53,409 nucleotides of DNA from Leucobacter sp. 7(1) (GTDB lineage: Bacteria; Actinomycetota; Actinomycetes; Actinomycetales; Microbacteriaceae): the NCBI RefSeq assembly GCF_900163635.1, contig NZ_FUID01000104.1:1-53409 (forward strand), written 5' to 3'. The notes under the pieces are model-generated. The model did not search any database. It was not told the origin of the DNA and saw nothing but the letters and a program-made list of their open reading frames with translations. Position 1 is the first letter of the stretch. Each line of letters begins with the position of its first letter. Positions 1 through 53,409 of this stretch are shown here, piece by piece. A program made the translations under genes and the position numbers.

Positions 1-342
1 AAGAACTGGCCCTCGCGGCCTGACTAGAACTGTCACCTGTTCCTGCATCAGACCCTTCTAAGAAAGTTTTCCGCCGTAAGGCTCTGGGGTGTGTGGCAGG
101 AATCGAGCGCCTACGCGGGTGCGCGGGCACGCGTTCACCACCCCCGTTCACCAGCGCGTCAGAGATTCGTGACTGTGCAGGAGATTGCGGCGCGGATCCG
201 GCACGCGGCCCGAGAATCTCCTACGAACCGAACCGAACGAACGACCGAGGCCCCGCGAGAACGACAGCCCAGGTCTGAACGAGGGCGATGACGCCGGCGC
301 GAGGCGCGGACTCGCCGGCCCCGAACCCACGGAAGACCGTGA
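1..342. other. Gene-free left edge
   Basis: I find no supportable gene here. Open frames are short, overlap each other on both strands, and lack a ribosome binding site or recognisable motif. A small run of related units (GAACC GAACC GAACGAACGACC, about 225-245) is visible. The stretch lies downstream of the minus-strand deacetylase-like gene and probably holds its 3' flank plus the flank of a gene left of the window. Confidence 0.5.
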
Positions 343-1017
343 CTAGTAGTTCTCGGCTGGGACCTTCTCGAACCACCAGAACGGGTGCGTCAGCACCTGC
401 ATCAGGGGCTCCTTGCCGACCCACATGCCGAAGTGGCCCTCGCGCCAGCGGCCGCTCGAATCGCTCAGGTATTTCATGTGCGGCATCATGAAGCGCTCCT
501 CATAGGCGTGGTATGCGACGGTGTCGCTCCACTTCTCCTGCAGCGCGTTCGCGAACTCCATGCCGCCCATGCGCGCGGGCTCGTGCGAGCTGAATCCGCC
601 GAGGGGCCGGCCCACGGCGGCCTCGAATACCGCGCGCTGGCGCTCGGCCCACTCCCAGTTGTCGCCGCCAAGCCAGTCCGACAGTCCCCCCTCCAGGTGC
701 AGCTGGACCTCGTGCCCGAGCCCCTCCATCTCCTGGATGAACTGCAGCGACTGCAGGCTCATCAGGTTGTAGCCGCGGGCGTGCACCCGGAGGAAAAAGG
801 TCGAGGTGCAGCCCGCCTCGGCGTCGACGCGCGCCACCCGCATTGCCTGCTCGATTGTGTTGTCGATATCGTGACGCAGCACCAGGTGCTGCGCCTGCGG
901 CTCGGCGAGGTACTGCTGGAACCCGGTGACCGCGTACCCGGCCTCGCGGTAGGCGCGCAGCGTGTCCGAGTAGGACTTCAGCGAGTAGTCGTACGTTTCA
1001 GTGGCGGAAGAGGTCAT
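343..1017 (-). CDS. WbmS/NodB-like polysaccharide deacetylase family protein
   Basis: 224 aa. The HDID motif at residues 49-52 and the spaced histidines H102 and H107 (GHEVQLHLE) fit the metal-binding aspartate and histidine sites of the NodB-fold deacetylase family, in the variant seen in WbmS-like proteins. Members remove acyl groups from sugars in polysaccharides. No signal peptide is seen, so it probably acts in the cytoplasm on a precursor. I chose the ATG at 1017 because homology-like sequence begins there; a TTG at 1080 is possible, and a TAGCAT box (1089-1094, minus strand) lies just upstream of it. It is divergent from the glycosyltransferase block and heads the surface-glycan region. 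The family call is fairly sure, the substrate unknown. Confidence 0.7.
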   Translation of the reverse strand: MTSSATETYDYSLKSYSDTLRAYREAGYAVTGFQQYLAEPQAQHLVLRHDIDNTIEQAMRVARVDAEAGCTSTFFLRVHARGYNLMSLQSLQFIQEMEGLGHEVQLHLEGGLSDWLGGDNWEWAERQRAVFEAAVGRPLGGFSSHEPARMGGMEFANALQEKWSDTVAYHAYEERFMMPHMKYLSDSSGRWREGHFGMWVGKEPLMQVLTHPFWWFEKVPAENY

Positions 1018-1141
1018 GCTGGTCTGCCGTTCGGGTCGCGGCCAGCGTGCGCCGGCAGTGGGTCTGACAAGAGAACACAATGTGCCCCATGCTACGGGAG
1101 GCGCCCCACCGCTCGCACCGGGGCCATTCGAGGGCCCACGC

Positions 1142-1147
1142 TAGGAT
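1142..1147 (+). promoter_or_regulatory. -10 box for a leaderless transcript (TAGGAT)
   Basis: TAGGAT is followed by 7 bases and then the ATG of a 12-codon ORF at 1155. The same spacing recurs before several other starts in this window. I see no good -35 hexamer. Confidence 0.5.
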
Positions 1148-1154
1148 TGCTCGC

Positions 1155-1193
1155 ATGGCAGCACCGAACCACGCGGGAACTCGCGCCCTGTGA
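1155..1193 (+). CDS. Putative 12-aa leader peptide coupled to the next gene
   Basis: This small ORF (MAAPNHAGTRAL) starts 7 bases after a TAGGAT box and stops at TGA 1191-1193. That stop overlaps the GTG start (1190) of the next glycosyltransferase as GTGA. The glycosyltransferase has only a weak Shine-Dalgarno sequence, so a leaderless leader ORF could deliver ribosomes to it by termination-reinitiation. Frame and overlap are directly visible; expression and coupling are inference. Confidence 0.4.
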   Translation: MAAPNHAGTRAL

Positions 1194-2419
1194 ACCGCAA
1201 TCGCCTGCCCGCGTGGATCAATCGCGGGATCGACCGCCTCGCTGATGCCCCAATGAGCCCGCTGGGCCGGATCGCCGCGCGACGCCTCGGTGCACCCGCC
1301 CCGCGCGGCACGATCCCGGCGACGGAGTTCGGAAGCGCTCCCACCCGCGTCCTCATTGCCCCCGTGAATTATTCGGGTCAGGGCACCGCTTGGGCTCGCG
1401 CGCTTGAAGCGGCGGACCCCGAAGTCTCAGCCCGGAATATGGCCATCGAGGTGCCCGGCGGTTTTTCCTTCGATGCGGACCTCGTGGTCCCGGTCGGCAC
1501 GTACCATAATGACCCCGACTGGCAGCGGCGACAGTTCGCCGCTGCGGCAGGTGCCACCCACGTCCTCATCGAGGCCGAGGAGCCCCCGTTCGGGCGGCTC
1601 ATGGGCCGCTCAGTCGCAGCCCAAGCCCAGGCGTTGCAGGACCACGGCGTGAATGTCGCCTACCTCGCCCACGGCACCGACGCTCGCCTCCCCTCGCGTC
1701 ATGCCGCGTCGAGCCCGTGGTCGTACTATCGGGACGAGGCCGTGTATCTGCCGCGCGCCGAGCAGCTCGCGGCCCGGAATATCGCGGTCGTCGAGGCGAG
1801 CGGACGCCCGCAGTTCGTTTCCACGCCGGATCTCCTTACCGATCTCCCGAACGCCACGTGGTGCCCTGTGGTCGTGGATCCCGTGCGCTGGGCGAGCGCC
1901 CCCCGTATTCCGCGCCCCGCGGGTGCTCCGCTCCGCGTGGCGCACGCCCCGTCGAACCCGGTACTCAAAGGGACCCCGTTAATCATGCCGGCGCTTGAGC
2001 GCCTCATCGACGACGGAGTCATCACCCTCGAGCTTGTGCAGGGCGTCCCCTCGGCGCACATGCCCGAGGTGTTCGCGCGCGCGGATGTGCTGCTCGACCA
2101 GTTCCGGTTGGGCTCCTATGGAGTCGCCGCGTGCGAGGCGATGGCCGCCGGCTGTGTGGTCGTCGGGCAGATATCCGAGCAGGTGCGCTCCGCGGTGCGC
2201 GACCGCAGTGGACAGGAGCTCCCTATTGTGGAGGCGGACCCAGGCACCATTGAGACGGTGCTGCGGGAACTCGCAAACGATCCCGCCCTGTCAACCCGCA
2301 GTGAACTGAGCCGGGACTTCGTGCGCACACTGCACGATGGCCGCGCTTCCGCGGCCGCGCTTCGCGCCGCCTGGATCACATCCCCTGGAGAGGACCCCCA
2401 CCATGCATCCCGCAGCTGA
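1190..2419 (+). CDS. GT-B-like glycosyltransferase, paralogue 1 of 3
   Basis: 409 aa, GTG start overlapping a 12-codon leader ORF. The C-terminal half looks like a GT-B donor-binding domain: HAPSNPVLKG, then ADVLLDQFRLGSYGV and an EAMA/VVVG segment. The N-terminal half carries VNYSGQGTAWARALE and HGTDARLPSRH. These blocks recur in the genes at 2403 and 4777, so the three form a paralogous family. No signal peptide or membrane segment is seen, so it is probably a cytoplasmic transferase building a surface glycan. It overlaps the next gene by 17 bases. Closest visible relative: the 4777 gene (shared WCPVVVDP). Sugar and acceptor cannot be read from sequence. Confidence 0.65.
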   Translation: MNRNRLPAWINRGIDRLADAPMSPLGRIAARRLGAPAPRGTIPATEFGSAPTRVLIAPVNYSGQGTAWARALEAADPEVSARNMAIEVPGGFSFDADLVVPVGTYHNDPDWQRRQFAAAAGATHVLIEAEEPPFGRLMGRSVAAQAQALQDHGVNVAYLAHGTDARLPSRHAASSPWSYYRDEAVYLPRAEQLAARNIAVVEASGRPQFVSTPDLLTDLPNATWCPVVVDPVRWASAPRIPRPAGAPLRVAHAPSNPVLKGTPLIMPALERLIDDGVITLELVQGVPSAHMPEVFARADVLLDQFRLGSYGVAACEAMAAGCVVVGQISEQVRSAVRDRSGQELPIVEADPGTIETVLRELANDPALSTRSELSRDFVRTLHDGRASAAALRAAWITSPGEDPHHASRS

Positions 2420-3575
2420 ACGCGCGTGGCATCTCGTCCCCAAGTTTGCCCAGGACGCAATCGCGTCGGGGATCGACCGTGTCCGCGGCATCACCCCGCC
2501 GGCACCTCCGCTGCCTGATACGAGCAAGCCAATCCGACTCTTCGTTGGCCCAGTGAACTACGCGGGGCAGGGACACCAGTGGGCGCGCGCCGCAGAGTCT
2601 TCAGGGCTCGTTTCAGCCCGGAACTTCGTCCATGACGAGAACAATCTGCTCCGGTATCCGGCCGACTACACCGTGCCGTGGCGCACTTCGGAGCACTCAC
2701 GCGCCTGGCAGAAGGCGATGCTGCGGACGCTATCGGAACAATACACACACGTGCTCATCGAGGCGTGTTTCCCCATCCTCGGCGGCCGCTACTCCGGGGA
2801 CGTGCGCCGTCAGGTCGCTGAGTTCCAAGACGCGGGTCTGAAGGTCGCGGTCGTGGGCCACGGCACCGACGTCCGCTTGCCCTCCCGCCACGTCACGACC
2901 GAACCGTGGTCAATGTTCCACTCGGATGAGTGGGTCGCCCCGGAACTCGTGGAGCACGCCGTCTCCGAGAATCTCAGACTGATTGAGGATCTCGGGGTGC
3001 CGACGTTTGTCTCCACCGCTGGCCTGCTCCTCGATTTGCCGCGGGCCCACTATCTTGGAGTGATCATTGAGCCAGAGCGCTGGGTCGCCCCTGAGCCGCC
3101 CCTGCAGCGGGACCGGATCCGCGTGGTGCACGCCCCCACGAACCAGCATGTGAAGGGCACCGCGGACATCGCCCCGATCGCCCGGCGCATGCACGAAGAG
3201 GGCCTCATCGAGTATGTCGAGATTGACAAGATTCCGCACGCCGAAATGCCCGCGGTATTCGCCGGTGCCGACGTGGTGCTCGACCAGTTCCGCATCGGTG
3301 ACTACGGCGTCGGAGCGTGCGAGACGATGGCGTCTGGCCGGGTCGTGCTCGCTCACGTCAGCGAGCAGGTCCGCGCTGAGGTCGAGCGGCACGCGGGGAT
3401 GCCCCTCCCGATCCCAGAGACCACAATCGACACGGCGGAGGATGTGCTGCGCGACATCGTTGCGCGGCGCGATCATTACCGGGAGATCGCAGCGCAGGGC
3501 CCGGAGTATGTGCGCCGACTGCACGACGGCCGGTTCTCCCGCGACGTCCTGATGTCGCACTTCCTGGACGCATAG
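2403..3575 (+). CDS. GT-B-like glycosyltransferase, paralogue 2 of 3
   Basis: 390 aa. The ATG at 2403 follows a good ribosome site (GGAGAGGA) and lies inside the end of the preceding gene, indicating translational coupling. Conserved family blocks are VNYAGQGHQWARAAE, HGTDVRLPSRH, HAPTNQHVKG and ADVVLDQFRIGDYGV followed by an EAM segment. It is the most diverged of the three paralogues: WCPVVVDP is replaced by YLGVIIEP. The role is inferred to be cytoplasmic sugar transfer in the same pathway as its neighbours; specificity is unknown. Confidence 0.65.
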   Translation: MHPAAERAWHLVPKFAQDAIASGIDRVRGITPPAPPLPDTSKPIRLFVGPVNYAGQGHQWARAAESSGLVSARNFVHDENNLLRYPADYTVPWRTSEHSRAWQKAMLRTLSEQYTHVLIEACFPILGGRYSGDVRRQVAEFQDAGLKVAVVGHGTDVRLPSRHVTTEPWSMFHSDEWVAPELVEHAVSENLRLIEDLGVPTFVSTAGLLLDLPRAHYLGVIIEPERWVAPEPPLQRDRIRVVHAPTNQHVKGTADIAPIARRMHEEGLIEYVEIDKIPHAEMPAVFAGADVVLDQFRIGDYGVGACETMASGRVVLAHVSEQVRAEVERHAGMPLPIPETTIDTAEDVLRDIVARRDHYREIAAQGPEYVRRLHDGRFSRDVLMSHFLDA

Positions 3576-3577
3576 CC

Positions 3578-4780
3578 ATGCGCGTTGTCATCGCCACCCG
3601 CATCTACCGGCCCGAACCCTCAGCGGCGTCGTTTTTCCTCGGGTCCGTCTCTGACGCACTGACCGCGGCCGGCCACGAGGTCGAGGTACTCACCGCGAAG
3701 CCACTGCCCGGGCAGGGCGAAGCCGCGCGCGGCGAACGCGTCAAGACATTCCCAGTGCTGCGAGACGCAAACGGGTACGTGCGCGGCTACGTGCAGTACA
3801 TGAGCTTCGATATTCCGCTTGCGTTCCGGCTGTTGTTCGCACGTCGACCCGCCGCCGTGTTTGTCGAACCGCCCCCCACCACGGGTGCCGTGGTGCGCGT
3901 GGTGTGTGCGCTGCGCCGGATCCCCTATGTGTACGACGCCGCCGATATCTGGTCGGACGCCGCCGGCCAGGCAACCGATTCCGGGCTTGTGGTGCGGGTA
4001 CTGCGAGGGCTGGAGCGCTTTGCAATGCGGGGGGCGGCGGAACTTGTCACGATCTCGCAGGGCGTTGTCGACCGCGTTCGGGATCTCGGGGTCACCACCC
4101 CTGTGGACGTGACCGGGTTCGGGGCCGACACCTCGGTATTCGGCTACCGGGACGTCCCCACAGAGCGATTGTTCATCTACGCGGGCACCTACACCGGGCT
4201 CCACGGTGCCGACATCCTGATCGACGCCTTCGCCCGGTTCTCCGAAACCCACCCCGGCTATCGGCTGCGCTTCATCGGGAACGGCACTGAGCAGGACGAG
4301 ATGCGGGCGCGCGCCGCCTCGCTCGGGATCGGCGAAAGCGTCGAGTTCGCCGATCCGGTACCAGCGGCAGAACTCAGTCCGCAGCTGTCCCGCGCCGTCG
4401 CGAGCCTCGCGACGCTGAAGCCCGGCGGCGGATACGAATACGCGTTTACCTCGAAGGCGTACTCCTCCCTCGCGGCCGGCTGCCCGGTGATCTTCTCCGG
4501 GCCTGGGCCCACCGCGCCCTTCCTCACCGAAGCAGCGAAGACGGTGCCTGTGGGCCACGTCGCGGAGTATTCCGCTGACGCCATCGCGGACGCGCTGCGC
4601 CAGGCCGCGGACGCCCCGCTCTCCCCCTCCGACAGGCAGCGCGTTGCGGAGTGGACTGCAGCCCACCACTCGATGCGTGCCGTCGCCGAGCGGGTCGCCG
4701 CGCGTATCACGGCGGTCGGATCAGCGGGCCGCCGTCCGGGTCGTGCCAGGCGATCCGGAGCGAAAGGTGGCACCGCATGA
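3578..4780 (+). CDS. GT4-family glycosyltransferase
   Basis: 400 aa, starting 2 bases after the preceding stop. The N-terminus (VIATRIYRPEPSAASFF, then HEVEVLTAKP) is the first Rossmann strand and loop typical of GT4 enzymes such as WcaI/WbuB relatives. Further features are VYDAADIWSD, VTISQGVVDRV, the C-domain strands LFIYAGTYTGLHGADIL and RLRFIGNGTE, and the donor-site region YEYAFTSKAYSSLAAGCPVI. It probably transfers a nucleotide sugar to a lipid-linked or growing glycan on the cytoplasmic face. It sits between paralogues 2 and 3 and overlaps the next gene by ATGA. The basic C-terminal tail (about residues 375-398) may contact the membrane. Confidence 0.85.
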   Translation: MRVVIATRIYRPEPSAASFFLGSVSDALTAAGHEVEVLTAKPLPGQGEAARGERVKTFPVLRDANGYVRGYVQYMSFDIPLAFRLLFARRPAAVFVEPPPTTGAVVRVVCALRRIPYVYDAADIWSDAAGQATDSGLVVRVLRGLERFAMRGAAELVTISQGVVDRVRDLGVTTPVDVTGFGADTSVFGYRDVPTERLFIYAGTYTGLHGADILIDAFARFSETHPGYRLRFIGNGTEQDEMRARAASLGIGESVEFADPVPAAELSPQLSRAVASLATLKPGGGYEYAFTSKAYSSLAAGCPVIFSGPGPTAPFLTEAAKTVPVGHVAEYSADAIADALRQAADAPLSPSDRQRVAEWTAAHHSMRAVAERVAARITAVGSAGRRPGRARRSGAKGGTA

Positions 4781-6039
4781 CCGGACTCTTCGCCAGACTC
4801 GCTGGGTGGGCTGTGGCCCACCGATCGAAGCTGCCGCAGTGGGCGCAACGCCTCATGGAGTCCGCGGCACGAAACCCAGACGGTCTGGTGGGCCGGCTCA
4901 GTGCACGGCTCATGGGTGCCGGCGGCGATGCCCCCGTGACGACGGTGCCGGACACGGAGATTCGCGTCTATGTCGCCCCGACGAACTACGCAGGCCAAGG
5001 GTACCTTTGGGCCCGAGCGCTTGAGGCGTCCGACTCCCGCGTCGGCGCTCGCAACATGGCGGTTGAGCTTCCGGGCGGATTCGCGTTCCCGGCCGACACG
5101 CTCGTGCCGATCGCCGCAGTGAATGCCTCCGAGGATTGGGCTGCGGCGGAGTGGGCTGCGGCGAGCCAGTTTAGCCACGTACTCGTCGAGGCCGAACGTC
5201 CCATGTTCGGCAAGCGCTGGGGCCGAGATCTCGCAGTCGAGGTCGCCGAGCTCGAACGAACCGGCGCATCCGTCGCGTTCCTTGCGCACGGCACCGATGT
5301 CCGTGACCCGGACCGCCACATGTCGCTGACCCCGTGGTCGCCCTACATGGAGGACCCGCGCACGGACATCCTCCGAGCAGACGCGCGGGCAAACGTTGCC
5401 CTCCTCGAACGGCTCGGCCGGCCGACGTTCTTCTCGACCCCGGATCTTGCCATCGACCTTCCCTGGGCACACTGGTGTCCAGTCGTCGTGGATCCCACCC
5501 GCTTCACCGCACCAGCCCCGACGTTCGGGAGCGCCCGAGCGCGCGTGATCCATGCTTCGAGCAACCCACTGCAAAAAGGCAGCGACCGGATCGAACGAGC
5601 GCTTGCTCCGCTCATCGCGTCCGGTGAGATCGAGTACGAGCTCATCACGGCAACGCCCGCGGCTCAGATGCCCGCCGTGTTCACCGCAGCCGACATCGTG
5701 CTGGATCAGTTCCGGCTGGGTTCCTATGGTGTCGCCGCGTGCGAGGCCATGGCGAGTGGACGAGTTGTGGTTGGGCACGTCCTGCCCGAGGTGCGCGAGC
5801 GCGTGCTCCGCGATACCGGACTGGACCTCCCCATCGTGGAGGCGACTCCCGAAACCCTGCACGATGTCGTCGCCGGGCTCATCGCTGATCCCGCAGCCAC
5901 CCGCGCCGCAGCAGCAGCAGGGCCTGGGTTTGTTGCCGCCGTGCACTCGGGTGCGATGAGCGCGAAGGTGCTCACTGAGTATTGGATCGCGCCGGGGAGC
6001 GCCGAAGCGCCCTCCGAAGCACCCTCCGACGCGCGCTAG
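4777..6039 (+). CDS. GT-B-like glycosyltransferase, paralogue 3 of 3
   Basis: 420 aa. The ATG at 4777 overlaps the preceding stop (ATGA) and has GAAAGGTGG just upstream; a longer frame from 4651 would run through the previous gene. Shared blocks are TNYAGQGYLWARALE, HGTDVRDPDRH, FFSTPDLAIDLP, WCPVVVDP, HASSNPLQKG and DQFRLGSYGVAACEAMASG. The N-terminus adds about 45 residues (LPQWAQRLMESAARNP region) absent from paralogue 2. Its stop shares a CTAG palindrome with the convergent acyltransferase stop. Function is inferred as for the other two paralogues. Confidence 0.65.
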   Translation: MTGLFARLAGWAVAHRSKLPQWAQRLMESAARNPDGLVGRLSARLMGAGGDAPVTTVPDTEIRVYVAPTNYAGQGYLWARALEASDSRVGARNMAVELPGGFAFPADTLVPIAAVNASEDWAAAEWAAASQFSHVLVEAERPMFGKRWGRDLAVEVAELERTGASVAFLAHGTDVRDPDRHMSLTPWSPYMEDPRTDILRADARANVALLERLGRPTFFSTPDLAIDLPWAHWCPVVVDPTRFTAPAPTFGSARARVIHASSNPLQKGSDRIERALAPLIASGEIEYELITATPAAQMPAVFTAADIVLDQFRLGSYGVAACEAMASGRVVVGHVLPEVRERVLRDTGLDLPIVEATPETLHDVVAGLIADPAATRAAAAAGPGFVAAVHSGAMSAKVLTEYWIAPGSAEAPSEAPSDAR

Positions 6040-7184
6040 TTCGCGGAGGCCGCCGCCGACTGCACGGGAGCTCGCCGCTGATCCCGCGCATCCTTCCAGC
6101 GCCGCATGCGGCGCTCGACCGGGCGCTCAATCCCGGCGTGCAGGGCCCACGCCAGGACAATGTCGACGGCCAGGATCACACCAAACCACGCAAGGTTGCG
6201 CCAGCTCGCCTCTTGGAAGCCGAAAACGCGCAGCGCCAGGTAGATCACCGTCGCGTGCACGAGGTAGAACGCGAACGACCACTCGCCGAGCTTCACCTGC
6301 CAGCGAGTTTCGAACAGGAAGCGCTTCCCGTTCAGCGAGTGTGCAGTGAGCGCAACGATCGCGATGCCGACGGCGACCGTGAAGAACTCATTCCCAAACA
6401 TCGCGAACCGACCGAACACGGGTGAAAGCGGCGAAAGGACGATTGCGGCGACGACTATACCAAGCGCCCCGATCCCCCACACTGGATGCAGGCGCGGTCG
6501 CCAGCCCGAGCGCATTGCCCAGGCGAGCGCCATCCCCAGGAGGAACTCCGGGACACGGGTGATGGGCATCGGAACCTGCGTCAACCAGGACTCCGGCCAG
6601 ACAAGCACGCCGAGACGATAGGCAAACGCCCAGACGATCGCCGCAAGCGCGAGCCAGAGCGCCCCGCGCTTCGCAAGCGGGGTAAGTACTCGCGAGATCA
6701 CCGGATGCAGTGCATAGAACAGCGCCTCGACGGTGAGGGTCCAGGCAGCCGGGTTCCCCGAGAACAGTACCGCCGGGTTTGCCCACCATCCCTGCAGCAG
6801 CACGACCGACAGCAGCAAGATCCCGAGGTCAAAGGGCTTCAGGAAGCTGCCCTCGGGAATCGTCGCAAATGTGTAGAACACCGGGATCGCGAAGAGAAGT
6901 GCCACGATGTGTGCCGGCCAGATGCGGGCGAAGCGACGCCAATAAAAAGTCGATGTCGCCACCGCGGGCCGCATCGACCAGGTCAGCACAAAGCCCGAGA
7001 GTACGAAGAAGAACGTGACGCCCAGGTACCCTTCGTCAAACAACCGCGTGATCGGGCCGGGGAGCGGCGCAAAGACGCGCATGTGGTACAAGAACACAAG
7101 GAACGCAGCCCACCAGCGAAGTCCGGTCAGCGAGTCAAGGCGGGGCGTCGGCGCGGCAAGCGTCGCTGAGGCGGGTCGGGTCAC
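6036..7184 (-). CDS. Acyltransferase-3 family membrane protein
   Basis: 382 aa, about ten hydrophobic segments. The start region LDSLTGLRWWAAFLVFLYHM carries the conserved histidine; FFFVLSGFVLTWS and the YWRRFARIWPAH basic motif are classical for acyltransferase-3 (PF01757, OafA-like). Such enzymes move acetyl or other acyl groups across the membrane onto surface sugars, so it likely O-acylates the polymer made by this region. I chose GTG 7184; a TATCCT box lies at 7216-7221 on the minus strand, giving a 5' leader of about 24 nt. The open frame continues upstream into the divergent gene, which is unlikely to be coding. Convergent with the preceding gene (stops share CTAG at 6036-6039). Confidence 0.88.
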   Translation of the reverse strand: MTRPASATLAAPTPRLDSLTGLRWWAAFLVFLYHMRVFAPLPGPITRLFDEGYLGVTFFFVLSGFVLTWSMRPAVATSTFYWRRFARIWPAHIVALLFAIPVFYTFATIPEGSFLKPFDLGILLLSVVLLQGWWANPAVLFSGNPAAWTLTVEALFYALHPVISRVLTPLAKRGALWLALAAIVWAFAYRLGVLVWPESWLTQVPMPITRVPEFLLGMALAWAMRSGWRPRLHPVWGIGALGIVVAAIVLSPLSPVFGRFAMFGNEFFTVAVGIAIVALTAHSLNGKRFLFETRWQVKLGEWSFAFYLVHATVIYLALRVFGFQEASWRNLAWFGVILAVDIVLAWALHAGIERPVERRMRRWKDARDQRRAPVQSAAASAN

Positions 7185-7262
7185 GGGAGTCCAATCGGGA
7201 TCTGCGGCAGGGACCAGGATACCCGAGCATTTCCTGCAGGCACACGGTGCCGGCCCGCCCGG

Positions 7263-7268
7263 TACGAT
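7263..7268 (+). promoter_or_regulatory. -10 box for leaderless GT2 transcript (TACGAT)
   Basis: TACGAT, 7 bases, then ATG 7276. No Shine-Dalgarno is possible in the 7-base gap. The tandem paralogue at 8371 has the same arrangement. Confidence 0.55.
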
Positions 7269-7275
7269 CGAGGCT

Positions 7276-8349
7276 ATGCCCGCACCCCGCGTCGACGTCA
7301 TTATTCCGGTCCACTCGGCTTCCCGGCCCATCGCACGAGCTGTGGCTTCGGTGCTCGATGGGTCCGCCGCGGCAGTGCGGGTGATCGTGATCGCGCACAA
7401 CATCGAGTCCGAGCTCATTCGTAGCGCACTCCTCGATGTTGCGGATGACCCTGCGGTGGAGGTGATTCACCTCGCAGACGGAATCCCCTCCCCCGCCGGC
7501 CCCCGGAACCTGGGCATCACCCACGCGACCGCCCCCTACTACGCGTTCCTTGACTCGGACGACACACTCGCTCCAGGAGCTCTGGATTCGTGGCTCACCC
7601 TCGCGGAGGAAAGCCACAGCGCCGTGGTGATCGCGCGGATGGAACAGGAATCATCCGGGGCCGCCGACCCGCTGCCGCCGACCCGCCCGGAGCGGGACCG
7701 AGCATTACATCCGGTCAAGGACCGGCTCCCGTACCGTAGCGCACCGTTCGGCCTCATCGACCGCGAGCGCTTTGCCGGGCTCCGCTTCACGCCTGGGCTC
7801 GAATCCGGTGAGGACATCGTCGCCTCTGCCGAACTCTGGTTCAGCGGAGCACGCATCGCCTACGATCGCACCGGGCCGGCCTACCGGGTGGGCGGTGACG
7901 CGAGCGACCGCGTCACCGCGGCCCGCCGTTCCCTCGCCGCTGACTTCGCATTCCTTGGGGCGATCGCGGCGACGGAGTGGTTCGGACTACTGCCGCGTTC
8001 GGCGCGCCGCGCGTTCGGGGTCAAGGTGTTCCGCCTGCACTTCTTCGATGCGGTACTCGCGCGCCTCACCGACGATGGGGTCCACGGCGGTCTCGACGCG
8101 CACCGCGAGCCTTTCGCCCGCCTCGTGCACCAGGTTGAAGAGCTCGCCCCCGGATCGCTGGCGCTGCTGTCCCGGCGAGACCGGGCGGCGATCGACGAGG
8201 CGACTTCTCCCACGGGCACGCCGGAGACCATCATGGCGCTCCTCGAGGCCCGCTGGCTCGGTGGTATCGACGCGATGCTCACCAGGAATCCGTTTCTGTC
8301 GATGCACCGACAGGGCCCGCGCCGCACTCTTCGCGACATGGTGGCGTAG
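7276..8349 (+). CDS. GT2 glycosyltransferase, tandem paralogue A
   Basis: 357 aa. VDVIIPVHSASRPIARAV opens a GT-A fold; FLDSDD (D93, D95, D96) is the DxD-type metal and nucleotide-sugar site, and PSPAGPRNLGI precedes it. No membrane segments are seen, so it is probably cytoplasmic. The next gene aligns with it column by column over the first 100 residues and along most of its length, including the ending LTRNPFL, so the two arose by tandem duplication. I reject an upstream in-frame extension to 7015 because it runs antisense through the acyltransferase gene. Sugar specificity unknown. Confidence 0.85.
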   Translation: MPAPRVDVIIPVHSASRPIARAVASVLDGSAAAVRVIVIAHNIESELIRSALLDVADDPAVEVIHLADGIPSPAGPRNLGITHATAPYYAFLDSDDTLAPGALDSWLTLAEESHSAVVIARMEQESSGAADPLPPTRPERDRALHPVKDRLPYRSAPFGLIDRERFAGLRFTPGLESGEDIVASAELWFSGARIAYDRTGPAYRVGGDASDRVTAARRSLAADFAFLGAIAATEWFGLLPRSARRAFGVKVFRLHFFDAVLARLTDDGVHGGLDAHREPFARLVHQVEELAPGSLALLSRRDRAAIDEATSPTGTPETIMALLEARWLGGIDAMLTRNPFLSMHRQGPRRTLRDMVA

Positions 8350-8357
8350 CCGCGCGG

Positions 8358-8363
8358 TAGCAT
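8358..8363 (+). promoter_or_regulatory. -10 box for leaderless GT2 transcript (TAGCAT)
   Basis: TAGCAT lies 7 bases before ATG 8371 and starts 9 bases after the previous stop codon. The surrounding bases resemble those before the paralogue at 7276 (TACGATCGAGGCT versus TAGCATCGAAGCC). Confidence 0.5.
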
Positions 8364-8370
8364 CGAAGCC

Positions 8371-9456
8371 ATGCTCGAGCCCCGCGTCGATGTCACAATC
8401 GCAGTCCATTCCGCCTCGCGCCCCATTGCGCGCGCCGCGTCCTCCATCCTCGACCACACCGAGGCCCCGGTTCGCGTCAATGTCGTGGCCCACAACATTG
8501 ATCCGGAGATCATCCGCGCCAATCTGGGAGCGTACGCCGACGACCCACGGCTGCGGCTGCTGGCCCTGGCCGACGGCATTCCGTCCCCGGCCGGCCCGAT
8601 GAACCACGGCTTTGCAATGTCAACGGCCCCGTTCGTCGCTCTCCTCGGTTCGGACGACGAGTTCGCGCCGGGTGCGATCGATTCGTGGCTGCGGGTCCAG
8701 GAAGAGACGGGCGCCGAGGCAGTGATCGCGCGGATCCAGCTCGTCACCGGCGGCACTGACCCCTACCCTGCGGTCCGGGGAGGCCGGCGAAGCCGGGAGC
8801 TCAGCGGACGGCGGGATCGGCTCTCCTACCGGAGCGCGCCCCTCGGCCTGATCGATCGCCGTCGTTTCGGGGAGCTTCGCCTGACAGAAGGCGTCCGATC
8901 CGGCGAGGATCTCGCCTACTCACTCACGGTGTGGTTCACGGGGAAGCACCTTGCGTATGACCTTGACGGCCCGCCCTACGTGGGCCACGACGATGCCGAG
9001 GACCGGGTTACCTCGGCCCCACGGCCCCTCGCTGAAGACTTCGCGTTCCTCGATTACATCGAGCAGCTGCCGTGGTTCCGCGACACGTCTGCAGCAGACC
9101 GCACAGCGATTGCGGTCAAGCTGATCCGGATCCACGTCTTCGATGCGGTGCTCGCTCGAGTGAGCAGTCCCGAAGCACTCGCGGAGAACCGTGCGGGCTT
9201 GCTCGCGCTCGTCGATCGACTCGAGCGGCTCGGCCCAGGAGCGCTCCGACTGCTCGCCCGCACCGACCACGCGGTATTCGACACGTTGCGGGATCCGCAG
9301 AGCACCCCGGAGCAGGTCACTGAGCGATTGCAGCGCCGACTCGCCTACCTCTCGGTGCCGACGCTCCTCACCCGCAATCCGTTCCTCGTGTTCCATGCGC
9401 AGGCTCCGTTCCGGAACCTGTTCGCGGGCTACCGGATCATGCGGCGCTTCCGCTAG
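8371..9456 (+). CDS. GT2 glycosyltransferase, tandem paralogue B
   Basis: 361 aa. Same architecture as the gene at 7276: VDVTIAVHSASRPIARAA, VNVVAHNID, DGIPSPAGPMNHG, then LLGSDD. The first acidic residue of the FLDSDD motif is Gly93 here, while D95 and D96 remain, so the metal site is altered but may still work. It ends 3 bases into the convergent ABC transporter stop (shared CTAG at 9453-9456). Likely a cytoplasmic sugar transferase acting in the same glycan as paralogue A, perhaps on a different linkage. Confidence 0.82.
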   Translation: MLEPRVDVTIAVHSASRPIARAASSILDHTEAPVRVNVVAHNIDPEIIRANLGAYADDPRLRLLALADGIPSPAGPMNHGFAMSTAPFVALLGSDDEFAPGAIDSWLRVQEETGAEAVIARIQLVTGGTDPYPAVRGGRRSRELSGRRDRLSYRSAPLGLIDRRRFGELRLTEGVRSGEDLAYSLTVWFTGKHLAYDLDGPPYVGHDDAEDRVTSAPRPLAEDFAFLDYIEQLPWFRDTSAADRTAIAVKLIRIHVFDAVLARVSSPEALAENRAGLLALVDRLERLGPGALRLLARTDHAVFDTLRDPQSTPEQVTERLQRRLAYLSVPTLLTRNPFLVFHAQAPFRNLFAGYRIMRRFR

Positions 9457-11261
9457 TCCTGTTCGCTCTCGCGCACCACGGACGCGAGGCCCGCGAGCGC
9501 GACCTGCTCGCCGAACGCCGGATGCGCGCGGGCCACCTCCGCGAAGGTGCCCTGCGCGACGATGACCCCGTCGTCGAGGTAGCAGATCTGGTCGTAGTCT
9601 TTGATCGTAGACAGACGGTGCGCCACCGAGATGAGCGTCACCTCACCCTGAAGACTCCGAATCGACTTGGTCACCTCGTCCTCGGTTTTCGTGTCGAGGG
9701 AGGACGTCGACTCGTCGAGCACCAGTACGAGGGGGTCCGTGTAGAGCGCGCGAGCGATACCGAGGCGCTGCTGTTGCCCGCCCGAGAGCGATACCCCGCG
9801 CTCGCCAATACGTTCGTGAATTCCGCCGGCACGAGAATCGATGAGTGAACCCAGCTGGGCGCGCCGCAGCGCGCGTTCGACCCGCTCGGGATCGAGTTCA
9901 TCACCCCAGGTGAGCGCGACGTTCTGCGCAATAGTCCCGTCGAAGAGCGCCACTCGCTGTGGCACGTACCCGACACGGCCACGCCACTGTTTGAGCACCG
10001 CCTGGAGCGACTCCGCATCGATGTCGATGCGCCCGGATGACGGTTGACTGAGACCAAGCAACAAGTCGATGAGAGTCGACTTCCCCGCCCCGGACGGGCC
10101 GACGATTCCCACGGAGCTCCCGAACGGGATCGCGAGCGACATGCCCCGGATTACCTCGTCGTCAGCCCCCGGATACCGGAAGTGCACGTCGGTCAGCCGG
10201 AGCTCGTCCGGGCGCTCGGCAAGCGTCGCGGTGTCCGCGGGTGCCTGTGACGTTTTCATGTCGTGTTCCGCGGCCAACATGTCCCCGATGACATCTTTGG
10301 CACCCGGCACACTCGCGGTCGCCTGCACGATCCCGCCCTGCACACCGGTGAGCGCGGGGATGAGGCGGATCCCCGTCATCGCGAAGAGCGACACGGAGGT
10401 GAGCCCGGCGGCCATGCCACCCTGCAGCACTGCGACACCGCCGATGAGAATCACGCCACCGAACAGCGCAGCCTCATACGCGAATCCGGGCAGGATGCCC
10501 AGGAACGAACCGTTCGCACGCGCACGCACGCTGTGCTTGCGGTTCGCGGTGACAAGATCTGCGACCTCTCCGAGGCCGTTCCGGAGGCTCAGCTCCTTGA
10601 GCGCGTCAATCATTTCGGTCATGAGGTTAGCGACTCGGTACCCGTAGTACAGCCCCACCTGGCCCGCTTCAAGAACACGCTTCGTGACAACGAAGTGCAC
10701 GAGCAGCATGACAAGCGAGAGGTATACGAACGCAATCGCGGAGGTCAGTGGATCAGCGAAGACCAGCACCCCGAGCACAAGCACGAAGGTAAAGAAGGAG
10801 CTCGGGATTCGCATGATGGGCAGCACGAAGCCCGCCATCGTGTTCGCGATGCCCGCATCCGCGATACGCGTGATCTCGGCGACCGAGCGCTTCGCGCGCT
10901 CCTCCCAGCTGGAATTGATGTAGGCGCGGAAGAGGCGGTCACCGATCTCCAGCTCGTACTTCGCAAAGCGCCGCGTCGCGAACCACTGCAGCACCACGTT
11001 GAGCGCCGACTTCAGGATCATCAGCAGCAGCGCGATGAGCACAAAGAGTGGTGCCACCTCGGGGGACACACTGCCAATGACCGGCAGCGTAATCGTCGTG
11101 CCACTGATTGCGGGGCCGATCACAACCGCGAGCAGCGCCATCCCAATCGCATCCAGCGTGGTGATGAGGCTCGTGGCAACCATGTAGCCGACGAAGTACC
11201 GCTGTGCTCCTGGGGGGAGGAGCGGAAGCAACTGCCGGAGAACTGACCAGATTTCTTTCAT
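9453..11261 (-). CDS. MsbA/PglK-type ABC exporter (fused permease-ATPase)
   Basis: 602 aa half-transporter. The N-terminal half has about six hydrophobic helices. The ATPase half has Walker A GPSGAGKST, signature LSGGQQQRLGIARAL, Walker B LVLVLDEST and the H-loop SVAHRLST. Architecture and context resemble lipid-linked oligosaccharide flippases such as PglK; drug-type exporters share the fold. Located downstream of the DegT gene on the same strand with a 39-base gap holding a strong hairpin. Together with the Wzm/Wzt pair at 16385-18362 it gives this cluster two export routes. Substrate inferred from context only. Confidence 0.85.
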   Translation of the reverse strand: MKEIWSVLRQLLPLLPPGAQRYFVGYMVATSLITTLDAIGMALLAVVIGPAISGTTITLPVIGSVSPEVAPLFVLIALLLMILKSALNVVLQWFATRRFAKYELEIGDRLFRAYINSSWEERAKRSVAEITRIADAGIANTMAGFVLPIMRIPSSFFTFVLVLGVLVFADPLTSAIAFVYLSLVMLLVHFVVTKRVLEAGQVGLYYGYRVANLMTEMIDALKELSLRNGLGEVADLVTANRKHSVRARANGSFLGILPGFAYEAALFGGVILIGGVAVLQGGMAAGLTSVSLFAMTGIRLIPALTGVQGGIVQATASVPGAKDVIGDMLAAEHDMKTSQAPADTATLAERPDELRLTDVHFRYPGADDEVIRGMSLAIPFGSSVGIVGPSGAGKSTLIDLLLGLSQPSSGRIDIDAESLQAVLKQWRGRVGYVPQRVALFDGTIAQNVALTWGDELDPERVERALRRAQLGSLIDSRAGGIHERIGERGVSLSGGQQQRLGIARALYTDPLVLVLDESTSSLDTKTEDEVTKSIRSLQGEVTLISVAHRLSTIKDYDQICYLDDGVIVAQGTFAEVARAHPAFGEQVALAGLASVVRESEQD

Positions 11262-11282
11262 AGTGCCGTGAGGCCCCGCGCT

Positions 11283-11299
11283 CTCGGGCGGTGCCCGAG
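11283..11299 (-). promoter_or_regulatory. Hairpin between DegT and ABC exporter genes
   Basis: CTCGGGC (11283-11289) and GCCCGAG (11293-11299) form a perfect 7-bp stem with a 3-base loop immediately after the DegT stop codon. There is no T-run on the minus-strand 3' side, so it may be a weak attenuator or an mRNA-stabilising end rather than a full terminator. Confidence 0.4.
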
Positions 11300-11300
11300 C

Positions 11301-12413
11301 CTACGCCCCCGCCTGCAGCACGGCGGTAACGCCGGCGATAATGCGATCAACATCGCCTTCACCCAGCGAGGGGTGCACCGGAAGCGAGAGTACCTCGGAC
11401 GCGGCCTTCTCGGTTTCTGGGAGTTCCAGGCCCGGGGCGAACGGCGCGAGCGAGGGCAGGCGGTGGTTCGGGATCGGGTAGTACACCCCCGAGCCCACAT
11501 TGTGCTCCGTCTTCAGGGCGTCGCGCAGGCGATCTCGCTCGCCCGCGTCCACGCGGATCGTGTACTGGTGGTACACGTGCACGGCCTGCGGAGCCACGTA
11601 CGGGGTAGTAACGCCGGCGATACCTGCGAGCCCGGCGGTGAGCGCGGCAGCATTAGCCTGGCGCTGCGCGGTCCACGCGTCGACCTTCGTGAGCTGCACG
11701 CGGCCGATTGCGGCGTGCACGTCCGTCATGCGAGCGTTGTAGCCAATGACCTCGTTGGCGTACTGGGTTTCCATGCCCTGGTTGCGGAGCAGACGCACAT
11801 TGCGCGCGATCTCCTCGGTGGCGCACGTCACCATGCCGCCCTCACCCGAGGTCATGTTCTTCGTCGGGTAGAGACTGAACATCGCGAAGTCACCCAAAGT
11901 GCCAACGGGGCGGCCATCCCAGGACGCGCCGTGTGCCTGCGCGGCGTCCTCGTAAATCGCGAGGCCGTGTTCTTCAGCGATGGCGTTGATCTGGTCCACC
12001 AGGTACGGGTGCCCGTACAGGTGCACCGGCATGATGCCCTTGGTCTTCGGGGTGATCGCTGCGCGGACAGATGCCGGATCGAGCGTAAAGGTCTGCGGGT
12101 CGATGTCCGCGAACACCGGGGTCGCGCCGGTGAGCGCGACCGAGTTCCCCGTCGCGGCGAAGGTGAACGAGGGGACGATGACCTCGTCGCCCGCTCCGAC
12201 ACCCGCGGCGAGCAGGCCCAGGTGCTGACCGCTCGTGCCCGAGTTCACTGCGACCGTGGCGCGCCCGTTCACGAAGTGTTCAGCGAACTCGGACTCGAAC
12301 GCGGCGACCTCGGGGCCCTGCGCAATCATGCCGGAGCGCAGCACGCGGTCGACCGCCGCGCGTTCGTCGTCGCCGATGATCGGCTTGGCCGGGGGAATGA
12401 ACTCTGCTGACAT
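11301..12413 (-). CDS. DegT/DnrJ/EryC1/StrS PLP-dependent sugar aminotransferase
   Basis: 370 aa. The Schiff-base lysine is K185 in SLYPTKNMTSGEGG, and D156 in YEDAAQAHGA contacts the cofactor pyridine nitrogen; AVNSGTSGQHLGLLAAG binds PLP phosphate. These enzymes aminate nucleotide-linked keto-sugars (often 3- or 4-keto) to build amino sugars for surface glycans. Start ATG 12413 has GGAAGGTG about 8 bases upstream; the open frame continues much further but runs antisense to the divergent GT2. An N-acyltransferase for the new amine could be the LpxA-fold protein at 15621. Position of amination cannot be told from sequence. Confidence 0.92.
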   Translation of the reverse strand: MSAEFIPPAKPIIGDDERAAVDRVLRSGMIAQGPEVAAFESEFAEHFVNGRATVAVNSGTSGQHLGLLAAGVGAGDEVIVPSFTFAATGNSVALTGATPVFADIDPQTFTLDPASVRAAITPKTKGIMPVHLYGHPYLVDQINAIAEEHGLAIYEDAAQAHGASWDGRPVGTLGDFAMFSLYPTKNMTSGEGGMVTCATEEIARNVRLLRNQGMETQYANEVIGYNARMTDVHAAIGRVQLTKVDAWTAQRQANAAALTAGLAGIAGVTTPYVAPQAVHVYHQYTIRVDAGERDRLRDALKTEHNVGSGVYYPIPNHRLPSLAPFAPGLELPETEKAASEVLSLPVHPSLGEGDVDRIIAGVTAVLQAGA

Positions 12414-12459
12414 ACGGGAACACCTTCCGTGGGCACGGGTATGCCCAACATTCATCTGC

Positions 12460-12465
12460 CAGAAT
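12460..12465 (+). promoter_or_regulatory. Possible -10 box (CAGAAT) before leaderless GT2
   Basis: CAGAAT, 6 bases, then ATG 12472, with no ribosome site. It is a weaker match to TANNNT than the others. Divergent from the DegT start at 12413. Confidence 0.35.
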
Positions 12466-12471
12466 ACCTGT

Positions 12472-13167
12472 ATGACCTCCGAATCCGCGGCAGCAGCCGT
12501 CTTCGCTGCCGACACCTGGGTCGTGATCCCCCTGTATAACGAAGCGACCGTGATCGCTGGGGTGATCCGCGACCTCCTCGCGCAGTTCCCCAACATCGTC
12601 TGTATCGACGATGGATCACGGGACGGCTCCGGGGATATCGCACGCCAGGCTGGAGCCCGGGTCGTCACCCACCCGATCAATCTCGGGCAGGGTGCCGCAC
12701 TGCAGACCGGGTTCGAGTACGCCCTCGAGCGCGGTGCTCGATATGTGGTGACCTTTGATGCTGACGGGCAGCACAGAGTCGAGGACGCCGTGGCGATGCT
12801 TGAACGTTCACGGTCAGAAGACCTGGCGATCGTGTTTGGCTCCCGATTTCTCGACGACCGGACCAATCCGGGCTTTCTGAAGAAGGTTGTCCTTAAGACC
12901 GCCGTGGCCGTGACGAATATCACTACTCGGACCAGGCTCACTGACGCGCACAATGGGCTGCGGGTCATCCGCGCCGACGCGCTCCGGCAGATCAAGCTCC
13001 GTCAGGATCGCATGGCCCACGGAACGGAGATCGTGGTGCAACTCGGACGCACCGGCCTGCCGTACGCCGAACACCCCGTTGAGGTGATCTACTCGGAGTA
13101 TTCAAAGGCGAAGGGCCAGTCCCTGCTGAACTCCGTGAACATCCTCGTGGACCTGATCATCCGGTAG
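12472..13167 (+). CDS. DPM1-like GT2 glycosyltransferase
   Basis: 231 aa. WVVIPLYNEATVIAGVI, CIDDGSRDGS and FDADGQH are the canonical motifs of polyprenyl-phosphate mannosyl/glucosyl-type GT2 enzymes, with the DxD metal site in FDADG. NLGQGAALQTGFEYAL follows the family pattern. It lacks C-terminal membrane helices, so it probably works at the membrane with the adjacent DUF2304 protein; the GT2-DUF2304 pairing is common. Likely makes an undecaprenyl-phosphate sugar or adds the first sugar to a lipid carrier. The gene at 13179 follows after 11 bases. Confidence 0.88.
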   Translation: MTSESAAAAVFAADTWVVIPLYNEATVIAGVIRDLLAQFPNIVCIDDGSRDGSGDIARQAGARVVTHPINLGQGAALQTGFEYALERGARYVVTFDADGQHRVEDAVAMLERSRSEDLAIVFGSRFLDDRTNPGFLKKVVLKTAVAVTNITTRTRLTDAHNGLRVIRADALRQIKLRQDRMAHGTEIVVQLGRTGLPYAEHPVEVIYSEYSKAKGQSLLNSVNILVDLIIR

Positions 13168-13178
13168 GGACCCCAGAC

Positions 13179-13562
13179 ATGACACTCTTCCAGTTCCTCC
13201 TCATCGCCGCGGTGATCGTGGCCGCGACGCTCGCGGTCCGGTTTCTGCCCGGCGAGCGCTCACTCGCGCTGAAACGGATCTTCGCGATCCTCTTCGTGAT
13301 CGCTGCGGTGGTCGCGATCCTCTTCCCCGGAGCGCTCACCTCGGTTGCGAACTTCTTCGGGATCGGCCGAGGCACCGACCTCCTGCTGTACTTGTTCATT
13401 GTGGCAATGCTGATCTTCGCTACGGCGACCGTGCGGGCAAAGGCCCGCAGTGACGCCCGCGTCTCGGAGCTCGCCCGGGCGGTCGCGCTGATGGAAGCCC
13501 GGATCATCGAAGGCCAGGATGACCCGCAGAGCCCGAGCACCGAGGAGACACCCGCACCGTGA
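13179..13562 (+). CDS. DUF2304 small membrane protein
   Basis: 127 aa with about three hydrophobic helices: residues 1-22, 33-60 (LKRIFAILFVIAAVVAILFPG) and 68-88. A charged helix follows (VRAKARSDARVSELARAVALMEAR) and the tail is acidic and proline-rich. Length and pattern match DUF2304, usually encoded beside DPM1-like GT2 genes. Probably an accessory subunit or membrane anchor for the preceding transferase. The stop overlaps the GTG start of the next gene, so the three genes likely form an operon. Confidence 0.82.
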   Translation: MTLFQFLLIAAVIVAATLAVRFLPGERSLALKRIFAILFVIAAVVAILFPGALTSVANFFGIGRGTDLLLYLFIVAMLIFATATVRAKARSDARVSELARAVALMEARIIEGQDDPQSPSTEETPAP

Positions 13563-15550
13563 TGGCCTGGATCGCCTTCGCCGGCCCCGTGCTCGCGGGA
13601 CTCCTGATCGTCGTGGTGCTCGGCGCACCGGCCGCGTGGGCACTGCGCCTCCGCGGCATCGCGATCCCGCTCGTGGCCGTGCCCGCGGCGTTCGCCGTCA
13701 TTGCTGTCAGTAGTGTGGTCGCCTCGATCGCCGGGGTTCGGTGGTCGCTGCTCCCGGCTCTTGCGCTCGCAGTGATTCTTGCCGTGGTACTCCGGCTGCT
13801 CAGGCGCTGGATTGGAGCTCCCGCCGGCCCGCGGTCCGGCCGGAACCAGCGGAGCGAGCTCTGGGTCGCACTCGCCGCGGCCGCCATCGGCGGTGCGGTC
13901 ATCGCGATTTCTCTTGCGGCCGGGCTCCGCACTCCCGGGGCGATCTCGCAGACCTTCGACGCGAACTTCCACCTCAACACGGTTCGCTACATTCTCGACT
14001 CGGGATCCGCGTCGCCGTTCACAATGGAGCTCACGACCCCGGGGTCGCCGGCGTTCTATCCGGCGCTCTGGCACGGTTTCGTCGCGCTCATCGCCCAACT
14101 CAGCGGTGCGTCGGTGCCAGTCGCCACGAACGCAGCTCTGTTCGTGACTTCCGCTGTGATCTGGCCGGTCGGGGCCGTAGCGCTGGGCCGTGCCGTCGCC
14201 GGCCCGAGCACTCGCGTTCTGGTGATTTCGGGGGCCCTGTCGGCCGCCTTCCCGAACTTCCCCCTCTTCCTCGCGGGCTACGGCGTGATCTACCCGAACC
14301 TCTTCGCGCTCGCGCTGCTTCCCTATTTGCTCGTCGCGGGGCTTCAGCTTCTGAACCTCGGACCCGCGCGGCGCGCGACCCCTCTGGCCCGTGGCACGCG
14401 CTGGTTGCTCTTCGTGGGCGCCCTCGGTGCCGCCGCACTGGCCCACCCAAATGTGATTCACGCGGTCCTCGCTTGGGGAGCGATTCCCGTGCTGTGGGTC
14501 GTGTGGCGCGGCCTGCGCGGTGGCCCTGTTCCCGGGCCCGACGGGGTGCGAGTCGCACCACCAACGCACGTTGCTGTTCGCCGCATCGGTGCCGTGATCG
14601 GCTTCGCGGTCCTTGCTGTCTCGATCCCGGCCGCCTGGATCCTCGGCCAGACCTACGACAACGCCTGGGAAGGGTTCTACGGTCCCCGGAGCGCCGCACT
14701 GCAGCTGATCGGCGGCACTCCGCACCTTGCCGGCCATGCCTGGACCGTAGCGCTCATCGTGTTGCTCGGCGCGCTGCTCGCATGGCGCTCACGCAACGTG
14801 CGGTGGCTTCTCGGGTCGGCTGTGGCTCTCGCCTTCCTCTACTGGGTCGCTGATGGGTTCCCTTCAAACGATCTCCGCACTGCGTTTGTGGGCCCCTGGT
14901 ACAACGACCCCCGCCGGCTCGCGTCACTCGTACCGTTCGGTGCTCTCCCCCTCGCCGTGCTCGGGGCGTCCGCCGCGTGGACGATGCTCCGCCCTGGCCT
15001 GCACCGGTTTGCCGGGATGAGGTCGACCCGTCCGCAGCGTGCGCGCCGGATCCTCACTGGTTTCGCGGTGCTGTTCCTGCTTGCAGCAGGGCAGGCGGGC
15101 ACGTTCTCAGCAATGCAGTCGCTGCGCGACGGCTACGAGACGCACGACGCGATCCTGCTTGACGATGACGAGCGGAAGCTGCTTGAACGGCTCGGGGAGG
15201 ACGTGCCGGAGGGCGCGACGATCGCGAACAGCCCGCTGAACGGCGGCTCGCTCGGCTACGCGATCGCGGATCGCCCGGTACTCTTCCCGCACACGAACGG
15301 CACCTACGATCCCCGCGCCTACACGCTCGTGACGAAGCTGACCTCGGATCCAGCGGCCGCCTGTGCCGCCTCCGAGGAACTTGGCGTCGAGTACGTGTTG
15401 GACTTTGGCACGGACTACGTATTCGAGAACGCGGCGAAGGTGTGGCCCCAGTTTGATCAGCTCAAGCATCTCGACCGCTCGCCGCTCCTCACAGAGGTCG
15501 ATCGCGAGGGCGACGCCGCGCTGTATCGGATCACCGGCTGCGCTCAGTAG
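13559..15550 (+). CDS. Large polytopic membrane protein (DUF6541-like, putative GT-C)
   Basis: 663 aa. Many hydrophobic helices span residues 1-530, followed by a soluble C-terminal part of about 130 residues containing GATIANSPLNGGSLGYAI and LFPHTNGTYD. This resembles DUF6541 actinobacterial membrane proteins thought to relate to GT-C transferases using lipid-phosphate sugars. An early extracellular loop has acidic FDANFHLNTVRYIL (about residues 137-150), a possible catalytic site. GTG 13559 or ATG 13562 could start it; both overlap the previous stop. It sits with a DPM1-like GT2 that could supply the lipid-linked donor. Transferase activity is inference. Confidence 0.7.
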   Translation: MMAWIAFAGPVLAGLLIVVVLGAPAAWALRLRGIAIPLVAVPAAFAVIAVSSVVASIAGVRWSLLPALALAVILAVVLRLLRRWIGAPAGPRSGRNQRSELWVALAAAAIGGAVIAISLAAGLRTPGAISQTFDANFHLNTVRYILDSGSASPFTMELTTPGSPAFYPALWHGFVALIAQLSGASVPVATNAALFVTSAVIWPVGAVALGRAVAGPSTRVLVISGALSAAFPNFPLFLAGYGVIYPNLFALALLPYLLVAGLQLLNLGPARRATPLARGTRWLLFVGALGAAALAHPNVIHAVLAWGAIPVLWVVWRGLRGGPVPGPDGVRVAPPTHVAVRRIGAVIGFAVLAVSIPAAWILGQTYDNAWEGFYGPRSAALQLIGGTPHLAGHAWTVALIVLLGALLAWRSRNVRWLLGSAVALAFLYWVADGFPSNDLRTAFVGPWYNDPRRLASLVPFGALPLAVLGASAAWTMLRPGLHRFAGMRSTRPQRARRILTGFAVLFLLAAGQAGTFSAMQSLRDGYETHDAILLDDDERKLLERLGEDVPEGATIANSPLNGGSLGYAIADRPVLFPHTNGTYDPRAYTLVTKLTSDPAAACAASEELGVEYVLDFGTDYVFENAAKVWPQFDQLKHLDRSPLLTEVDREGDAALYRITGCAQ

Positions 15551-15620
15551 CACCCCGGTTCCCAGTGCGTACGCCGCGAGCGCGCTAGCATCGACTCAGA
15601 CCCCGATCCAGAGGAGCAGC

Positions 15621-16373
15621 ATGCCCGCATCGATCAGTTCGCACGCGTTTATCGGCGAGGGCGTGACCCTCGGCGCCGACGTGACAATCGGCCCAGGTGC
15701 CGTGATCCTGGGCCCCTGCGTAATCGAAGCAGGGGCCTGGATCGGCCCTGGTGCCCAGATCGGCGCACCGCCCGAGATGTCGAGCCTGCGTCAGAACACG
15801 GCGTGGGCCGGTGATCTCGAACACGCGGGCGTCCACATCGGGGCCGGTGCCGTGATCCGCGAGGGTGCCGTAATCCATCAGGGCACATACCGGGAAACCA
15901 CCGTCGGACCGCGCAGCTGGGTACTCAACCGCGCCTACCTCGCGCATGATGTCCTACTCGGGGCCGACGCGACGGTCTCCGCGGGCGTCTCGATCGGCGG
16001 CCACTGTGTGATCGGTGACCGCGTGAACATTGGCATGAACGCCGTGGTACACCAGCGCCGCGTGATCGCACACGGCGCGATGGTGGGCATGGGTACTCCC
16101 GTTACCCGAGACGTCCCCCCGTTCGCGAAGGTGTACGGCACCCCACCCCGCCTCGCCGGTGTGAACGCGGTCGGGATGGAGCGCGCCGGGCACGACCCGG
16201 CCCTTGCCGAGGTGCTCGCCTCGCACTATGGCGAGGGTGAGTTGTTCACCAGCACCGAGTGTGTACCGGACGACCTCGGAACCCTGAGCGAGGCCGTGCG
16301 TTGGTGGCGCGCTCAAGGCGATCTGCGGCCTGTCTCAGTTGCTTCCCCAGATTTTGCAGCGCCGAGGAAGTAG
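15621..16373 (+). CDS. LpxA-fold (left-handed beta-helix) acyltransferase
   Basis: 250 aa. Hexapeptide repeats run through most of the protein (IGEGVTLGADVTIGPGAVI, HIGAGAVIREGAVIHQG, VSIGGHCVIGDRVNIGMNAV), then a short C-terminal helical tail, the layout of LpxA-type UDP-sugar acyltransferases. GAGGAG precedes ATG 15621, and a TAGCAT box lies at 15586-15591. A Gram-positive cell makes no lipid A, so this more likely acylates an amino sugar, perhaps the DegT product, for the surface polymer. It could use acyl-CoA or acyl-ACP. Confidence 0.8.
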   Translation: MPASISSHAFIGEGVTLGADVTIGPGAVILGPCVIEAGAWIGPGAQIGAPPEMSSLRQNTAWAGDLEHAGVHIGAGAVIREGAVIHQGTYRETTVGPRSWVLNRAYLAHDVLLGADATVSAGVSIGGHCVIGDRVNIGMNAVVHQRRVIAHGAMVGMGTPVTRDVPPFAKVYGTPPRLAGVNAVGMERAGHDPALAEVLASHYGEGELFTSTECVPDDLGTLSEAVRWWRAQGDLRPVSVASPDFAAPRK

Positions 16374-16376
16374 ACT
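16371..16376 (+). promoter_or_regulatory. -10 box (TAGACT) before leaderless ABC permease gene
   Basis: TAGACT begins with the stop codon of the preceding gene and lies 8 bases before GTG 16385. The same hexamer precedes the starts at 18401 and 33692. Confidence 0.45.
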
Positions 16377-16384
16377 CCTCTGTC

Positions 16385-17251
16385 GTGGCATATGTAGCAG
16401 CACTTTCCGACCCGGAGTTTGATACTCCAGGGAAGAGCAAGGGCCTCATCGATGTATTTCGACACCGGTACCTCCTCTCTCTTCTCCTCAAGAAGGGCAT
16501 CACCACCCGGTACTACGGGTCCGTGCTCGGCTGGGTGTGGTCGTATGTGCGACCCGCCGCACAATTCCTCATGTATTACCTCGTCATCGGGGTTGTACTC
16601 GGCGCGAACAGAGGCATGGATTTTTTCCCTGTCTACCTCTTCGCAGGGATTATCACTGTCAACCTCTTCAGCGAGGCGCTCCGAAACACTACCAACGCGA
16701 TCACGGACAACGCTGCTCTCGTGAAAAAGATCTACTTGCCAAGGGAGCTTTTCCCCGTTGCAGCCATCGGGGTCGCGTTCGTTCATTTTCTTCCTCAGGC
16801 CGCGGTTCTGCTCGCAGTATGTCTATTCCTCGGCTGGACGATTACTTGGATGCAAGTCCTTGCCTTCGCCGTCGGGTTGTTTGTTGTTCTGGTCTTCGCG
16901 CTCGGACTCGGTCTGTTCTTCGGGGCGATCAACGTCGCCTATCGTGATGCGCGCAACATCGTCGATTTGATTCTCATGTTCGCAACCTGGGCATCCCCGG
17001 TTCTCTATTCTTGGGAAATGGTTCACAAGCTCATGCCCGACTGGCTGTTCAACCTTTTCATGGTGAACCCGGTCACCACGGCAGTTGAACTCTTCCACAA
17101 CGTTTTCTGGCTCCCACTCGCGCCCGGCACGCCCCGGCCAGAGCATCTCCTCATCAATGCAGGGATCGGGCTTGTACTGGCGCTCATCACGCTGCTTATC
17201 GGCCAGTTCACGTTCCGAAAGCTGGAGGGGAATTTTGCCCAGCACCTCTAA
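16385..17251 (+). CDS. Wzm/TagG-type polysaccharide ABC permease
   Basis: 288 aa, ABC-2 transporter permease. After a cytoplasmic amphipathic start (SLLLKKGITTRYYGSVLG, typical of the family) there are about six hydrophobic helices. VNLFSEALRNTTNAITDNAALVKKI matches the region between helices in TagG/Wzm proteins, and ASPVLYSWEMV is the usual periplasmic loop. It pairs with the ATPase that overlaps it by 17 bases and exports lipid-linked polysaccharide or teichoic-type polymer. The start is chosen as GTG 16385 because of the upstream TAGACT; a longer frame to 16259 overlaps the previous gene. Confidence 0.9.
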   Translation: MAYVAALSDPEFDTPGKSKGLIDVFRHRYLLSLLLKKGITTRYYGSVLGWVWSYVRPAAQFLMYYLVIGVVLGANRGMDFFPVYLFAGIITVNLFSEALRNTTNAITDNAALVKKIYLPRELFPVAAIGVAFVHFLPQAAVLLAVCLFLGWTITWMQVLAFAVGLFVVLVFALGLGLFFGAINVAYRDARNIVDLILMFATWASPVLYSWEMVHKLMPDWLFNLFMVNPVTTAVELFHNVFWLPLAPGTPRPEHLLINAGIGLVLALITLLIGQFTFRKLEGNFAQHL

Positions 17252-18362
17252 TTCCGAACCCAAGTCGGTCAAGCCCGCAATTGTCCTCAACGACGTCCGC
17301 AAGACCTTCACAATCAAGCACACACAATCCTTCAAGGAAGCATTCGTTGCGACTCTGCAGCGAAAGGAGCTCAGCTCCTCGTTTAATGCCATTGACGGGC
17401 TCAGTCTTGAGGTCCCCGAGGGCCAGTCCATTGCGCTTCTCGGCCGCAACGGCTCTGGCAAATCAACCACACTGAAGCTGGTGTCCGGGGTCATGCGGCC
17501 AGACGCAGGCTGGATCCGTACCCGAGGCCGCATCGCAGGCCTGCTCGAAGTTGGGGCCGGCTTCAATCCGAACCTCACCGGCCGGGACAACGTATATCTT
17601 AACGCTGCGATCCTCGGCATGAGCCAAGAAGAAACCGAAGCGCGCTTCGAGGACATCCTCGAATTCTCCGAGATCGGAGACTTTATTGATACTGAGGTCA
17701 AGCACTATTCCTCCGGCATGTACTCGCGTCTCGGATTCGCCGTCGCTGTGCACACGGAACTTGACGTCCTCCTCGTCGACGAGATCCTATCCGTTGGGGA
17801 TGCGGCATTTCGCGCAAAATGCGCTGAGCGTATGAAAATGCTCCGCGAACAGGGGAAGACCATGTTTATCGTGAGTCATTCTGCTGGGCAAGTAATGGAA
17901 CTCTGCGAGCGCGGCGTCGTATTGCAGCGAGGCAAGATTGTTTTCGATGGCCCTATCGCGGAGGCAGTCGCCTTTGTCGATCCCTCATCTGGGAAATTGA
18001 AAGAGGGGCCAGTCAGCTACTCAGTCCACGGCGACATCCGTTCGGTATACGAACGCAACCGGAGCGGATTTGGCCGTCCGTTGCACAGTGGGGTCGAGGT
18101 CTCCGAGAACGGTGGCGGTTGGTTCCAGCAGTTCGAGCACGGACTCATCACATATTCCCATGCGCTCAAGAAGAGCCACGGGATCCTCCACGGCTCGTTT
18201 CTCGAAGAGTACCTGGAGCACGGCGGAGCAATGGGCGAATGGGGATTCATCGCTGGAAATGCCAAGGGCCGCGTTGCTGACGGAAACCGTACGCTCGAGT
18301 TCCAGAACGGAGTCGCCCGGTACGATGTGAAGACCGGAGTAACATTCACGCCGGCCGCATAA
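17235..18362 (+). CDS. Wzt/TagH-type ABC ATPase with LGFP-like C-terminal tail
   Basis: 375 aa from TTG 17235, which has GGAGG 6 bases upstream and overlaps the permease gene. ATPase domain at residues 15-250: Walker A GRNGSGKST (70-78), signature YSSGMYSRLGFAVA, Walker B VLLVDEILSVGDAAF, H-loop VSHSA, all characteristic of polysaccharide exporters. The C-terminal ~85 residues (about 290-372) do not look like the usual Wzt beta-sandwich. They read as LGFP-type repeats: WFQQFEHGLITYS, then HGSFLEEYLEHGGAMGEWGF, then TLEFQNGVARYDVKTG. It likely hydrolyses ATP to export the polymer, with the tail perhaps reading polymer ends. Confidence 0.88.
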   Translation: MPSTSNSEPKSVKPAIVLNDVRKTFTIKHTQSFKEAFVATLQRKELSSSFNAIDGLSLEVPEGQSIALLGRNGSGKSTTLKLVSGVMRPDAGWIRTRGRIAGLLEVGAGFNPNLTGRDNVYLNAAILGMSQEETEARFEDILEFSEIGDFIDTEVKHYSSGMYSRLGFAVAVHTELDVLLVDEILSVGDAAFRAKCAERMKMLREQGKTMFIVSHSAGQVMELCERGVVLQRGKIVFDGPIAEAVAFVDPSSGKLKEGPVSYSVHGDIRSVYERNRSGFGRPLHSGVEVSENGGGWFQQFEHGLITYSHALKKSHGILHGSFLEEYLEHGGAMGEWGFIAGNAKGRVADGNRTLEFQNGVARYDVKTGVTFTPAA

Positions 18363-18387
18363 CCGGGCCTTTCAGCAGCACACCGAC

Positions 18388-18393
18388 TAGACT
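18388..18393 (+). promoter_or_regulatory. -10 box (TAGACT) before leaderless TagF-like gene
   Basis: TAGACT, exactly 7 bases, then GTG 18401. No ribosome binding site. Supports GTG 18401 as the start. Confidence 0.55.
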
Positions 18394-18400
18394 TTCTCAG

Positions 18401-21400
18401 GTGTTTTCAAAGCGAGCGGTTCCCCATGCACTTGAGCAGGGACTTAGTCTCGTGTTCGACCGCCAACGGCCCTGGCGACGAGAGTTCTTCATACTCCGCG
18501 CACTCCATTCCTCACGTGGGGCGTACAGCAGTATCACTCTTAGGCAGCGTTCCCGATTCGAGTCGCGTCTTGGGAAATATCCTGACGCCGTTGTGCCTTA
18601 CTTGCAGTGGGTGAACGAGAGGGAAGGCGGGGACGCAGCTGAGGGCCTTGCCAGAGAACTTGCCGAACAGCCGAAGACGTCGGCCGGGCTCCTCGTTGAA
18701 GTTGCGAAATTCCACTATCTCCTCAACCGCACGTCCCTGGGTGATGGGTATATCGAACGAGCCAAAGAGACCGACCCGCGTCTGCTCCGGATCTACGATG
18801 AGGAGGCTTGGAATCAGCGTGCACGCGGAAACCTGCACCGCGAGCTCCAAGCAGTGCAACATGCAATAGACGTCGCTCCGGATGTGCCTTCCCGGTTCTA
18901 TTGGCAAGTATGGCTGGGAGAGATACTGGTCCGCCAAGACCGATTTGACGAAGCATGGCAACATCTCGGGTGTTTCCCCGAGTTCGCGACCGATGACCCT
19001 GCCCTGCTGAGCGCTGGATATTGCGCGCACATGCTCGGACTCGACGCTGAGTCGATGGCCGCATACCGACGTTTCGCACCGGAGGGGCCGGACGGATACG
19101 ACGCAGTCAAAGTGGCACACTCTCAGTTCACACTCTTCCAGCGCGCCACGGAGGCAGCACGCCTACTTGAACCTGTTTCCTCAACGGCTCCGACGAAAGC
19201 GCTCGAACTGAGCGCCGAGGTGCAACTCCGGCTCGGCAATCCCGAACGCTCCGCAGTGGAACTGGGCCTCGCGGCTTCACGTACCGACCGCAGCACGGAG
19301 GTTCGCCCAAAACTCGCACAGCTGCTCGAACTGCTCGAACGCCCGAGCGAGGCCATTCACGCGTACGAGTCGTTGACAGCTACCGAGTCTTCTGCGTTCC
19401 TCCGTTTCAGAGCCGGTGAGCTTCTCGTAGCGCAAGGTCGGACCATGGAAGCTGTGACACGGTTCCTCGCAGATGTTTCGGCCGAGGGCCTCCCCCCGCT
19501 TGCCGACGTTGATGTCGATCCCGCACTCCCATCACTCATCGCGCAAACCCGAGATGCCGCGCTCGACGATTTCGGGGCCCTCTTCCCAGAGATCTTGCAG
19601 CGGGCAAGCTCTGAAGCGTTGATTTTCGCGGCTTCTCTAGCCTCGGCCGCTGCCCATGCACGTGGTCAGGAATGGGATGCTGCCTGGGCGGCAATCCGAC
19701 TAGGCCAAACAAACCGTCTCCCGAGCGTCTCTCTCACAGACGGGAGCTGGGAAAACTCGGACTCCCAACGCGCTACGCATTACGCAGAGTGGATCGAGAC
19801 AGAGCCGATCGCCCCGGACATCACGCTGTATGAATCCTCGCTCGGTGCTACCACCTCCTGCAATCCGTTGGCAATCTGTCTCGAACTCTTGAATAACCCC
19901 GCGCATGCTTCACGGGTGCATGTCTGGAGCATCGAACCGGGTGCATCGATTCACCCGGAGCTGCTGAACCGGGCCAACGTACGCTTCGTTGCCAAGCAGT
20001 CTCCCGGCTATTTCCGCGCTCTCGCTGTTGCGGGAACCATCATCAACAATGCGACAATCGACCATGAGTTCATGAAGCGCCCCGGACAGCGATATCTCAA
20101 TACCTGGCACGGTGTTCCCTGGAAACATATGGGCCGCGACAACCGTTCTGAGCCATTTGCATACGGCAACATCGCCCGGAACTTCTTGCATGCTGATGTG
20201 GTGCTCGGGCCAGACCCCCATACGCTGGACGTGCTGTCGCGAGGGCATGATGTGGACGAACTCATTCCAGGTGTCTTTGTGCGCGCCGGGTACCCCAGGA
20301 ATGACCTTACTTTAAACCTGTCCTCGGGACGGCGGGACCATATCAGAACCGCTCTTGGGGTCCGAGAGACCGACAATCTCGTCGTGCTATTGCCCACGTG
20401 GAAGGGAACTTTTGCGGATCGCAACAGCGAGGTGGATCAAGTCATTGCGGTCGCTCGCGGACTCCTCGATTCAGGGGCAAAGGTTGCCGTCCGCGCACAC
20501 CACTATGTCAGCGCCGCCTTCCGCAATACAGAAATTCTCGGAGTCAAACTGGTGCCAGATGAGTTCGACACGAACGAACTTCTCGGTGCCGCGAATGCCA
20601 TCGTCACGGATTTTTCAAGCGTTTTGTTTGATGCAGCTGCCACGGGCGTCCCGGTCGTAAAACTGGTTGCAGACATTGAGCAGTATGCGGCCGATCGAGG
20701 GCTCTACTTTTCAGCCGAAGAGGTTCCAGGTGCCAATGCAGCAACGATCCCGGAAGCTGCAAGACTTGTTGCCGCTGCATGTGCAGATCCCACCACATTC
20801 ACGGCACAGTACGCCGAGCAGACCGCACGATTCAGCGCCACCGAGGTCGGTTCCTCGGCCCGACACGCTATTTCGTTGCTCTTTGACGACTCATCGCACA
20901 ACAGTGCGCCCAGACCCGAGCCGGCGAAAAGCGTGCTCCTCTCCACAGGCGGGCTTCCACCAAACGGCATCACACGGTCAACCCGGAGCCTGATCGCTTC
21001 GTTGCAGGGCACTGAATACACGCCATACCTTATTCCGGGCAAGAACACTCTTGAGGGCGCTGATCCCGAGACATTGCGTGACGTACGACGCTACGCGAAG
21101 GTGCTCCCTCGTGTAGGGACTATCGCTGGTACTCGTATGGAACGTGAGACCCTCTACTTCGGCACAGGACGCAACTATGTTCCATCGCCTATGGTGCAGC
21201 GGTTCCTAGATTCCGGCGCGCGACGGGAGGCGATGCGGCTCTTTGGAGATACGAACTTCCACGCTGCGGTGGAGTTCAGCGCCTACGACGCGAAGAACAT
21301 CACGTTGCTGAATTACGGAGTACACGTTGGTGCTGGACGGCGCGGAATCGTGTTCCACAATGAGATGTGGCAGGAGGTACAGAACCGCTTTCCTCGGCTC

Positions 21401-22129
21401 CGTTCCGGTTTCTACTCTCTAGACCGTATGGACTTCCTCGCGTCAGTAAGCGATGACGTGCGAGACTACAACGCACGCACGATGCACGAACACTTCGGAA
21501 TCGCGACTGACCGTCACATCACGATCGAGAACACGATCAACGTCGCTGAGATCCGGGAACTCGCCAGCACACCGCTCGATCAGGAAGACCACGAGTGGTA
21601 CGAGGCGGACGTCGCCCACGCGTGCATCGTGGCGCGTCTTTCCCCGGAAAAGAATCACGAGCAGTTCTTCGACGCTCTCGCCTCTTGCCGGCGGGATCTG
21701 AGCCGCCCGGTCCGAATCACGTGTCTCGGTGACGGTCCACTCCGGATGAAGCTCGAACGTCAGCTTCGCGACCTGGGACTGACAGATATCGTGCGACTGC
21801 GTGGCCTCGTGCCGAACCCACAAGCCCATCTGAAAGCGGCAGGAGCGATGATCTTGCCGTCGCTCCACGAGGGCCAACCGCTGGTGATCCTGGAGGCACT
21901 GACCGTTGGTGCGGCGGTCGTGGCGACCGATACTCACGGCTCACGATCAGTGCTCCACTACGGGGCGTTTGGTCAGCTGGTCCCGATTTCGAAACCAGGA
22001 CTCGTGTCTGCGCTGCATCGCGTTGCCGATGGTACCTTGGACGGCACGGCTACCTTTGACGCGGAGGAATTCACTACGCATTCGCGCGACATGTTCCTCG
22101 ACGCGATAGACCCCGATCGCACACGGTAG
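18401..22129 (+). CDS. TPR - CDP-glycerol glycerophosphotransferase - GT4 fusion
   Basis: 1242 aa. Residues 60-440 are helical repeats of TPR type (for example RFDEAWQHLG, RGNLHRELQAVQHAIDVAP). Residues about 470-830 form a TagB/TagF-type glycerophosphotransferase (PF04464): NTWHGVPWKHMGRD (567-580), LPTWKGTF and TDFSSVLFDAAATGVPVV (736-753). Residues about 845-1235 form a GT4 glycosyltransferase: ARLSPEKN, CLGDGPLR, and SLHEGQPLVILEAL (1154-1167) with the E-x7-E motif. It could add glycerol-phosphate (or another polyol phosphate) and a sugar alternately, so a repeating phosphodiester unit made by one polypeptide is plausible. The stop is followed by a terminator hairpin. Codon use is visibly less GC-rich than at 1-15 kb. 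Confidence 0.88.
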   Translation: MFSKRAVPHALEQGLSLVFDRQRPWRREFFILRALHSSRGAYSSITLRQRSRFESRLGKYPDAVVPYLQWVNEREGGDAAEGLARELAEQPKTSAGLLVEVAKFHYLLNRTSLGDGYIERAKETDPRLLRIYDEEAWNQRARGNLHRELQAVQHAIDVAPDVPSRFYWQVWLGEILVRQDRFDEAWQHLGCFPEFATDDPALLSAGYCAHMLGLDAESMAAYRRFAPEGPDGYDAVKVAHSQFTLFQRATEAARLLEPVSSTAPTKALELSAEVQLRLGNPERSAVELGLAASRTDRSTEVRPKLAQLLELLERPSEAIHAYESLTATESSAFLRFRAGELLVAQGRTMEAVTRFLADVSAEGLPPLADVDVDPALPSLIAQTRDAALDDFGALFPEILQRASSEALIFAASLASAAAHARGQEWDAAWAAIRLGQTNRLPSVSLTDGSWENSDSQRATHYAEWIETEPIAPDITLYESSLGATTSCNPLAICLELLNNPAHASRVHVWSIEPGASIHPELLNRANVRFVAKQSPGYFRALAVAGTIINNATIDHEFMKRPGQRYLNTWHGVPWKHMGRDNRSEPFAYGNIARNFLHADVVLGPDPHTLDVLSRGHDVDELIPGVFVRAGYPRNDLTLNLSSGRRDHIRTALGVRETDNLVVLLPTWKGTFADRNSEVDQVIAVARGLLDSGAKVAVRAHHYVSAAFRNTEILGVKLVPDEFDTNELLGAANAIVTDFSSVLFDAAATGVPVVKLVADIEQYAADRGLYFSAEEVPGANAATIPEAARLVAAACADPTTFTAQYAEQTARFSATEVGSSARHAISLLFDDSSHNSAPRPEPAKSVLLSTGGLPPNGITRSTRSLIASLQGTEYTPYLIPGKNTLEGADPETLRDVRRYAKVLPRVGTIAGTRMERETLYFGTGRNYVPSPMVQRFLDSGARREAMRLFGDTNFHAAVEFSAYDAKNITLLNYGVHVGAGRRGIVFHNEMWQEVQNRFPRLRSGFYSLDRMDFLASVSDDVRDYNARTMHEHFGIATDRHITIENTINVAEIRELASTPLDQEDHEWYEADVAHACIVARLSPEKNHEQFFDALASCRRDLSRPVRITCLGDGPLRMKLERQLRDLGLTDIVRLRGLVPNPQAHLKAAGAMILPSLHEGQPLVILEALTVGAAVVATDTHGSRSVLHYGAFGQLVPISKPGLVSALHRVADGTLDGTATFDAEEFTTHSRDMFLDAIDPDRTR

Positions 22130-22130
22130 T

Positions 22131-22165
22131 TAGCTGGGAGCCGAAGAGGCTCCGCCCCCCAGCTA
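22131..22165. terminator. Bidirectional hairpin between convergent genes
   Basis: TAGCTGGG (22131-22138) pairs with CCCAGCTA (22158-22165). An inner GGAGCC/GGCTCC stem (22137-22142 with 22148-22153) is an alternative or extension. It lies between the TagF-like stop (22129) and the stop of the minus-strand pyruvyltransferase (22167), so it can serve both. Confidence 0.7.
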
Positions 22166-22166
22166 C

Positions 22167-25100
22167 CTACCGGCCACGCATACGTTGCAGTGCCAAGCGG
22201 ATCCGATCGCGAGTTCGCGCCCCGGGCGGACGAACACGATGTGACAGACCCGCGAACTCAGTGCGCAAGTGCTCGAGTTCCTTGCGGAGATGGTCGGCTT
22301 CACGATGGTTGGTTTTCTCCGTCCGCTGGTGCGCCCGTTCCAACTGCGCAATGCGGGCAGCATGATCCTCCACGTTGACCAGGTTGTTCATGCGGTACAT
22401 GTTCGTCGCCTCGTGAGCGACCCGTGACATCGCCAGCAACCGTTCGTCGTGCGCATCACCCCAAATCCACGAGCCCATCTCTGAGGTATCCGCTACCAAC
22501 ACGGGTTCGCGCGTGCGTATGCTCTGCACAATCGCGTCCCACCAACGCGACTGAAATGCCCGTTGTTCGACACCGGCCCCACTGACGTGGGCGGCAAGTT
22601 GATCGCGACGCAGACTCAGCGTTTCGAGGAGCGGAGCACCGAGAGCCGGAGTCCAGTACTCGAATGGCACGGCGAGCGATTCGACGCCAAACGCGGCCAA
22701 GGCCCCCCGCATCCGAAGAGCAGAATAGTAGCTCGTCACCAGCCCGATCGCAGGGACACCTACCGCGGCACCGAACACCAACGGGTGGTAACGAGTAGAC
22801 ACGGTGTATTCGGCCCCTGTGGTCACGGCAAGCACCTCCCGAGCGGAGATCATCGGCAAGGAACGCACTCGACCGCTCTGTGAGTAGTGCACCACGCGGT
22901 CGTGCCCATATACGTCATTGTCTCTGCCCGTTTGTTCTGCTGCTCCTAGTACACCCATATGCGGAAGTAGGACCACGTCGACTCCATGCGCTTCGACGAT
23001 CCCGTCGACAATGCGTGCGAGGTCACGGTAGTATTCTTCCCGGCCGAGGCCGGTCGAGTATGCGTGGAAGGTGAAGCTTCCCACTACGTATCGCGAAGGA
23101 AGCTTCATCGTTTCCAGCCGCTCACTAGAGAGCTCTACAGGATCCAACAGCAGGGCATCATCCAAGGTCTGCACAACGTTACCGATTCCAGCACCGATCT
23201 CCCGCATGAGCGCCGCGGTAGCGCGCTCACGAGCCCCGAATGCCGTGGCATACGACAGGAGTTCTCGCACCATTGGGCGGTCTTCAGGCACGAGCAGCGG
23301 CCCCACCGTCTGGCTCGAGATAAATAGCGGAACGCCCACCGCCTCGGCGATGCGTTTCAGCGCCACACGCTCAAAAATATGCTGCGAGCCGCTTGAGTTG
23401 AGATTCCCTCCCCCCGCAACGACGACGGCGTCGGCATTCTTCACAGCGGCCACGGTCAGTGCGTCGTCCGAGCTGAGTTCCGCACGTCCGCGCGCACCTG
23501 CCACCAATGCATCCAGGCGACGCACCCGGGCCGTCCGGGTCTTCTCCCTCACGAAACCGAAACTCGGCACCGCCTCCACGCCATAGTGTTCTCGCGTCAC
23601 CAAGGGATCGCCCGCAACCACTGTGACCTCACAGCCTCGCTCACGCAACTGAGCGATCGCAGCCTCAGTCATGGCTTCATCACCCAGGTGGTACCGGCCG
23701 TTCCAGCTCACATCCCCGATGACAAGCACGCGTGGTGCAATAAGGTCGGATCCAGCCTGAGCCGCAGCAACAAGCCGCGCGGGCCCGTGGAAAGTTGGGC
23801 ACAGTTCCCAGAGAGAAGAAACGCCGATGGCACCATCCCCAACGACTTCAACCTTTTCTTGGCCAAGTGCCTGAACGGGAGAATGGTTGGTCTGTCCCCG
23901 GGCGTCAGTCGCGATAGCGGTGAATTCGAGGACAGGCGACGCGAGCGTGCCGGGGTCGACTTGCGGAAGCGCGACTTCGGCGACCCAACTCACACCCTCA
24001 TCCGTCGCAGCGTGAGCCGTTGCCATCTGCTGGCGATTTCCCCCGTCAGCAACGAACAGGGAAAGCCGGGAACCTGGCTCACGCAATACGCCGATCGGGT
24101 CTGTGCTCCATCCATGCACCCGAATCGTTCGCTCGTCCACTTCGACCCGCTGGATCGCGTGCAGGTACATGAGGTTCGCATGGGTCCTCGGCACTCGGGG
24201 CACACCGTCCATTGCGCTCAGCTGCTTGGCGAGAGGAGTCGAAGAGGGGCGACTCTCCGGGTCGCGAGGCGCCCAGAAGCTGGGACTCATCTGGGTAAAG
24301 AATCTCCCGGACAGCGCGCCACCGAGCTTGCCGCGGAGTACCGCTCGCACTCCGTCGACGTCCCCCCCGAGCGCGGCAGCATAGAGTAGTCGGTCCCCAA
24401 GGAAACGGCGTTCAAACGCCTCCAACGGGGTACGTTCCAGACGCGGACGAATCATCTCCAGAACTACAGCGCACCATTCATCCTCAGCTTCGAGGAAGTC
24501 GTTCAGGTAGAACCGCAAGTGGTGCGCGATTACTTTGTCTTCGAACTCCGCACGGACTTCCTCGCCAGATTCCGCAAACGCGGTTTCTGCAAGATCGAGC
24601 GCTCGAAGGCGATCCTCGAGATTCTTTCGTGTGTGTCGCTGATTCGTGATCGACTGCCGTTCCTCACGCGGGTACACGTTCCAGTGGTATACCTCGGCTG
24701 TGATCTGCGCGATGCCCTGAGCCGCAGCAAGCGTGTGTGCTGAAAACACCACGTCCTCGTACAGCATTCCCTCCGGGAAACGAGCACCAATCCGCTCCAG
24801 GAACTCACGACGGTACAGCTTGTTGGTCGTGAGCGTGTCCTGTGATTCGGCGGGAATGTCTGCAAGGGTCGCCCCGTAGCGTAGCTCCGCGTGGAGATTC
24901 GGGAACCAAGGCACCCGACGATCTCCTTCGTTTCGGAGCACGCGCACCAGTAATCCCGATACGACGTCGGCCGCACTTCGTTCAGCTTCTTCCAGGAGCG
25001 ACGCAACTGCGCCAGAAGGAAGATCATCGTCAGAACCGAGGAACATGACGTAGCGCCCCCGGGCGAGCCGGAGCCCGTCATTCAGGGGCCCACCGGGAGC

Positions 25101-25313
25101 TCCTGAGTTCTCGCTCCGTCGGTGCGACCGAACACGCTGATCTTGAGTGAGAAACGCGGCGACGATCTCCGGCGTCTCATCCGTCGAGTGATCATCGCTG
25201 ATGATGACTTCGATGTTGCGATGAGTCTGGGTCAGAACCGAGTTTACCGCAACGGGGAGGTGGGCTGCATCGTTGTACCCAATAACGATGACGGAAACGT
25301 CGGGCACAGTCAT
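22167..25313 (-). CDS. GT2 glycosyltransferase - polysaccharide pyruvyltransferase fusion
   Basis: 1048 aa. Residues 1-330 are a GT2 domain: VSVIVIGYNDAAHLPVAV, SDDHSTDET and FLGSDDD (91-97). Residues about 370-485 are an uncharacterised beta-rich linker (TIRVHGWSTDP). Residues about 527-880 are a pyruvyltransferase (PF04230, CsaB/WcaK-like): YHLGDEAM (541-548), VAGGGNLNSSG, SSQTVGP (666-672) and VSTRYHPLVFGAAVGVPAI (838-856). The C-terminus (about 980-1025) is a coiled coil (RIAQLERAHQRTEK) with a basic end. Such enzymes put ketal-pyruvate from PEP on a sugar; fusion suggests one enzyme adds and then pyruvylates a residue. ATG 25313 has GGAGGA upstream. The adjacent secreted SLH-like proteins are natural candidates to bind the product. 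Confidence 0.88.
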   Translation of the reverse strand: MTVPDVSVIVIGYNDAAHLPVAVNSVLTQTHRNIEVIISDDHSTDETPEIVAAFLTQDQRVRSHRRSENSGAPGGPLNDGLRLARGRYVMFLGSDDDLPSGAVASLLEEAERSAADVVSGLLVRVLRNEGDRRVPWFPNLHAELRYGATLADIPAESQDTLTTNKLYRREFLERIGARFPEGMLYEDVVFSAHTLAAAQGIAQITAEVYHWNVYPREERQSITNQRHTRKNLEDRLRALDLAETAFAESGEEVRAEFEDKVIAHHLRFYLNDFLEAEDEWCAVVLEMIRPRLERTPLEAFERRFLGDRLLYAAALGGDVDGVRAVLRGKLGGALSGRFFTQMSPSFWAPRDPESRPSSTPLAKQLSAMDGVPRVPRTHANLMYLHAIQRVEVDERTIRVHGWSTDPIGVLREPGSRLSLFVADGGNRQQMATAHAATDEGVSWVAEVALPQVDPGTLASPVLEFTAIATDARGQTNHSPVQALGQEKVEVVGDGAIGVSSLWELCPTFHGPARLVAAAQAGSDLIAPRVLVIGDVSWNGRYHLGDEAMTEAAIAQLRERGCEVTVVAGDPLVTREHYGVEAVPSFGFVREKTRTARVRRLDALVAGARGRAELSSDDALTVAAVKNADAVVVAGGGNLNSSGSQHIFERVALKRIAEAVGVPLFISSQTVGPLLVPEDRPMVRELLSYATAFGARERATAALMREIGAGIGNVVQTLDDALLLDPVELSSERLETMKLPSRYVVGSFTFHAYSTGLGREEYYRDLARIVDGIVEAHGVDVVLLPHMGVLGAAEQTGRDNDVYGHDRVVHYSQSGRVRSLPMISAREVLAVTTGAEYTVSTRYHPLVFGAAVGVPAIGLVTSYYSALRMRGALAAFGVESLAVPFEYWTPALGAPLLETLSLRRDQLAAHVSGAGVEQRAFQSRWWDAIVQSIRTREPVLVADTSEMGSWIWGDAHDERLLAMSRVAHEATNMYRMNNLVNVEDHAARIAQLERAHQRTEKTNHREADHLRKELEHLRTEFAGLSHRVRPPGARTRDRIRLALQRMRGR

Positions 25314-25509
25314 ATTGCTGGTCCTCCGGAGTTCAGACTTGGCGCGAGCGAAATCCGCCCAGCGCTACCCCCTAAGAGTATCCGCTGAGTCACTACAAAA
25401 GCGCTCGACGCGTGTTCTGCCAATGGCCCGGGCACTCGAGCGTTTTCTCTGCGTTCACGGTACGATTACCTCGGTACATTGGCTTGCATCTCCGGGAGAA
25501 CCGAACGAA

Positions 25510-28161
25510 ATGATCCACGATTCCTCGGCCCCGGTCCGGGTCACCACAAACGAGCGCGCTGCCCGAGATGATTCAATCCCGCAGCTCAGCCTCGTCATCC
25601 CCTGCTACAACGTTGAGACCTATCTCCCCGTTCTGCTCCGCAGCCTTGACGCACAGGACTGTGATCCTGCCGCGATCGAACTAATTTTCGTGATCGACGG
25701 TTCGCCAGACGACTCCGAGCATGTGGTCGCAGAGTGGATGCCACGTTCTCAGTTCCCCGTCTCGCTCGTCGTACAGGAGAACCGTGGCGTCTCGGGAGCC
25801 CTCAACACTGGCCTTGAACAGGCACGGGGAGAATGGGTGTCTTTCTCAGGACCCGATGATGAGCTCTCCTCCAACTACTTCTCCGAGATCCTCGCGGGGG
25901 CTCAATCGTTCCCAGATATCGACATCATAGTTACTCGACTCATTCGCGTTGCCAGCTCAGGCAGGGTGGTTTCGCACCCGCTCGACTACAAATTCGCTGA
26001 TCGTATAGAAGCTTTCGTAGTCGATTTACATCAGACGCCCGGAATGATTCATTTGGCGGGTGGCACGATCGCCCTCCGACGTATTCGGGTGGAGGAGACT
26101 GACGTAACGCACGACGAGACCCTACGAAGCGGCTTCGAAGACGCACAACTTATCTCGCAGTTCCTGCTTCGGCTACCCGAGGCCAGGTATCTCATCGTGC
26201 CGCAGGCACACTACTACTATCATTCGCGCGCCGATTCGATCGTTGCGACCGCCTCCTCGGATTACGCCCGCAAGCTCCCGCTGTTCGAAACGGTGTATGG
26301 GCGTCTGCTCGACGAGGCCGGTGACACCTGTCCTGCTTGGCTAGCGAATGTAATTCTGTACGACATGTACTGGGTGTTCCGCCAGTTCATGCAGTTCCGT
26401 TCGAGCGTTTTCGCGTTGGATTCTGATGCCAATGATCGTTTTGACTCCGCGGCTCGTCGGGTCCTTCGCCGGATTGGCCTCTCCCACATTCAAGCTTTCC
26501 GAGTTGTGAATGTGCCGCTCGATATTCGCTCCGCCTGGGAAGCTGCGGTCGACCCGGCTGCGGTCACCTCCGTAGCTATCGTGCGTGAACAGGATCAGAC
26601 TCGGAGTCTCAGCAAGATTGCTTACCACACGGGCGTTCCTGATCAGGAAGCAGTGGTCTCGCGTGGGGGCGAACGTAGTTCGCTTGCATACACAAAGAGC
26701 CGGGCATTGCTCTATTTTGGCCGCCCTTGGGCATACGAAAATATCTATTGGGTAGCCGACCCCGACAATCTGGGAGACATTTCGGAACTGCACTTCTCCT
26801 CCCCCGGCTGCTCCTTCTTTGCGGACGGATCGGTTTTCACTACCAGGGATGCCGGGCGTGCACTACAGAAGACTCCCCCCCGCCCTGGCCCGCCTGTGCC
26901 AGGGCCACGGCCACAAACTTCGCCCCCATCTGGGCGGGCCGTTCGAGCTCGGGCAGCCCGGGAACGGCGACTCAGACTGTCCTATTCGCTCGCATACCGG
27001 CTCGGAGGATTGCTTGGCTGGCGGAAGAAGTTTACAGATGCCTGGGTCCTTATCGATCGGAACACTCAGGCGAACGACAACGCCGAGGCCCTGTACCGGT
27101 ATCTCAGGGACGCACGACCCGACATCAACGCTTGGTTTGTGATTGGTAAGGGAACCAGCGATTGGACCCGCCTGAAATCAGACGGGTTCCGACTTGTCGC
27201 GCACGGCAGCAAGAAGCACTTCGCGCTGATGAAAGAAGCGAAAGTCCTTTCATCATCAATGATCGACCAGTACATCGTGCAGCCGTTCCCCAAGCGGTTC
27301 CTTCCAAAGACCTGGAGCTACTCGTTCCTACAGCACGGCGTCACGAAGGACCTGTTGCACCGGTGGTGGAACTCCAAGACCGTCGACCACTTTGTTACCT
27401 CAACTCTCCCTGAGCATCACTCGATCGCTGGAAGCCCGTCACCGTATAAGCTCTCCGAACGCGAGGTCACGCTCACTGGCATGCCCCGCCACGACCGCCG
27501 ATTCCGGCTCATGCAAGAAGCTCCATCACGTCAACCGGGAACTCACCGTATCGTGCTGATGCCGACTTGGCGGAACTATCTTCTCGGCGCAAACACCGGC
27601 GCTGAGCGGGATCAGCTCGATAGCTTTGCAGAATCGCAGTTCGTCACCGAATGGTCCGGGTTCCTCAACGGCTCGTATCTCTCCGAATTGTCACAGCGGC
27701 CTGGGGTCGAAGTCATTCTGCTCCCGCATCCGGGAATAGACACACATTGGAAGGACCTCGTAGTCCCGCCCGGAATTCGCCGCGTTTCCTATGTTGGGGA
27801 TGATGTGCAGGAGATACTGGCTGGCGCGACGCTCGTCATTACGGACTATTCATCCCAGGCATTCGAGGGCGCGTTCTGCGATGCTCCCTCCGTCTACTTC
27901 CAGTTCGACAGAGTCGAGTTCTTCTCAGGCGGGCACATCGGTTCACCCGGCTACTTCGACTACTTCCGGGACGGGTTCGGCCCGGTATGTGAGGACCGCG
28001 CAACGCTTGAGCAGAACCTCGAGGAAATGATCTTGGGTACGCACCCTGAGCTCGCAGAGTATCGACGCCGCATCGAGCGACTCTACCCGTTCCAGGACGG
28101 CAAGGCCTCTGAGCGAATCGTCGGCGAGATTGAAGCCAGACTTCGCCCTTACGGGCGCTAG
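25510..28161 (+). CDS. GT2 - CDP-glycerol glycerophosphotransferase fusion
   Basis: 883 aa from ATG 25510 (GGGAGAA upstream); an extension to 25273 would overlap the divergent gene and lacks domain content. Residues 25-250 are GT2: LSLVIPCYNVETYLPVLL, VIDGSPDDSE, and SGPDDE at 113-118. A proline- and arginine-rich linker follows near residues 455-490. Residues about 520-870 are TagF-like: FLQHGVTKDLLHRWW (606-620), LMPTWRNYL, LLPHPGID and ITDYSSQAFEGAF (777-789). It likely adds a sugar and then a polyol-phosphate, analogous to the 18401 gene but with a GT-A rather than a GT-B partner. Divergent from the pyruvyltransferase with a 196-base intergenic region. Confidence 0.87.
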   Translation: MIHDSSAPVRVTTNERAARDDSIPQLSLVIPCYNVETYLPVLLRSLDAQDCDPAAIELIFVIDGSPDDSEHVVAEWMPRSQFPVSLVVQENRGVSGALNTGLEQARGEWVSFSGPDDELSSNYFSEILAGAQSFPDIDIIVTRLIRVASSGRVVSHPLDYKFADRIEAFVVDLHQTPGMIHLAGGTIALRRIRVEETDVTHDETLRSGFEDAQLISQFLLRLPEARYLIVPQAHYYYHSRADSIVATASSDYARKLPLFETVYGRLLDEAGDTCPAWLANVILYDMYWVFRQFMQFRSSVFALDSDANDRFDSAARRVLRRIGLSHIQAFRVVNVPLDIRSAWEAAVDPAAVTSVAIVREQDQTRSLSKIAYHTGVPDQEAVVSRGGERSSLAYTKSRALLYFGRPWAYENIYWVADPDNLGDISELHFSSPGCSFFADGSVFTTRDAGRALQKTPPRPGPPVPGPRPQTSPPSGRAVRARAARERRLRLSYSLAYRLGGLLGWRKKFTDAWVLIDRNTQANDNAEALYRYLRDARPDINAWFVIGKGTSDWTRLKSDGFRLVAHGSKKHFALMKEAKVLSSSMIDQYIVQPFPKRFLPKTWSYSFLQHGVTKDLLHRWWNSKTVDHFVTSTLPEHHSIAGSPSPYKLSEREVTLTGMPRHDRRFRLMQEAPSRQPGTHRIVLMPTWRNYLLGANTGAERDQLDSFAESQFVTEWSGFLNGSYLSELSQRPGVEVILLPHPGIDTHWKDLVVPPGIRRVSYVGDDVQEILAGATLVITDYSSQAFEGAFCDAPSVYFQFDRVEFFSGGHIGSPGYFDYFRDGFGPVCEDRATLEQNLEEMILGTHPELAEYRRRIERLYPFQDGKASERIVGEIEARLRPYGR

Positions 28162-28171
28162 ATACACGCAA

Positions 28172-28200
28172 GGGTAGAGAACTGCCACGGTTCTCCACCC
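28172..28200. terminator. Hairpin terminator between convergent genes
   Basis: GGGTAGAGAAC (28172-28182) and GTTCTCCACCC (28190-28200) form an 11-bp stem with one mismatch and a 7-base loop. It lies 10 bases after the TagF-like stop and 20 bases beyond the end of the convergent SLH-like gene, so it fits a shared terminator. Confidence 0.7.
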
Positions 28201-28219
28201 CTGGCAGTCCTTCCGCAAC

Positions 28220-30061
28220 TCAGTGATTTAACCGGTAGATAAATGCCGCCATTGCTTCACGGGAGACGCGATCCTTCGGTGTGTATTTTGGCTTCCCCGA
28301 AGGCTGCTTCATCCCTGTGGAGTAGCCCATCTTGTGCATCCAAGTGATCTCGTTGTAGAACTTGTCACCCTTGCGCATGTCGGCGAACGGCGAGGTCGCC
28401 GGTCCCGAGTACTTCGCTCCCTCGAGACGGTAGATGAACGCGGCCATCGCCTCACGTGAGACTCTGTCCTTCGGCGCATACTTCGGCTTGCCGGAGGCTT
28501 GTTTGATACCAGTGGAGTAGCCCATCTTGTGCATCCAAGCGATCTCGTTGTAGAAAGGATCACCGCGCTTCACATCCGCGAACGGCGAAGTCGCCGGGCC
28601 TATGTAGGTTGCCCCCTGCATTCGATAGAGGAATGCTGCCATTGCCTCTCGGGAAACTCGGGTCTTCGGCTGGTACATGGAGGCGCGGCCGTCAGACGTC
28701 TTGATTCCCGTGCTCAGCCCGCTCGTCCCCATCCACTCGATCTCCTTAAAGAACTTGTGGTTCTGGGGGACGTCTGGGAAGAACGTGTTTGGGGTGCCGA
28801 ACCACTGCTTATAGAACTGATAGAAGTTTCGGTTGCCATAGCTGGAGCATCCGTTTCCCTCGCCCCACCCGGCATCGAGTGCCGCTTGATTGGGTCGGTA
28901 AGGCGTATAGATGTAGAGCGCCGCTGTCGCCCAGTTCTCGATGTACACCGGCGACGTCCCACAACCCAGGTTTGGGTGCCACTGAATCATGTTGTTCTGG
29001 AACGGGCGGTATCGATAGTTGTTCGGGTTGGCCCGGTACACCTTCAACTGCCAGGCACCTCGGTAGACCTGCTGCATGAAACCGGTGTCGCCTGCGTTGC
29101 AATTGGCCGAATTATTGGGTCCTGAGTCAGGGCAGTTATATCCCATAGCGAAGTTAAACTGGCGGATGGTCGGCCAGGTGTCTGTGACGAGACTCTGCTC
29201 TTTCTCAAGCATCACGAGCAAGACTTTCGGGCTAATCCCGCAGGCCTGCGCCACCTTTGCGATCACTGACGCCGATGATTCAGACGCCGTCCCCTGATAG
29301 GCCTTGCAGTAGGCATTTGCTGGCCGAGTCAGCGATGTCGTATTCCATTTGGCATCCTTCAAGCAGCCCCAGGCAAGCGTGGTATTTCCCCATGCCTTGC
29401 CCATCTCGCGCCCTGTATCCCCCAGCGTGCACCGCGGCACCCGTTGGTTGAGGAAGGTCTGGATTTGAGCAGCACTCATCGCGTTGCCGTTGTAGAAGTT
29501 CGAGTCCGAGATGATGTATCCGGCTTTGAACCCGCTCGCGAGATTCGCGCGAGACGTGATCGCGTTGTTCTGGGCTGCAAGCTGCGCCGCACGCTTCTCC
29601 GCTTCCTGGGCGCGCTGCTCCTCGGTGAGCGGCGTCAGCGGTTCTTCCTCCGTAGGCTCGGAGTTCGGTGCAGGCTTCAGATCATCCAGCTCCGTGGGCG
29701 CGACAGGGTCCGCGATAAGCTCCGGAGACTCCGACTCCTCAGGCGTGCTCGATTCGTTCGGATCTTCCGGAGAGCCGGGGGACTGCGGTTCGCTCTCCTT
29801 ACCGAGACCGGGATAATCCGGGTTAGGTTCACTCCCCGGGTTCGGCTGGGGGTCCGTCGCCGGGTTCGAGGTGGTCGGCGGCACCGATTCCTCCAGGTCC
29901 CCCGGCGCATTGAGCTCGGCCCAGAGCGCGGCAGCGGAGGCTGTCGGGTCAGACGCCGCGACCGGTGCGTCCGCGGCCGAACTCGTCGCAGGTGCGATCA
30001 GCCCCGCGAACATCGCGAGTGCAATGGCAAGCGGGAAGAGTTCTCGGGTGCGCCGGATCAT
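28220..30061 (-). CDS. Secreted protein with cysteine-rich domain and three SLH-like repeats
   Basis: 613 aa. A signal peptide (about residues 1-30: basic MIRRTREL, then ALAMFAGLIAP, then SSAADA) is followed by a Pro/Glu-rich stretch to about 145. A domain at about 165-425 begins SNFYNGNAMSAAQIQTFL. It is rich in cysteines and contains LVMLEKEQSLV, which recalls the catalytic-Glu segment of lysozyme-like enzymes; this is not assured. Residues 428-613 are three SLH-like repeats of 55-66 residues, each ending SREAMAAF(L/I)YR. Start ATG 30061 has AAGGTGG upstream. It is exported, likely held on the wall by the repeats, and may process peptidoglycan or polymer. Confidence 0.8.
   Translation of the reverse strand: MIRRTRELFPLAIALAMFAGLIAPATSSAADAPVAASDPTASAAALWAELNAPGDLEESVPPTTSNPATDPQPNPGSEPNPDYPGLGKESEPQSPGSPEDPNESSTPEESESPELIADPVAPTELDDLKPAPNSEPTEEEPLTPLTEEQRAQEAEKRAAQLAAQNNAITSRANLASGFKAGYIISDSNFYNGNAMSAAQIQTFLNQRVPRCTLGDTGREMGKAWGNTTLAWGCLKDAKWNTTSLTRPANAYCKAYQGTASESSASVIAKVAQACGISPKVLLVMLEKEQSLVTDTWPTIRQFNFAMGYNCPDSGPNNSANCNAGDTGFMQQVYRGAWQLKVYRANPNNYRYRPFQNNMIQWHPNLGCGTSPVYIENWATAALYIYTPYRPNQAALDAGWGEGNGCSSYGNRNFYQFYKQWFGTPNTFFPDVPQNHKFFKEIEWMGTSGLSTGIKTSDGRASMYQPKTRVSREAMAAFLYRMQGATYIGPATSPFADVKRGDPFYNEIAWMHKMGYSTGIKQASGKPKYAPKDRVSREAMAAFIYRLEGAKYSGPATSPFADMRKGDKFYNEITWMHKMGYSTGMKQPSGKPKYTPKDRVSREAMAAFIYRLNH
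28223..28780 (-). repeat. Three SLH-like repeats encoded in tandem
   Basis: The two C-terminal units are 195 bases apart and almost identical at DNA level (compare GAGTAGCCCATCTTGTGCAT at about 28319 and 28515). The third, N-terminal unit is more diverged. Recent unit duplication or gene conversion is likely. Confidence 0.75.
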
Positions 30062-30089
30062 ACGTTCCACCTTAGAGTCTGGTCTTCGC

Positions 30090-30117
30090 ACTCAGCAGTA
30101 GGAACTATCCGCTGAGT
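30090..30117. promoter_or_regulatory. Inverted repeat upstream of the SLH-like gene
   Basis: ACTCAGC (30090-30096) and GCTGAGT (30111-30117) pair, with an inner GGA/TCC. The element lies between the end of the CHAP gene (30219) and the start of the SLH-like gene (30061). It could be an operator for the latter or a terminator of the former. The 12-mer TATCCGCTGAGT inside it also occurs at 25379-25390. Confidence 0.4.
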
Positions 30118-30218
30118 AGCTTCTGCGTCAAAAAGGGCGAGGCCACGTTTGCGGCTGAGACGGGATCGGGTCGGGAGTAGTCGAAGCCCCCCGGAACCCG
30201 CGGGCATTGTGTACTTCG

Positions 30219-33200
30219 TCACCCTTGCGTCTCCATTCGGTACAGGAACGCCGCCATCGCTTCACGGGAAACTGCGCCGGCCGGAGAATACTTGGGTTTC
30301 CCCGAGGGCTGGCGGATGCCTGTCGAGAGCCCCGAATCGTACATCCAGGAAATCTCACGGTAGAACCGGTCTCCCGGTCGGAGGTCAGCGAAGCGAGTAC
30401 TTCCGGGGGCCGTGTATGTGGGGCGCTCGAGGCGGTACAGGAACGCGGCCATCGCTTCACGAGAGACCGGAGCTTTCGGGTCATAGACCAGACCGCGAGA
30501 CGTCTTGATCCCGGTGCTCAGGCCGACAGCGTGCATCCAGGCGATCTCACGATAGAACTGATGGTTTGTCGGTACGTCCACAAACGGTGAACTTGACGGT
30601 GCTGTGAACGACTTGTCTGCAGCTAGACGGAACAGGAAGGCGGCCATGGCTTCACGGGTGACGTTTGCCTTGGGTTGATATTTTGGATTACCCGACGGTT
30701 GCTTCACCCCAACGGACAGCCCGGAGCTGAACATCCATCCGATTTCGCGGGAGAACTTGTGGCTGGTCGACACGTCGGCGAATGGCGGCTTCGCTGGCAC
30801 CACCGGGGTTCCAGGGATCTTGACCATTTCCGAGCCGGCAACCGCGTTCGCGTACCCGTTCTTTGTACCGGTCACAGAGACTGACAGCCTATGTGCGACG
30901 TCTTCCTGTGTCACGCGGTAGCTTGCACGATTCGCTCCAGAGATTGCGGATCCGTTCCGGTACCACTGATAGCTCAGCGTGACCGGCGCGGGACCCCACG
31001 CACCGGGTTGCGCGATGAGGGTGGATCCCTTCGCCGGAGTCCCGGTGATCCGGGGCGATTCCGGCGTCAAGATCCCGGGCGCGACGGTGTAGTTCTGCGA
31101 CTCCCGCGTCACACTGGCGTATGCGGGCTTGCTCCCGACCGTTCGGAATGCAATTCGTGCTCCCCGATCCGCGGGGGTCAAGGTGTAGCTCGCACCTGTC
31201 GCACCGGAGATCGCTTTGCCGTCACGCAGCCACTGGGAGGAGAGCTTTACCGGTGAGGGCTGCCACTGCCCAGTGCTCGCCGTCACCCTCGCCCCCACGC
31301 GCACCTGTCCAGCAATCTGAGGGGTGGGGCGCTGCGCAAGTGTGAGGATCCCGACGGCGCGCGGGTGCGCGGTGACGTTCCATCCGCCAGCCGCAGACCC
31401 CATGCCGGCGTGCTCAACCCGGGATGCCCCAAACGACTTGCCGGAGCTTTTCGCGATCCTGACTCCGTCGGCGCTGAAACCCACAATATCGGCGCGTCCG
31501 TCTCCGTCGACGTCGGTCACTTGACGCGGCAGCGTATTGTTGCGCCACGCTTTGCCCCCGAATTCGCCGGACCACCGCACCGGCGCGGCGAATCCTGTGC
31601 CGGTACTCAGCGCAACGGTGACCCCGTCGTTGTCGAAGCCTACGACGTCGGCACGACCATCGCCGTTCACGTCTGCCAGGACCCGAGGGTGCGCGCCCAC
31701 GAGCCAGCCCGCGACTGTGCCGAAACCACCGCGCCAACGTTTCATAGCCCGGAGCCCGTTGCCAGAGTTGAGTGCGACGTACACACCGTCGGAAGCGAAC
31801 GCCACCAGGTCTGGGCGACCATCGCCGTCGACGTCCGCGAGGGTCCGGGGATGTGCGGCCATGCTCCACCCGTCTTTCCCGGCGAACTGCGCGCTCCACT
31901 GCTTTGCCCCTGAGAACCGCGTGCCGATGTTGAGCGCCACGTACACCCCGGCATTCGAGATACCAACCACATCCGGCCGACCATCACCGTTCATGTCCTG
32001 CAGGAACCGCGGGGTCTTGTCGACGGTCCACCCCTTCGCAGTTCCAAAACCGTCGTACCACTTCTGCATTCCCGCGAAGCCGGAGCCCGTGTTCAGTGCG
32101 ACGTAGACGCCGTCGGAGGCGAACGCCAAGATGTCGGCGCGGCCGTCGCCATTCACATCGACAAGCGTGCGCGGATGATGCTGCACAGACCACCCGTCGG
32201 CCGCCCCGAACTGTGCGGTCCACCGCTTCATCGCCGAGAATCCGCTCCCCGTACTGAGCGCGACGTATACGCCGTCCTCGGCGAATCCCACCACATCGGA
32301 CTTGCCGTCGCCATTGACGTCGATGAGTGTGCGCGGATGGCGTGCCGGAGTCCAGCCTGTCCCCGTCCCAAATCCTGACACCCAGGTCTTCGCCGCACCG
32401 AAGCCGGTCTTGGTCCGCAGCGCGACCTGCACGCCGCTGCTCCCGAAGCCGACGGCGTCCGGTAGTCCGTCCGCGTTCACGTCGGAGTTCCAGGGAAGCA
32501 TCTCCTGTGTATCGTCGATCCCGTTCCCGTTGCCGTCCGCCATCTGCACCGCACCGGTCGCGGCTGACACCGTGGAGGCGGGGCGGTAGCGCTGCAGGTC
32601 TCCCGTCGTTTCGACAGTGATGCGCTTCCCGAGGTCAGCTAGCACGGGCTGGTAGCTCGACTTCGTGGCCCCCGTGATCGCCACGCCGTCGCGCAGCCAC
32701 CGGTAGCGGTAGCTCGTGGGCTTCGGTGCCCAGCCGGACACCGCGGCGGTGAGTGTGCCGCCCACTATCGGCGCACCGGTGATTGTCGGCTTTGTCGTTT
32801 TGGTGAATGCAGAAGTGAGATCCGCGATGTGAATATAGCCCTGGAACTCGTTCGCACGAATCGTGCGGCTGTAGTAGGCCCCGGCCCACCCGTAGTTGTA
32901 TTCCTCGATGACCACGCGGCCATCGCTGAGCACGTCCGCGACCCAGGCGACGTGACCAAACTCGGAGGCCCCGCCGTACCAAGGTCCGCTCCACGCGATC
33001 GCCCCGACCTCGGGAGTCGTGTCCACACGGATACCGAGGCTCCGGGCCGAAGCACCCCACTCCGCAGCGTTGCCCCAGCGGACGAGCCCGCCGTACTGGT
33101 TACTGAACGGGATCTTGTTCGCCGTGTTGAGCCGCCACGCGACAAACGAGGTGCACTGCCGGTGCGCAAAGTTCCACTCGTCCCAGCGCACCGGGTACAG

Positions 33201-33692
33201 CGGATACTGCTTGTATTTCTGCGGGTAGTTGTCGCCGATCAGGGGTCGGGCAGCGGCGTTCGTGAGTGGCGGGATTGCTCGCCCGTCCCACGGCTTCGCG
33301 CTCGCCGGCCCGGGCGAATCCGAGACGATGCCACCGTTGGCACCGCGAGGTTCCTGGTCTGCGGGGTCGGGAGTCGGTGCGGGATCGGGGATCGGTGTCG
33401 GATCCGGCATCGGTGCGGGATCGGGATCCGGTGCCGGATCCGTCGGGCCCGGGTCCGGGGTCACTGGCGGCGGCGTCACAGGCGGTGTCGGTTCACCGGG
33501 CTCGGTGGGCTGCGCCGGATCGCTGCCCGTTTCGGGCGCGACGGTGGGCGCGTCTGTGGGCGCTTCGACCACCGTACGCAGCGGTTCGGCGGCCGCCGGC
33601 GGACCCGCAACCACGCCCCCGAGCAGGGCGATTCCGAGGGTGATCCCGAGAGTTCTGGCGGCGTGCCGGTGTGCGCGTCCTCCCGAATGCAT
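30219..33692 (-). CDS. Secreted CHAP amidase with VCBS, Ig-like and SLH-like repeats
   Basis: 1157 aa. A signal peptide (residues 1-35) precedes a Pro/Asp-rich spacer with PDP units (about 60-115). The CHAP domain (about 150-292) has C180 in HRQCTSFVAW, H247 in FGHVAWV and the IEEYNYGW segment (about 262-269), supplying the catalytic Cys-His and a polar residue. One Ig-like module (about 300-385), seven VCBS/FG-GAP units with DxNGDG-type loops (403-780), two more Ig-like modules and three SLH-like repeats (971-1157) follow. It is probably a wall-bound peptidoglycan amidase/endopeptidase. A TAGACT box 6 bases before ATG 33692 suggests a leaderless mRNA. Confidence 0.85.
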   Translation of the reverse strand: MHSGGRAHRHAARTLGITLGIALLGGVVAGPPAAAEPLRTVVEAPTDAPTVAPETGSDPAQPTEPGEPTPPVTPPPVTPDPGPTDPAPDPDPAPMPDPTPIPDPAPTPDPADQEPRGANGGIVSDSPGPASAKPWDGRAIPPLTNAAARPLIGDNYPQKYKQYPLYPVRWDEWNFAHRQCTSFVAWRLNTANKIPFSNQYGGLVRWGNAAEWGASARSLGIRVDTTPEVGAIAWSGPWYGGASEFGHVAWVADVLSDGRVVIEEYNYGWAGAYYSRTIRANEFQGYIHIADLTSAFTKTTKPTITGAPIVGGTLTAAVSGWAPKPTSYRYRWLRDGVAITGATKSSYQPVLADLGKRITVETTGDLQRYRPASTVSAATGAVQMADGNGNGIDDTQEMLPWNSDVNADGLPDAVGFGSSGVQVALRTKTGFGAAKTWVSGFGTGTGWTPARHPRTLIDVNGDGKSDVVGFAEDGVYVALSTGSGFSAMKRWTAQFGAADGWSVQHHPRTLVDVNGDGRADILAFASDGVYVALNTGSGFAGMQKWYDGFGTAKGWTVDKTPRFLQDMNGDGRPDVVGISNAGVYVALNIGTRFSGAKQWSAQFAGKDGWSMAAHPRTLADVDGDGRPDLVAFASDGVYVALNSGNGLRAMKRWRGGFGTVAGWLVGAHPRVLADVNGDGRADVVGFDNDGVTVALSTGTGFAAPVRWSGEFGGKAWRNNTLPRQVTDVDGDGRADIVGFSADGVRIAKSSGKSFGASRVEHAGMGSAAGGWNVTAHPRAVGILTLAQRPTPQIAGQVRVGARVTASTGQWQPSPVKLSSQWLRDGKAISGATGASYTLTPADRGARIAFRTVGSKPAYASVTRESQNYTVAPGILTPESPRITGTPAKGSTLIAQPGAWGPAPVTLSYQWYRNGSAISGANRASYRVTQEDVAHRLSVSVTGTKNGYANAVAGSEMVKIPGTPVVPAKPPFADVSTSHKFSREIGWMFSSGLSVGVKQPSGNPKYQPKANVTREAMAAFLFRLAADKSFTAPSSSPFVDVPTNHQFYREIAWMHAVGLSTGIKTSRGLVYDPKAPVSREAMAAFLYRLERPTYTAPGSTRFADLRPGDRFYREISWMYDSGLSTGIRQPSGKPKYSPAGAVSREAMAAFLYRMETQG
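30222..30782 (-). repeat. Three SLH-like repeats at the CHAP protein C-terminus
   Basis: Units of 57-66 residues begin F(A/V)D(V/L) and end REAMAAFL(F/Y)R. The first unit has VTREAM, the other two VSREAM. They are more diverged from each other than those at 28223-28780. Confidence 0.75.
31353..32486 (-). repeat. Seven VCBS/FG-GAP repeats
   Basis: The repeated pattern D(V/M)(N/D)GDGR(A/P)D(V/I/L)VGF recurs at an interval of about 54 residues (162 bases). The DxNxDG loops resemble calcium-binding loops of FG-GAP beta-propellers, and seven units fit one propeller. Confidence 0.7.
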
Positions 33693-33698
33693 GTAGCC

Positions 33699-33704
33699 AG
33701 TCTA
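33699..33704 (-). promoter_or_regulatory. -10 box (TAGACT) before leaderless CHAP gene
   Basis: TAGACT on the minus strand, 6 bases before ATG 33692. It is the same hexamer as before 16385 and 18401. Confidence 0.5.
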
Positions 33705-33757
33705 GGCGCGCGGTGGCATACGCCCCCGGAATCGCCCGCGCGTCGGGTGCTCCCGAG

Positions 33758-34639
33758 CTACAAAGCGGTGCGATCTCCGGGGAGTCCGCCGCTGACGAGG
33801 CCGCGGAACAGCACACGTTTCAGTCCGGCAGGCATGAGCCTGTAGACCCCCTTCATGATTACGTTGCGCAGGTACTGACCGACGGTGATGAAGCCCATTT
33901 TGCGGAGCTCCCCCTGCAGCTTCCACTCGGTGCGCGCTTCAGCCCAGCCGCCGCGCCGGGCAAAGGCTCCAGCCCCCACACGGTACTTCACGAGCGGCTC
34001 GGCAATGTTCTCCACGCGCGCACCCGAGTCGATGAGCCGGATCCCCAGCCAGTAATCTTCCATCTTGCCGAAGGGCTGGTAGCGGCCGACTCGATCGAGC
34101 GCCGCGATCCGGTACATCATCGTCGGATGGTTGAAGGGATTGTGCGTGCGCGCGTGCTCCCGGATTCGGGCGGCACCAACCGGGGGCGTCCGCACGGAGA
34201 CAGTCACGGCGGGATCGTTCTCGAATTCCGCCATACCGGTGCCGACCAGGTCGTACCCCTGCTCGATGAGGGCCCACTGCCGCGCGAAGCGCTCGGGCAC
34301 CGACAGGTCGTCCGCGTCCATGCGCGCCACGACGTTAGTGTTGCAGGCATCGAGGCCTCGGTTGAGGGCCTCAGTGAGCCCCCGGTTCTCGGGCAGGGTC
34401 ACCCGGATAACGGGGACCGGACTGTCTTGTTCGATCCGGTCGAGTTCCGCGGAGAGCTCCGCCGGAACGGGACCGTCCTGCACGATCACGACCTCCGCCG
34501 GGCGCAGCGTCTGCGCAGCAACCGAGCTCTCGAACGCGAGGCGCAGAAACCCCGGCTGATCCCCCGCATAGACGGGGAGCAGGAGCGAGAACGCGGCTGT
34601 GGGCACGGCGACGGGAGACTCTGCGGGGCTACTCGGCAT
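33758..34639 (-). CDS. GT2 glycosyltransferase
   Basis: 293 aa from ATG 34639 (GTG 34645 also possible). FSLLLPVYAGDQPGFLRLAF, VIVQDGP and ARMDADDLS contain the GT-A strand and DxD metal site; LPENRGLTEALNRGL is typical of GT2 enzymes adding rhamnose, galactose or similar to surface glycans. GKMEDYWLGIRL supplies the usual catalytic-base region with ED. No membrane helices. The start lies inside the end of the preceding minus-strand gene, so they are likely co-transcribed despite unrelated products. Confidence 0.87.
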   Translation of the reverse strand: MPSSPAESPVAVPTAAFSLLLPVYAGDQPGFLRLAFESSVAAQTLRPAEVVIVQDGPVPAELSAELDRIEQDSPVPVIRVTLPENRGLTEALNRGLDACNTNVVARMDADDLSVPERFARQWALIEQGYDLVGTGMAEFENDPAVTVSVRTPPVGAARIREHARTHNPFNHPTMMYRIAALDRVGRYQPFGKMEDYWLGIRLIDSGARVENIAEPLVKYRVGAGAFARRGGWAEARTEWKLQGELRKMGFITVGQYLRNVIMKGVYRLMPAGLKRVLFRGLVSGGLPGDRTAL

Positions 34640-36140
34640 GGTCACTCAGCCTAGTCGGTGCCAGCTCACGCACGATTCGGGTCGGTGCGGAGAGGCGCGC
34701 GTCGGGCGCGTACCCCGCACGTTCGCCCCGCACCAGCACTCGCAGCGGGAGGCCCTGATCCTGCACACCGGGCACATAGTGTGCGCTCGTTGCCCCCGGG
34801 ATCGGAATCGCTCCCCGGAACCACTGCATGCGCGGGATCGTGCCGCTCTGCCAGGCCCCGAGCTCAACCGCGAGTGCTTCGCCGACGAGCGCCAGACCTC
34901 GGACGCGCGGCTGCGGAAGGCGCAACTCCTGCGGCACGGTGATGCCCGCCGAGGTTTTGGTTGCCGGAGCATAGCCGGGCATGGTGCCGGTGACGCTGAC
35001 GGTGAGAATAGCCGCGGCGTCACTTTCGTTCGGCTGGTAACTGCCGGAGGTCGCGCCGGGGATCGGGGCCCCGTCTCGATACCATTGCGTCGCGAGCGCC
35101 ACCCCTCCGGGGTTCCAGCTCCCGGAACGCACGCTCACGGTACCGCCCACTCGGGGGCTCCCCGCGATCCGCGGAACCGGCGCACCCGCAAGGGTCCGCA
35201 GCACCGGCGTCGTGGACTCCGATGTCTGCGCCGCGACAACGTACCCGGTGAGTTCTCCCGTCACGGTCACCGCCACCACGGTGCCGGCATCCTCCGCTGC
35301 CAGCCGATAGCGCTCACCCGTGGCGCGCGGGATCGCCGCACCGTCACGTAGCCACTGGAAACTGAGCTTGGTCCTGTCGGGCACCCACGCGGGGGTGGAT
35401 GCGGTGAGTGTGGCCCCCACGATGGGAGAGCCAGTGATGCGCGGGATGCGCGGAACAAGTTCCCCAAAGGTGACGACCTCGGTCACCGGTGAGGCCACGG
35501 TGCGGGCCGCAGCCCCGTCCGGCCGGGCCGTCACCGTCACGCTGAGCCGCTCACCGCGATCCGCCGCCACCGGCCTGTAGTGCGCCGCGGTCGCCCCGCG
35601 CAGCGCGGCACCGCCGCGCTGCCACTGGTAGCTGAAGCGGGCACCTGCCGCGGCCCAACCGTCGAGCCTCGCGTGGAGCCGCTGGCCCACGCGCGGTGTA
35701 CCGGACACGGCGACGGTCCCGACCGTGAGTCCCGAATTCGGTGGATCCGGGACAGCCTCGGGACGCCCACCGGATGTGGACTCCTCCGCCGGGGGCACCG
35801 TGGCAACCGGAGGCAGGGGGTGTTCAGCTCCCACATCCCCCGGCCCCGGGGGCTCGATCCCCGGCTCAGCGGGCCCCGGTTGTTCAAGTTCCGGATCCGT
35901 GGGTGCCGGGTCAGTAGGTACCGTGGTGTCAGGCTCGGAGCCACCGGGATCCGGCGCTTCTGGCGTCGGGATCACGGGCCCCGCGCTCTCCGTCTCCCGC
36001 GTCTCTCCGGAGATCACCGGGTCGGCCGCGAGTGCCGGAGCTGCAGTGAGGCTTCCCCCGCAGAGCACCGCGGCGAACAGCGCTATCGGAATCGCACGCT
36101 GGCGCAGCCGCGTGATCCCGAACGTCCCGTGTTCGTGCAC
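34629..36140 (-). CDS. Secreted protein with proline-rich stalk and Ig-like repeats
   Basis: 503 aa from GTG 36140, preceded by GAGGGG. A signal peptide (about 1-38: RLRQRAIPIALFAAVLCGG then ALAADP) precedes a Pro/Glu/Thr-rich stalk (about 40-130). Five Ig-like modules of about 75-80 residues follow, each with a (F/T)QW(L/Y)RDGA-type strand, an IPGAT motif and a (V/I)xVTxTG pair. The modules resemble those in the CHAP protein. No catalytic domain or SLH repeat is seen. Probably a wall-exposed structural or adhesion protein, though this is only inferred from architecture. I reject an in-frame extension to 36425, which would run through the neighbouring glycosyltransferase. Confidence 0.7.
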   Translation of the reverse strand: MHEHGTFGITRLRQRAIPIALFAAVLCGGSLTAAPALAADPVISGETRETESAGPVIPTPEAPDPGGSEPDTTVPTDPAPTDPELEQPGPAEPGIEPPGPGDVGAEHPLPPVATVPPAEESTSGGRPEAVPDPPNSGLTVGTVAVSGTPRVGQRLHARLDGWAAAGARFSYQWQRGGAALRGATAAHYRPVAADRGERLSVTVTARPDGAAARTVASPVTEVVTFGELVPRIPRITGSPIVGATLTASTPAWVPDRTKLSFQWLRDGAAIPRATGERYRLAAEDAGTVVAVTVTGELTGYVVAAQTSESTTPVLRTLAGAPVPRIAGSPRVGGTVSVRSGSWNPGGVALATQWYRDGAPIPGATSGSYQPNESDAAAILTVSVTGTMPGYAPATKTSAGITVPQELRLPQPRVRGLALVGEALAVELGAWQSGTIPRMQWFRGAIPIPGATSAHYVPGVQDQGLPLRVLVRGERAGYAPDARLSAPTRIVRELAPTRLSDHAE

Positions 36141-36172
36141 CGCGCGCCCCTCCCGTCTCGCGAACCTCAGCG

Positions 36173-37150
36173 TTACCGCTCTTCCAATTTCGAAGCGCGT
36201 TCCACGGCGACCATCACGTCGACAGGAACTCCCGCGCCTCGCAGCACCTCCCGCGTGGAGCGCGGGTTGGTGCGCCAGCCTTCGCGCCACCCGCGCTTCA
36301 GGCAGTCGCGGAGCTGGGCGCGGTCTGAGGACGCGCGGAACGTACGGAACCAGCGCCGCGCGGTCGCGGCGGAGTACAGCAGCTTCTCCCAGCCAAAGAG
36401 CGCCGGGCTGGCACGGAACACCCACAGCTTGTTGCGTACCTCGAAGAAAAAGCGGGGACCGGGATCCTGATCGCTTGAACCACGCTTCACGGTCTTGTGC
36501 GTCACAACGGAGCCCGGAACGTAGAGTCCACGTGCGCCACGCAAGAGTCGCGCGGAGTATTCAAAGTCGTCGTTCCATAGGAAGTAGTCCGCGATCGGCA
36601 AGCCCAGGTCGCGGACCCGGTCTGCGCGCAGAAACGCGGACACGAAGGAGATCGAGCGGATCTCCATGCCGCCGGCAGCCGCGGCGCGGGATCGCTCCGC
36701 CGCGCTCGCCCGAATCTTCGCCTTCGGCGTGTTCATCGGGTGGTCTTCGCCGTCGGTCCACACGACGCGCGACCCCATCACCGCGAGATCGTCCTGGCCG
36801 CTCTCGAGGTACCGCGCATGGGCATCGAGAGCGCCAGCGAGCGCGTCCGGCCCGGGCACTGTATCGTCGTCCATTACCCACACCCAGTCGATGCACTCCT
36901 CAGCGACCGCCGCGGCGATGCCCGTCGCGAAGCCACCGGCGCCCCCGGTGTTCTCCGAAAGCCGGATCAACCGGCCGCGCTCACCCCAGTGCTCAAGCAT
37001 CTCAGCGGCAACCGTCGCCGAATCGTCGTCGGAGGCGTTGTCTACCACCACCAGCCGGTCAACGGGTCGACTCTGCGCGGCGAGCGCCTCCAAAGACTCT
37101 CGCAACAGCTCTCGCCGGTTGTATGCCACCAGCACCGCGGTCACACGCAT
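36173..37150 (-). CDS. GlfT1/rhamnosyltransferase-like GT2
   Basis: 325 aa from ATG 37150, with GGAAAGGAAG upstream. TAVLVAYNRRELLRESL, VVDNASDDDS, ENTGGAGGF and WVMDDDTVPGP (DDD at 94-96) fit the galactofuranosyl/rhamnosyl GT2 group (GlfT1, WbbL-like). FLWNDDFEYSARLLR is the conserved WxDDxE catalytic region of this group. Cytoplasmic, probably adding a sugar early in wall-polymer or galactan linker synthesis. It is encoded just upstream (on the minus strand) of the Ig-like protein and downstream of the OpgB-like gene. Confidence 0.88.
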   Translation of the reverse strand: MRVTAVLVAYNRRELLRESLEALAAQSRPVDRLVVVDNASDDDSATVAAEMLEHWGERGRLIRLSENTGGAGGFATGIAAAVAEECIDWVWVMDDDTVPGPDALAGALDAHARYLESGQDDLAVMGSRVVWTDGEDHPMNTPKAKIRASAAERSRAAAAGGMEIRSISFVSAFLRADRVRDLGLPIADYFLWNDDFEYSARLLRGARGLYVPGSVVTHKTVKRGSSDQDPGPRFFFEVRNKLWVFRASPALFGWEKLLYSAATARRWFRTFRASSDRAQLRDCLKRGWREGWRTNPRSTREVLRGAGVPVDVMVAVERASKLEER

Positions 37151-37221
37151 GGGTGCACGCTTCCTTTCCGGGTCGCGATGGACCTCGCCCATTCTAGGCG
37201 GTTTCGTTTCGTTCGCTGCGC

Positions 37222-38796
37222 TCACTCTGCAGACCACAGCTCCCGATAGAACTCCACGGCACGACCCTGCACGAGCGCCTCGTACTCGTCGGCGTCCAGA
37301 TCTCGAGTCGTGCCCGGCGGCACGGCGGCGGGATCCGCGAGCGCTGAGACGCCGGCACCGGCACGATGGTTCTCAGGCGCAAAATCCAGGAGCTCAAGAA
37401 GCGTGGGGTACATGCTGAACTGGTCAATATCGGGTTCGCGCACAGTCACCCCATCCGGGCTCCAGATGCGGTTGAAGATCGTACGTCCCTCGACACCGTT
37501 CAGTTCATCCCAGAAGCTCCCGCCCTGAGCGAGCATCTTCTGGTGGTCGCCCATCAACACCACCACGGTATCCTCGAGCACCCCCTCGGTTTCGAGGTAG
37601 TCCACAAAACTGGCAACCTGCTGCATCGAGCAGAACGTGATCGAGGTCATCGCGACGTCGGTGTCCCACTCGCAATACTCATACACGCGGGGGCCCTCAT
37701 GCGTATCGAGGGTGAGCATCGTCAGCGCGTACGGCTCGTCTCCAGCTTGCAACTCCTGCACCGCGTCACGGGCACGCTCGAACAGTCGGCGATCCGACAG
37801 GCCCCAGTCGTCCCGAACCTCGGTTTCATCAAGGTCCAGCCAGTATGGGAGGTCACGGATCGTGTCGGTGCCGTGGCTCTCCAAGAACGCGCCCTTACCA
37901 GCGAACTGGGCATCCGCGCCGCCGAGGAACACATTCCGATACCCCGCCTCAGCGAGCACATCCCCGAGGCAGGTCGCGCCGGGCAAATATGAAGACACCG
38001 GGGATCCGAAGCCGAGCTCGTTGAGTTCCGCGGATCCGCCAACAGCCGTCGCGGTGCGGAGCGGGATCCCACACTGCGTACTCACGAGGCCCGACATTGT
38101 CCAGCCGCCCCCGGCGTACTGCCGCAAGCTCGGAATCGAGTCCCACCCGTCCGTCACCTCTTGCACGGGGGCGAGCATGTTCTTCTCGAACACTGTGTCA
38201 TCGGCGAAGGCGTCCTCGACGGACTCCAGGTAGATCAGGATCAGGTTCTTCGGGTCGGTCCCGACTCGCTGAGTGACTGGAAGCTCCGGGGCCACGTAGT
38301 AGTCGGCAATCGTCTCGCCGTTGCCCGCTTCGCGCACGAGGGCCGCAACGTAATCTTTCATTCCTACCGTGGCACCGAGCAGTCCCAAACCCGAAACGGG
38401 CACGGCCACCGCCAGCAGGACCGCCCCCACGCGCAGCCACCGTTCGCGCGTACCGCGCAGGATCCCCTGCTCGCGAAGCGCGCGAAGCGACCGGGTCACC
38501 AGGAACGCGAGCAGCGCGACGACGGCAACGGGGGCCACGATGCCAGTGAGCACGGCGTTCACCACGATCTCTGATCCGCCAGCACCCTCTCCGCCGCCAC
38601 CGGGCAGGTTCGAGAGCAGCTGATCGATCGAGATGACACCGAAGGTGCGCCGCACCCAGAGGCTCACGCCCAGCGCCACCGACCCGACCCCCACCAACAA
38701 CCAGCCGAGGATCACGAGAGTGCGGGAGCTCCAGTGTGGACCCGCGCCGGAGGGCGGGTGCTCCGATTCTGGCGAAGTCCCGGAAGGTTCAGACAT
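37222..38796 (-). CDS. OpgB/MdoB-type phosphoglycerol transferase (sulfatase superfamily)
   Basis: 524 aa. Three N-terminal hydrophobic helices (about 26-49, 78-103 and 121-147) anchor an extracellular alkaline-phosphatase/sulfatase domain. LILIYLESVEDAF carries a metal-binding Glu, GGGWTMSGLVSTQCGIPL contains the nucleophilic Thr as in MdoB, and VVLMGDHQKM has the metal-binding Asp-His pair. In E. coli the enzyme moves phosphoglycerol from phosphatidylglycerol to periplasmic glucans; in Gram-positives relatives make lipoteichoic acid. Here it may decorate a wall glycan with phosphoglycerol. GTG 38799 is an alternative start; AGGAG precedes both. It follows the LCP gene by a few bases. Confidence 0.85.
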   Translation of the reverse strand: MSEPSGTSPESEHPPSGAGPHWSSRTLVILGWLLVGVGSVALGVSLWVRRTFGVISIDQLLSNLPGGGGEGAGGSEIVVNAVLTGIVAPVAVVALLAFLVTRSLRALREQGILRGTRERWLRVGAVLLAVAVPVSGLGLLGATVGMKDYVAALVREAGNGETIADYYVAPELPVTQRVGTDPKNLILIYLESVEDAFADDTVFEKNMLAPVQEVTDGWDSIPSLRQYAGGGWTMSGLVSTQCGIPLRTATAVGGSAELNELGFGSPVSSYLPGATCLGDVLAEAGYRNVFLGGADAQFAGKGAFLESHGTDTIRDLPYWLDLDETEVRDDWGLSDRRLFERARDAVQELQAGDEPYALTMLTLDTHEGPRVYEYCEWDTDVAMTSITFCSMQQVASFVDYLETEGVLEDTVVVLMGDHQKMLAQGGSFWDELNGVEGRTIFNRIWSPDGVTVREPDIDQFSMYPTLLELLDFAPENHRAGAGVSALADPAAVPPGTTRDLDADEYEALVQGRAVEFYRELWSAE

Positions 38797-38802
38797 CACG
38801 AA

Positions 38803-40194
38803 CTACTCCTGCGACCCCGCCTCGGCGGCTGCCGCGACACCGTCCGCAACAAGTTGCTGGATCGTGGCGAAGTCGGGGTCCTCCGGATCCACCGCCGGCG
38901 GCACCAATTCGACGCTGAGCGGTGCGTGCTCGCGGGCCTTCGCCGCGAGATCTACAAATCGACCCAGCATCGACTCCGGGATGTCAGTCTCGACAAGCTC
39001 CGTGCCCGCCGCCGCAACATCCTGGAACCGCAGCAACACGTTGCTCGGATTCATCTGCGCGAGGATTGCGGCTTGCAGCTCCCGCTGCCGCTCCATCCGG
39101 GAGTAGTCACCCGCAGCGGAGCCGTAGCGCGAGCGCGCGTACCACTGCGCCGCGTAGCCGTCCATGCCCTGCAGGCCTGGCTCGATCCAGCCCTCAACGT
39201 TGTTGCCGAACTCGTCGCCGCCGATGGGGAGACGTTCCTTGACGTCGATGGTGATCCCACCGAGCGCGTTGATGAGGCTCTCGAACGCGTCCATGTTGAC
39301 GAGTACGTAGAACTGCACCTCGAGGCCAGTGGCCCCGGTCACCGCGTCCTTCGTCGCTTCGATTCCCGGGGACGACCCCTGAGACACCGCGTTCGGGTAG
39401 AGCTCAGGGTAGTAGTACTCAGTCTCAGCGAACAGACCATTCAGGATGCAACGCCCCACCTCGCAGCCACCCCACTCGCCGTACGTGTTGGGGGCGACGC
39501 CGAAGCCGTTCGGGTGCAGCTCGTACATGGGCGAGTCCTCGGGGAACGGCGCGTTCGCAAGTTCGCGCGGGATCCCCACGATCACAGACTGCCCGGTCTT
39601 CGCGTCCACGCTCACGAGCGAGATACTGTCGGGGCGCATACCCTCGCGGTCCGCACCAGCATCCGTGCCGAGCAGCAGAATATTGTAGCGGCCGTCCACG
39701 GGCTCGACCGCGGGTGCCCCGCTGAACAGGCCACTCAGCAGCACCCGGCCCGCGTTGATCGTCGAGGCGGCCCACGCCGCGCCCGTCACCGGGACAAGGG
39801 TCAAGATGATCGCGAGCATCGCGATCGGAACCTTCCACCCGCGGTGCACCCGGGACAGCCGGGTGAGCTTCAGGGTATTGAGCCCCAACACAAGCCACAG
39901 CACCGCGTACCCAATAAGGAGAATCTGGAGCGCCAGCAGCACCACGCTGTTCGTGAAGAACGACAGCGTCGCCACCCGCGCGAAGAGCAGGCCGCCGAAC
40001 GTGGCCAGCAGTCCCACGATCAGAATGATCGTGGCGGTCAGCCCGACGCGGCCCAGCTTGCGGTTTCCCGCGAGCAGCTGCGCGCTGCCCGGCAGCAGAA
40101 ACCCGATCACCACAAGCCACCGGGCGCGCTTGGTCATCAGCGGCGGCGACTCGAGGTCCGGGTTCCGTAGCGGACGCTCCAGGTCAAGACTCAT
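38803..40194 (-). CDS. LytR-CpsA-Psr (LCP) family wall-polymer ligase
   Basis: 463 aa. Four hydrophobic helices occupy about residues 25-145, an unusually long membrane part compared with one-helix LCPs. The extracellular LCP domain begins NILLLGTDAG and includes SLVSVDAKTG, VIVGIPREL and YARSRYGSAAGDYSRMERQR, whose arginines bind lipid pyrophosphate. LCP enzymes transfer polymers from undecaprenyl-phosphate to peptidoglycan, here plausibly the glycopolymer of this cluster. The ATG overlaps the galE stop (40191-40194). Four-helix LCPs are common in actinobacteria. Confidence 0.92.
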   Translation of the reverse strand: MSLDLERPLRNPDLESPPLMTKRARWLVVIGFLLPGSAQLLAGNRKLGRVGLTATIILIVGLLATFGGLLFARVATLSFFTNSVVLLALQILLIGYAVLWLVLGLNTLKLTRLSRVHRGWKVPIAMLAIILTLVPVTGAAWAASTINAGRVLLSGLFSGAPAVEPVDGRYNILLLGTDAGADREGMRPDSISLVSVDAKTGQSVIVGIPRELANAPFPEDSPMYELHPNGFGVAPNTYGEWGGCEVGRCILNGLFAETEYYYPELYPNAVSQGSSPGIEATKDAVTGATGLEVQFYVLVNMDAFESLINALGGITIDVKERLPIGGDEFGNNVEGWIEPGLQGMDGYAAQWYARSRYGSAAGDYSRMERQRELQAAILAQMNPSNVLLRFQDVAAAGTELVETDIPESMLGRFVDLAAKAREHAPLSVELVPPAVDPEDPDFATIQQLVADGVAAAAEAGSQE

Positions 40195-41204
40195 CCGGCG
40201 TATCCACCCGGGTTCGACGACTGCCAGTTCCAGGAGTCGCGGCACGCCTCGTCGAGCGAGCGCGTGGTGCGCCAGCCTAGCTCTTCGTTCGCGAGGCTCG
40301 GATCGGCGACCATCGCGGCGACGTCACCGGCGCGCGCCGGCGCGACCGTATAGGGTACCGGGCGCTCGGCCGCGAGCTCGAAGGCACGCACGACCTCGAG
40401 CACGCTCGACCCCGTGCCCGAACCAAGGTTGAAGGTGCGGACGCCGGGAGCGGGCTGCTCGAGCGCCGCCACGTGCCCCTCGGCAAGGTCCATCACGTGG
40501 ATGTAGTCGCGTACGCCCGTGCCATCCGGGGTATCGTAGCTGTCGCCGAAAACGCTGAGCCGCTCGCGTGTTCCCACAGCGACCTGCGCGATGAACGGCA
40601 TCAGGTTGTTCGGGATCCCACTCGGATCCTCACCGATGCGACCCGACGGATGCGCGCCGACCGGGTTGAAGTAGCGCAGCAGGACCGCGTTCAGCTCCGG
40701 CCACGCGGCCTGCGCGTCCCGGATGATCTGCTCGTTCATGAACTTGGTCCAGCCGTACGGGTTCGTCACCCCCACACCCACTCGGTGCTGCTCGTCGATC
40801 GGTGAGGTCTCCGGATCGCCGTACACAGTCGCGGAGGAGCTAAACACCAAGTTGGTGACGCCGCGCTCGCGCATCAGGTCAAGCAGCACCAGCGTGGAGT
40901 CGATATTGACGCGGTAGTAGCGCACAGGCTCGGCTACCGATTCACCGACAGCCTTCAGCCCCGCGAGATGGATCACCGCGTCAAATTCGACGCCGTGAAG
41001 TGCGGCGCTTGCCGCTGCACGATCCGCAAGATCCGCCTCGATCACCGGGATCGATGCGTCGCAGAGCGCCTCCACTCGCCGCACCGCCTCCGCACTGCTG
41101 TTCGAAAAGTCGTCGAGCACGATCACATCGTGCCCGCGCTCCACAAGGACGAGTGCGGTGTGCGAGCCGATGTACCCGGCGCCACCTGTCAGCAAAACAC
41201 GCAT
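40191..41204 (-). CDS. galE: UDP-glucose 4-epimerase
   Basis: 337 aa. LLTGGAGYIGSHTALVL binds NAD; SSSATVYG and NPYGWTKFMNE carry the catalytic Ser-Tyr-Lys set (YxxxK as YGWTK). Interconverts UDP-Glc and UDP-Gal, supplying Gal for the glycans and possibly galactan. ATG 41204 follows a TACCCT box by exactly 7 bases (41212-41217), suggesting a leaderless mRNA. Its stop overlaps the LCP start. A different 4-epimerase specificity is possible, since the active site varies in this family. Confidence 0.93.
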   Translation of the reverse strand: MRVLLTGGAGYIGSHTALVLVERGHDVIVLDDFSNSSAEAVRRVEALCDASIPVIEADLADRAAASAALHGVEFDAVIHLAGLKAVGESVAEPVRYYRVNIDSTLVLLDLMRERGVTNLVFSSSATVYGDPETSPIDEQHRVGVGVTNPYGWTKFMNEQIIRDAQAAWPELNAVLLRYFNPVGAHPSGRIGEDPSGIPNNLMPFIAQVAVGTRERLSVFGDSYDTPDGTGVRDYIHVMDLAEGHVAALEQPAPGVRTFNLGSGTGSSVLEVVRAFELAAERPVPYTVAPARAGDVAAMVADPSLANEELGWRTTRSLDEACRDSWNWQSSNPGGYAG

Positions 41205-41211
41205 GGACACC

Positions 41212-41217
41212 AGGGTA
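41212..41217 (-). promoter_or_regulatory. -10 box (TACCCT) before galE
   Basis: TACCCT on the minus strand is 7 bases before ATG 41204. Matches the leaderless pattern found at other genes. Confidence 0.5.
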
Positions 41218-41409
41218 CTTGTCTGAGCCGGAAGAACCCCGCGCAACCCGAAGAAAGCTCAAGAAACCCCAAAAACACTGAAAACATGGGAATTGTTGTG
41301 ACCGTCGCGACGCTCCCGGACGCAGGACCCCTATTAGCGAAGGTCACGATTGCCTCTCACTCGGCCCCGGCACTCCGCAATGTGTGTCAGTTCACACCTA
41401 CCAACTCCA

Positions 41410-41415
41410 TAGAAT
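41410..41415 (+). promoter_or_regulatory. -10 box (TAGAAT) for the glycosyltransferase at 41469
   Basis: TAGAAT with a GTGTG/CACAC inverted repeat (41382-41386 and 41393-41397) a few bases upstream. The distance to GTG 41469 leaves an untranslated leader of about 45 bases, and AAGGGGGG gives a ribosome site. Confidence 0.45.
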
Positions 41416-41468
41416 GGGGGGATCAACACTGATCAGTGACGTATTCGAACAGAAGGGGGGATCGAGGC

Positions 41469-42587
41469 GTGGCAACACTCACCCTGATCGCCGATCCCTT
41501 CCCCGACTGGGAGTCTGCAGCACAGGCCGCGGCCGCGCGTGATCTTGCTATCGCGATCGCCGAGACCGCACCCCGCAGTTGTAGCGCACGGTACCTCGCA
41601 TCCCGCGGGCTCGAGGCCCCCGAGTTCACTTCCCCGCTGCTCCGCACCGAACACATGCCGCTGCGCGCGGGGATGCTTCCCTTCGCGTGGCAGACCAGCG
41701 CGACGGCGCGCCCGCTCGATGGTGAGTTCGTGCACTCGCTCACCCCGCTTGTCCCGCTGCGCTCCCGCGGCGATGACGACGGCTCACAGACGTCCGTCAC
41801 GATCACGCACGGGGTCCCCTGGGAGGCACCAGCGCTTGTCGGCAACAGCCAGGCCCGGCTCTACCGCGCCTTCGTGCGCCGCGCGGTCAAGCTCGCAGAC
41901 GTCATTCTGACACCCACGCACGCGACCGCGCGGATTTTGCAGGAGCACTACGGGGAAGACCTGCCCGTTCAGGTGATCCAGTTGGCCCCGCCCAGCGAGT
42001 TTCTCGCACGCGCGGACGCGGCGGACCGACGCGCGGCCCATGCGCTGCCCGACGAGTATGCGCTGACAACCGCCGCCCCCGGTGAACCTGGCCGCCTGGA
42101 GTGGATCTTTGACGCGATGCGCGCCGACGCAGGCCTCCCGCCGCTTGTTGTCCTCGAGGGCATGGACCCGTCCGTACCGAGCCGCGAGAAAGCCGGCGCG
42201 GAACTCCGTCCCGTTCCTGTCCCCGAGGAGCTTACGGGTCGCGTTCACGTGGTACGCGCCTCCGAGCTCAGCGATGTTGGCGCGATCGTCGCCGGCGCAT
42301 CCGTGCTGGCCCAGCCCCAGGCTTTCGCTGGTACGGGGTATCTGACGCTCGCTGCGCTGCGTGCATCAGTCCCGCTGTTGCACACCGGCCATGCCGCAAC
42401 GGAAGAACTTGTGCTCGATGCCGGCACAGTCGCGCAGGATGCCAGCGAGTTCGGTGAGCGTCTCAGCGGGCTGTTCCGCGAGTCGGGCGCGCTGAGCCGA
42501 TTGTCGGTACTCGCCGGTGACCGTAGCCGTGGCTTCACCTGGAACGGTGCCGCCTGGCAGTTGTGGGAGACCCACGCGAACCTGTAG
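41469..42587 (+). CDS. GT4-like glycosyltransferase
   Basis: 372 aa. VATLTLIADPFPDW starts the N-domain; TITHGVPWEAPALVG and LYRAFVRRAVKLADVILTPT resemble the acceptor domain of GT4 enzymes with their aspartate and threonine-rich turn. The C-domain is less typical: ASVLAQPQAFAGTGYLTLAAL and VPLLHTGHAATEELV take the place of the usual E-x7-E segment. It could therefore be a diverged or regulatory member. GTG 41469 has AAGGGGGG about 10 bases upstream; GTG 41436 is also possible. It is divergent from galE and convergent with purE. Confidence 0.65.
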   Translation: MATLTLIADPFPDWESAAQAAAARDLAIAIAETAPRSCSARYLASRGLEAPEFTSPLLRTEHMPLRAGMLPFAWQTSATARPLDGEFVHSLTPLVPLRSRGDDDGSQTSVTITHGVPWEAPALVGNSQARLYRAFVRRAVKLADVILTPTHATARILQEHYGEDLPVQVIQLAPPSEFLARADAADRRAAHALPDEYALTTAAPGEPGRLEWIFDAMRADAGLPPLVVLEGMDPSVPSREKAGAELRPVPVPEELTGRVHVVRASELSDVGAIVAGASVLAQPQAFAGTGYLTLAALRASVPLLHTGHAATEELVLDAGTVAQDASEFGERLSGLFRESGALSRLSVLAGDRSRGFTWNGAAWQLWETHANL

Positions 42588-42617
42588 TTCGCGTGGACCT
42601 CATCCGCGGTCCGGTGG

Positions 42618-43139
42618 CTACTGGCTGGCTTCGCTGGCCACGCGCTGCTGCAGGGCGGCGTTCTTGACCTCAACCATGTCAGTGAGCTGCTGCGCGTAGT
42701 CAACGAGCTGTGCGGCGACCGCCGGATCGGCCGCCCCGAGAATGCGGGCCGCGAGCAGCCCCGCGTTCTTTGCCCCGCCGATTGACACCGTCGCGACGGG
42801 GATCCCGCCAGGCATCTGCACGATCGAGAGCAGCGAGTCCATGCCGTCGAGCTTGGCGAGCGGCACGGGCACGCCGACGACAGGCAGCGTGGTCATCGAC
42901 GCAACCATCCCAGGCAGGTGCGCGGCCCCACCGGCACCGGCGATGATGACGCGGAGGCCGCGCCCAGCGGCGGCACGCGCGTAATCCACCATCTTGTCGG
43001 GCGTGCGGTGCGCGCTCACGACCTCGACCTCGTGCGGGATCCCAAATTCGCGGAGTACCTGCACGGCGTCAGCCATGACTGTGTAATCGGAGTCGGATCC
43101 CATGATGACGCCGACGAGGGGCGTTGCGCTCTGTGCCAT
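42618..43139 (-). CDS. purE: N5-carboxyaminoimidazole ribonucleotide mutase
   Basis: 173 aa, the usual length. [13 protein letters not shown] (substrate phosphate site), SAHRTPDKM (catalytic His) and [13 protein letters not shown] are hallmark motifs of class I PurE. Converts N5-CAIR from PurK to CAIR in de novo purine synthesis; cytoplasmic octamer. TACGAT (43146-43151, minus strand) lies 6 bases before ATG 43139, so it can be transcribed without purK. An inverted Abi-like gene separates it from purK, which usually sits directly upstream. Confidence 0.95.
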
Positions 43140-43145
43140 GCATCA

Positions 43146-43151
43146 ATCGTA
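43146..43151 (-). promoter_or_regulatory. -10 box (TACGAT) before purE
   Basis: TACGAT on the minus strand, 6 bases before ATG 43139, no ribosome site. The gene appears leaderless. Confidence 0.5.
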
Positions 43152-43203
43152 GACCGCCGCGCGCCTGCCCCGAGCCGGCCCCGCCTTGTCTACCCCTCCA
43201 GGC

Positions 43204-43281
43204 GGGCACCCCCAAGCACCCAGAAGCCAATCTCGCACATTCCCCGGCCCGCCAGGGTGCCAAACTGGCTTCTCGGCGGGG
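43204..43281 (+). repeat. 78-bp direct repeat, left copy
   Basis: Near-identical (about 5 mismatches) to 44175-44252 in the same orientation. Each copy contains AGAAGCCA/TGGCTTCT as 8-bp inverted arms (43222-43229 with 43266-43273), so it can fold like a REP element. The next bases (GGGGACTTGAACCC, reverse complement GGGTTCAAGTCCCC) resemble a tRNA T-arm on the minus strand, but no full tRNA is present. Confidence 0.85.
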
Positions 43282-43304
43282 ACTTGAACCCGAGGAAATG
43301 AGAA

Positions 43305-43336
43305 ATGCCGTCGCCCACCTGAGTGAGAGACGGCAT
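43305..43336. promoter_or_regulatory. Hairpin upstream of the Abi-like gene
   Basis: ATGCCGTC (43305-43312) and GACGGCAT (43329-43336) form a perfect 8-bp stem with a 16-base loop. It sits between the left repeat and the -10 box of the Abi-like gene, a position suited to control of that gene. Confidence 0.4.
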
Positions 43337-43374
43337 CCGAACCCCTGGGAAAACGGGGACTTCGGTGCTCACAT

Positions 43375-43380
43375 TATCCT
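43375..43380 (+). promoter_or_regulatory. -10 box (TATCCT) before the Abi-like gene
   Basis: TATCCT, exactly 7 bases, then ATG 43388, with no ribosome site. This decides the start against the upstream ATG at 43298. Confidence 0.5.
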
Positions 43381-43387
43381 TGCGTGC

Positions 43388-44164
43388 ATGCTGAGTCAAA
43401 TGGAACCTGCCCATGCGCCCACTCTTCAGCGACTCATTTCCCCGAAACGGTATAAGCAATACACCGCAGTCTTTGGCGGGGACCAGCGGGCCGGCGCTGC
43501 ACTGTACGTGCTTGATGTTGAAGCGCGCGGAGCGCTGCTTGAACTCCTGCATTTCGTTGAGTTGCCGTTACGGGACGAGATACATCGTGCATTATCCGCG
43601 AGCTATCGCAAGCGATGGTACGAGAGGGACGACATCCTCGATCACAGGACAATTCGCTCCTTCAATAAGGCCAAAAGGGAGCTCGGCGGGCGCTTCGCAC
43701 AGGAGCCTGACCGTGTCGTGGCGCAGGTCTCCCTGGGAACGTGGACAGGCCTGTTGGAACCAGGAGGTCAAATCCGGGACGCGGATGGTCAGTACCTCAC
43801 GGCTGCTGACTACGAACGCGACCTTTGGGAACCTGCATTGCGAGAATCCTTCTCCGGCCTAGCGGGGACCAGAGCGGACGCCGAAGCACTTCTCCGCAGA
43901 GTACGGCGTGCACGAAACCGCGTGGCCCACCATGAGTCAGTAGTCTTCGGTATCCATCAGATTGGGGAACGTGACAACGGAAAGCTCGTCCGGCAGCTCC
44001 CTATGTCAATGTTGAGAGACGTAAGAAGGTTGCTCGTTCACCTCGCACCAGACATGAAGGACTGGCTGGCTTCTTGTGATCACGCTGAGGAACTTCTCGC
44101 TGATCAACTCGCCTTGGACGCATTGAATTACGCACGCCTCAAGCGACAGGTTTCTTGGATCTGA
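43388..44164 (+). CDS. Abi-like protein with HEPN-type motif
   Basis: 258 aa from ATG 43388. LQRLISPKRYKQY opens the conserved N-part of Abi_2 (AbiD/AbiF-like) proteins; VEARGALLELLHFVELPLRDEIH is the central helix. RRVRRARNRVAHHESVVFG contains an RNxxxH (R-x4-H) arrangement found in HEPN ribonucleases. Members act in abortive infection, cutting RNA on phage attack; activity here is inference. The gene lies between two 78-bp direct repeats, against the direction of purE and purK, with fewer GC-ending codons than its neighbours, which suggests acquisition. A longer reading frame begins within the left repeat; I consider that fortuitous. Confidence 0.75.
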   Translation: MLSQMEPAHAPTLQRLISPKRYKQYTAVFGGDQRAGAALYVLDVEARGALLELLHFVELPLRDEIHRALSASYRKRWYERDDILDHRTIRSFNKAKRELGGRFAQEPDRVVAQVSLGTWTGLLEPGGQIRDADGQYLTAADYERDLWEPALRESFSGLAGTRADAEALLRRVRRARNRVAHHESVVFGIHQIGERDNGKLVRQLPMSMLRDVRRLLVHLAPDMKDWLASCDHAEELLADQLALDALNYARLKRQVSWI

Positions 44165-44174
44165 GCGGCGCAGG

Positions 44175-44252
44175 GGGCATCCCCACGCACCCAGAAGCCA
44201 ATCTCGCACGTTCCCCGGACCGCCAAGGTGCCAAACTGGCTTCTCGGCGGGG
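44175..44252 (+). repeat. 78-bp direct repeat, right copy
   Basis: Same orientation as 43204-43281, with the same inverted arms. It begins 11 bases after the Abi-like stop and ends 38 bases before the purK stop. Recombination between copies would delete 971 bp including the whole gene. Confidence 0.85.
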
Positions 44253-44290
44253 TTTGGGGTCTTTCCTGGAGGGGTACGCCCCCGGCGCGA

Positions 44291-45442
44291 CTAGTTGTCG
44301 AAGGCCGCCGCCGCGGCCTGCGCCGCCGCGCGCACCGCTGCCGGGTCCTCACCGGTCACGGTGACGTGGCCCACCTTGCGACCAGGCCGGGGCTGCTTGT
44401 CGTAGCTGTGGAACTTCGCGTGCGGGTGGGCGGCGAGCGCGGCCGCATAGCGCACGGGCATCGGCCCTTCGGCTGGTCCGCCGAGCACGTTCACCATCAC
44501 GGCAGCGGGGGCCGTCATCGCGGTGTCGCCGAGCGGGAGGTCCGCGACGGCACGCAGGTGCTGCTCGAACTGGCTGGTCACCGAACCTTCGATGGAGAAG
44601 TGGCCGGAGTTGTGCGGGCGCATCGCGAGCTCGTTCACGAGCACGCGGCCGTCACGCGTTTCAAACATCTCAACAGCGAGCACGCCGGTGACTGCCACGC
44701 CCTCGGCGACAACTGCGCCGATGCGAGCGGCTTCGTCAAGCGTCGCGGGATCCGCCACCGGGGCGGGGGCAATGACCTCCGCGCACACGCCATCGCGCTG
44801 CACAGTTTCGACAACGGGCCACGTGCGGGTCTCCCCGCTTGGGCGTCGCGCGACAAGCTGCGAGAGTTCGCGCGTGAAATCGACGAGCTCTTCCGCGAGC
44901 AACTGCCCGCCGCGGCCATCCTCGGCAAGCGCAGTGAACCAGTCGCGGACCTCGGTGGCGTCGCTGACAACGCGCACACCCTTGCCGTCGTAGCCGCCGC
45001 GCGCGGTCTTCACTACGGCGCGGCCGCCGTTCGCCGCGATGAACTCCTGCAGCTCGGCTTCATCGGAGACTGCCGCCCACGCGGGCACGGGTACGCCGAG
45101 CTCGCCCAGCTTTTCGCGCATCAGGATCTTGTCCTGAGCGAACTGCAGCGCGCCGGGGCGCGGGTGCACGGCAACGCCGCGGCGTTCGAGTTCGAGCAAG
45201 ATCTCCTGCGGCACGTGTTCGTGGTCAAACGTGACCACGTCGACGGTGTCGGCGAAGGCATACACGGTCTCCGGGTCACGGTAGTCCCCGACCGCGTCCG
45301 CGGCTCGCTCTGCGCTCGAGCCCTCGGTCTCGGCGAGCACGCTAATACGCAGCCCCAGGTTGATGGCCGGCGGCACCATCATCCGAGCGAGCTGACCGCC
45401 GCCGATGACGCCGATGCGAACAGTGCCACTCTCAAGTCCCAT
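44291..45442 (-). CDS. purK: N5-carboxyaminoimidazole ribonucleotide synthase
   Basis: 383 aa. GVIGGGQLARMM is the N-terminal Rossmann-like signature; VVKTARGGYDGKGV is the ATP-grasp Lys/Gly loop, and VLAVEMFE and RPHNSGHF are metal and substrate elements. Uses ATP and bicarbonate to turn AIR into N5-CAIR, the PurE substrate. Start ATG 45442 is preceded by CAGAAT at 6 bases (45449-45454), so it is probably leaderless. The open frame extends far upstream through the divergent MFS gene; that extension is rejected. Confidence 0.95.
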   Translation of the reverse strand: MGLESGTVRIGVIGGGQLARMMVPPAINLGLRISVLAETEGSSAERAADAVGDYRDPETVYAFADTVDVVTFDHEHVPQEILLELERRGVAVHPRPGALQFAQDKILMREKLGELGVPVPAWAAVSDEAELQEFIAANGGRAVVKTARGGYDGKGVRVVSDATEVRDWFTALAEDGRGGQLLAEELVDFTRELSQLVARRPSGETRTWPVVETVQRDGVCAEVIAPAPVADPATLDEAARIGAVVAEGVAVTGVLAVEMFETRDGRVLVNELAMRPHNSGHFSIEGSVTSQFEQHLRAVADLPLGDTAMTAPAAVMVNVLGGPAEGPMPVRYAAALAAHPHAKFHSYDKQPRPGRKVGHVTVTGEDPAAVRAAAQAAAAAFDN

Positions 45443-45516
45443 ACCTCTATTCTGCCGTATTCCCCCGGGCCCGGCACACAACTCCGTAGGGCCACCACGA
45501 CCCCAACTCAGCATTA

Positions 45517-45532
45517 GTTGACATATATCAAC
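45517..45532 (+). promoter_or_regulatory. Operator palindrome 1, overlapping the -35 box
   Basis: GTTGACATATATCAAC has 5-base inverted arms (GTTGA/TCAAC) and contains the -35 hexamer TTGACA (45518-45523). Related in sequence to the second palindrome 28 bases on. Probably bound by the MarR protein encoded at 47326. Confidence 0.7.
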
Positions 45533-45546
45533 CATCGGCCTATAGT
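45518..45546 (+). promoter_or_regulatory. Sigma-A-type promoter of the MFS-marR operon
   Basis: TTGACA (45518-45523), a 17-base spacer, then TATAGT (45541-45546): close to ideal, and the best -35/-10 pair I see in the window. The predicted start is near 45553, giving a leader of about 65 bases before ATG 45618. Confidence 0.75.
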
Positions 45547-45560
45547 TGACCCTTGTCAAC
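45545..45560 (+). promoter_or_regulatory. Operator palindrome 2, at the transcription start
   Basis: GTTGACCCTTGTCAAC has perfect 6-base arms around CCTT. It overlaps the end of the -10 box and the predicted start site, so a bound repressor would block polymerase. Confidence 0.7.
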
Positions 45561-45617
45561 AAATTGGGGCCGCCGTTGTGGCCCCCTCGTTTCTGTCGCG
45601 AAGGATCTCCACCCCGA

Positions 45618-47315
45618 ATGACCGCAGCACCACATTCCGCCCCCGCCGCGGGGCTTCTCACCGGCCGAGCGAAGCGCCTCGCGCTCGCCGGCCTCTTCCT
45701 CAGCATGTTCGTGTCGATGCTCGCCATGAACGTTGTGGGCACGTCGATGCCGATCATCATCGCTGACATCGGCGGCACGCAGGCCGCCTTCACGTGGGTG
45801 GTCACCGCCACAATGCTGGCGAGCGCGATCTCCACCCCGATCTGGGGCAAGCTCGCCGACCTCACGAGCAAGAAGGTACTGCTCCAGGTCTCACTCGTTG
45901 TCTTCACGCTGGGTTCAGCCCTCGCGGGCACCGCGCAAGAACCGTCCTGGCTCATCGCGTTCCGCGTACTGCAGGGCCTCGGGGCCGGCGGCCTCGGCGT
46001 GCTCGGCCAGATCGTGCTCGCGGAGGTCGTCAGCCCACTCGAGCGTGGTAAGTACATGGGCATCATGGGCGCGATCATGGCTGTCGCCACTGTTGGCGGC
46101 CCGCTCCTCGGCGGCCTGATCACTGACACGATCGGCTGGCGCTGGAACTTCTACGTCGCCGCTCCCATCGCCATCATCGCGATCATCATGCTGCAGCGCA
46201 CACTGCATCTGCAGACGATCAAGCGCAAAATCAAGATTGACTATCTCGGGGCTATCCTGATCTCACTCGGCTTCTCCAGCCTGCTGATCTGGGTCACCCT
46301 CGGCGGCTCGAACTTCGACTGGTGGTCCTGGCAGACGGCCGCAATGCTCGGCGGCGGCGTACTCGTGCTCATCCTCGCGGTAATCGTTGAGATTCGCGCC
46401 GAGGAACCGCTGATCCCGCTCACGCTCTTCAAGAACCGCACGTTCACCCTCTCGGTGATCGCGAGCATCGCGGTCGGGCTCGCGATGTTTGGCACCGCAG
46501 TGTTCCTGGGCCAGTACATGCAGCTCGCCCGGGGCCGCACCGTGATCGAGGCCAGCCTGCTCACGCTCCCCATGATGGGCGGCGTACTGATCTCCTCGAC
46601 AATCGTGGGCCAGATCATCACCCGTACGGGCAAGTGGAAGCGCTACATGGTCTCCGGCGCGGTCGCGCTGCTCGCCGGGCTCTTTATGATGGGCCAGCTG
46701 CGCTACGACACCTCGTACTGGTACGTGGGCGTCTCCATGTTCATTATGGGCGCGGGCGTCGGCATGACGATGCAGAACCTCGTCCTCATCGTGCAGAACA
46801 CGGTCTCCCCCACGCAGATGGGTGCCGCGAGCTCCGGAGTGACGTTCTTCCGCACAATCGGCGGCACCGCGGGTATGTCCGTGATGGGCGCGATGCTCGC
46901 AACGCAGGTTGCCGAGTACATCAAGGACGGCCTCACCAAGCTCCCGCCCGCGGATCTGGTCGGCGCGGAGGTGCTCGCGAGCGGGGTTCTTCCGAAGATT
47001 GCGGATCTCCCTCTTCCCATTCGTGTGGTCGTCGAAGCGGCGTATGGACACGGGATCGGCAACGTCTTCCTCGCGGCGTCCCCGGTCGCGCTCGTCGCGC
47101 TGATCGCGATCATCCTGCTGCCCAATATCCCGTTGAGCACGCAGAGCAACGCCGAAAAGATCGCGGCGCTGCAGGCCGCCGAGGAACAGGATCCCGAGGC
47201 GCTGACCCACCGCTCCGGTTCGGTGACAGTCCTGACCGACACCACCGGCCCAGTCGTGCTGCCGACGCGCCACGGGCGCAGCTCCAGCTCGAATTCTCCC
47301 GGCGCGGAACACTAA
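45618..47315 (+). CDS. DHA2-family MFS drug exporter (14 TM)
   Basis: 565 aa. About fourteen hydrophobic helices and motifs of the EmrB/QacA group: GKLADLTSKKVLL (motif A type, after TM2), VLQGLGAGGLGVLGQIVLAEVV and GPLLGGLITDTIGWRWNFYV (motif C). Exports toxic organic compounds by proton antiport at the cytoplasmic membrane. ATG 45618 has AAGGA upstream. Its promoter is overlapped by two palindromes, and a MarR gene follows after 10 bases, which is the usual regulator-exporter pair, so export is likely induced by the regulator's ligand. Substrate cannot be predicted. Confidence 0.93.
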   Translation: MTAAPHSAPAAGLLTGRAKRLALAGLFLSMFVSMLAMNVVGTSMPIIIADIGGTQAAFTWVVTATMLASAISTPIWGKLADLTSKKVLLQVSLVVFTLGSALAGTAQEPSWLIAFRVLQGLGAGGLGVLGQIVLAEVVSPLERGKYMGIMGAIMAVATVGGPLLGGLITDTIGWRWNFYVAAPIAIIAIIMLQRTLHLQTIKRKIKIDYLGAILISLGFSSLLIWVTLGGSNFDWWSWQTAAMLGGGVLVLILAVIVEIRAEEPLIPLTLFKNRTFTLSVIASIAVGLAMFGTAVFLGQYMQLARGRTVIEASLLTLPMMGGVLISSTIVGQIITRTGKWKRYMVSGAVALLAGLFMMGQLRYDTSYWYVGVSMFIMGAGVGMTMQNLVLIVQNTVSPTQMGAASSGVTFFRTIGGTAGMSVMGAMLATQVAEYIKDGLTKLPPADLVGAEVLASGVLPKIADLPLPIRVVVEAAYGHGIGNVFLAASPVALVALIAIILLPNIPLSTQSNAEKIAALQAAEEQDPEALTHRSGSVTVLTDTTGPVVLPTRHGRSSSSNSPGAEH

Positions 47316-47325
47316 GGTCGTCACC

Positions 47326-47874
47326 ATGCAGGATCGCCCGTTCCCGACCCCCGACTCAGCCGAGCCGGGGGCCGGGCGCGACGACATCGTCGCCGACATC
47401 ATCTCCGAGTTCTCAGAGGTCATCGCCTTCGCGCGGAGCCGCTGGGCCCGCTATGCCGAGGACGTGCACGCGGATCTGCGCGGGGTCGGGCTGATCATGC
47501 TCCAGGTGATCATGCGGAAGGGGCCGCTGACTGCCACGGGGATCGCGCAGATGCTCGACATGGACAAGGCCGTGGTGAGCCGCCAGCTCGCGAAGCTGCG
47601 CGAGCTTGAGCTCGTGGATGCGGAGCCCGCTTCGGAGGATCGTCGTGTGACGCTCCTCACCGCGAGCGCCCGGGCACACGAGCTCCTCGACGGGATCCGC
47701 GTGAAGTGGGCGGGGGCGTACCATGAGCGCTTCGCCGGGTGGAGCGCGGCGGAACTCGATCACCTGCGCAGCGGACTGCACCGCTTCAATGCGTCCGCCG
47801 ATCTGCAACTGCCGGATTCACCCTCCGGTCGGTGCTCGCGCGATCAGTCGGGCGACGCCTCAACCGACGAGTAG
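47326..47874 (+). CDS. MarR-family transcriptional regulator
   Basis: 182 aa. Winged helix: LTATGIAQMLDMDKAVVSRQ is helix-turn-helix and recognition helix, ASEDRRVTLLTASA the wing with the conserved DRR. An extended hydrophilic C-terminus (DSPSGRCSRDQSGDASTDE) is extra. MarR proteins bind short palindromes as dimers; the two GTTGAC-type palindromes at the MFS promoter are the likely sites, giving autorepression of the operon. The single cysteine near the C-terminus lies in the tail and is probably not a sensor. Confidence 0.92.
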   Translation: MQDRPFPTPDSAEPGAGRDDIVADIISEFSEVIAFARSRWARYAEDVHADLRGVGLIMLQVIMRKGPLTATGIAQMLDMDKAVVSRQLAKLRELELVDAEPASEDRRVTLLTASARAHELLDGIRVKWAGAYHERFAGWSAAELDHLRSGLHRFNASADLQLPDSPSGRCSRDQSGDASTDE

Positions 47875-47883
47875 CGCGGTGGC

Positions 47884-48720
47884 CTATTGCAGGCGCTTCC
47901 GGATCCAGGCGGAGGCCAGATCCACGAGCACGATGACGATCAGAATGATGATCAGGTAGGTCATCATCTCGTCGAACTGGAACGTCTTGATTGACTTGTT
48001 GATGAGTAAGCCGATCCCCCCGGCCCCGACGAGGCCGAGCACCAGCGACGAGCGCACGTTCACGTCGAAGCGGTAGAGCAGCAGGCCGGTGAGCTGCGGG
48101 AGCACCCCGGGGATCGTCGCGTTCGCGACAACCTGCCAGCGACTCGCACCGGCGGTGCGGAGCGCTTGCTCCGGGCCGGGATCAACGTCCTCCATCGCCT
48201 CCGACCAGAGTTTGCCCATGACCCCAGTGTTGTGGCAGATCAGGGCCAGCACCCCCGCGAACGGGCCGAGCCCGACGGCGGTGACAAAGATCAGCGCGAA
48301 CACGATGTCCGGCACCGCGCGGAAGAACGACAGGATCCCGCGGGCCACCTGGTAGACGAACGCGTTGGGCGCGGTGGTGCGCGCGGCGAACACGGCGAGG
48401 AGCAGCGCGAACGGCACCGACACCGTGGTGCCGAGCAAGCCGATCCACAGGGTCGTGAGCGCCCCCTCGAGGCCGGCGCGCACTACATCGCCGCTGAGGT
48501 CCGGCGGGATCGCCTCGGACAGGAAGTTCCACATGCCCGTCGCGCCCGAGACGAGCTTTTCGGGCCGGAAGTCAGTGGCCTGGAAGGCGAGCAAGTGGAG
48601 CACCACGAGCACGCCCAGGATCACGGCCCACGAGCCGGCGCGGTACGGGGTGCGGGGATCGCGTGGCACGGGCAGCGATCGCGGCGCGCGCTCGGTGGCG
48701 CGGTCAAGGGTGTCAGTCAC
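47884..48720 (-). CDS. phnE: Phosphonate ABC transporter permease
   Basis: 278 aa with about five to six hydrophobic helices. The loop EAMEDVDPGPEQALRTAGAS has the EAA-type motif that contacts the ATPase, in the form typical of PhnE. It completes the importer with PhnD and PhnC, forming the membrane channel. Last gene of the minus-strand operon; a 41-base gap separates it from phnC. Confidence 0.92.
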   Translation of the reverse strand: MTDTLDRATERAPRSLPVPRDPRTPYRAGSWAVILGVLVVLHLLAFQATDFRPEKLVSGATGMWNFLSEAIPPDLSGDVVRAGLEGALTTLWIGLLGTTVSVPFALLLAVFAARTTAPNAFVYQVARGILSFFRAVPDIVFALIFVTAVGLGPFAGVLALICHNTGVMGKLWSEAMEDVDPGPEQALRTAGASRWQVVANATIPGVLPQLTGLLLYRFDVNVRSSLVLGLVGAGGIGLLINKSIKTFQFDEMMTYLIIILIVIVLVDLASAWIRKRLQ

Positions 48721-48761
48721 GGGATCCTCACGGAGTGTTTCGGGGCGGATGGGGTGCGGGC

Positions 48762-49565
48762 TCAGAGGTACAGCGTGGCGAGCAGGGCGTCGTCGATCTC
48801 ACCGACGGCTGCGTCGAATACAAGTTGCCCGCCGCGCAGACCGATAATGCGGTCGGCGTAGGCCCGCGCGAGCTGCGGCTGATGCAACACAGCGGCCACG
48901 CCGAGCCCCTCGTTTGCGGCGAGATCGTGGAGCAACTGCATGACGTCATCCGCGGCCTTCGGGTCGAGTGCCGACACGGGTTCGTCCGCGAGGATCATGC
49001 GGGGACGCTGGCACAGCGCCCGGGCGATGGCGACGCGCTGCTGTTGGCCGCCCGACAGGCTCCCGGCGCGATCATGGGCCCGGTCGGCGAGGCCGACGCG
49101 GTCGAGGCAGGCCATCGCCTCCGCCTGCAGCTCCCGCCCGAATAGCGGTGGGATCGACCGCCACCCGGGCAGGCGTGCGAAGCCACCGGCACACACGTTC
49201 TGCAGCACCGTGCGGCGGGGTACCAGGTGGATCTTCTGGAACACGGTGGCAGCCGAGCGACGGGCCTCGGCCCGCCGCTGCGCGCTTGCTTGGTTGAGGC
49301 GAACCCCGGCGATGGTGATGTCGCCGGAGTCCGCTTCAGTGAGCCCGTTCACCGCGCGCAGTGTCGTCGACTTCCCAGAGCCGTTGGCCCCAAGAAAGGC
49401 GACAACCTCTCCGGCGTGCACGCGCATGCTCATGTCCTGCAGCACAACGCGGTCGCCAAAGCTTTTGGATATGGCGCGCACGTCGAGGAGTACTTCGCCC
49501 GGGGTGTTCAGCGGTGCTGCGTGGGCGGTTGTCCCGGGTGCCGGGAGCGCGGTGACGGGGTGCAT
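48762..49565 (-). CDS. phnC: Phosphonate ABC transporter ATP-binding protein
   Basis: 267 aa. Walker A GANGSGKSTTLRAVNG, VFQKIHLVPRRTVLQNV (Q-loop in the form characteristic of PhnC), signature LSGGQQQRVAIARAL, Walker B MILADEPVSALD and the H-loop Leu-His (VLHQPQ). The residue before the Gln in the H-loop segment, His, is intact. The N-terminus (about 30 residues, Ala/Pro/Thr-rich) is longer than usual; a later start is conceivable. The ATG overlaps the phnD TAA by one base. Confidence 0.93.
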   Translation of the reverse strand: MHPVTALPAPGTTAHAAPLNTPGEVLLDVRAISKSFGDRVVLQDMSMRVHAGEVVAFLGANGSGKSTTLRAVNGLTEADSGDITIAGVRLNQASAQRRAEARRSAATVFQKIHLVPRRTVLQNVCAGGFARLPGWRSIPPLFGRELQAEAMACLDRVGLADRAHDRAGSLSGGQQQRVAIARALCQRPRMILADEPVSALDPKAADDVMQLLHDLAANEGLGVAAVLHQPQLARAYADRIIGLRGGQLVFDAAVGEIDDALLATLYL

Positions 49566-50479
49566 TACACGTCTTTCTCGGTGAGGCCCATAGTCTCGGC
49601 CAGATCAAACAGGGGCTGGTACGTGTCGACCGTGACCGGGATCAGCGGGCCGGCCGGATCGACGCCGAGGAAGGCGCTGACCTGCTCTACGTCTTCGGTC
49701 TTGAGGGTGAGCAGGGCTTCCGCGACGGCGTCCTTGAACTCCTGCGGCAGGTTGCCGCGCACGGTGATCGGGTCGTTCGGGACTTCCTCCGATTTCCAGA
49801 CCTGCCGGAACTTCGACTCGTCAAACGTGCCTTCGGCCGTCGCGGTGGCGAGCGTCTGGGAGTTGATCTGCGCCGCGTCGACAGTCCCGTTCACGAGCGC
49901 AAGCAGCGCCTCCGGGTGTCCGCCGGCGTAGTCCGCCGTGACCTGATCAGCGATCCCCGCGTCAGCGAGGGCCGACATCGGCAGTGCGTCGCCCGAGGTT
50001 GAGCCGGGGCTACCGAGCGCAAGGGTGTGACCCACGAGATCCTCGACGCTCTGGATCTTCGAGTCCTTCGGCACCCAGATGCCGCCCGTATATGTGGTGG
50101 GGTTTCCGTCGGCGTCGCCGAAGGAGGCGAGCGGCGTGGCGTCTGCGCGCTGATTCGCGAACACAAAGCCGAGCGGGCCGAACTGGGCGATCTCAAGCGA
50201 GTCGTTTTCCATCGCGAGCACCTCGGCCGCATAGTCTTCGGTGATGATCACCTCGACTGGGCAGTCGAGCTGCTCTGAGAGTGCTGCGCCAAGTGCCTGG
50301 TACGCGGGTTCGAGACGCTCGGGGTCCTCGTAGGGCAGGATCCCGAAGCGGATCTTGCCGTCCGGGCAGGTGGCGGACGCGGTGCCTTCGGCTGATTCCG
50401 CGCCGGGTGCGCAGGCGGTCAGGCCGAGGGACAGCGCGGCGAGCGTAGTGGCGGCCAATACGGCGTGCTTCTTCTTCAC
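49565..50479 (-). CDS. phnD: Phosphonate-binding lipoprotein of ABC transporter
   Basis: 304 aa from GTG 50479, with AAGGAG 4 bases upstream. A lipoprotein signal ends in LGLTAC (lipobox), so the mature protein is tethered to the outer face of the membrane. IRFGILPYEDPERLEPAYQALG, MENDSLEIAQFGPLGFVFAN and LGSPGSTSGDALPM are PhnD/SBP features binding the phosphonate group. Context with a TIGR03364-type oxidoreductase suggests 2-aminoethylphosphonate or N-methylated relatives as ligand. Confidence 0.92.
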   Translation of the reverse strand: MKKKHAVLAATTLAALSLGLTACAPGAESAEGTASATCPDGKIRFGILPYEDPERLEPAYQALGAALSEQLDCPVEVIITEDYAAEVLAMENDSLEIAQFGPLGFVFANQRADATPLASFGDADGNPTTYTGGIWVPKDSKIQSVEDLVGHTLALGSPGSTSGDALPMSALADAGIADQVTADYAGGHPEALLALVNGTVDAAQINSQTLATATAEGTFDESKFRQVWKSEEVPNDPITVRGNLPQEFKDAVAEALLTLKTEDVEQVSAFLGVDPAGPLIPVTVDTYQPLFDLAETMGLTEKDV

Positions 50480-50562
50480 GATTCTCCTTGGTGTGGGGTC
50501 GTACAGTGAGTGTCGATGGTGCAAGTCAGTGCGGTGTAAGACCGGATCGGTATCGGATCGGG

Positions 50563-51696
50563 TCACAGCGCCGCGATTGTGCGCGCTCCGAGCGCAAGGC
50601 CCACGGTCATGCCGATGCCGGTGGTCAGCGTGACCACGTTCACCCCGGGTGCGGGAGCCGCACGGAGCAGGTCACCCTGCTCGCTCGTCGCGTAGAGCCC
50701 TTGCCAACGCTCGAGCACCTCGAGCCGCTCGGCCCCAAGCACATCTGCGACCTCGTCGAGCAGGATCTGGGACCAGCGTTCCTCAAGGAACGGTGGTGCC
50801 GCGGGATGAGCGGCGTGGGAGTCGCCGACGAGCAGCGTGCCGTCCGCCTGTTGCGTAAACATCACGTTCGCGTCGATCTCGGCAAACTCGGGGCGTTCGG
50901 ACAGGAGTTCCGCCCGCAGTGCCTCGGCCGCGGGGCCCGCGAATCGGCCGTAGCGCAGCATCGAGGTGCCTGTCAGCACCGCCGGGCCAAGGCCCATCGC
51001 GTGCGGCGCGCGGACCCGGGTCATCTGCAGCGCGCACTCGCGCACCCCGGCACTCGCGGCGAGCTCGGGGAACAGCCGACCCACGAGGTGTCCCGCCGCG
51101 ACGATGATGTGATCCGCCGCCACCCGGCCGCGACTGGTCTCGACAACTCCGGTATCCACGGCGTGCACCGCAGTGGAGAATCGGACCTCTCCGCGTTCGT
51201 GCCCATCCACCCACGCGGCGATCTGCGCGACCGCGGTGCGGGGGTTTGCGGTCACGTCCGCGGGGAACAGGAGCCCTCCACGCACGCGGCCCGACGCAGC
51301 CGATCCCGGTGCCAGGTGCAGGGTGTCCGCGGCGTCCCGGGCGCTCAGCAGCCGAGCTCCCTGCGGGGCCCGTTCTGCGGCGACTTCCTCGATGACGGCG
51401 AGCTCGGCGGCCGAGCGCGCAAGCGCCAGAGTGCCGGAACGACGGGCGTCCACCCCGGCACGCTGAGCGAGATCCAGCCAGATCGGGAGGCTTTCCTTGG
51501 CGAGCTCACCGAGCTCCCCCGATTGCACTGAGGTGCCCACGTGCCCGAAGTTGCGGATGCTCGCGGTGATTGCCGCGGCGTCCTGCTCGAGCACGGTCAC
51601 ACGGTAGCCCGCGTCGAGGGCGGCCACCGCGTGAGCGAGGCCGATGATGCCCGCGCCGACGATCACGATGTGCGGGGCGGAAGTCTGGGATGTCAT
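50563..51696 (-). CDS. FAD-dependent oxidoreductase (TIGR03364 type, phosphonate-linked)
   Basis: 377 aa. IVIVGAGIIGLAHAVAALDAG is the FAD-binding GxGxxG fold of the D-amino-acid-oxidase family, and SIRNFGHVGTSVQSGE plus TTGIGMTVGLALG are typical of the TIGR03364 group found in phosphonate clusters. From the literature as I recall it, such enzymes oxidise 2-aminoethylphosphonate or its N-methyl form to phosphonoacetaldehyde with release of the amine. A HAD-type hydrolase would then cleave the C-P bond, but none is in this window. Probably first gene of an operon with phnDCE. Confidence 0.87.
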   Translation of the reverse strand: MTSQTSAPHIVIVGAGIIGLAHAVAALDAGYRVTVLEQDAAAITASIRNFGHVGTSVQSGELGELAKESLPIWLDLAQRAGVDARRSGTLALARSAAELAVIEEVAAERAPQGARLLSARDAADTLHLAPGSAASGRVRGGLLFPADVTANPRTAVAQIAAWVDGHERGEVRFSTAVHAVDTGVVETSRGRVAADHIIVAAGHLVGRLFPELAASAGVRECALQMTRVRAPHAMGLGPAVLTGTSMLRYGRFAGPAAEALRAELLSERPEFAEIDANVMFTQQADGTLLVGDSHAAHPAAPPFLEERWSQILLDEVADVLGAERLEVLERWQGLYATSEQGDLLRAAPAPGVNVVTLTTGIGMTVGLALGARTIAAL

Positions 51697-51848
51697 GCTT
51701 CGATCCTGCGGCCCGAAAAGTAGTCAACACAACTCAGAACGGCGGTGTTCGCTGAGCGTTCACGGAGGTCGCCGGAGCGCCGCCGAGCCGACATCAATCG
51801 TTCACAATCCGGTCACCGGCGAGCCCATTCACCGGTCTTGACAACTTG

Positions 51849-51854
51849 TAGTCT
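51849..51854 (+). promoter_or_regulatory. -10 box (TAGTCT) before the GntR gene
   Basis: TAGTCT, 6 bases, then ATG 51861. A short ACAACTTGT inverted repeat (51841-51849) just upstream could be the regulator's own operator. Confidence 0.45.
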
Positions 51855-51860
51855 GACGGC

Positions 51861-52637
51861 ATGACAAGCTCCGCACCCCTCCACGTTCAGCTGTACGAGG
51901 AGATGATCCGACGCATCCGCTCCGGTGCCTGGCAGCAGGGTGACAAGGTGCCCAGCGAAAAGTCGCTCATTGCCGAGTTTGGGACCTCGCGCGGCCCCGT
52001 ACGCCAGGCACTCGCGGCGCTCCGAGCCGAGGGCATGATCGTCGGGGGGCGCGGCACACCACCACGCGTGCAGCGCACCGCCCCGGTGCAGTCGTTCGAC
52101 ACGTTTATGTCGTTCACCGAGTGGGCGCGGGATCTCGGCTTTGTGCCCGGCCAGCGCGTCATCGAGGCAAGCCGTCGCCCCGCCACCGAGCGTATTGCTA
52201 CGGAGCTCCGCCTCGCTCCCGACTCCCCCATCGTCGAGATCATCCGGGTGCGCCTCCTCGACGGGAAGCCAGCGATGCTTGAACGATCGCTCTACCCCTA
52301 CGAGATCGGCCGACACCTCCTCTCCGCGGATCTCGACGGGGGCAGCATCTACCAGGCGCTCGCCGGCGCCGGTGTCGTGCCTGTGCGCGCTCGCCACGTG
52401 ATCGATGCCATCGCCGCACACCCGCTCGAGGTCGAACAGCTCGGGGTCGCCCCGGGGTCGCCGCTCCTCCGGGTTCGACGCCTCGCGACAAACGAGTTCG
52501 GCACGGTCATCGAGACCGCCGATGACCGCTATTTGCCCTCGATGACGAACTTCGCAGTGGAGAACAGTGCGGAGCACCGGATCCCGCTCACCCGGCAGGC
52601 TGTGACCCCGGCCCCGCTCGCCTTCGCGTCGGAGTAG
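51861..52637 (+). CDS. GntR/HutC-family regulator with UTRA domain
   Basis: 258 aa. Winged helix at residues 6-75 (VQLYEEMIRRIRSGAW, VPSEKSLIAEFGTSRGPVRQAL), then a UTRA ligand-binding domain (IIRVRLLDGKPAMLERSLYP, VRRLATNEFGTVIET). HutC-type members of phosphonate clusters sense a phosphonate or catabolic intermediate, so it most likely controls the divergent FAD-phnDCE operon. Leaderless start at ATG 51861 as judged from TAGTCT. Confidence 0.92.
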   Translation: MTSSAPLHVQLYEEMIRRIRSGAWQQGDKVPSEKSLIAEFGTSRGPVRQALAALRAEGMIVGGRGTPPRVQRTAPVQSFDTFMSFTEWARDLGFVPGQRVIEASRRPATERIATELRLAPDSPIVEIIRVRLLDGKPAMLERSLYPYEIGRHLLSADLDGGSIYQALAGAGVVPVRARHVIDAIAAHPLEVEQLGVAPGSPLLRVRRLATNEFGTVIETADDRYLPSMTNFAVENSAEHRIPLTRQAVTPAPLAFASE

Positions 52638-52647
52638 CCCGGCTCCG
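52630..52647 (+). terminator. Possible terminator hairpin after GntR
   Basis: CGGAG (52630-52634) pairs with CTCCG (52643-52647) around the GntR stop, followed by TTTGT. It is short and overlaps the coding end, so it is weak evidence. Confidence 0.35.
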
Positions 52648-52653
52648 TTTGTC

Positions 52654-53400
52654 CTATCCAGCGGCCCCCACGGCGGCAGCGTAGGCGTCCGCAGCATCCG
52701 CGACGTCGTTGTTGTAGGCGATGTTCGGGTTGTAGGAGTCGACCGCGCGGATCCAGTTCTCGGGCTGCGTCAGATCTCCCCCGATGTCGCACAGCATCGT
52801 TGCGGCTCCCCACGCCGCGTCGTCGATCTGATGCGGGTCGGGGGTTCCGTCCCCGCTCGCATCCCGCCCGTAGCTCTGCCATGTTTTCGGCAGGAACTGC
52901 ATCGGCCCCACAGCCCGATCCCAGGTTGTGTCGCCGTCGAGGACCCCACCGTCCGTATCCGGGATCGCGTCGTAGACAGTGCCGTCGAGCGCGGGGCCGG
53001 TGATCGCGGGGAGGGCACGGCCGTCGGTCCCGAGCACGGCCTCGTTGATGCTGCCGTGGGCCGATTCGACGAGCCCGATCGCGGCGAGCGTGTTCCAGCC
53101 GATCCCGCATCCCGGGGTGGCTTCTTCGGCGCGAATCGCGGCCTGCGCATACGCGGTCAAGGCGCGCTCAGGGATCCCTGCCGCGGCCGCGGTTTGCGCC
53201 ACCCACGCGGGATCCGCGCGGCGCTCCGCGGGTGCCGCCTCCAGGGTCGGAGCAGCACGTTCAACGGGAGTCACAGGAACGAGGGGCTGCCCCGGAGCGG
53301 GTTCGGAGCGGGCGGCGGGCGGCCCGGACGTTTGTCCCCCGATCAGCCCGAGCGCCAGGGCCACCCCTGCCGCCCCACACGCGAGACCCAGCGCCCCCAC
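52654..53400 (-). CDS. Secreted lytic transglycosylase (MltB-like), N-terminus uncertain
   Basis: At least 248 aa. A hydrophobic N-terminal segment (LGLACGAAGVALALGLIGG), then a Pro/Ala-rich linker, then a lysozyme-like domain. AAIGLVESAHG contains the catalytic Glu, VGPMQFLPKTWQSYG the conserved G(P/A)MQF motif, and SYNPNIAYNNDV the substrate loop of MltB-type enzymes. Cleaves peptidoglycan glycan strands, giving anhydro-muropeptides, outside the membrane. The GTG at 53400 is 10 bases from the window end, and the cytoplasmic N-tail may continue beyond, so the start is provisional. Confidence 0.85.
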   Translation of the reverse strand: MGALGLACGAAGVALALGLIGGQTSGPPAARSEPAPGQPLVPVTPVERAAPTLEAAPAERRADPAWVAQTAAAAGIPERALTAYAQAAIRAEEATPGCGIGWNTLAAIGLVESAHGSINEAVLGTDGRALPAITGPALDGTVYDAIPDTDGGVLDGDTTWDRAVGPMQFLPKTWQSYGRDASGDGTPDPHQIDDAAWGAATMLCDIGGDLTQPENWIRAVDSYNPNIAYNNDVADAADAYAAAVGAAG

Positions 53401-53409
53401 GCCGAGAAT

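Follow-up and report, generated by a model that had tools for sequence, protein, structure and literature searches.

Our results suggest that a family of surface proteins in Leucobacter seems to be held on the cell wall by gripping a pyruvate-tagged wall sugar, and that the tagging enzyme and its grippers tend to co-occur in related bacteria. Most of what is known of this kind of anchoring comes from Bacillus and related bacteria. The window, that is, the whole stretch of 53,409 nucleotides that was analysed, comes from a genome that its nearest relatives place in Leucobacter, in agreement with the actinobacterial host proposed in an earlier note made from the letters of the window, and the best triad match, at 95% identity, is in L. 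chromiireducens subsp. solipictus.

The pyruvyltransferase and its locus

The earlier note had recognised in P0002 a 1048-aa GT2-pyruvyltransferase, and the Pfam profile search agreed, placing PF00535 at residues 7-175 (103.1 bits) and PF04230, PS_pyruv_trans, at residues 543-861 (119.8 bits; positions 22731-23687). It had also placed this enzyme beside two secreted proteins ending in three SLH-like repeats each. P0004 and P0005 do carry three C-terminal SLH repeats each and lie close to P0002, but they are not its immediate neighbours, since P0003 intervenes (Table 1). The start codon of P0003 is uncertain, the listed TTG overlapping P0002.

Table 1. Features of the window discussed in the text
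Feature	Positions	Strand	Length, families or basis
ABC-2 membrane protein, TagG-like export permease by position and family	16259..17251	+	PF01061
P0006, TagH-like teichoic acid export ATPase	17085..18362	+	best NCBIfam models, scores below their cut-offs
P0001, CDP-glycerol glycerophosphotransferase domain and GT4 glycosyltransferase	18401..22129	+	Pfam
P0002, GT2 glycosyltransferase fused to polysaccharide pyruvyltransferase	22167..25313	-	1048 aa; PF00535, PF04230
P0003, GT2 and CDP-glycerol:glycerophosphotransferase domain	25273..28161	+	Pfam; between P0002 and SLH genes
P0004, secreted protein with C-terminal SLH triad	28220..30091	-	623 aa; PF00395
SLH triad of P0004, three SREAMAAF repeats	28223..28798	-	repeat reading
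P0005, secreted protein with CHAP domain, FG-GAP repeats, Ig-like domain and C-terminal SLH triad	30219..33692	-	1157 aa; Pfam
SLH triad of P0005, TREAMAAF, SREAMAAF, SREAMAAF (protein order)	30228..30800	-	repeat reading
P0007, GT2 glycosyltransferase, syntenic with P0004/P0005 in Leucobacter	33758..34645	-	Pfam
P0010, sulfatase-fold protein	37222..38799	-	PF00884
LytR-CpsA-Psr (LCP) protein	38803..40245	-	PF03816

CDP-glycerol glycerophosphotransferase domains, a TagGH-like exporter and an LCP protein, by which a wall teichoic-acid-type locus was to be recognised, were all found, the TagH and TarF models matching window proteins at scores below their equivalog cut-offs, and from this gene content the region can be read as a wall-polymer locus of teichoic-acid type. 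LytR-CpsA-Psr enzymes are of the kind that joins wall polymers to peptidoglycan, and P0010 is presumably LTA-synthase-like. P0006 bears an LGFP repeat near its C-terminus and its start is uncertain. The N-terminal region of P0004 matched no Pfam family at E 0.001 and showed a weak fold match to lysozyme-like/GH73 glycosidases, with an invariant Glu.

The genome encodes 14 SLH-triad proteins spread over 11 contigs, two of them near P0002, which gave the only PF04230 match found in the genome. TagA/WecG (PF03808) had no match in the genome at E 1. Of 19 related genomes bearing such triads, 11 were likewise without a match, and these 11 take in 7 of the 8 named Leucobacter; the ManNAc transferase of the Firmicutes route is therefore not a fixed part of the system.

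The SLH triads and their ligand positions

As whole proteins, P0004 and P0005 score 25.9 and 34.7 bits on PF00395, above the Pfam cut-off of 20.8, while single repeats score low (13.4-21.6 bits for the five of the six window repeats that are listed). The ending SREAMAAF, attributed at first to all of these repeats, holds for five of the six, the first of P0005 being TREAMAAF. The other SLH proteins of the genome share the motif, [ST]REA occurring in all 42 repeats of the 14 SLH-triad proteins (22 SREAMAAF, 17 TREAMAAF and 3 near variants). None of the 42 has the literal TRAE: as described before, the Arg is retained and the Glu comes one residue sooner. SpaA itself bears the variants TVEE and TRAQ, according to the available text of PMC6081394. 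The departure from TRAE and the low per-repeat scores could be taken to mean that these are degenerate or unrelated helical repeats and not functional SLH domains, a reading already disfavoured. We rejected it on the alignment to Sap and on structure prediction, proposed earlier as a check, in which the P0004 triad folds as SLH with its three repeats as a pseudo-trimeric spindle, and we consider it barely credible.

Trp13, Gly29 and Arg43 contribute to ligand contacts in Paenibacillus, as far as the accessible part of PMC6081394 describes them. The positions corresponding to Gly29 (G35/G101/G166) and Arg43 (R54/R119/R184), in our own mapping to SLH numbering through the GIIxG and TRAE motifs, are invariant in alignments A1 and A2, the latter holding 36 of the 43 triads first offered (L049, with a stop in range, and L065, L072, L092, L100, L105 and L112 were excluded). 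Trp13 is not kept: K, P, Q or R precedes an invariant Phe in 42/42 repeats of the genome, and in the alignment to Sap a Lys falls on the Trp in repeats 1 and 3 and the Phe in repeat 2, with gaps. The SLH-13 aromatic that stacks on ManNAc in SpaA is thus not Trp here. P. alvei SlhA may carry Tyr at this position (PMC6081394, in the text available), so a missing Trp13 alone does not exclude membership of the SLH family. It had been suggested that the moved Glu may alter the recognition chemistry, an idea we rejected, since this residue makes no ligand contact in the portion of PMC6081394 that deals with it.

The loss of Trp13 and the absence of TagA make canonical Pyr-ManNAc an improbable ligand, and what these triads bind may differ from it. 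The same two facts suit the proposal that the triads bind the wall through another anionic group, such as a teichoic polyol phosphate, or through peptidoglycan, with Arg43 reading phosphate and pyruvate being incidental. Such binding would fit the glycerophosphotransferase domains and TagGH-like exporter of the locus, as well as the conserved Arg of CWB2 domains, which is thought to meet an anionic polymer (PMC6081394, available text). It is nevertheless a very improbable explanation, given the co-occurrence and linkage of SLH proteins with a pyruvyltransferase described below and the invariance of Gly29, whose backbone flip is required for ligand binding in SpaA.

Pyruvyltransferases in SLH-bearing relatives

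In the family (199 genomes), where a search for co-occurrence had been suggested, the triad profile matched at E 1e-5 in 7 genomes, and PF04230 was present in 6 of these 7 vs 94 of the 192 others. The exception is G096, a genome of the same genus as the window, in which the SLH protein is divergent and PF04230 was not matched. It is not a plain counterexample, its repeats reading TRSAM/TRALM/TRQEF and not REAM, but it is still an SLH-positive genome without a PF04230 match. In G180, G153, G007 and G070 triads and PF04230 are both present but were not seen side by side, standing on other contigs or far apart.

The earlier note had also raised the possibility that SREA-type repeats are widespread in genomes lacking a pyruvyltransferase, and the opposite was found. 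PF04230 was present in 23/23 named genomes, the sources of the 76 triad loci retained from the best 80 of 218 matches, and, in the order-wide draw, in 24/24 SLH-positive genomes with an Arg-reading REAMAAF codon pattern. Five of the 29 genomes with the pattern were set aside for the latter count: G226, G473, G501 and G591, whose sole match reads Ser (AGC), and G557, which is not SLH-positive. With all 29 counted, PF04230 was present in 26, G473 and G591 being those of the five that have it. REAMAAF was scored as a codon pattern, which need not lie inside an SLH frame in every genome; the same pattern read backward, as a control, was matched in no row. Across the order draw (396 genomes), PF04230 was found in 73/86 SLH-positive vs 174/310 SLH-negative genomes (OR 4.4, p 6e-7), and by genus in 21/23 vs 55/87 (p 0.01), counts that ignore kinship as they carry no species-tree correction. 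The named set and the order draw overlap (G218 and G487, for instance, share coordinates), so they are not independent. Thirteen of the 86 SLH-positive genomes lacked PF04230 at E 1e-5, six of them in genus g94, and none of the 13 had the REAMAAF codon pattern. Any SLH and any PF04230 were unassociated within g94 (18/24 vs 6/9, p 0.68).

The enzyme was also resolved to a subfamily. Profile A3, built from 36 P0002-type domains, splits the smaller draw of 297 genomes (membership taken as the handles up to G508; 7 candidates scored per genome) into 35 genomes with at least 247 bits and a next match of 71 bits. P0002-type enzymes were found in 17/20 REAMAAF SLH-positive genomes vs 18/277 others (p 2e-15), by genus in 10/11 vs 6/84, and within g94 in 5/6 vs 0/16. 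These figures are flattered because the 19 draw genomes that donated rows to A3 include 14 of the 17 enzyme-positive REAMAAF genomes and no SLH-negative genome. With the 19 donors removed, the enzyme was found in 3/6 REAMAAF genomes vs 13/272 others (p 0.003), and within g94 in 2/3 vs 0/16 (p 0.018). REAMAAF-type SLH domains and P0002-type pyruvyltransferases thus have the look of cognate partners that have stayed together in several of the order's families. Since nine of the 35 genomes carrying a P0002-type enzyme are SLH-negative, this enzyme can do without SLH readers.

Gene order points in the same direction. Among the regions round the pyruvyltransferases of 72 SLH-positive genomes, 120 of 129 were readable (67 genomes), and an SLH protein lay within about 10 kb in 40 of these 120 regions, from 35 of the 67 genomes, 14 genera and 6 families. 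It was within 2 kb of the pyruvyltransferase match in 27 genomes. The number of genomes expected by chance is 4.6, or 11.5 if each SLH match is taken as its own gene. In the 29 pairs with open frames less than 1.5 kb apart, the SLH gene was upstream on the same strand in 15, downstream on the same strand in 8 and on the opposite strand in 6. The order P0002-P0003-P0004-P0005 is conserved in L. chromiireducens, L. sp. PH1c, L. musarum and L. sp. L43, the last two with about 4 kb extra between P0004 and P0005. L. celer, L. coleopterorum and L. massiliensis have P0004/P0005 relatives without the enzyme in the stretch read, though PF04230 is present in each of the three genomes, and in G040, from another genus of the family, an SLH gene adjoins the only PF04230 match. 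By Pfam, six of ten SLH-adjacent enzymes are GT2-fused and four have no second domain; the pyruvyl domain comes first in L183, L225, L236, L264 and L289, and GT2 comes first in L197, like P0002. On a tree of the enzymes, those with an adjacent SLH gene are dispersed (19 changes over 115 rows), from which it follows that the linkage was lost, kept or regained in several lineages.

It could be argued that SLH and pyruvyltransferase genes merely share envelope-polysaccharide islands, pyruvylation serving charge, capsule or phage avoidance and not anchoring. The null result within g94 and the SLH-negative genomes with P0002-type enzymes are in keeping with this, as are the pyruvylated wall polymers of actinobacteria for which the available text of PMC6801904 gives no known protein partner. 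Shared islands leave poorly explained, however, that PF04230 is commoner in SLH-positive genomes across the order, that REAMAAF tracks one enzyme subfamily even with the profile donors removed, that in family f12 the SLH and enzyme open frames lie within 109 bases in 15/15 linked cases (on one strand in 14), and that a genome with 14 SLH-triad proteins yielded no pyruvyltransferase other than P0002. We therefore regard this explanation as unlikely.

Proposed anchoring and its relation to known systems

The anchoring reading is the one we favour: it is highly probable that the locus directs the synthesis of a pyruvylated polymer of teichoic-acid type and also encodes two members of a set of 14 proteins by which this polymer is bound. 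To judge from its domains, the GT2 half of P0002 would add a sugar to the lipid-linked polymer and the PF04230 half would place a pyruvate ketal from PEP on that sugar. Glycerophosphotransferases of the P0001/P0003 type may supply polyol-phosphate parts, the TagGH-like transporter would export the polymer and the LCP protein would join it to peptidoglycan. Secreted SLH triads, in their predicted fold, could then dock on the pyruvate carboxylate, each repeat using its Arg43 and Gly29 positions, and hold wall hydrolases (the CHAP domain of P0005, perhaps a lysozyme-like domain of P0004) and other cargo at the wall. Several observations weigh against this reading: the 13 SLH-positive genomes lacking PF04230, G096 of the same genus, the null result within g94, the nine SLH-negative genomes with a P0002-type enzyme, the position of only 2 of the 14 SLH genes close to the enzyme, and the residue other than Trp at SLH-13. 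Of the SLH anchoring system with its ligand enzyme nearby that the earlier note had put forward, the core has thus gained from the sole PF04230 gene, the predicted SLH fold and the co-occurrence, and the chemistry deduced from the moved Glu has fallen away. We give about an even chance to the broader proposal that the order has an SLH anchoring of its own, in which a distinct, often GT2-fused pyruvyltransferase subfamily pyruvylates a non-ManNAc sugar of a teichoic-acid-type polymer, this sugar being read by a co-evolved SLH class (Phe for Trp13, STG at Gly29, [ST]REAMAAF) that carries whole surface-protein sets. If true, SLH reading of pyruvate would reach beyond ManNAc and Firmicutes-type envelopes, and candidate surface proteins would be at hand for those Leucobacter that interact with nematodes.

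SLH-anchored murein hydrolases occur in Bacillus. The CHAP domain of P0005 resembles them as wall hydrolase cargo on an SLH triad, while the N-terminal region of P0004 differs in matching no Pfam family. The pyruvate anchoring of SLH proteins is known from Bacillus and Paenibacillus (PMC6081394 and PMC6030368, available text), and their CsaB/SLH/pyruvylated SCWP system shares with ours secreted SLH triads, a PF04230 enzyme in a wall polymer locus and conserved Arg43 and Gly29. P0002, in contrast, is GT2-fused and scores 72.3 bits on the CsaB model TIGR03609, below the equivalog cut-off of 213.1, so it was not filed as CsaB and remains a PF04230 member. The Leucobacter system also differs in its lack of TagA/WecG matches, here and in 11 of the 19 relatives, and in a C-terminal triad with S/TREA and without Trp13, surrounded by teichoic-acid-type genes.

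Micrococcales and Bifidobacteriales are among the groups with known SLH proteins (PMC5817068, accessible text), and those on the surface of Propionibacterium freudenreichii and Bifidobacterium resemble ours as SLH proteins of actinobacteria, the available portions of these sources describing neither a genome-wide coupling nor an enzyme subfamily or pair of motifs. In the literature searched, which covered few subscription journals, the SLH-pyruvyltransferase linkage across these actinobacteria was not found; nearest was a sentence in the accessible part of PMC10057886 on a Bifidobacterium S-layer gene and pyruvyltransferase gene both going down in stationary phase, with the Bacillus mechanism cited. 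Pyruvate ketals are found on wall glycopolymers and teichoic acids of Promicromonospora, Nocardiopsis and Brevibacterium, and the part of PMC6801904 available names no function for them, whereas here an enzyme and candidate binders can be put forward from their genes. The linkage joins the SLH proteins of actinobacteria with pyruvylated wall polymers lacking an assigned function, and names both the enzyme and its candidate binders.

Pyruvyltransferases with and without SLH neighbours

SLH genes lie close to pyruvyltransferases in all eight genomes examined of family f4 of the order-wide draw (loci L191, L192, L213, L268 and L275-L277). These neighbouring pyruvyltransferases are short open frames of 351-452 aa, and none of them was found by phmmer with the domain of P0002, the GT2-fused polysaccharide pyruvyltransferase of the window, as query. 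In family f7, genomes G371, G399, G444, G485 and G494 carry a P0002-type pyruvyltransferase and have no SLH matches. The pyruvylated polymer might thus occur where no SLH proteins read it, or might predate them.

SLH-triad proteins in other Leucobacter

Leucobacter celer CBX151 and L. musarum CBX152 are reported to be nematode-pathogenic. Among the best 80 of 218 triad matches, each has several SLH-triad proteins (L048, L053 and L057, for example, in the former; L050, L075 and L076 in the latter), which are candidate surface factors for nematode contact. In L. coleopterorum, translation of the matched triad range (L049:10001-10603) in one frame gave one stop codon.

Other domains of the cluster

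Features of the window discussed in this section
Feature	Position	Strand	Remark
TagH-like export ATPase	17085-18362	+	LGFP repeat (PF08310) in C-terminal part
Cys-rich domain of P0004 (residues 179-436)	28784-29557	-	
P0008	34629-36425	-	probably Ig-like repeats; same cluster

LGFP is a wall-associated repeat, and here it sits on a cytoplasmic ATPase. P0008, in which no SLH match was found, is probably a secreted protein made of Ig-like repeats, and its listed start codon probably lies too early.

The Cys-rich domain of P0004, one of the secreted SLH-triad proteins, matched no Pfam family at E 0.001. It is present at 16 further loci among those of relatives examined, and at L204 and L279 it also lies less than 5 kb from a pyruvyltransferase. 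The domain has an invariant Glu inside a QKEQSL-like stretch and weakly resembles glycosidases of the GH73/lysozyme type.
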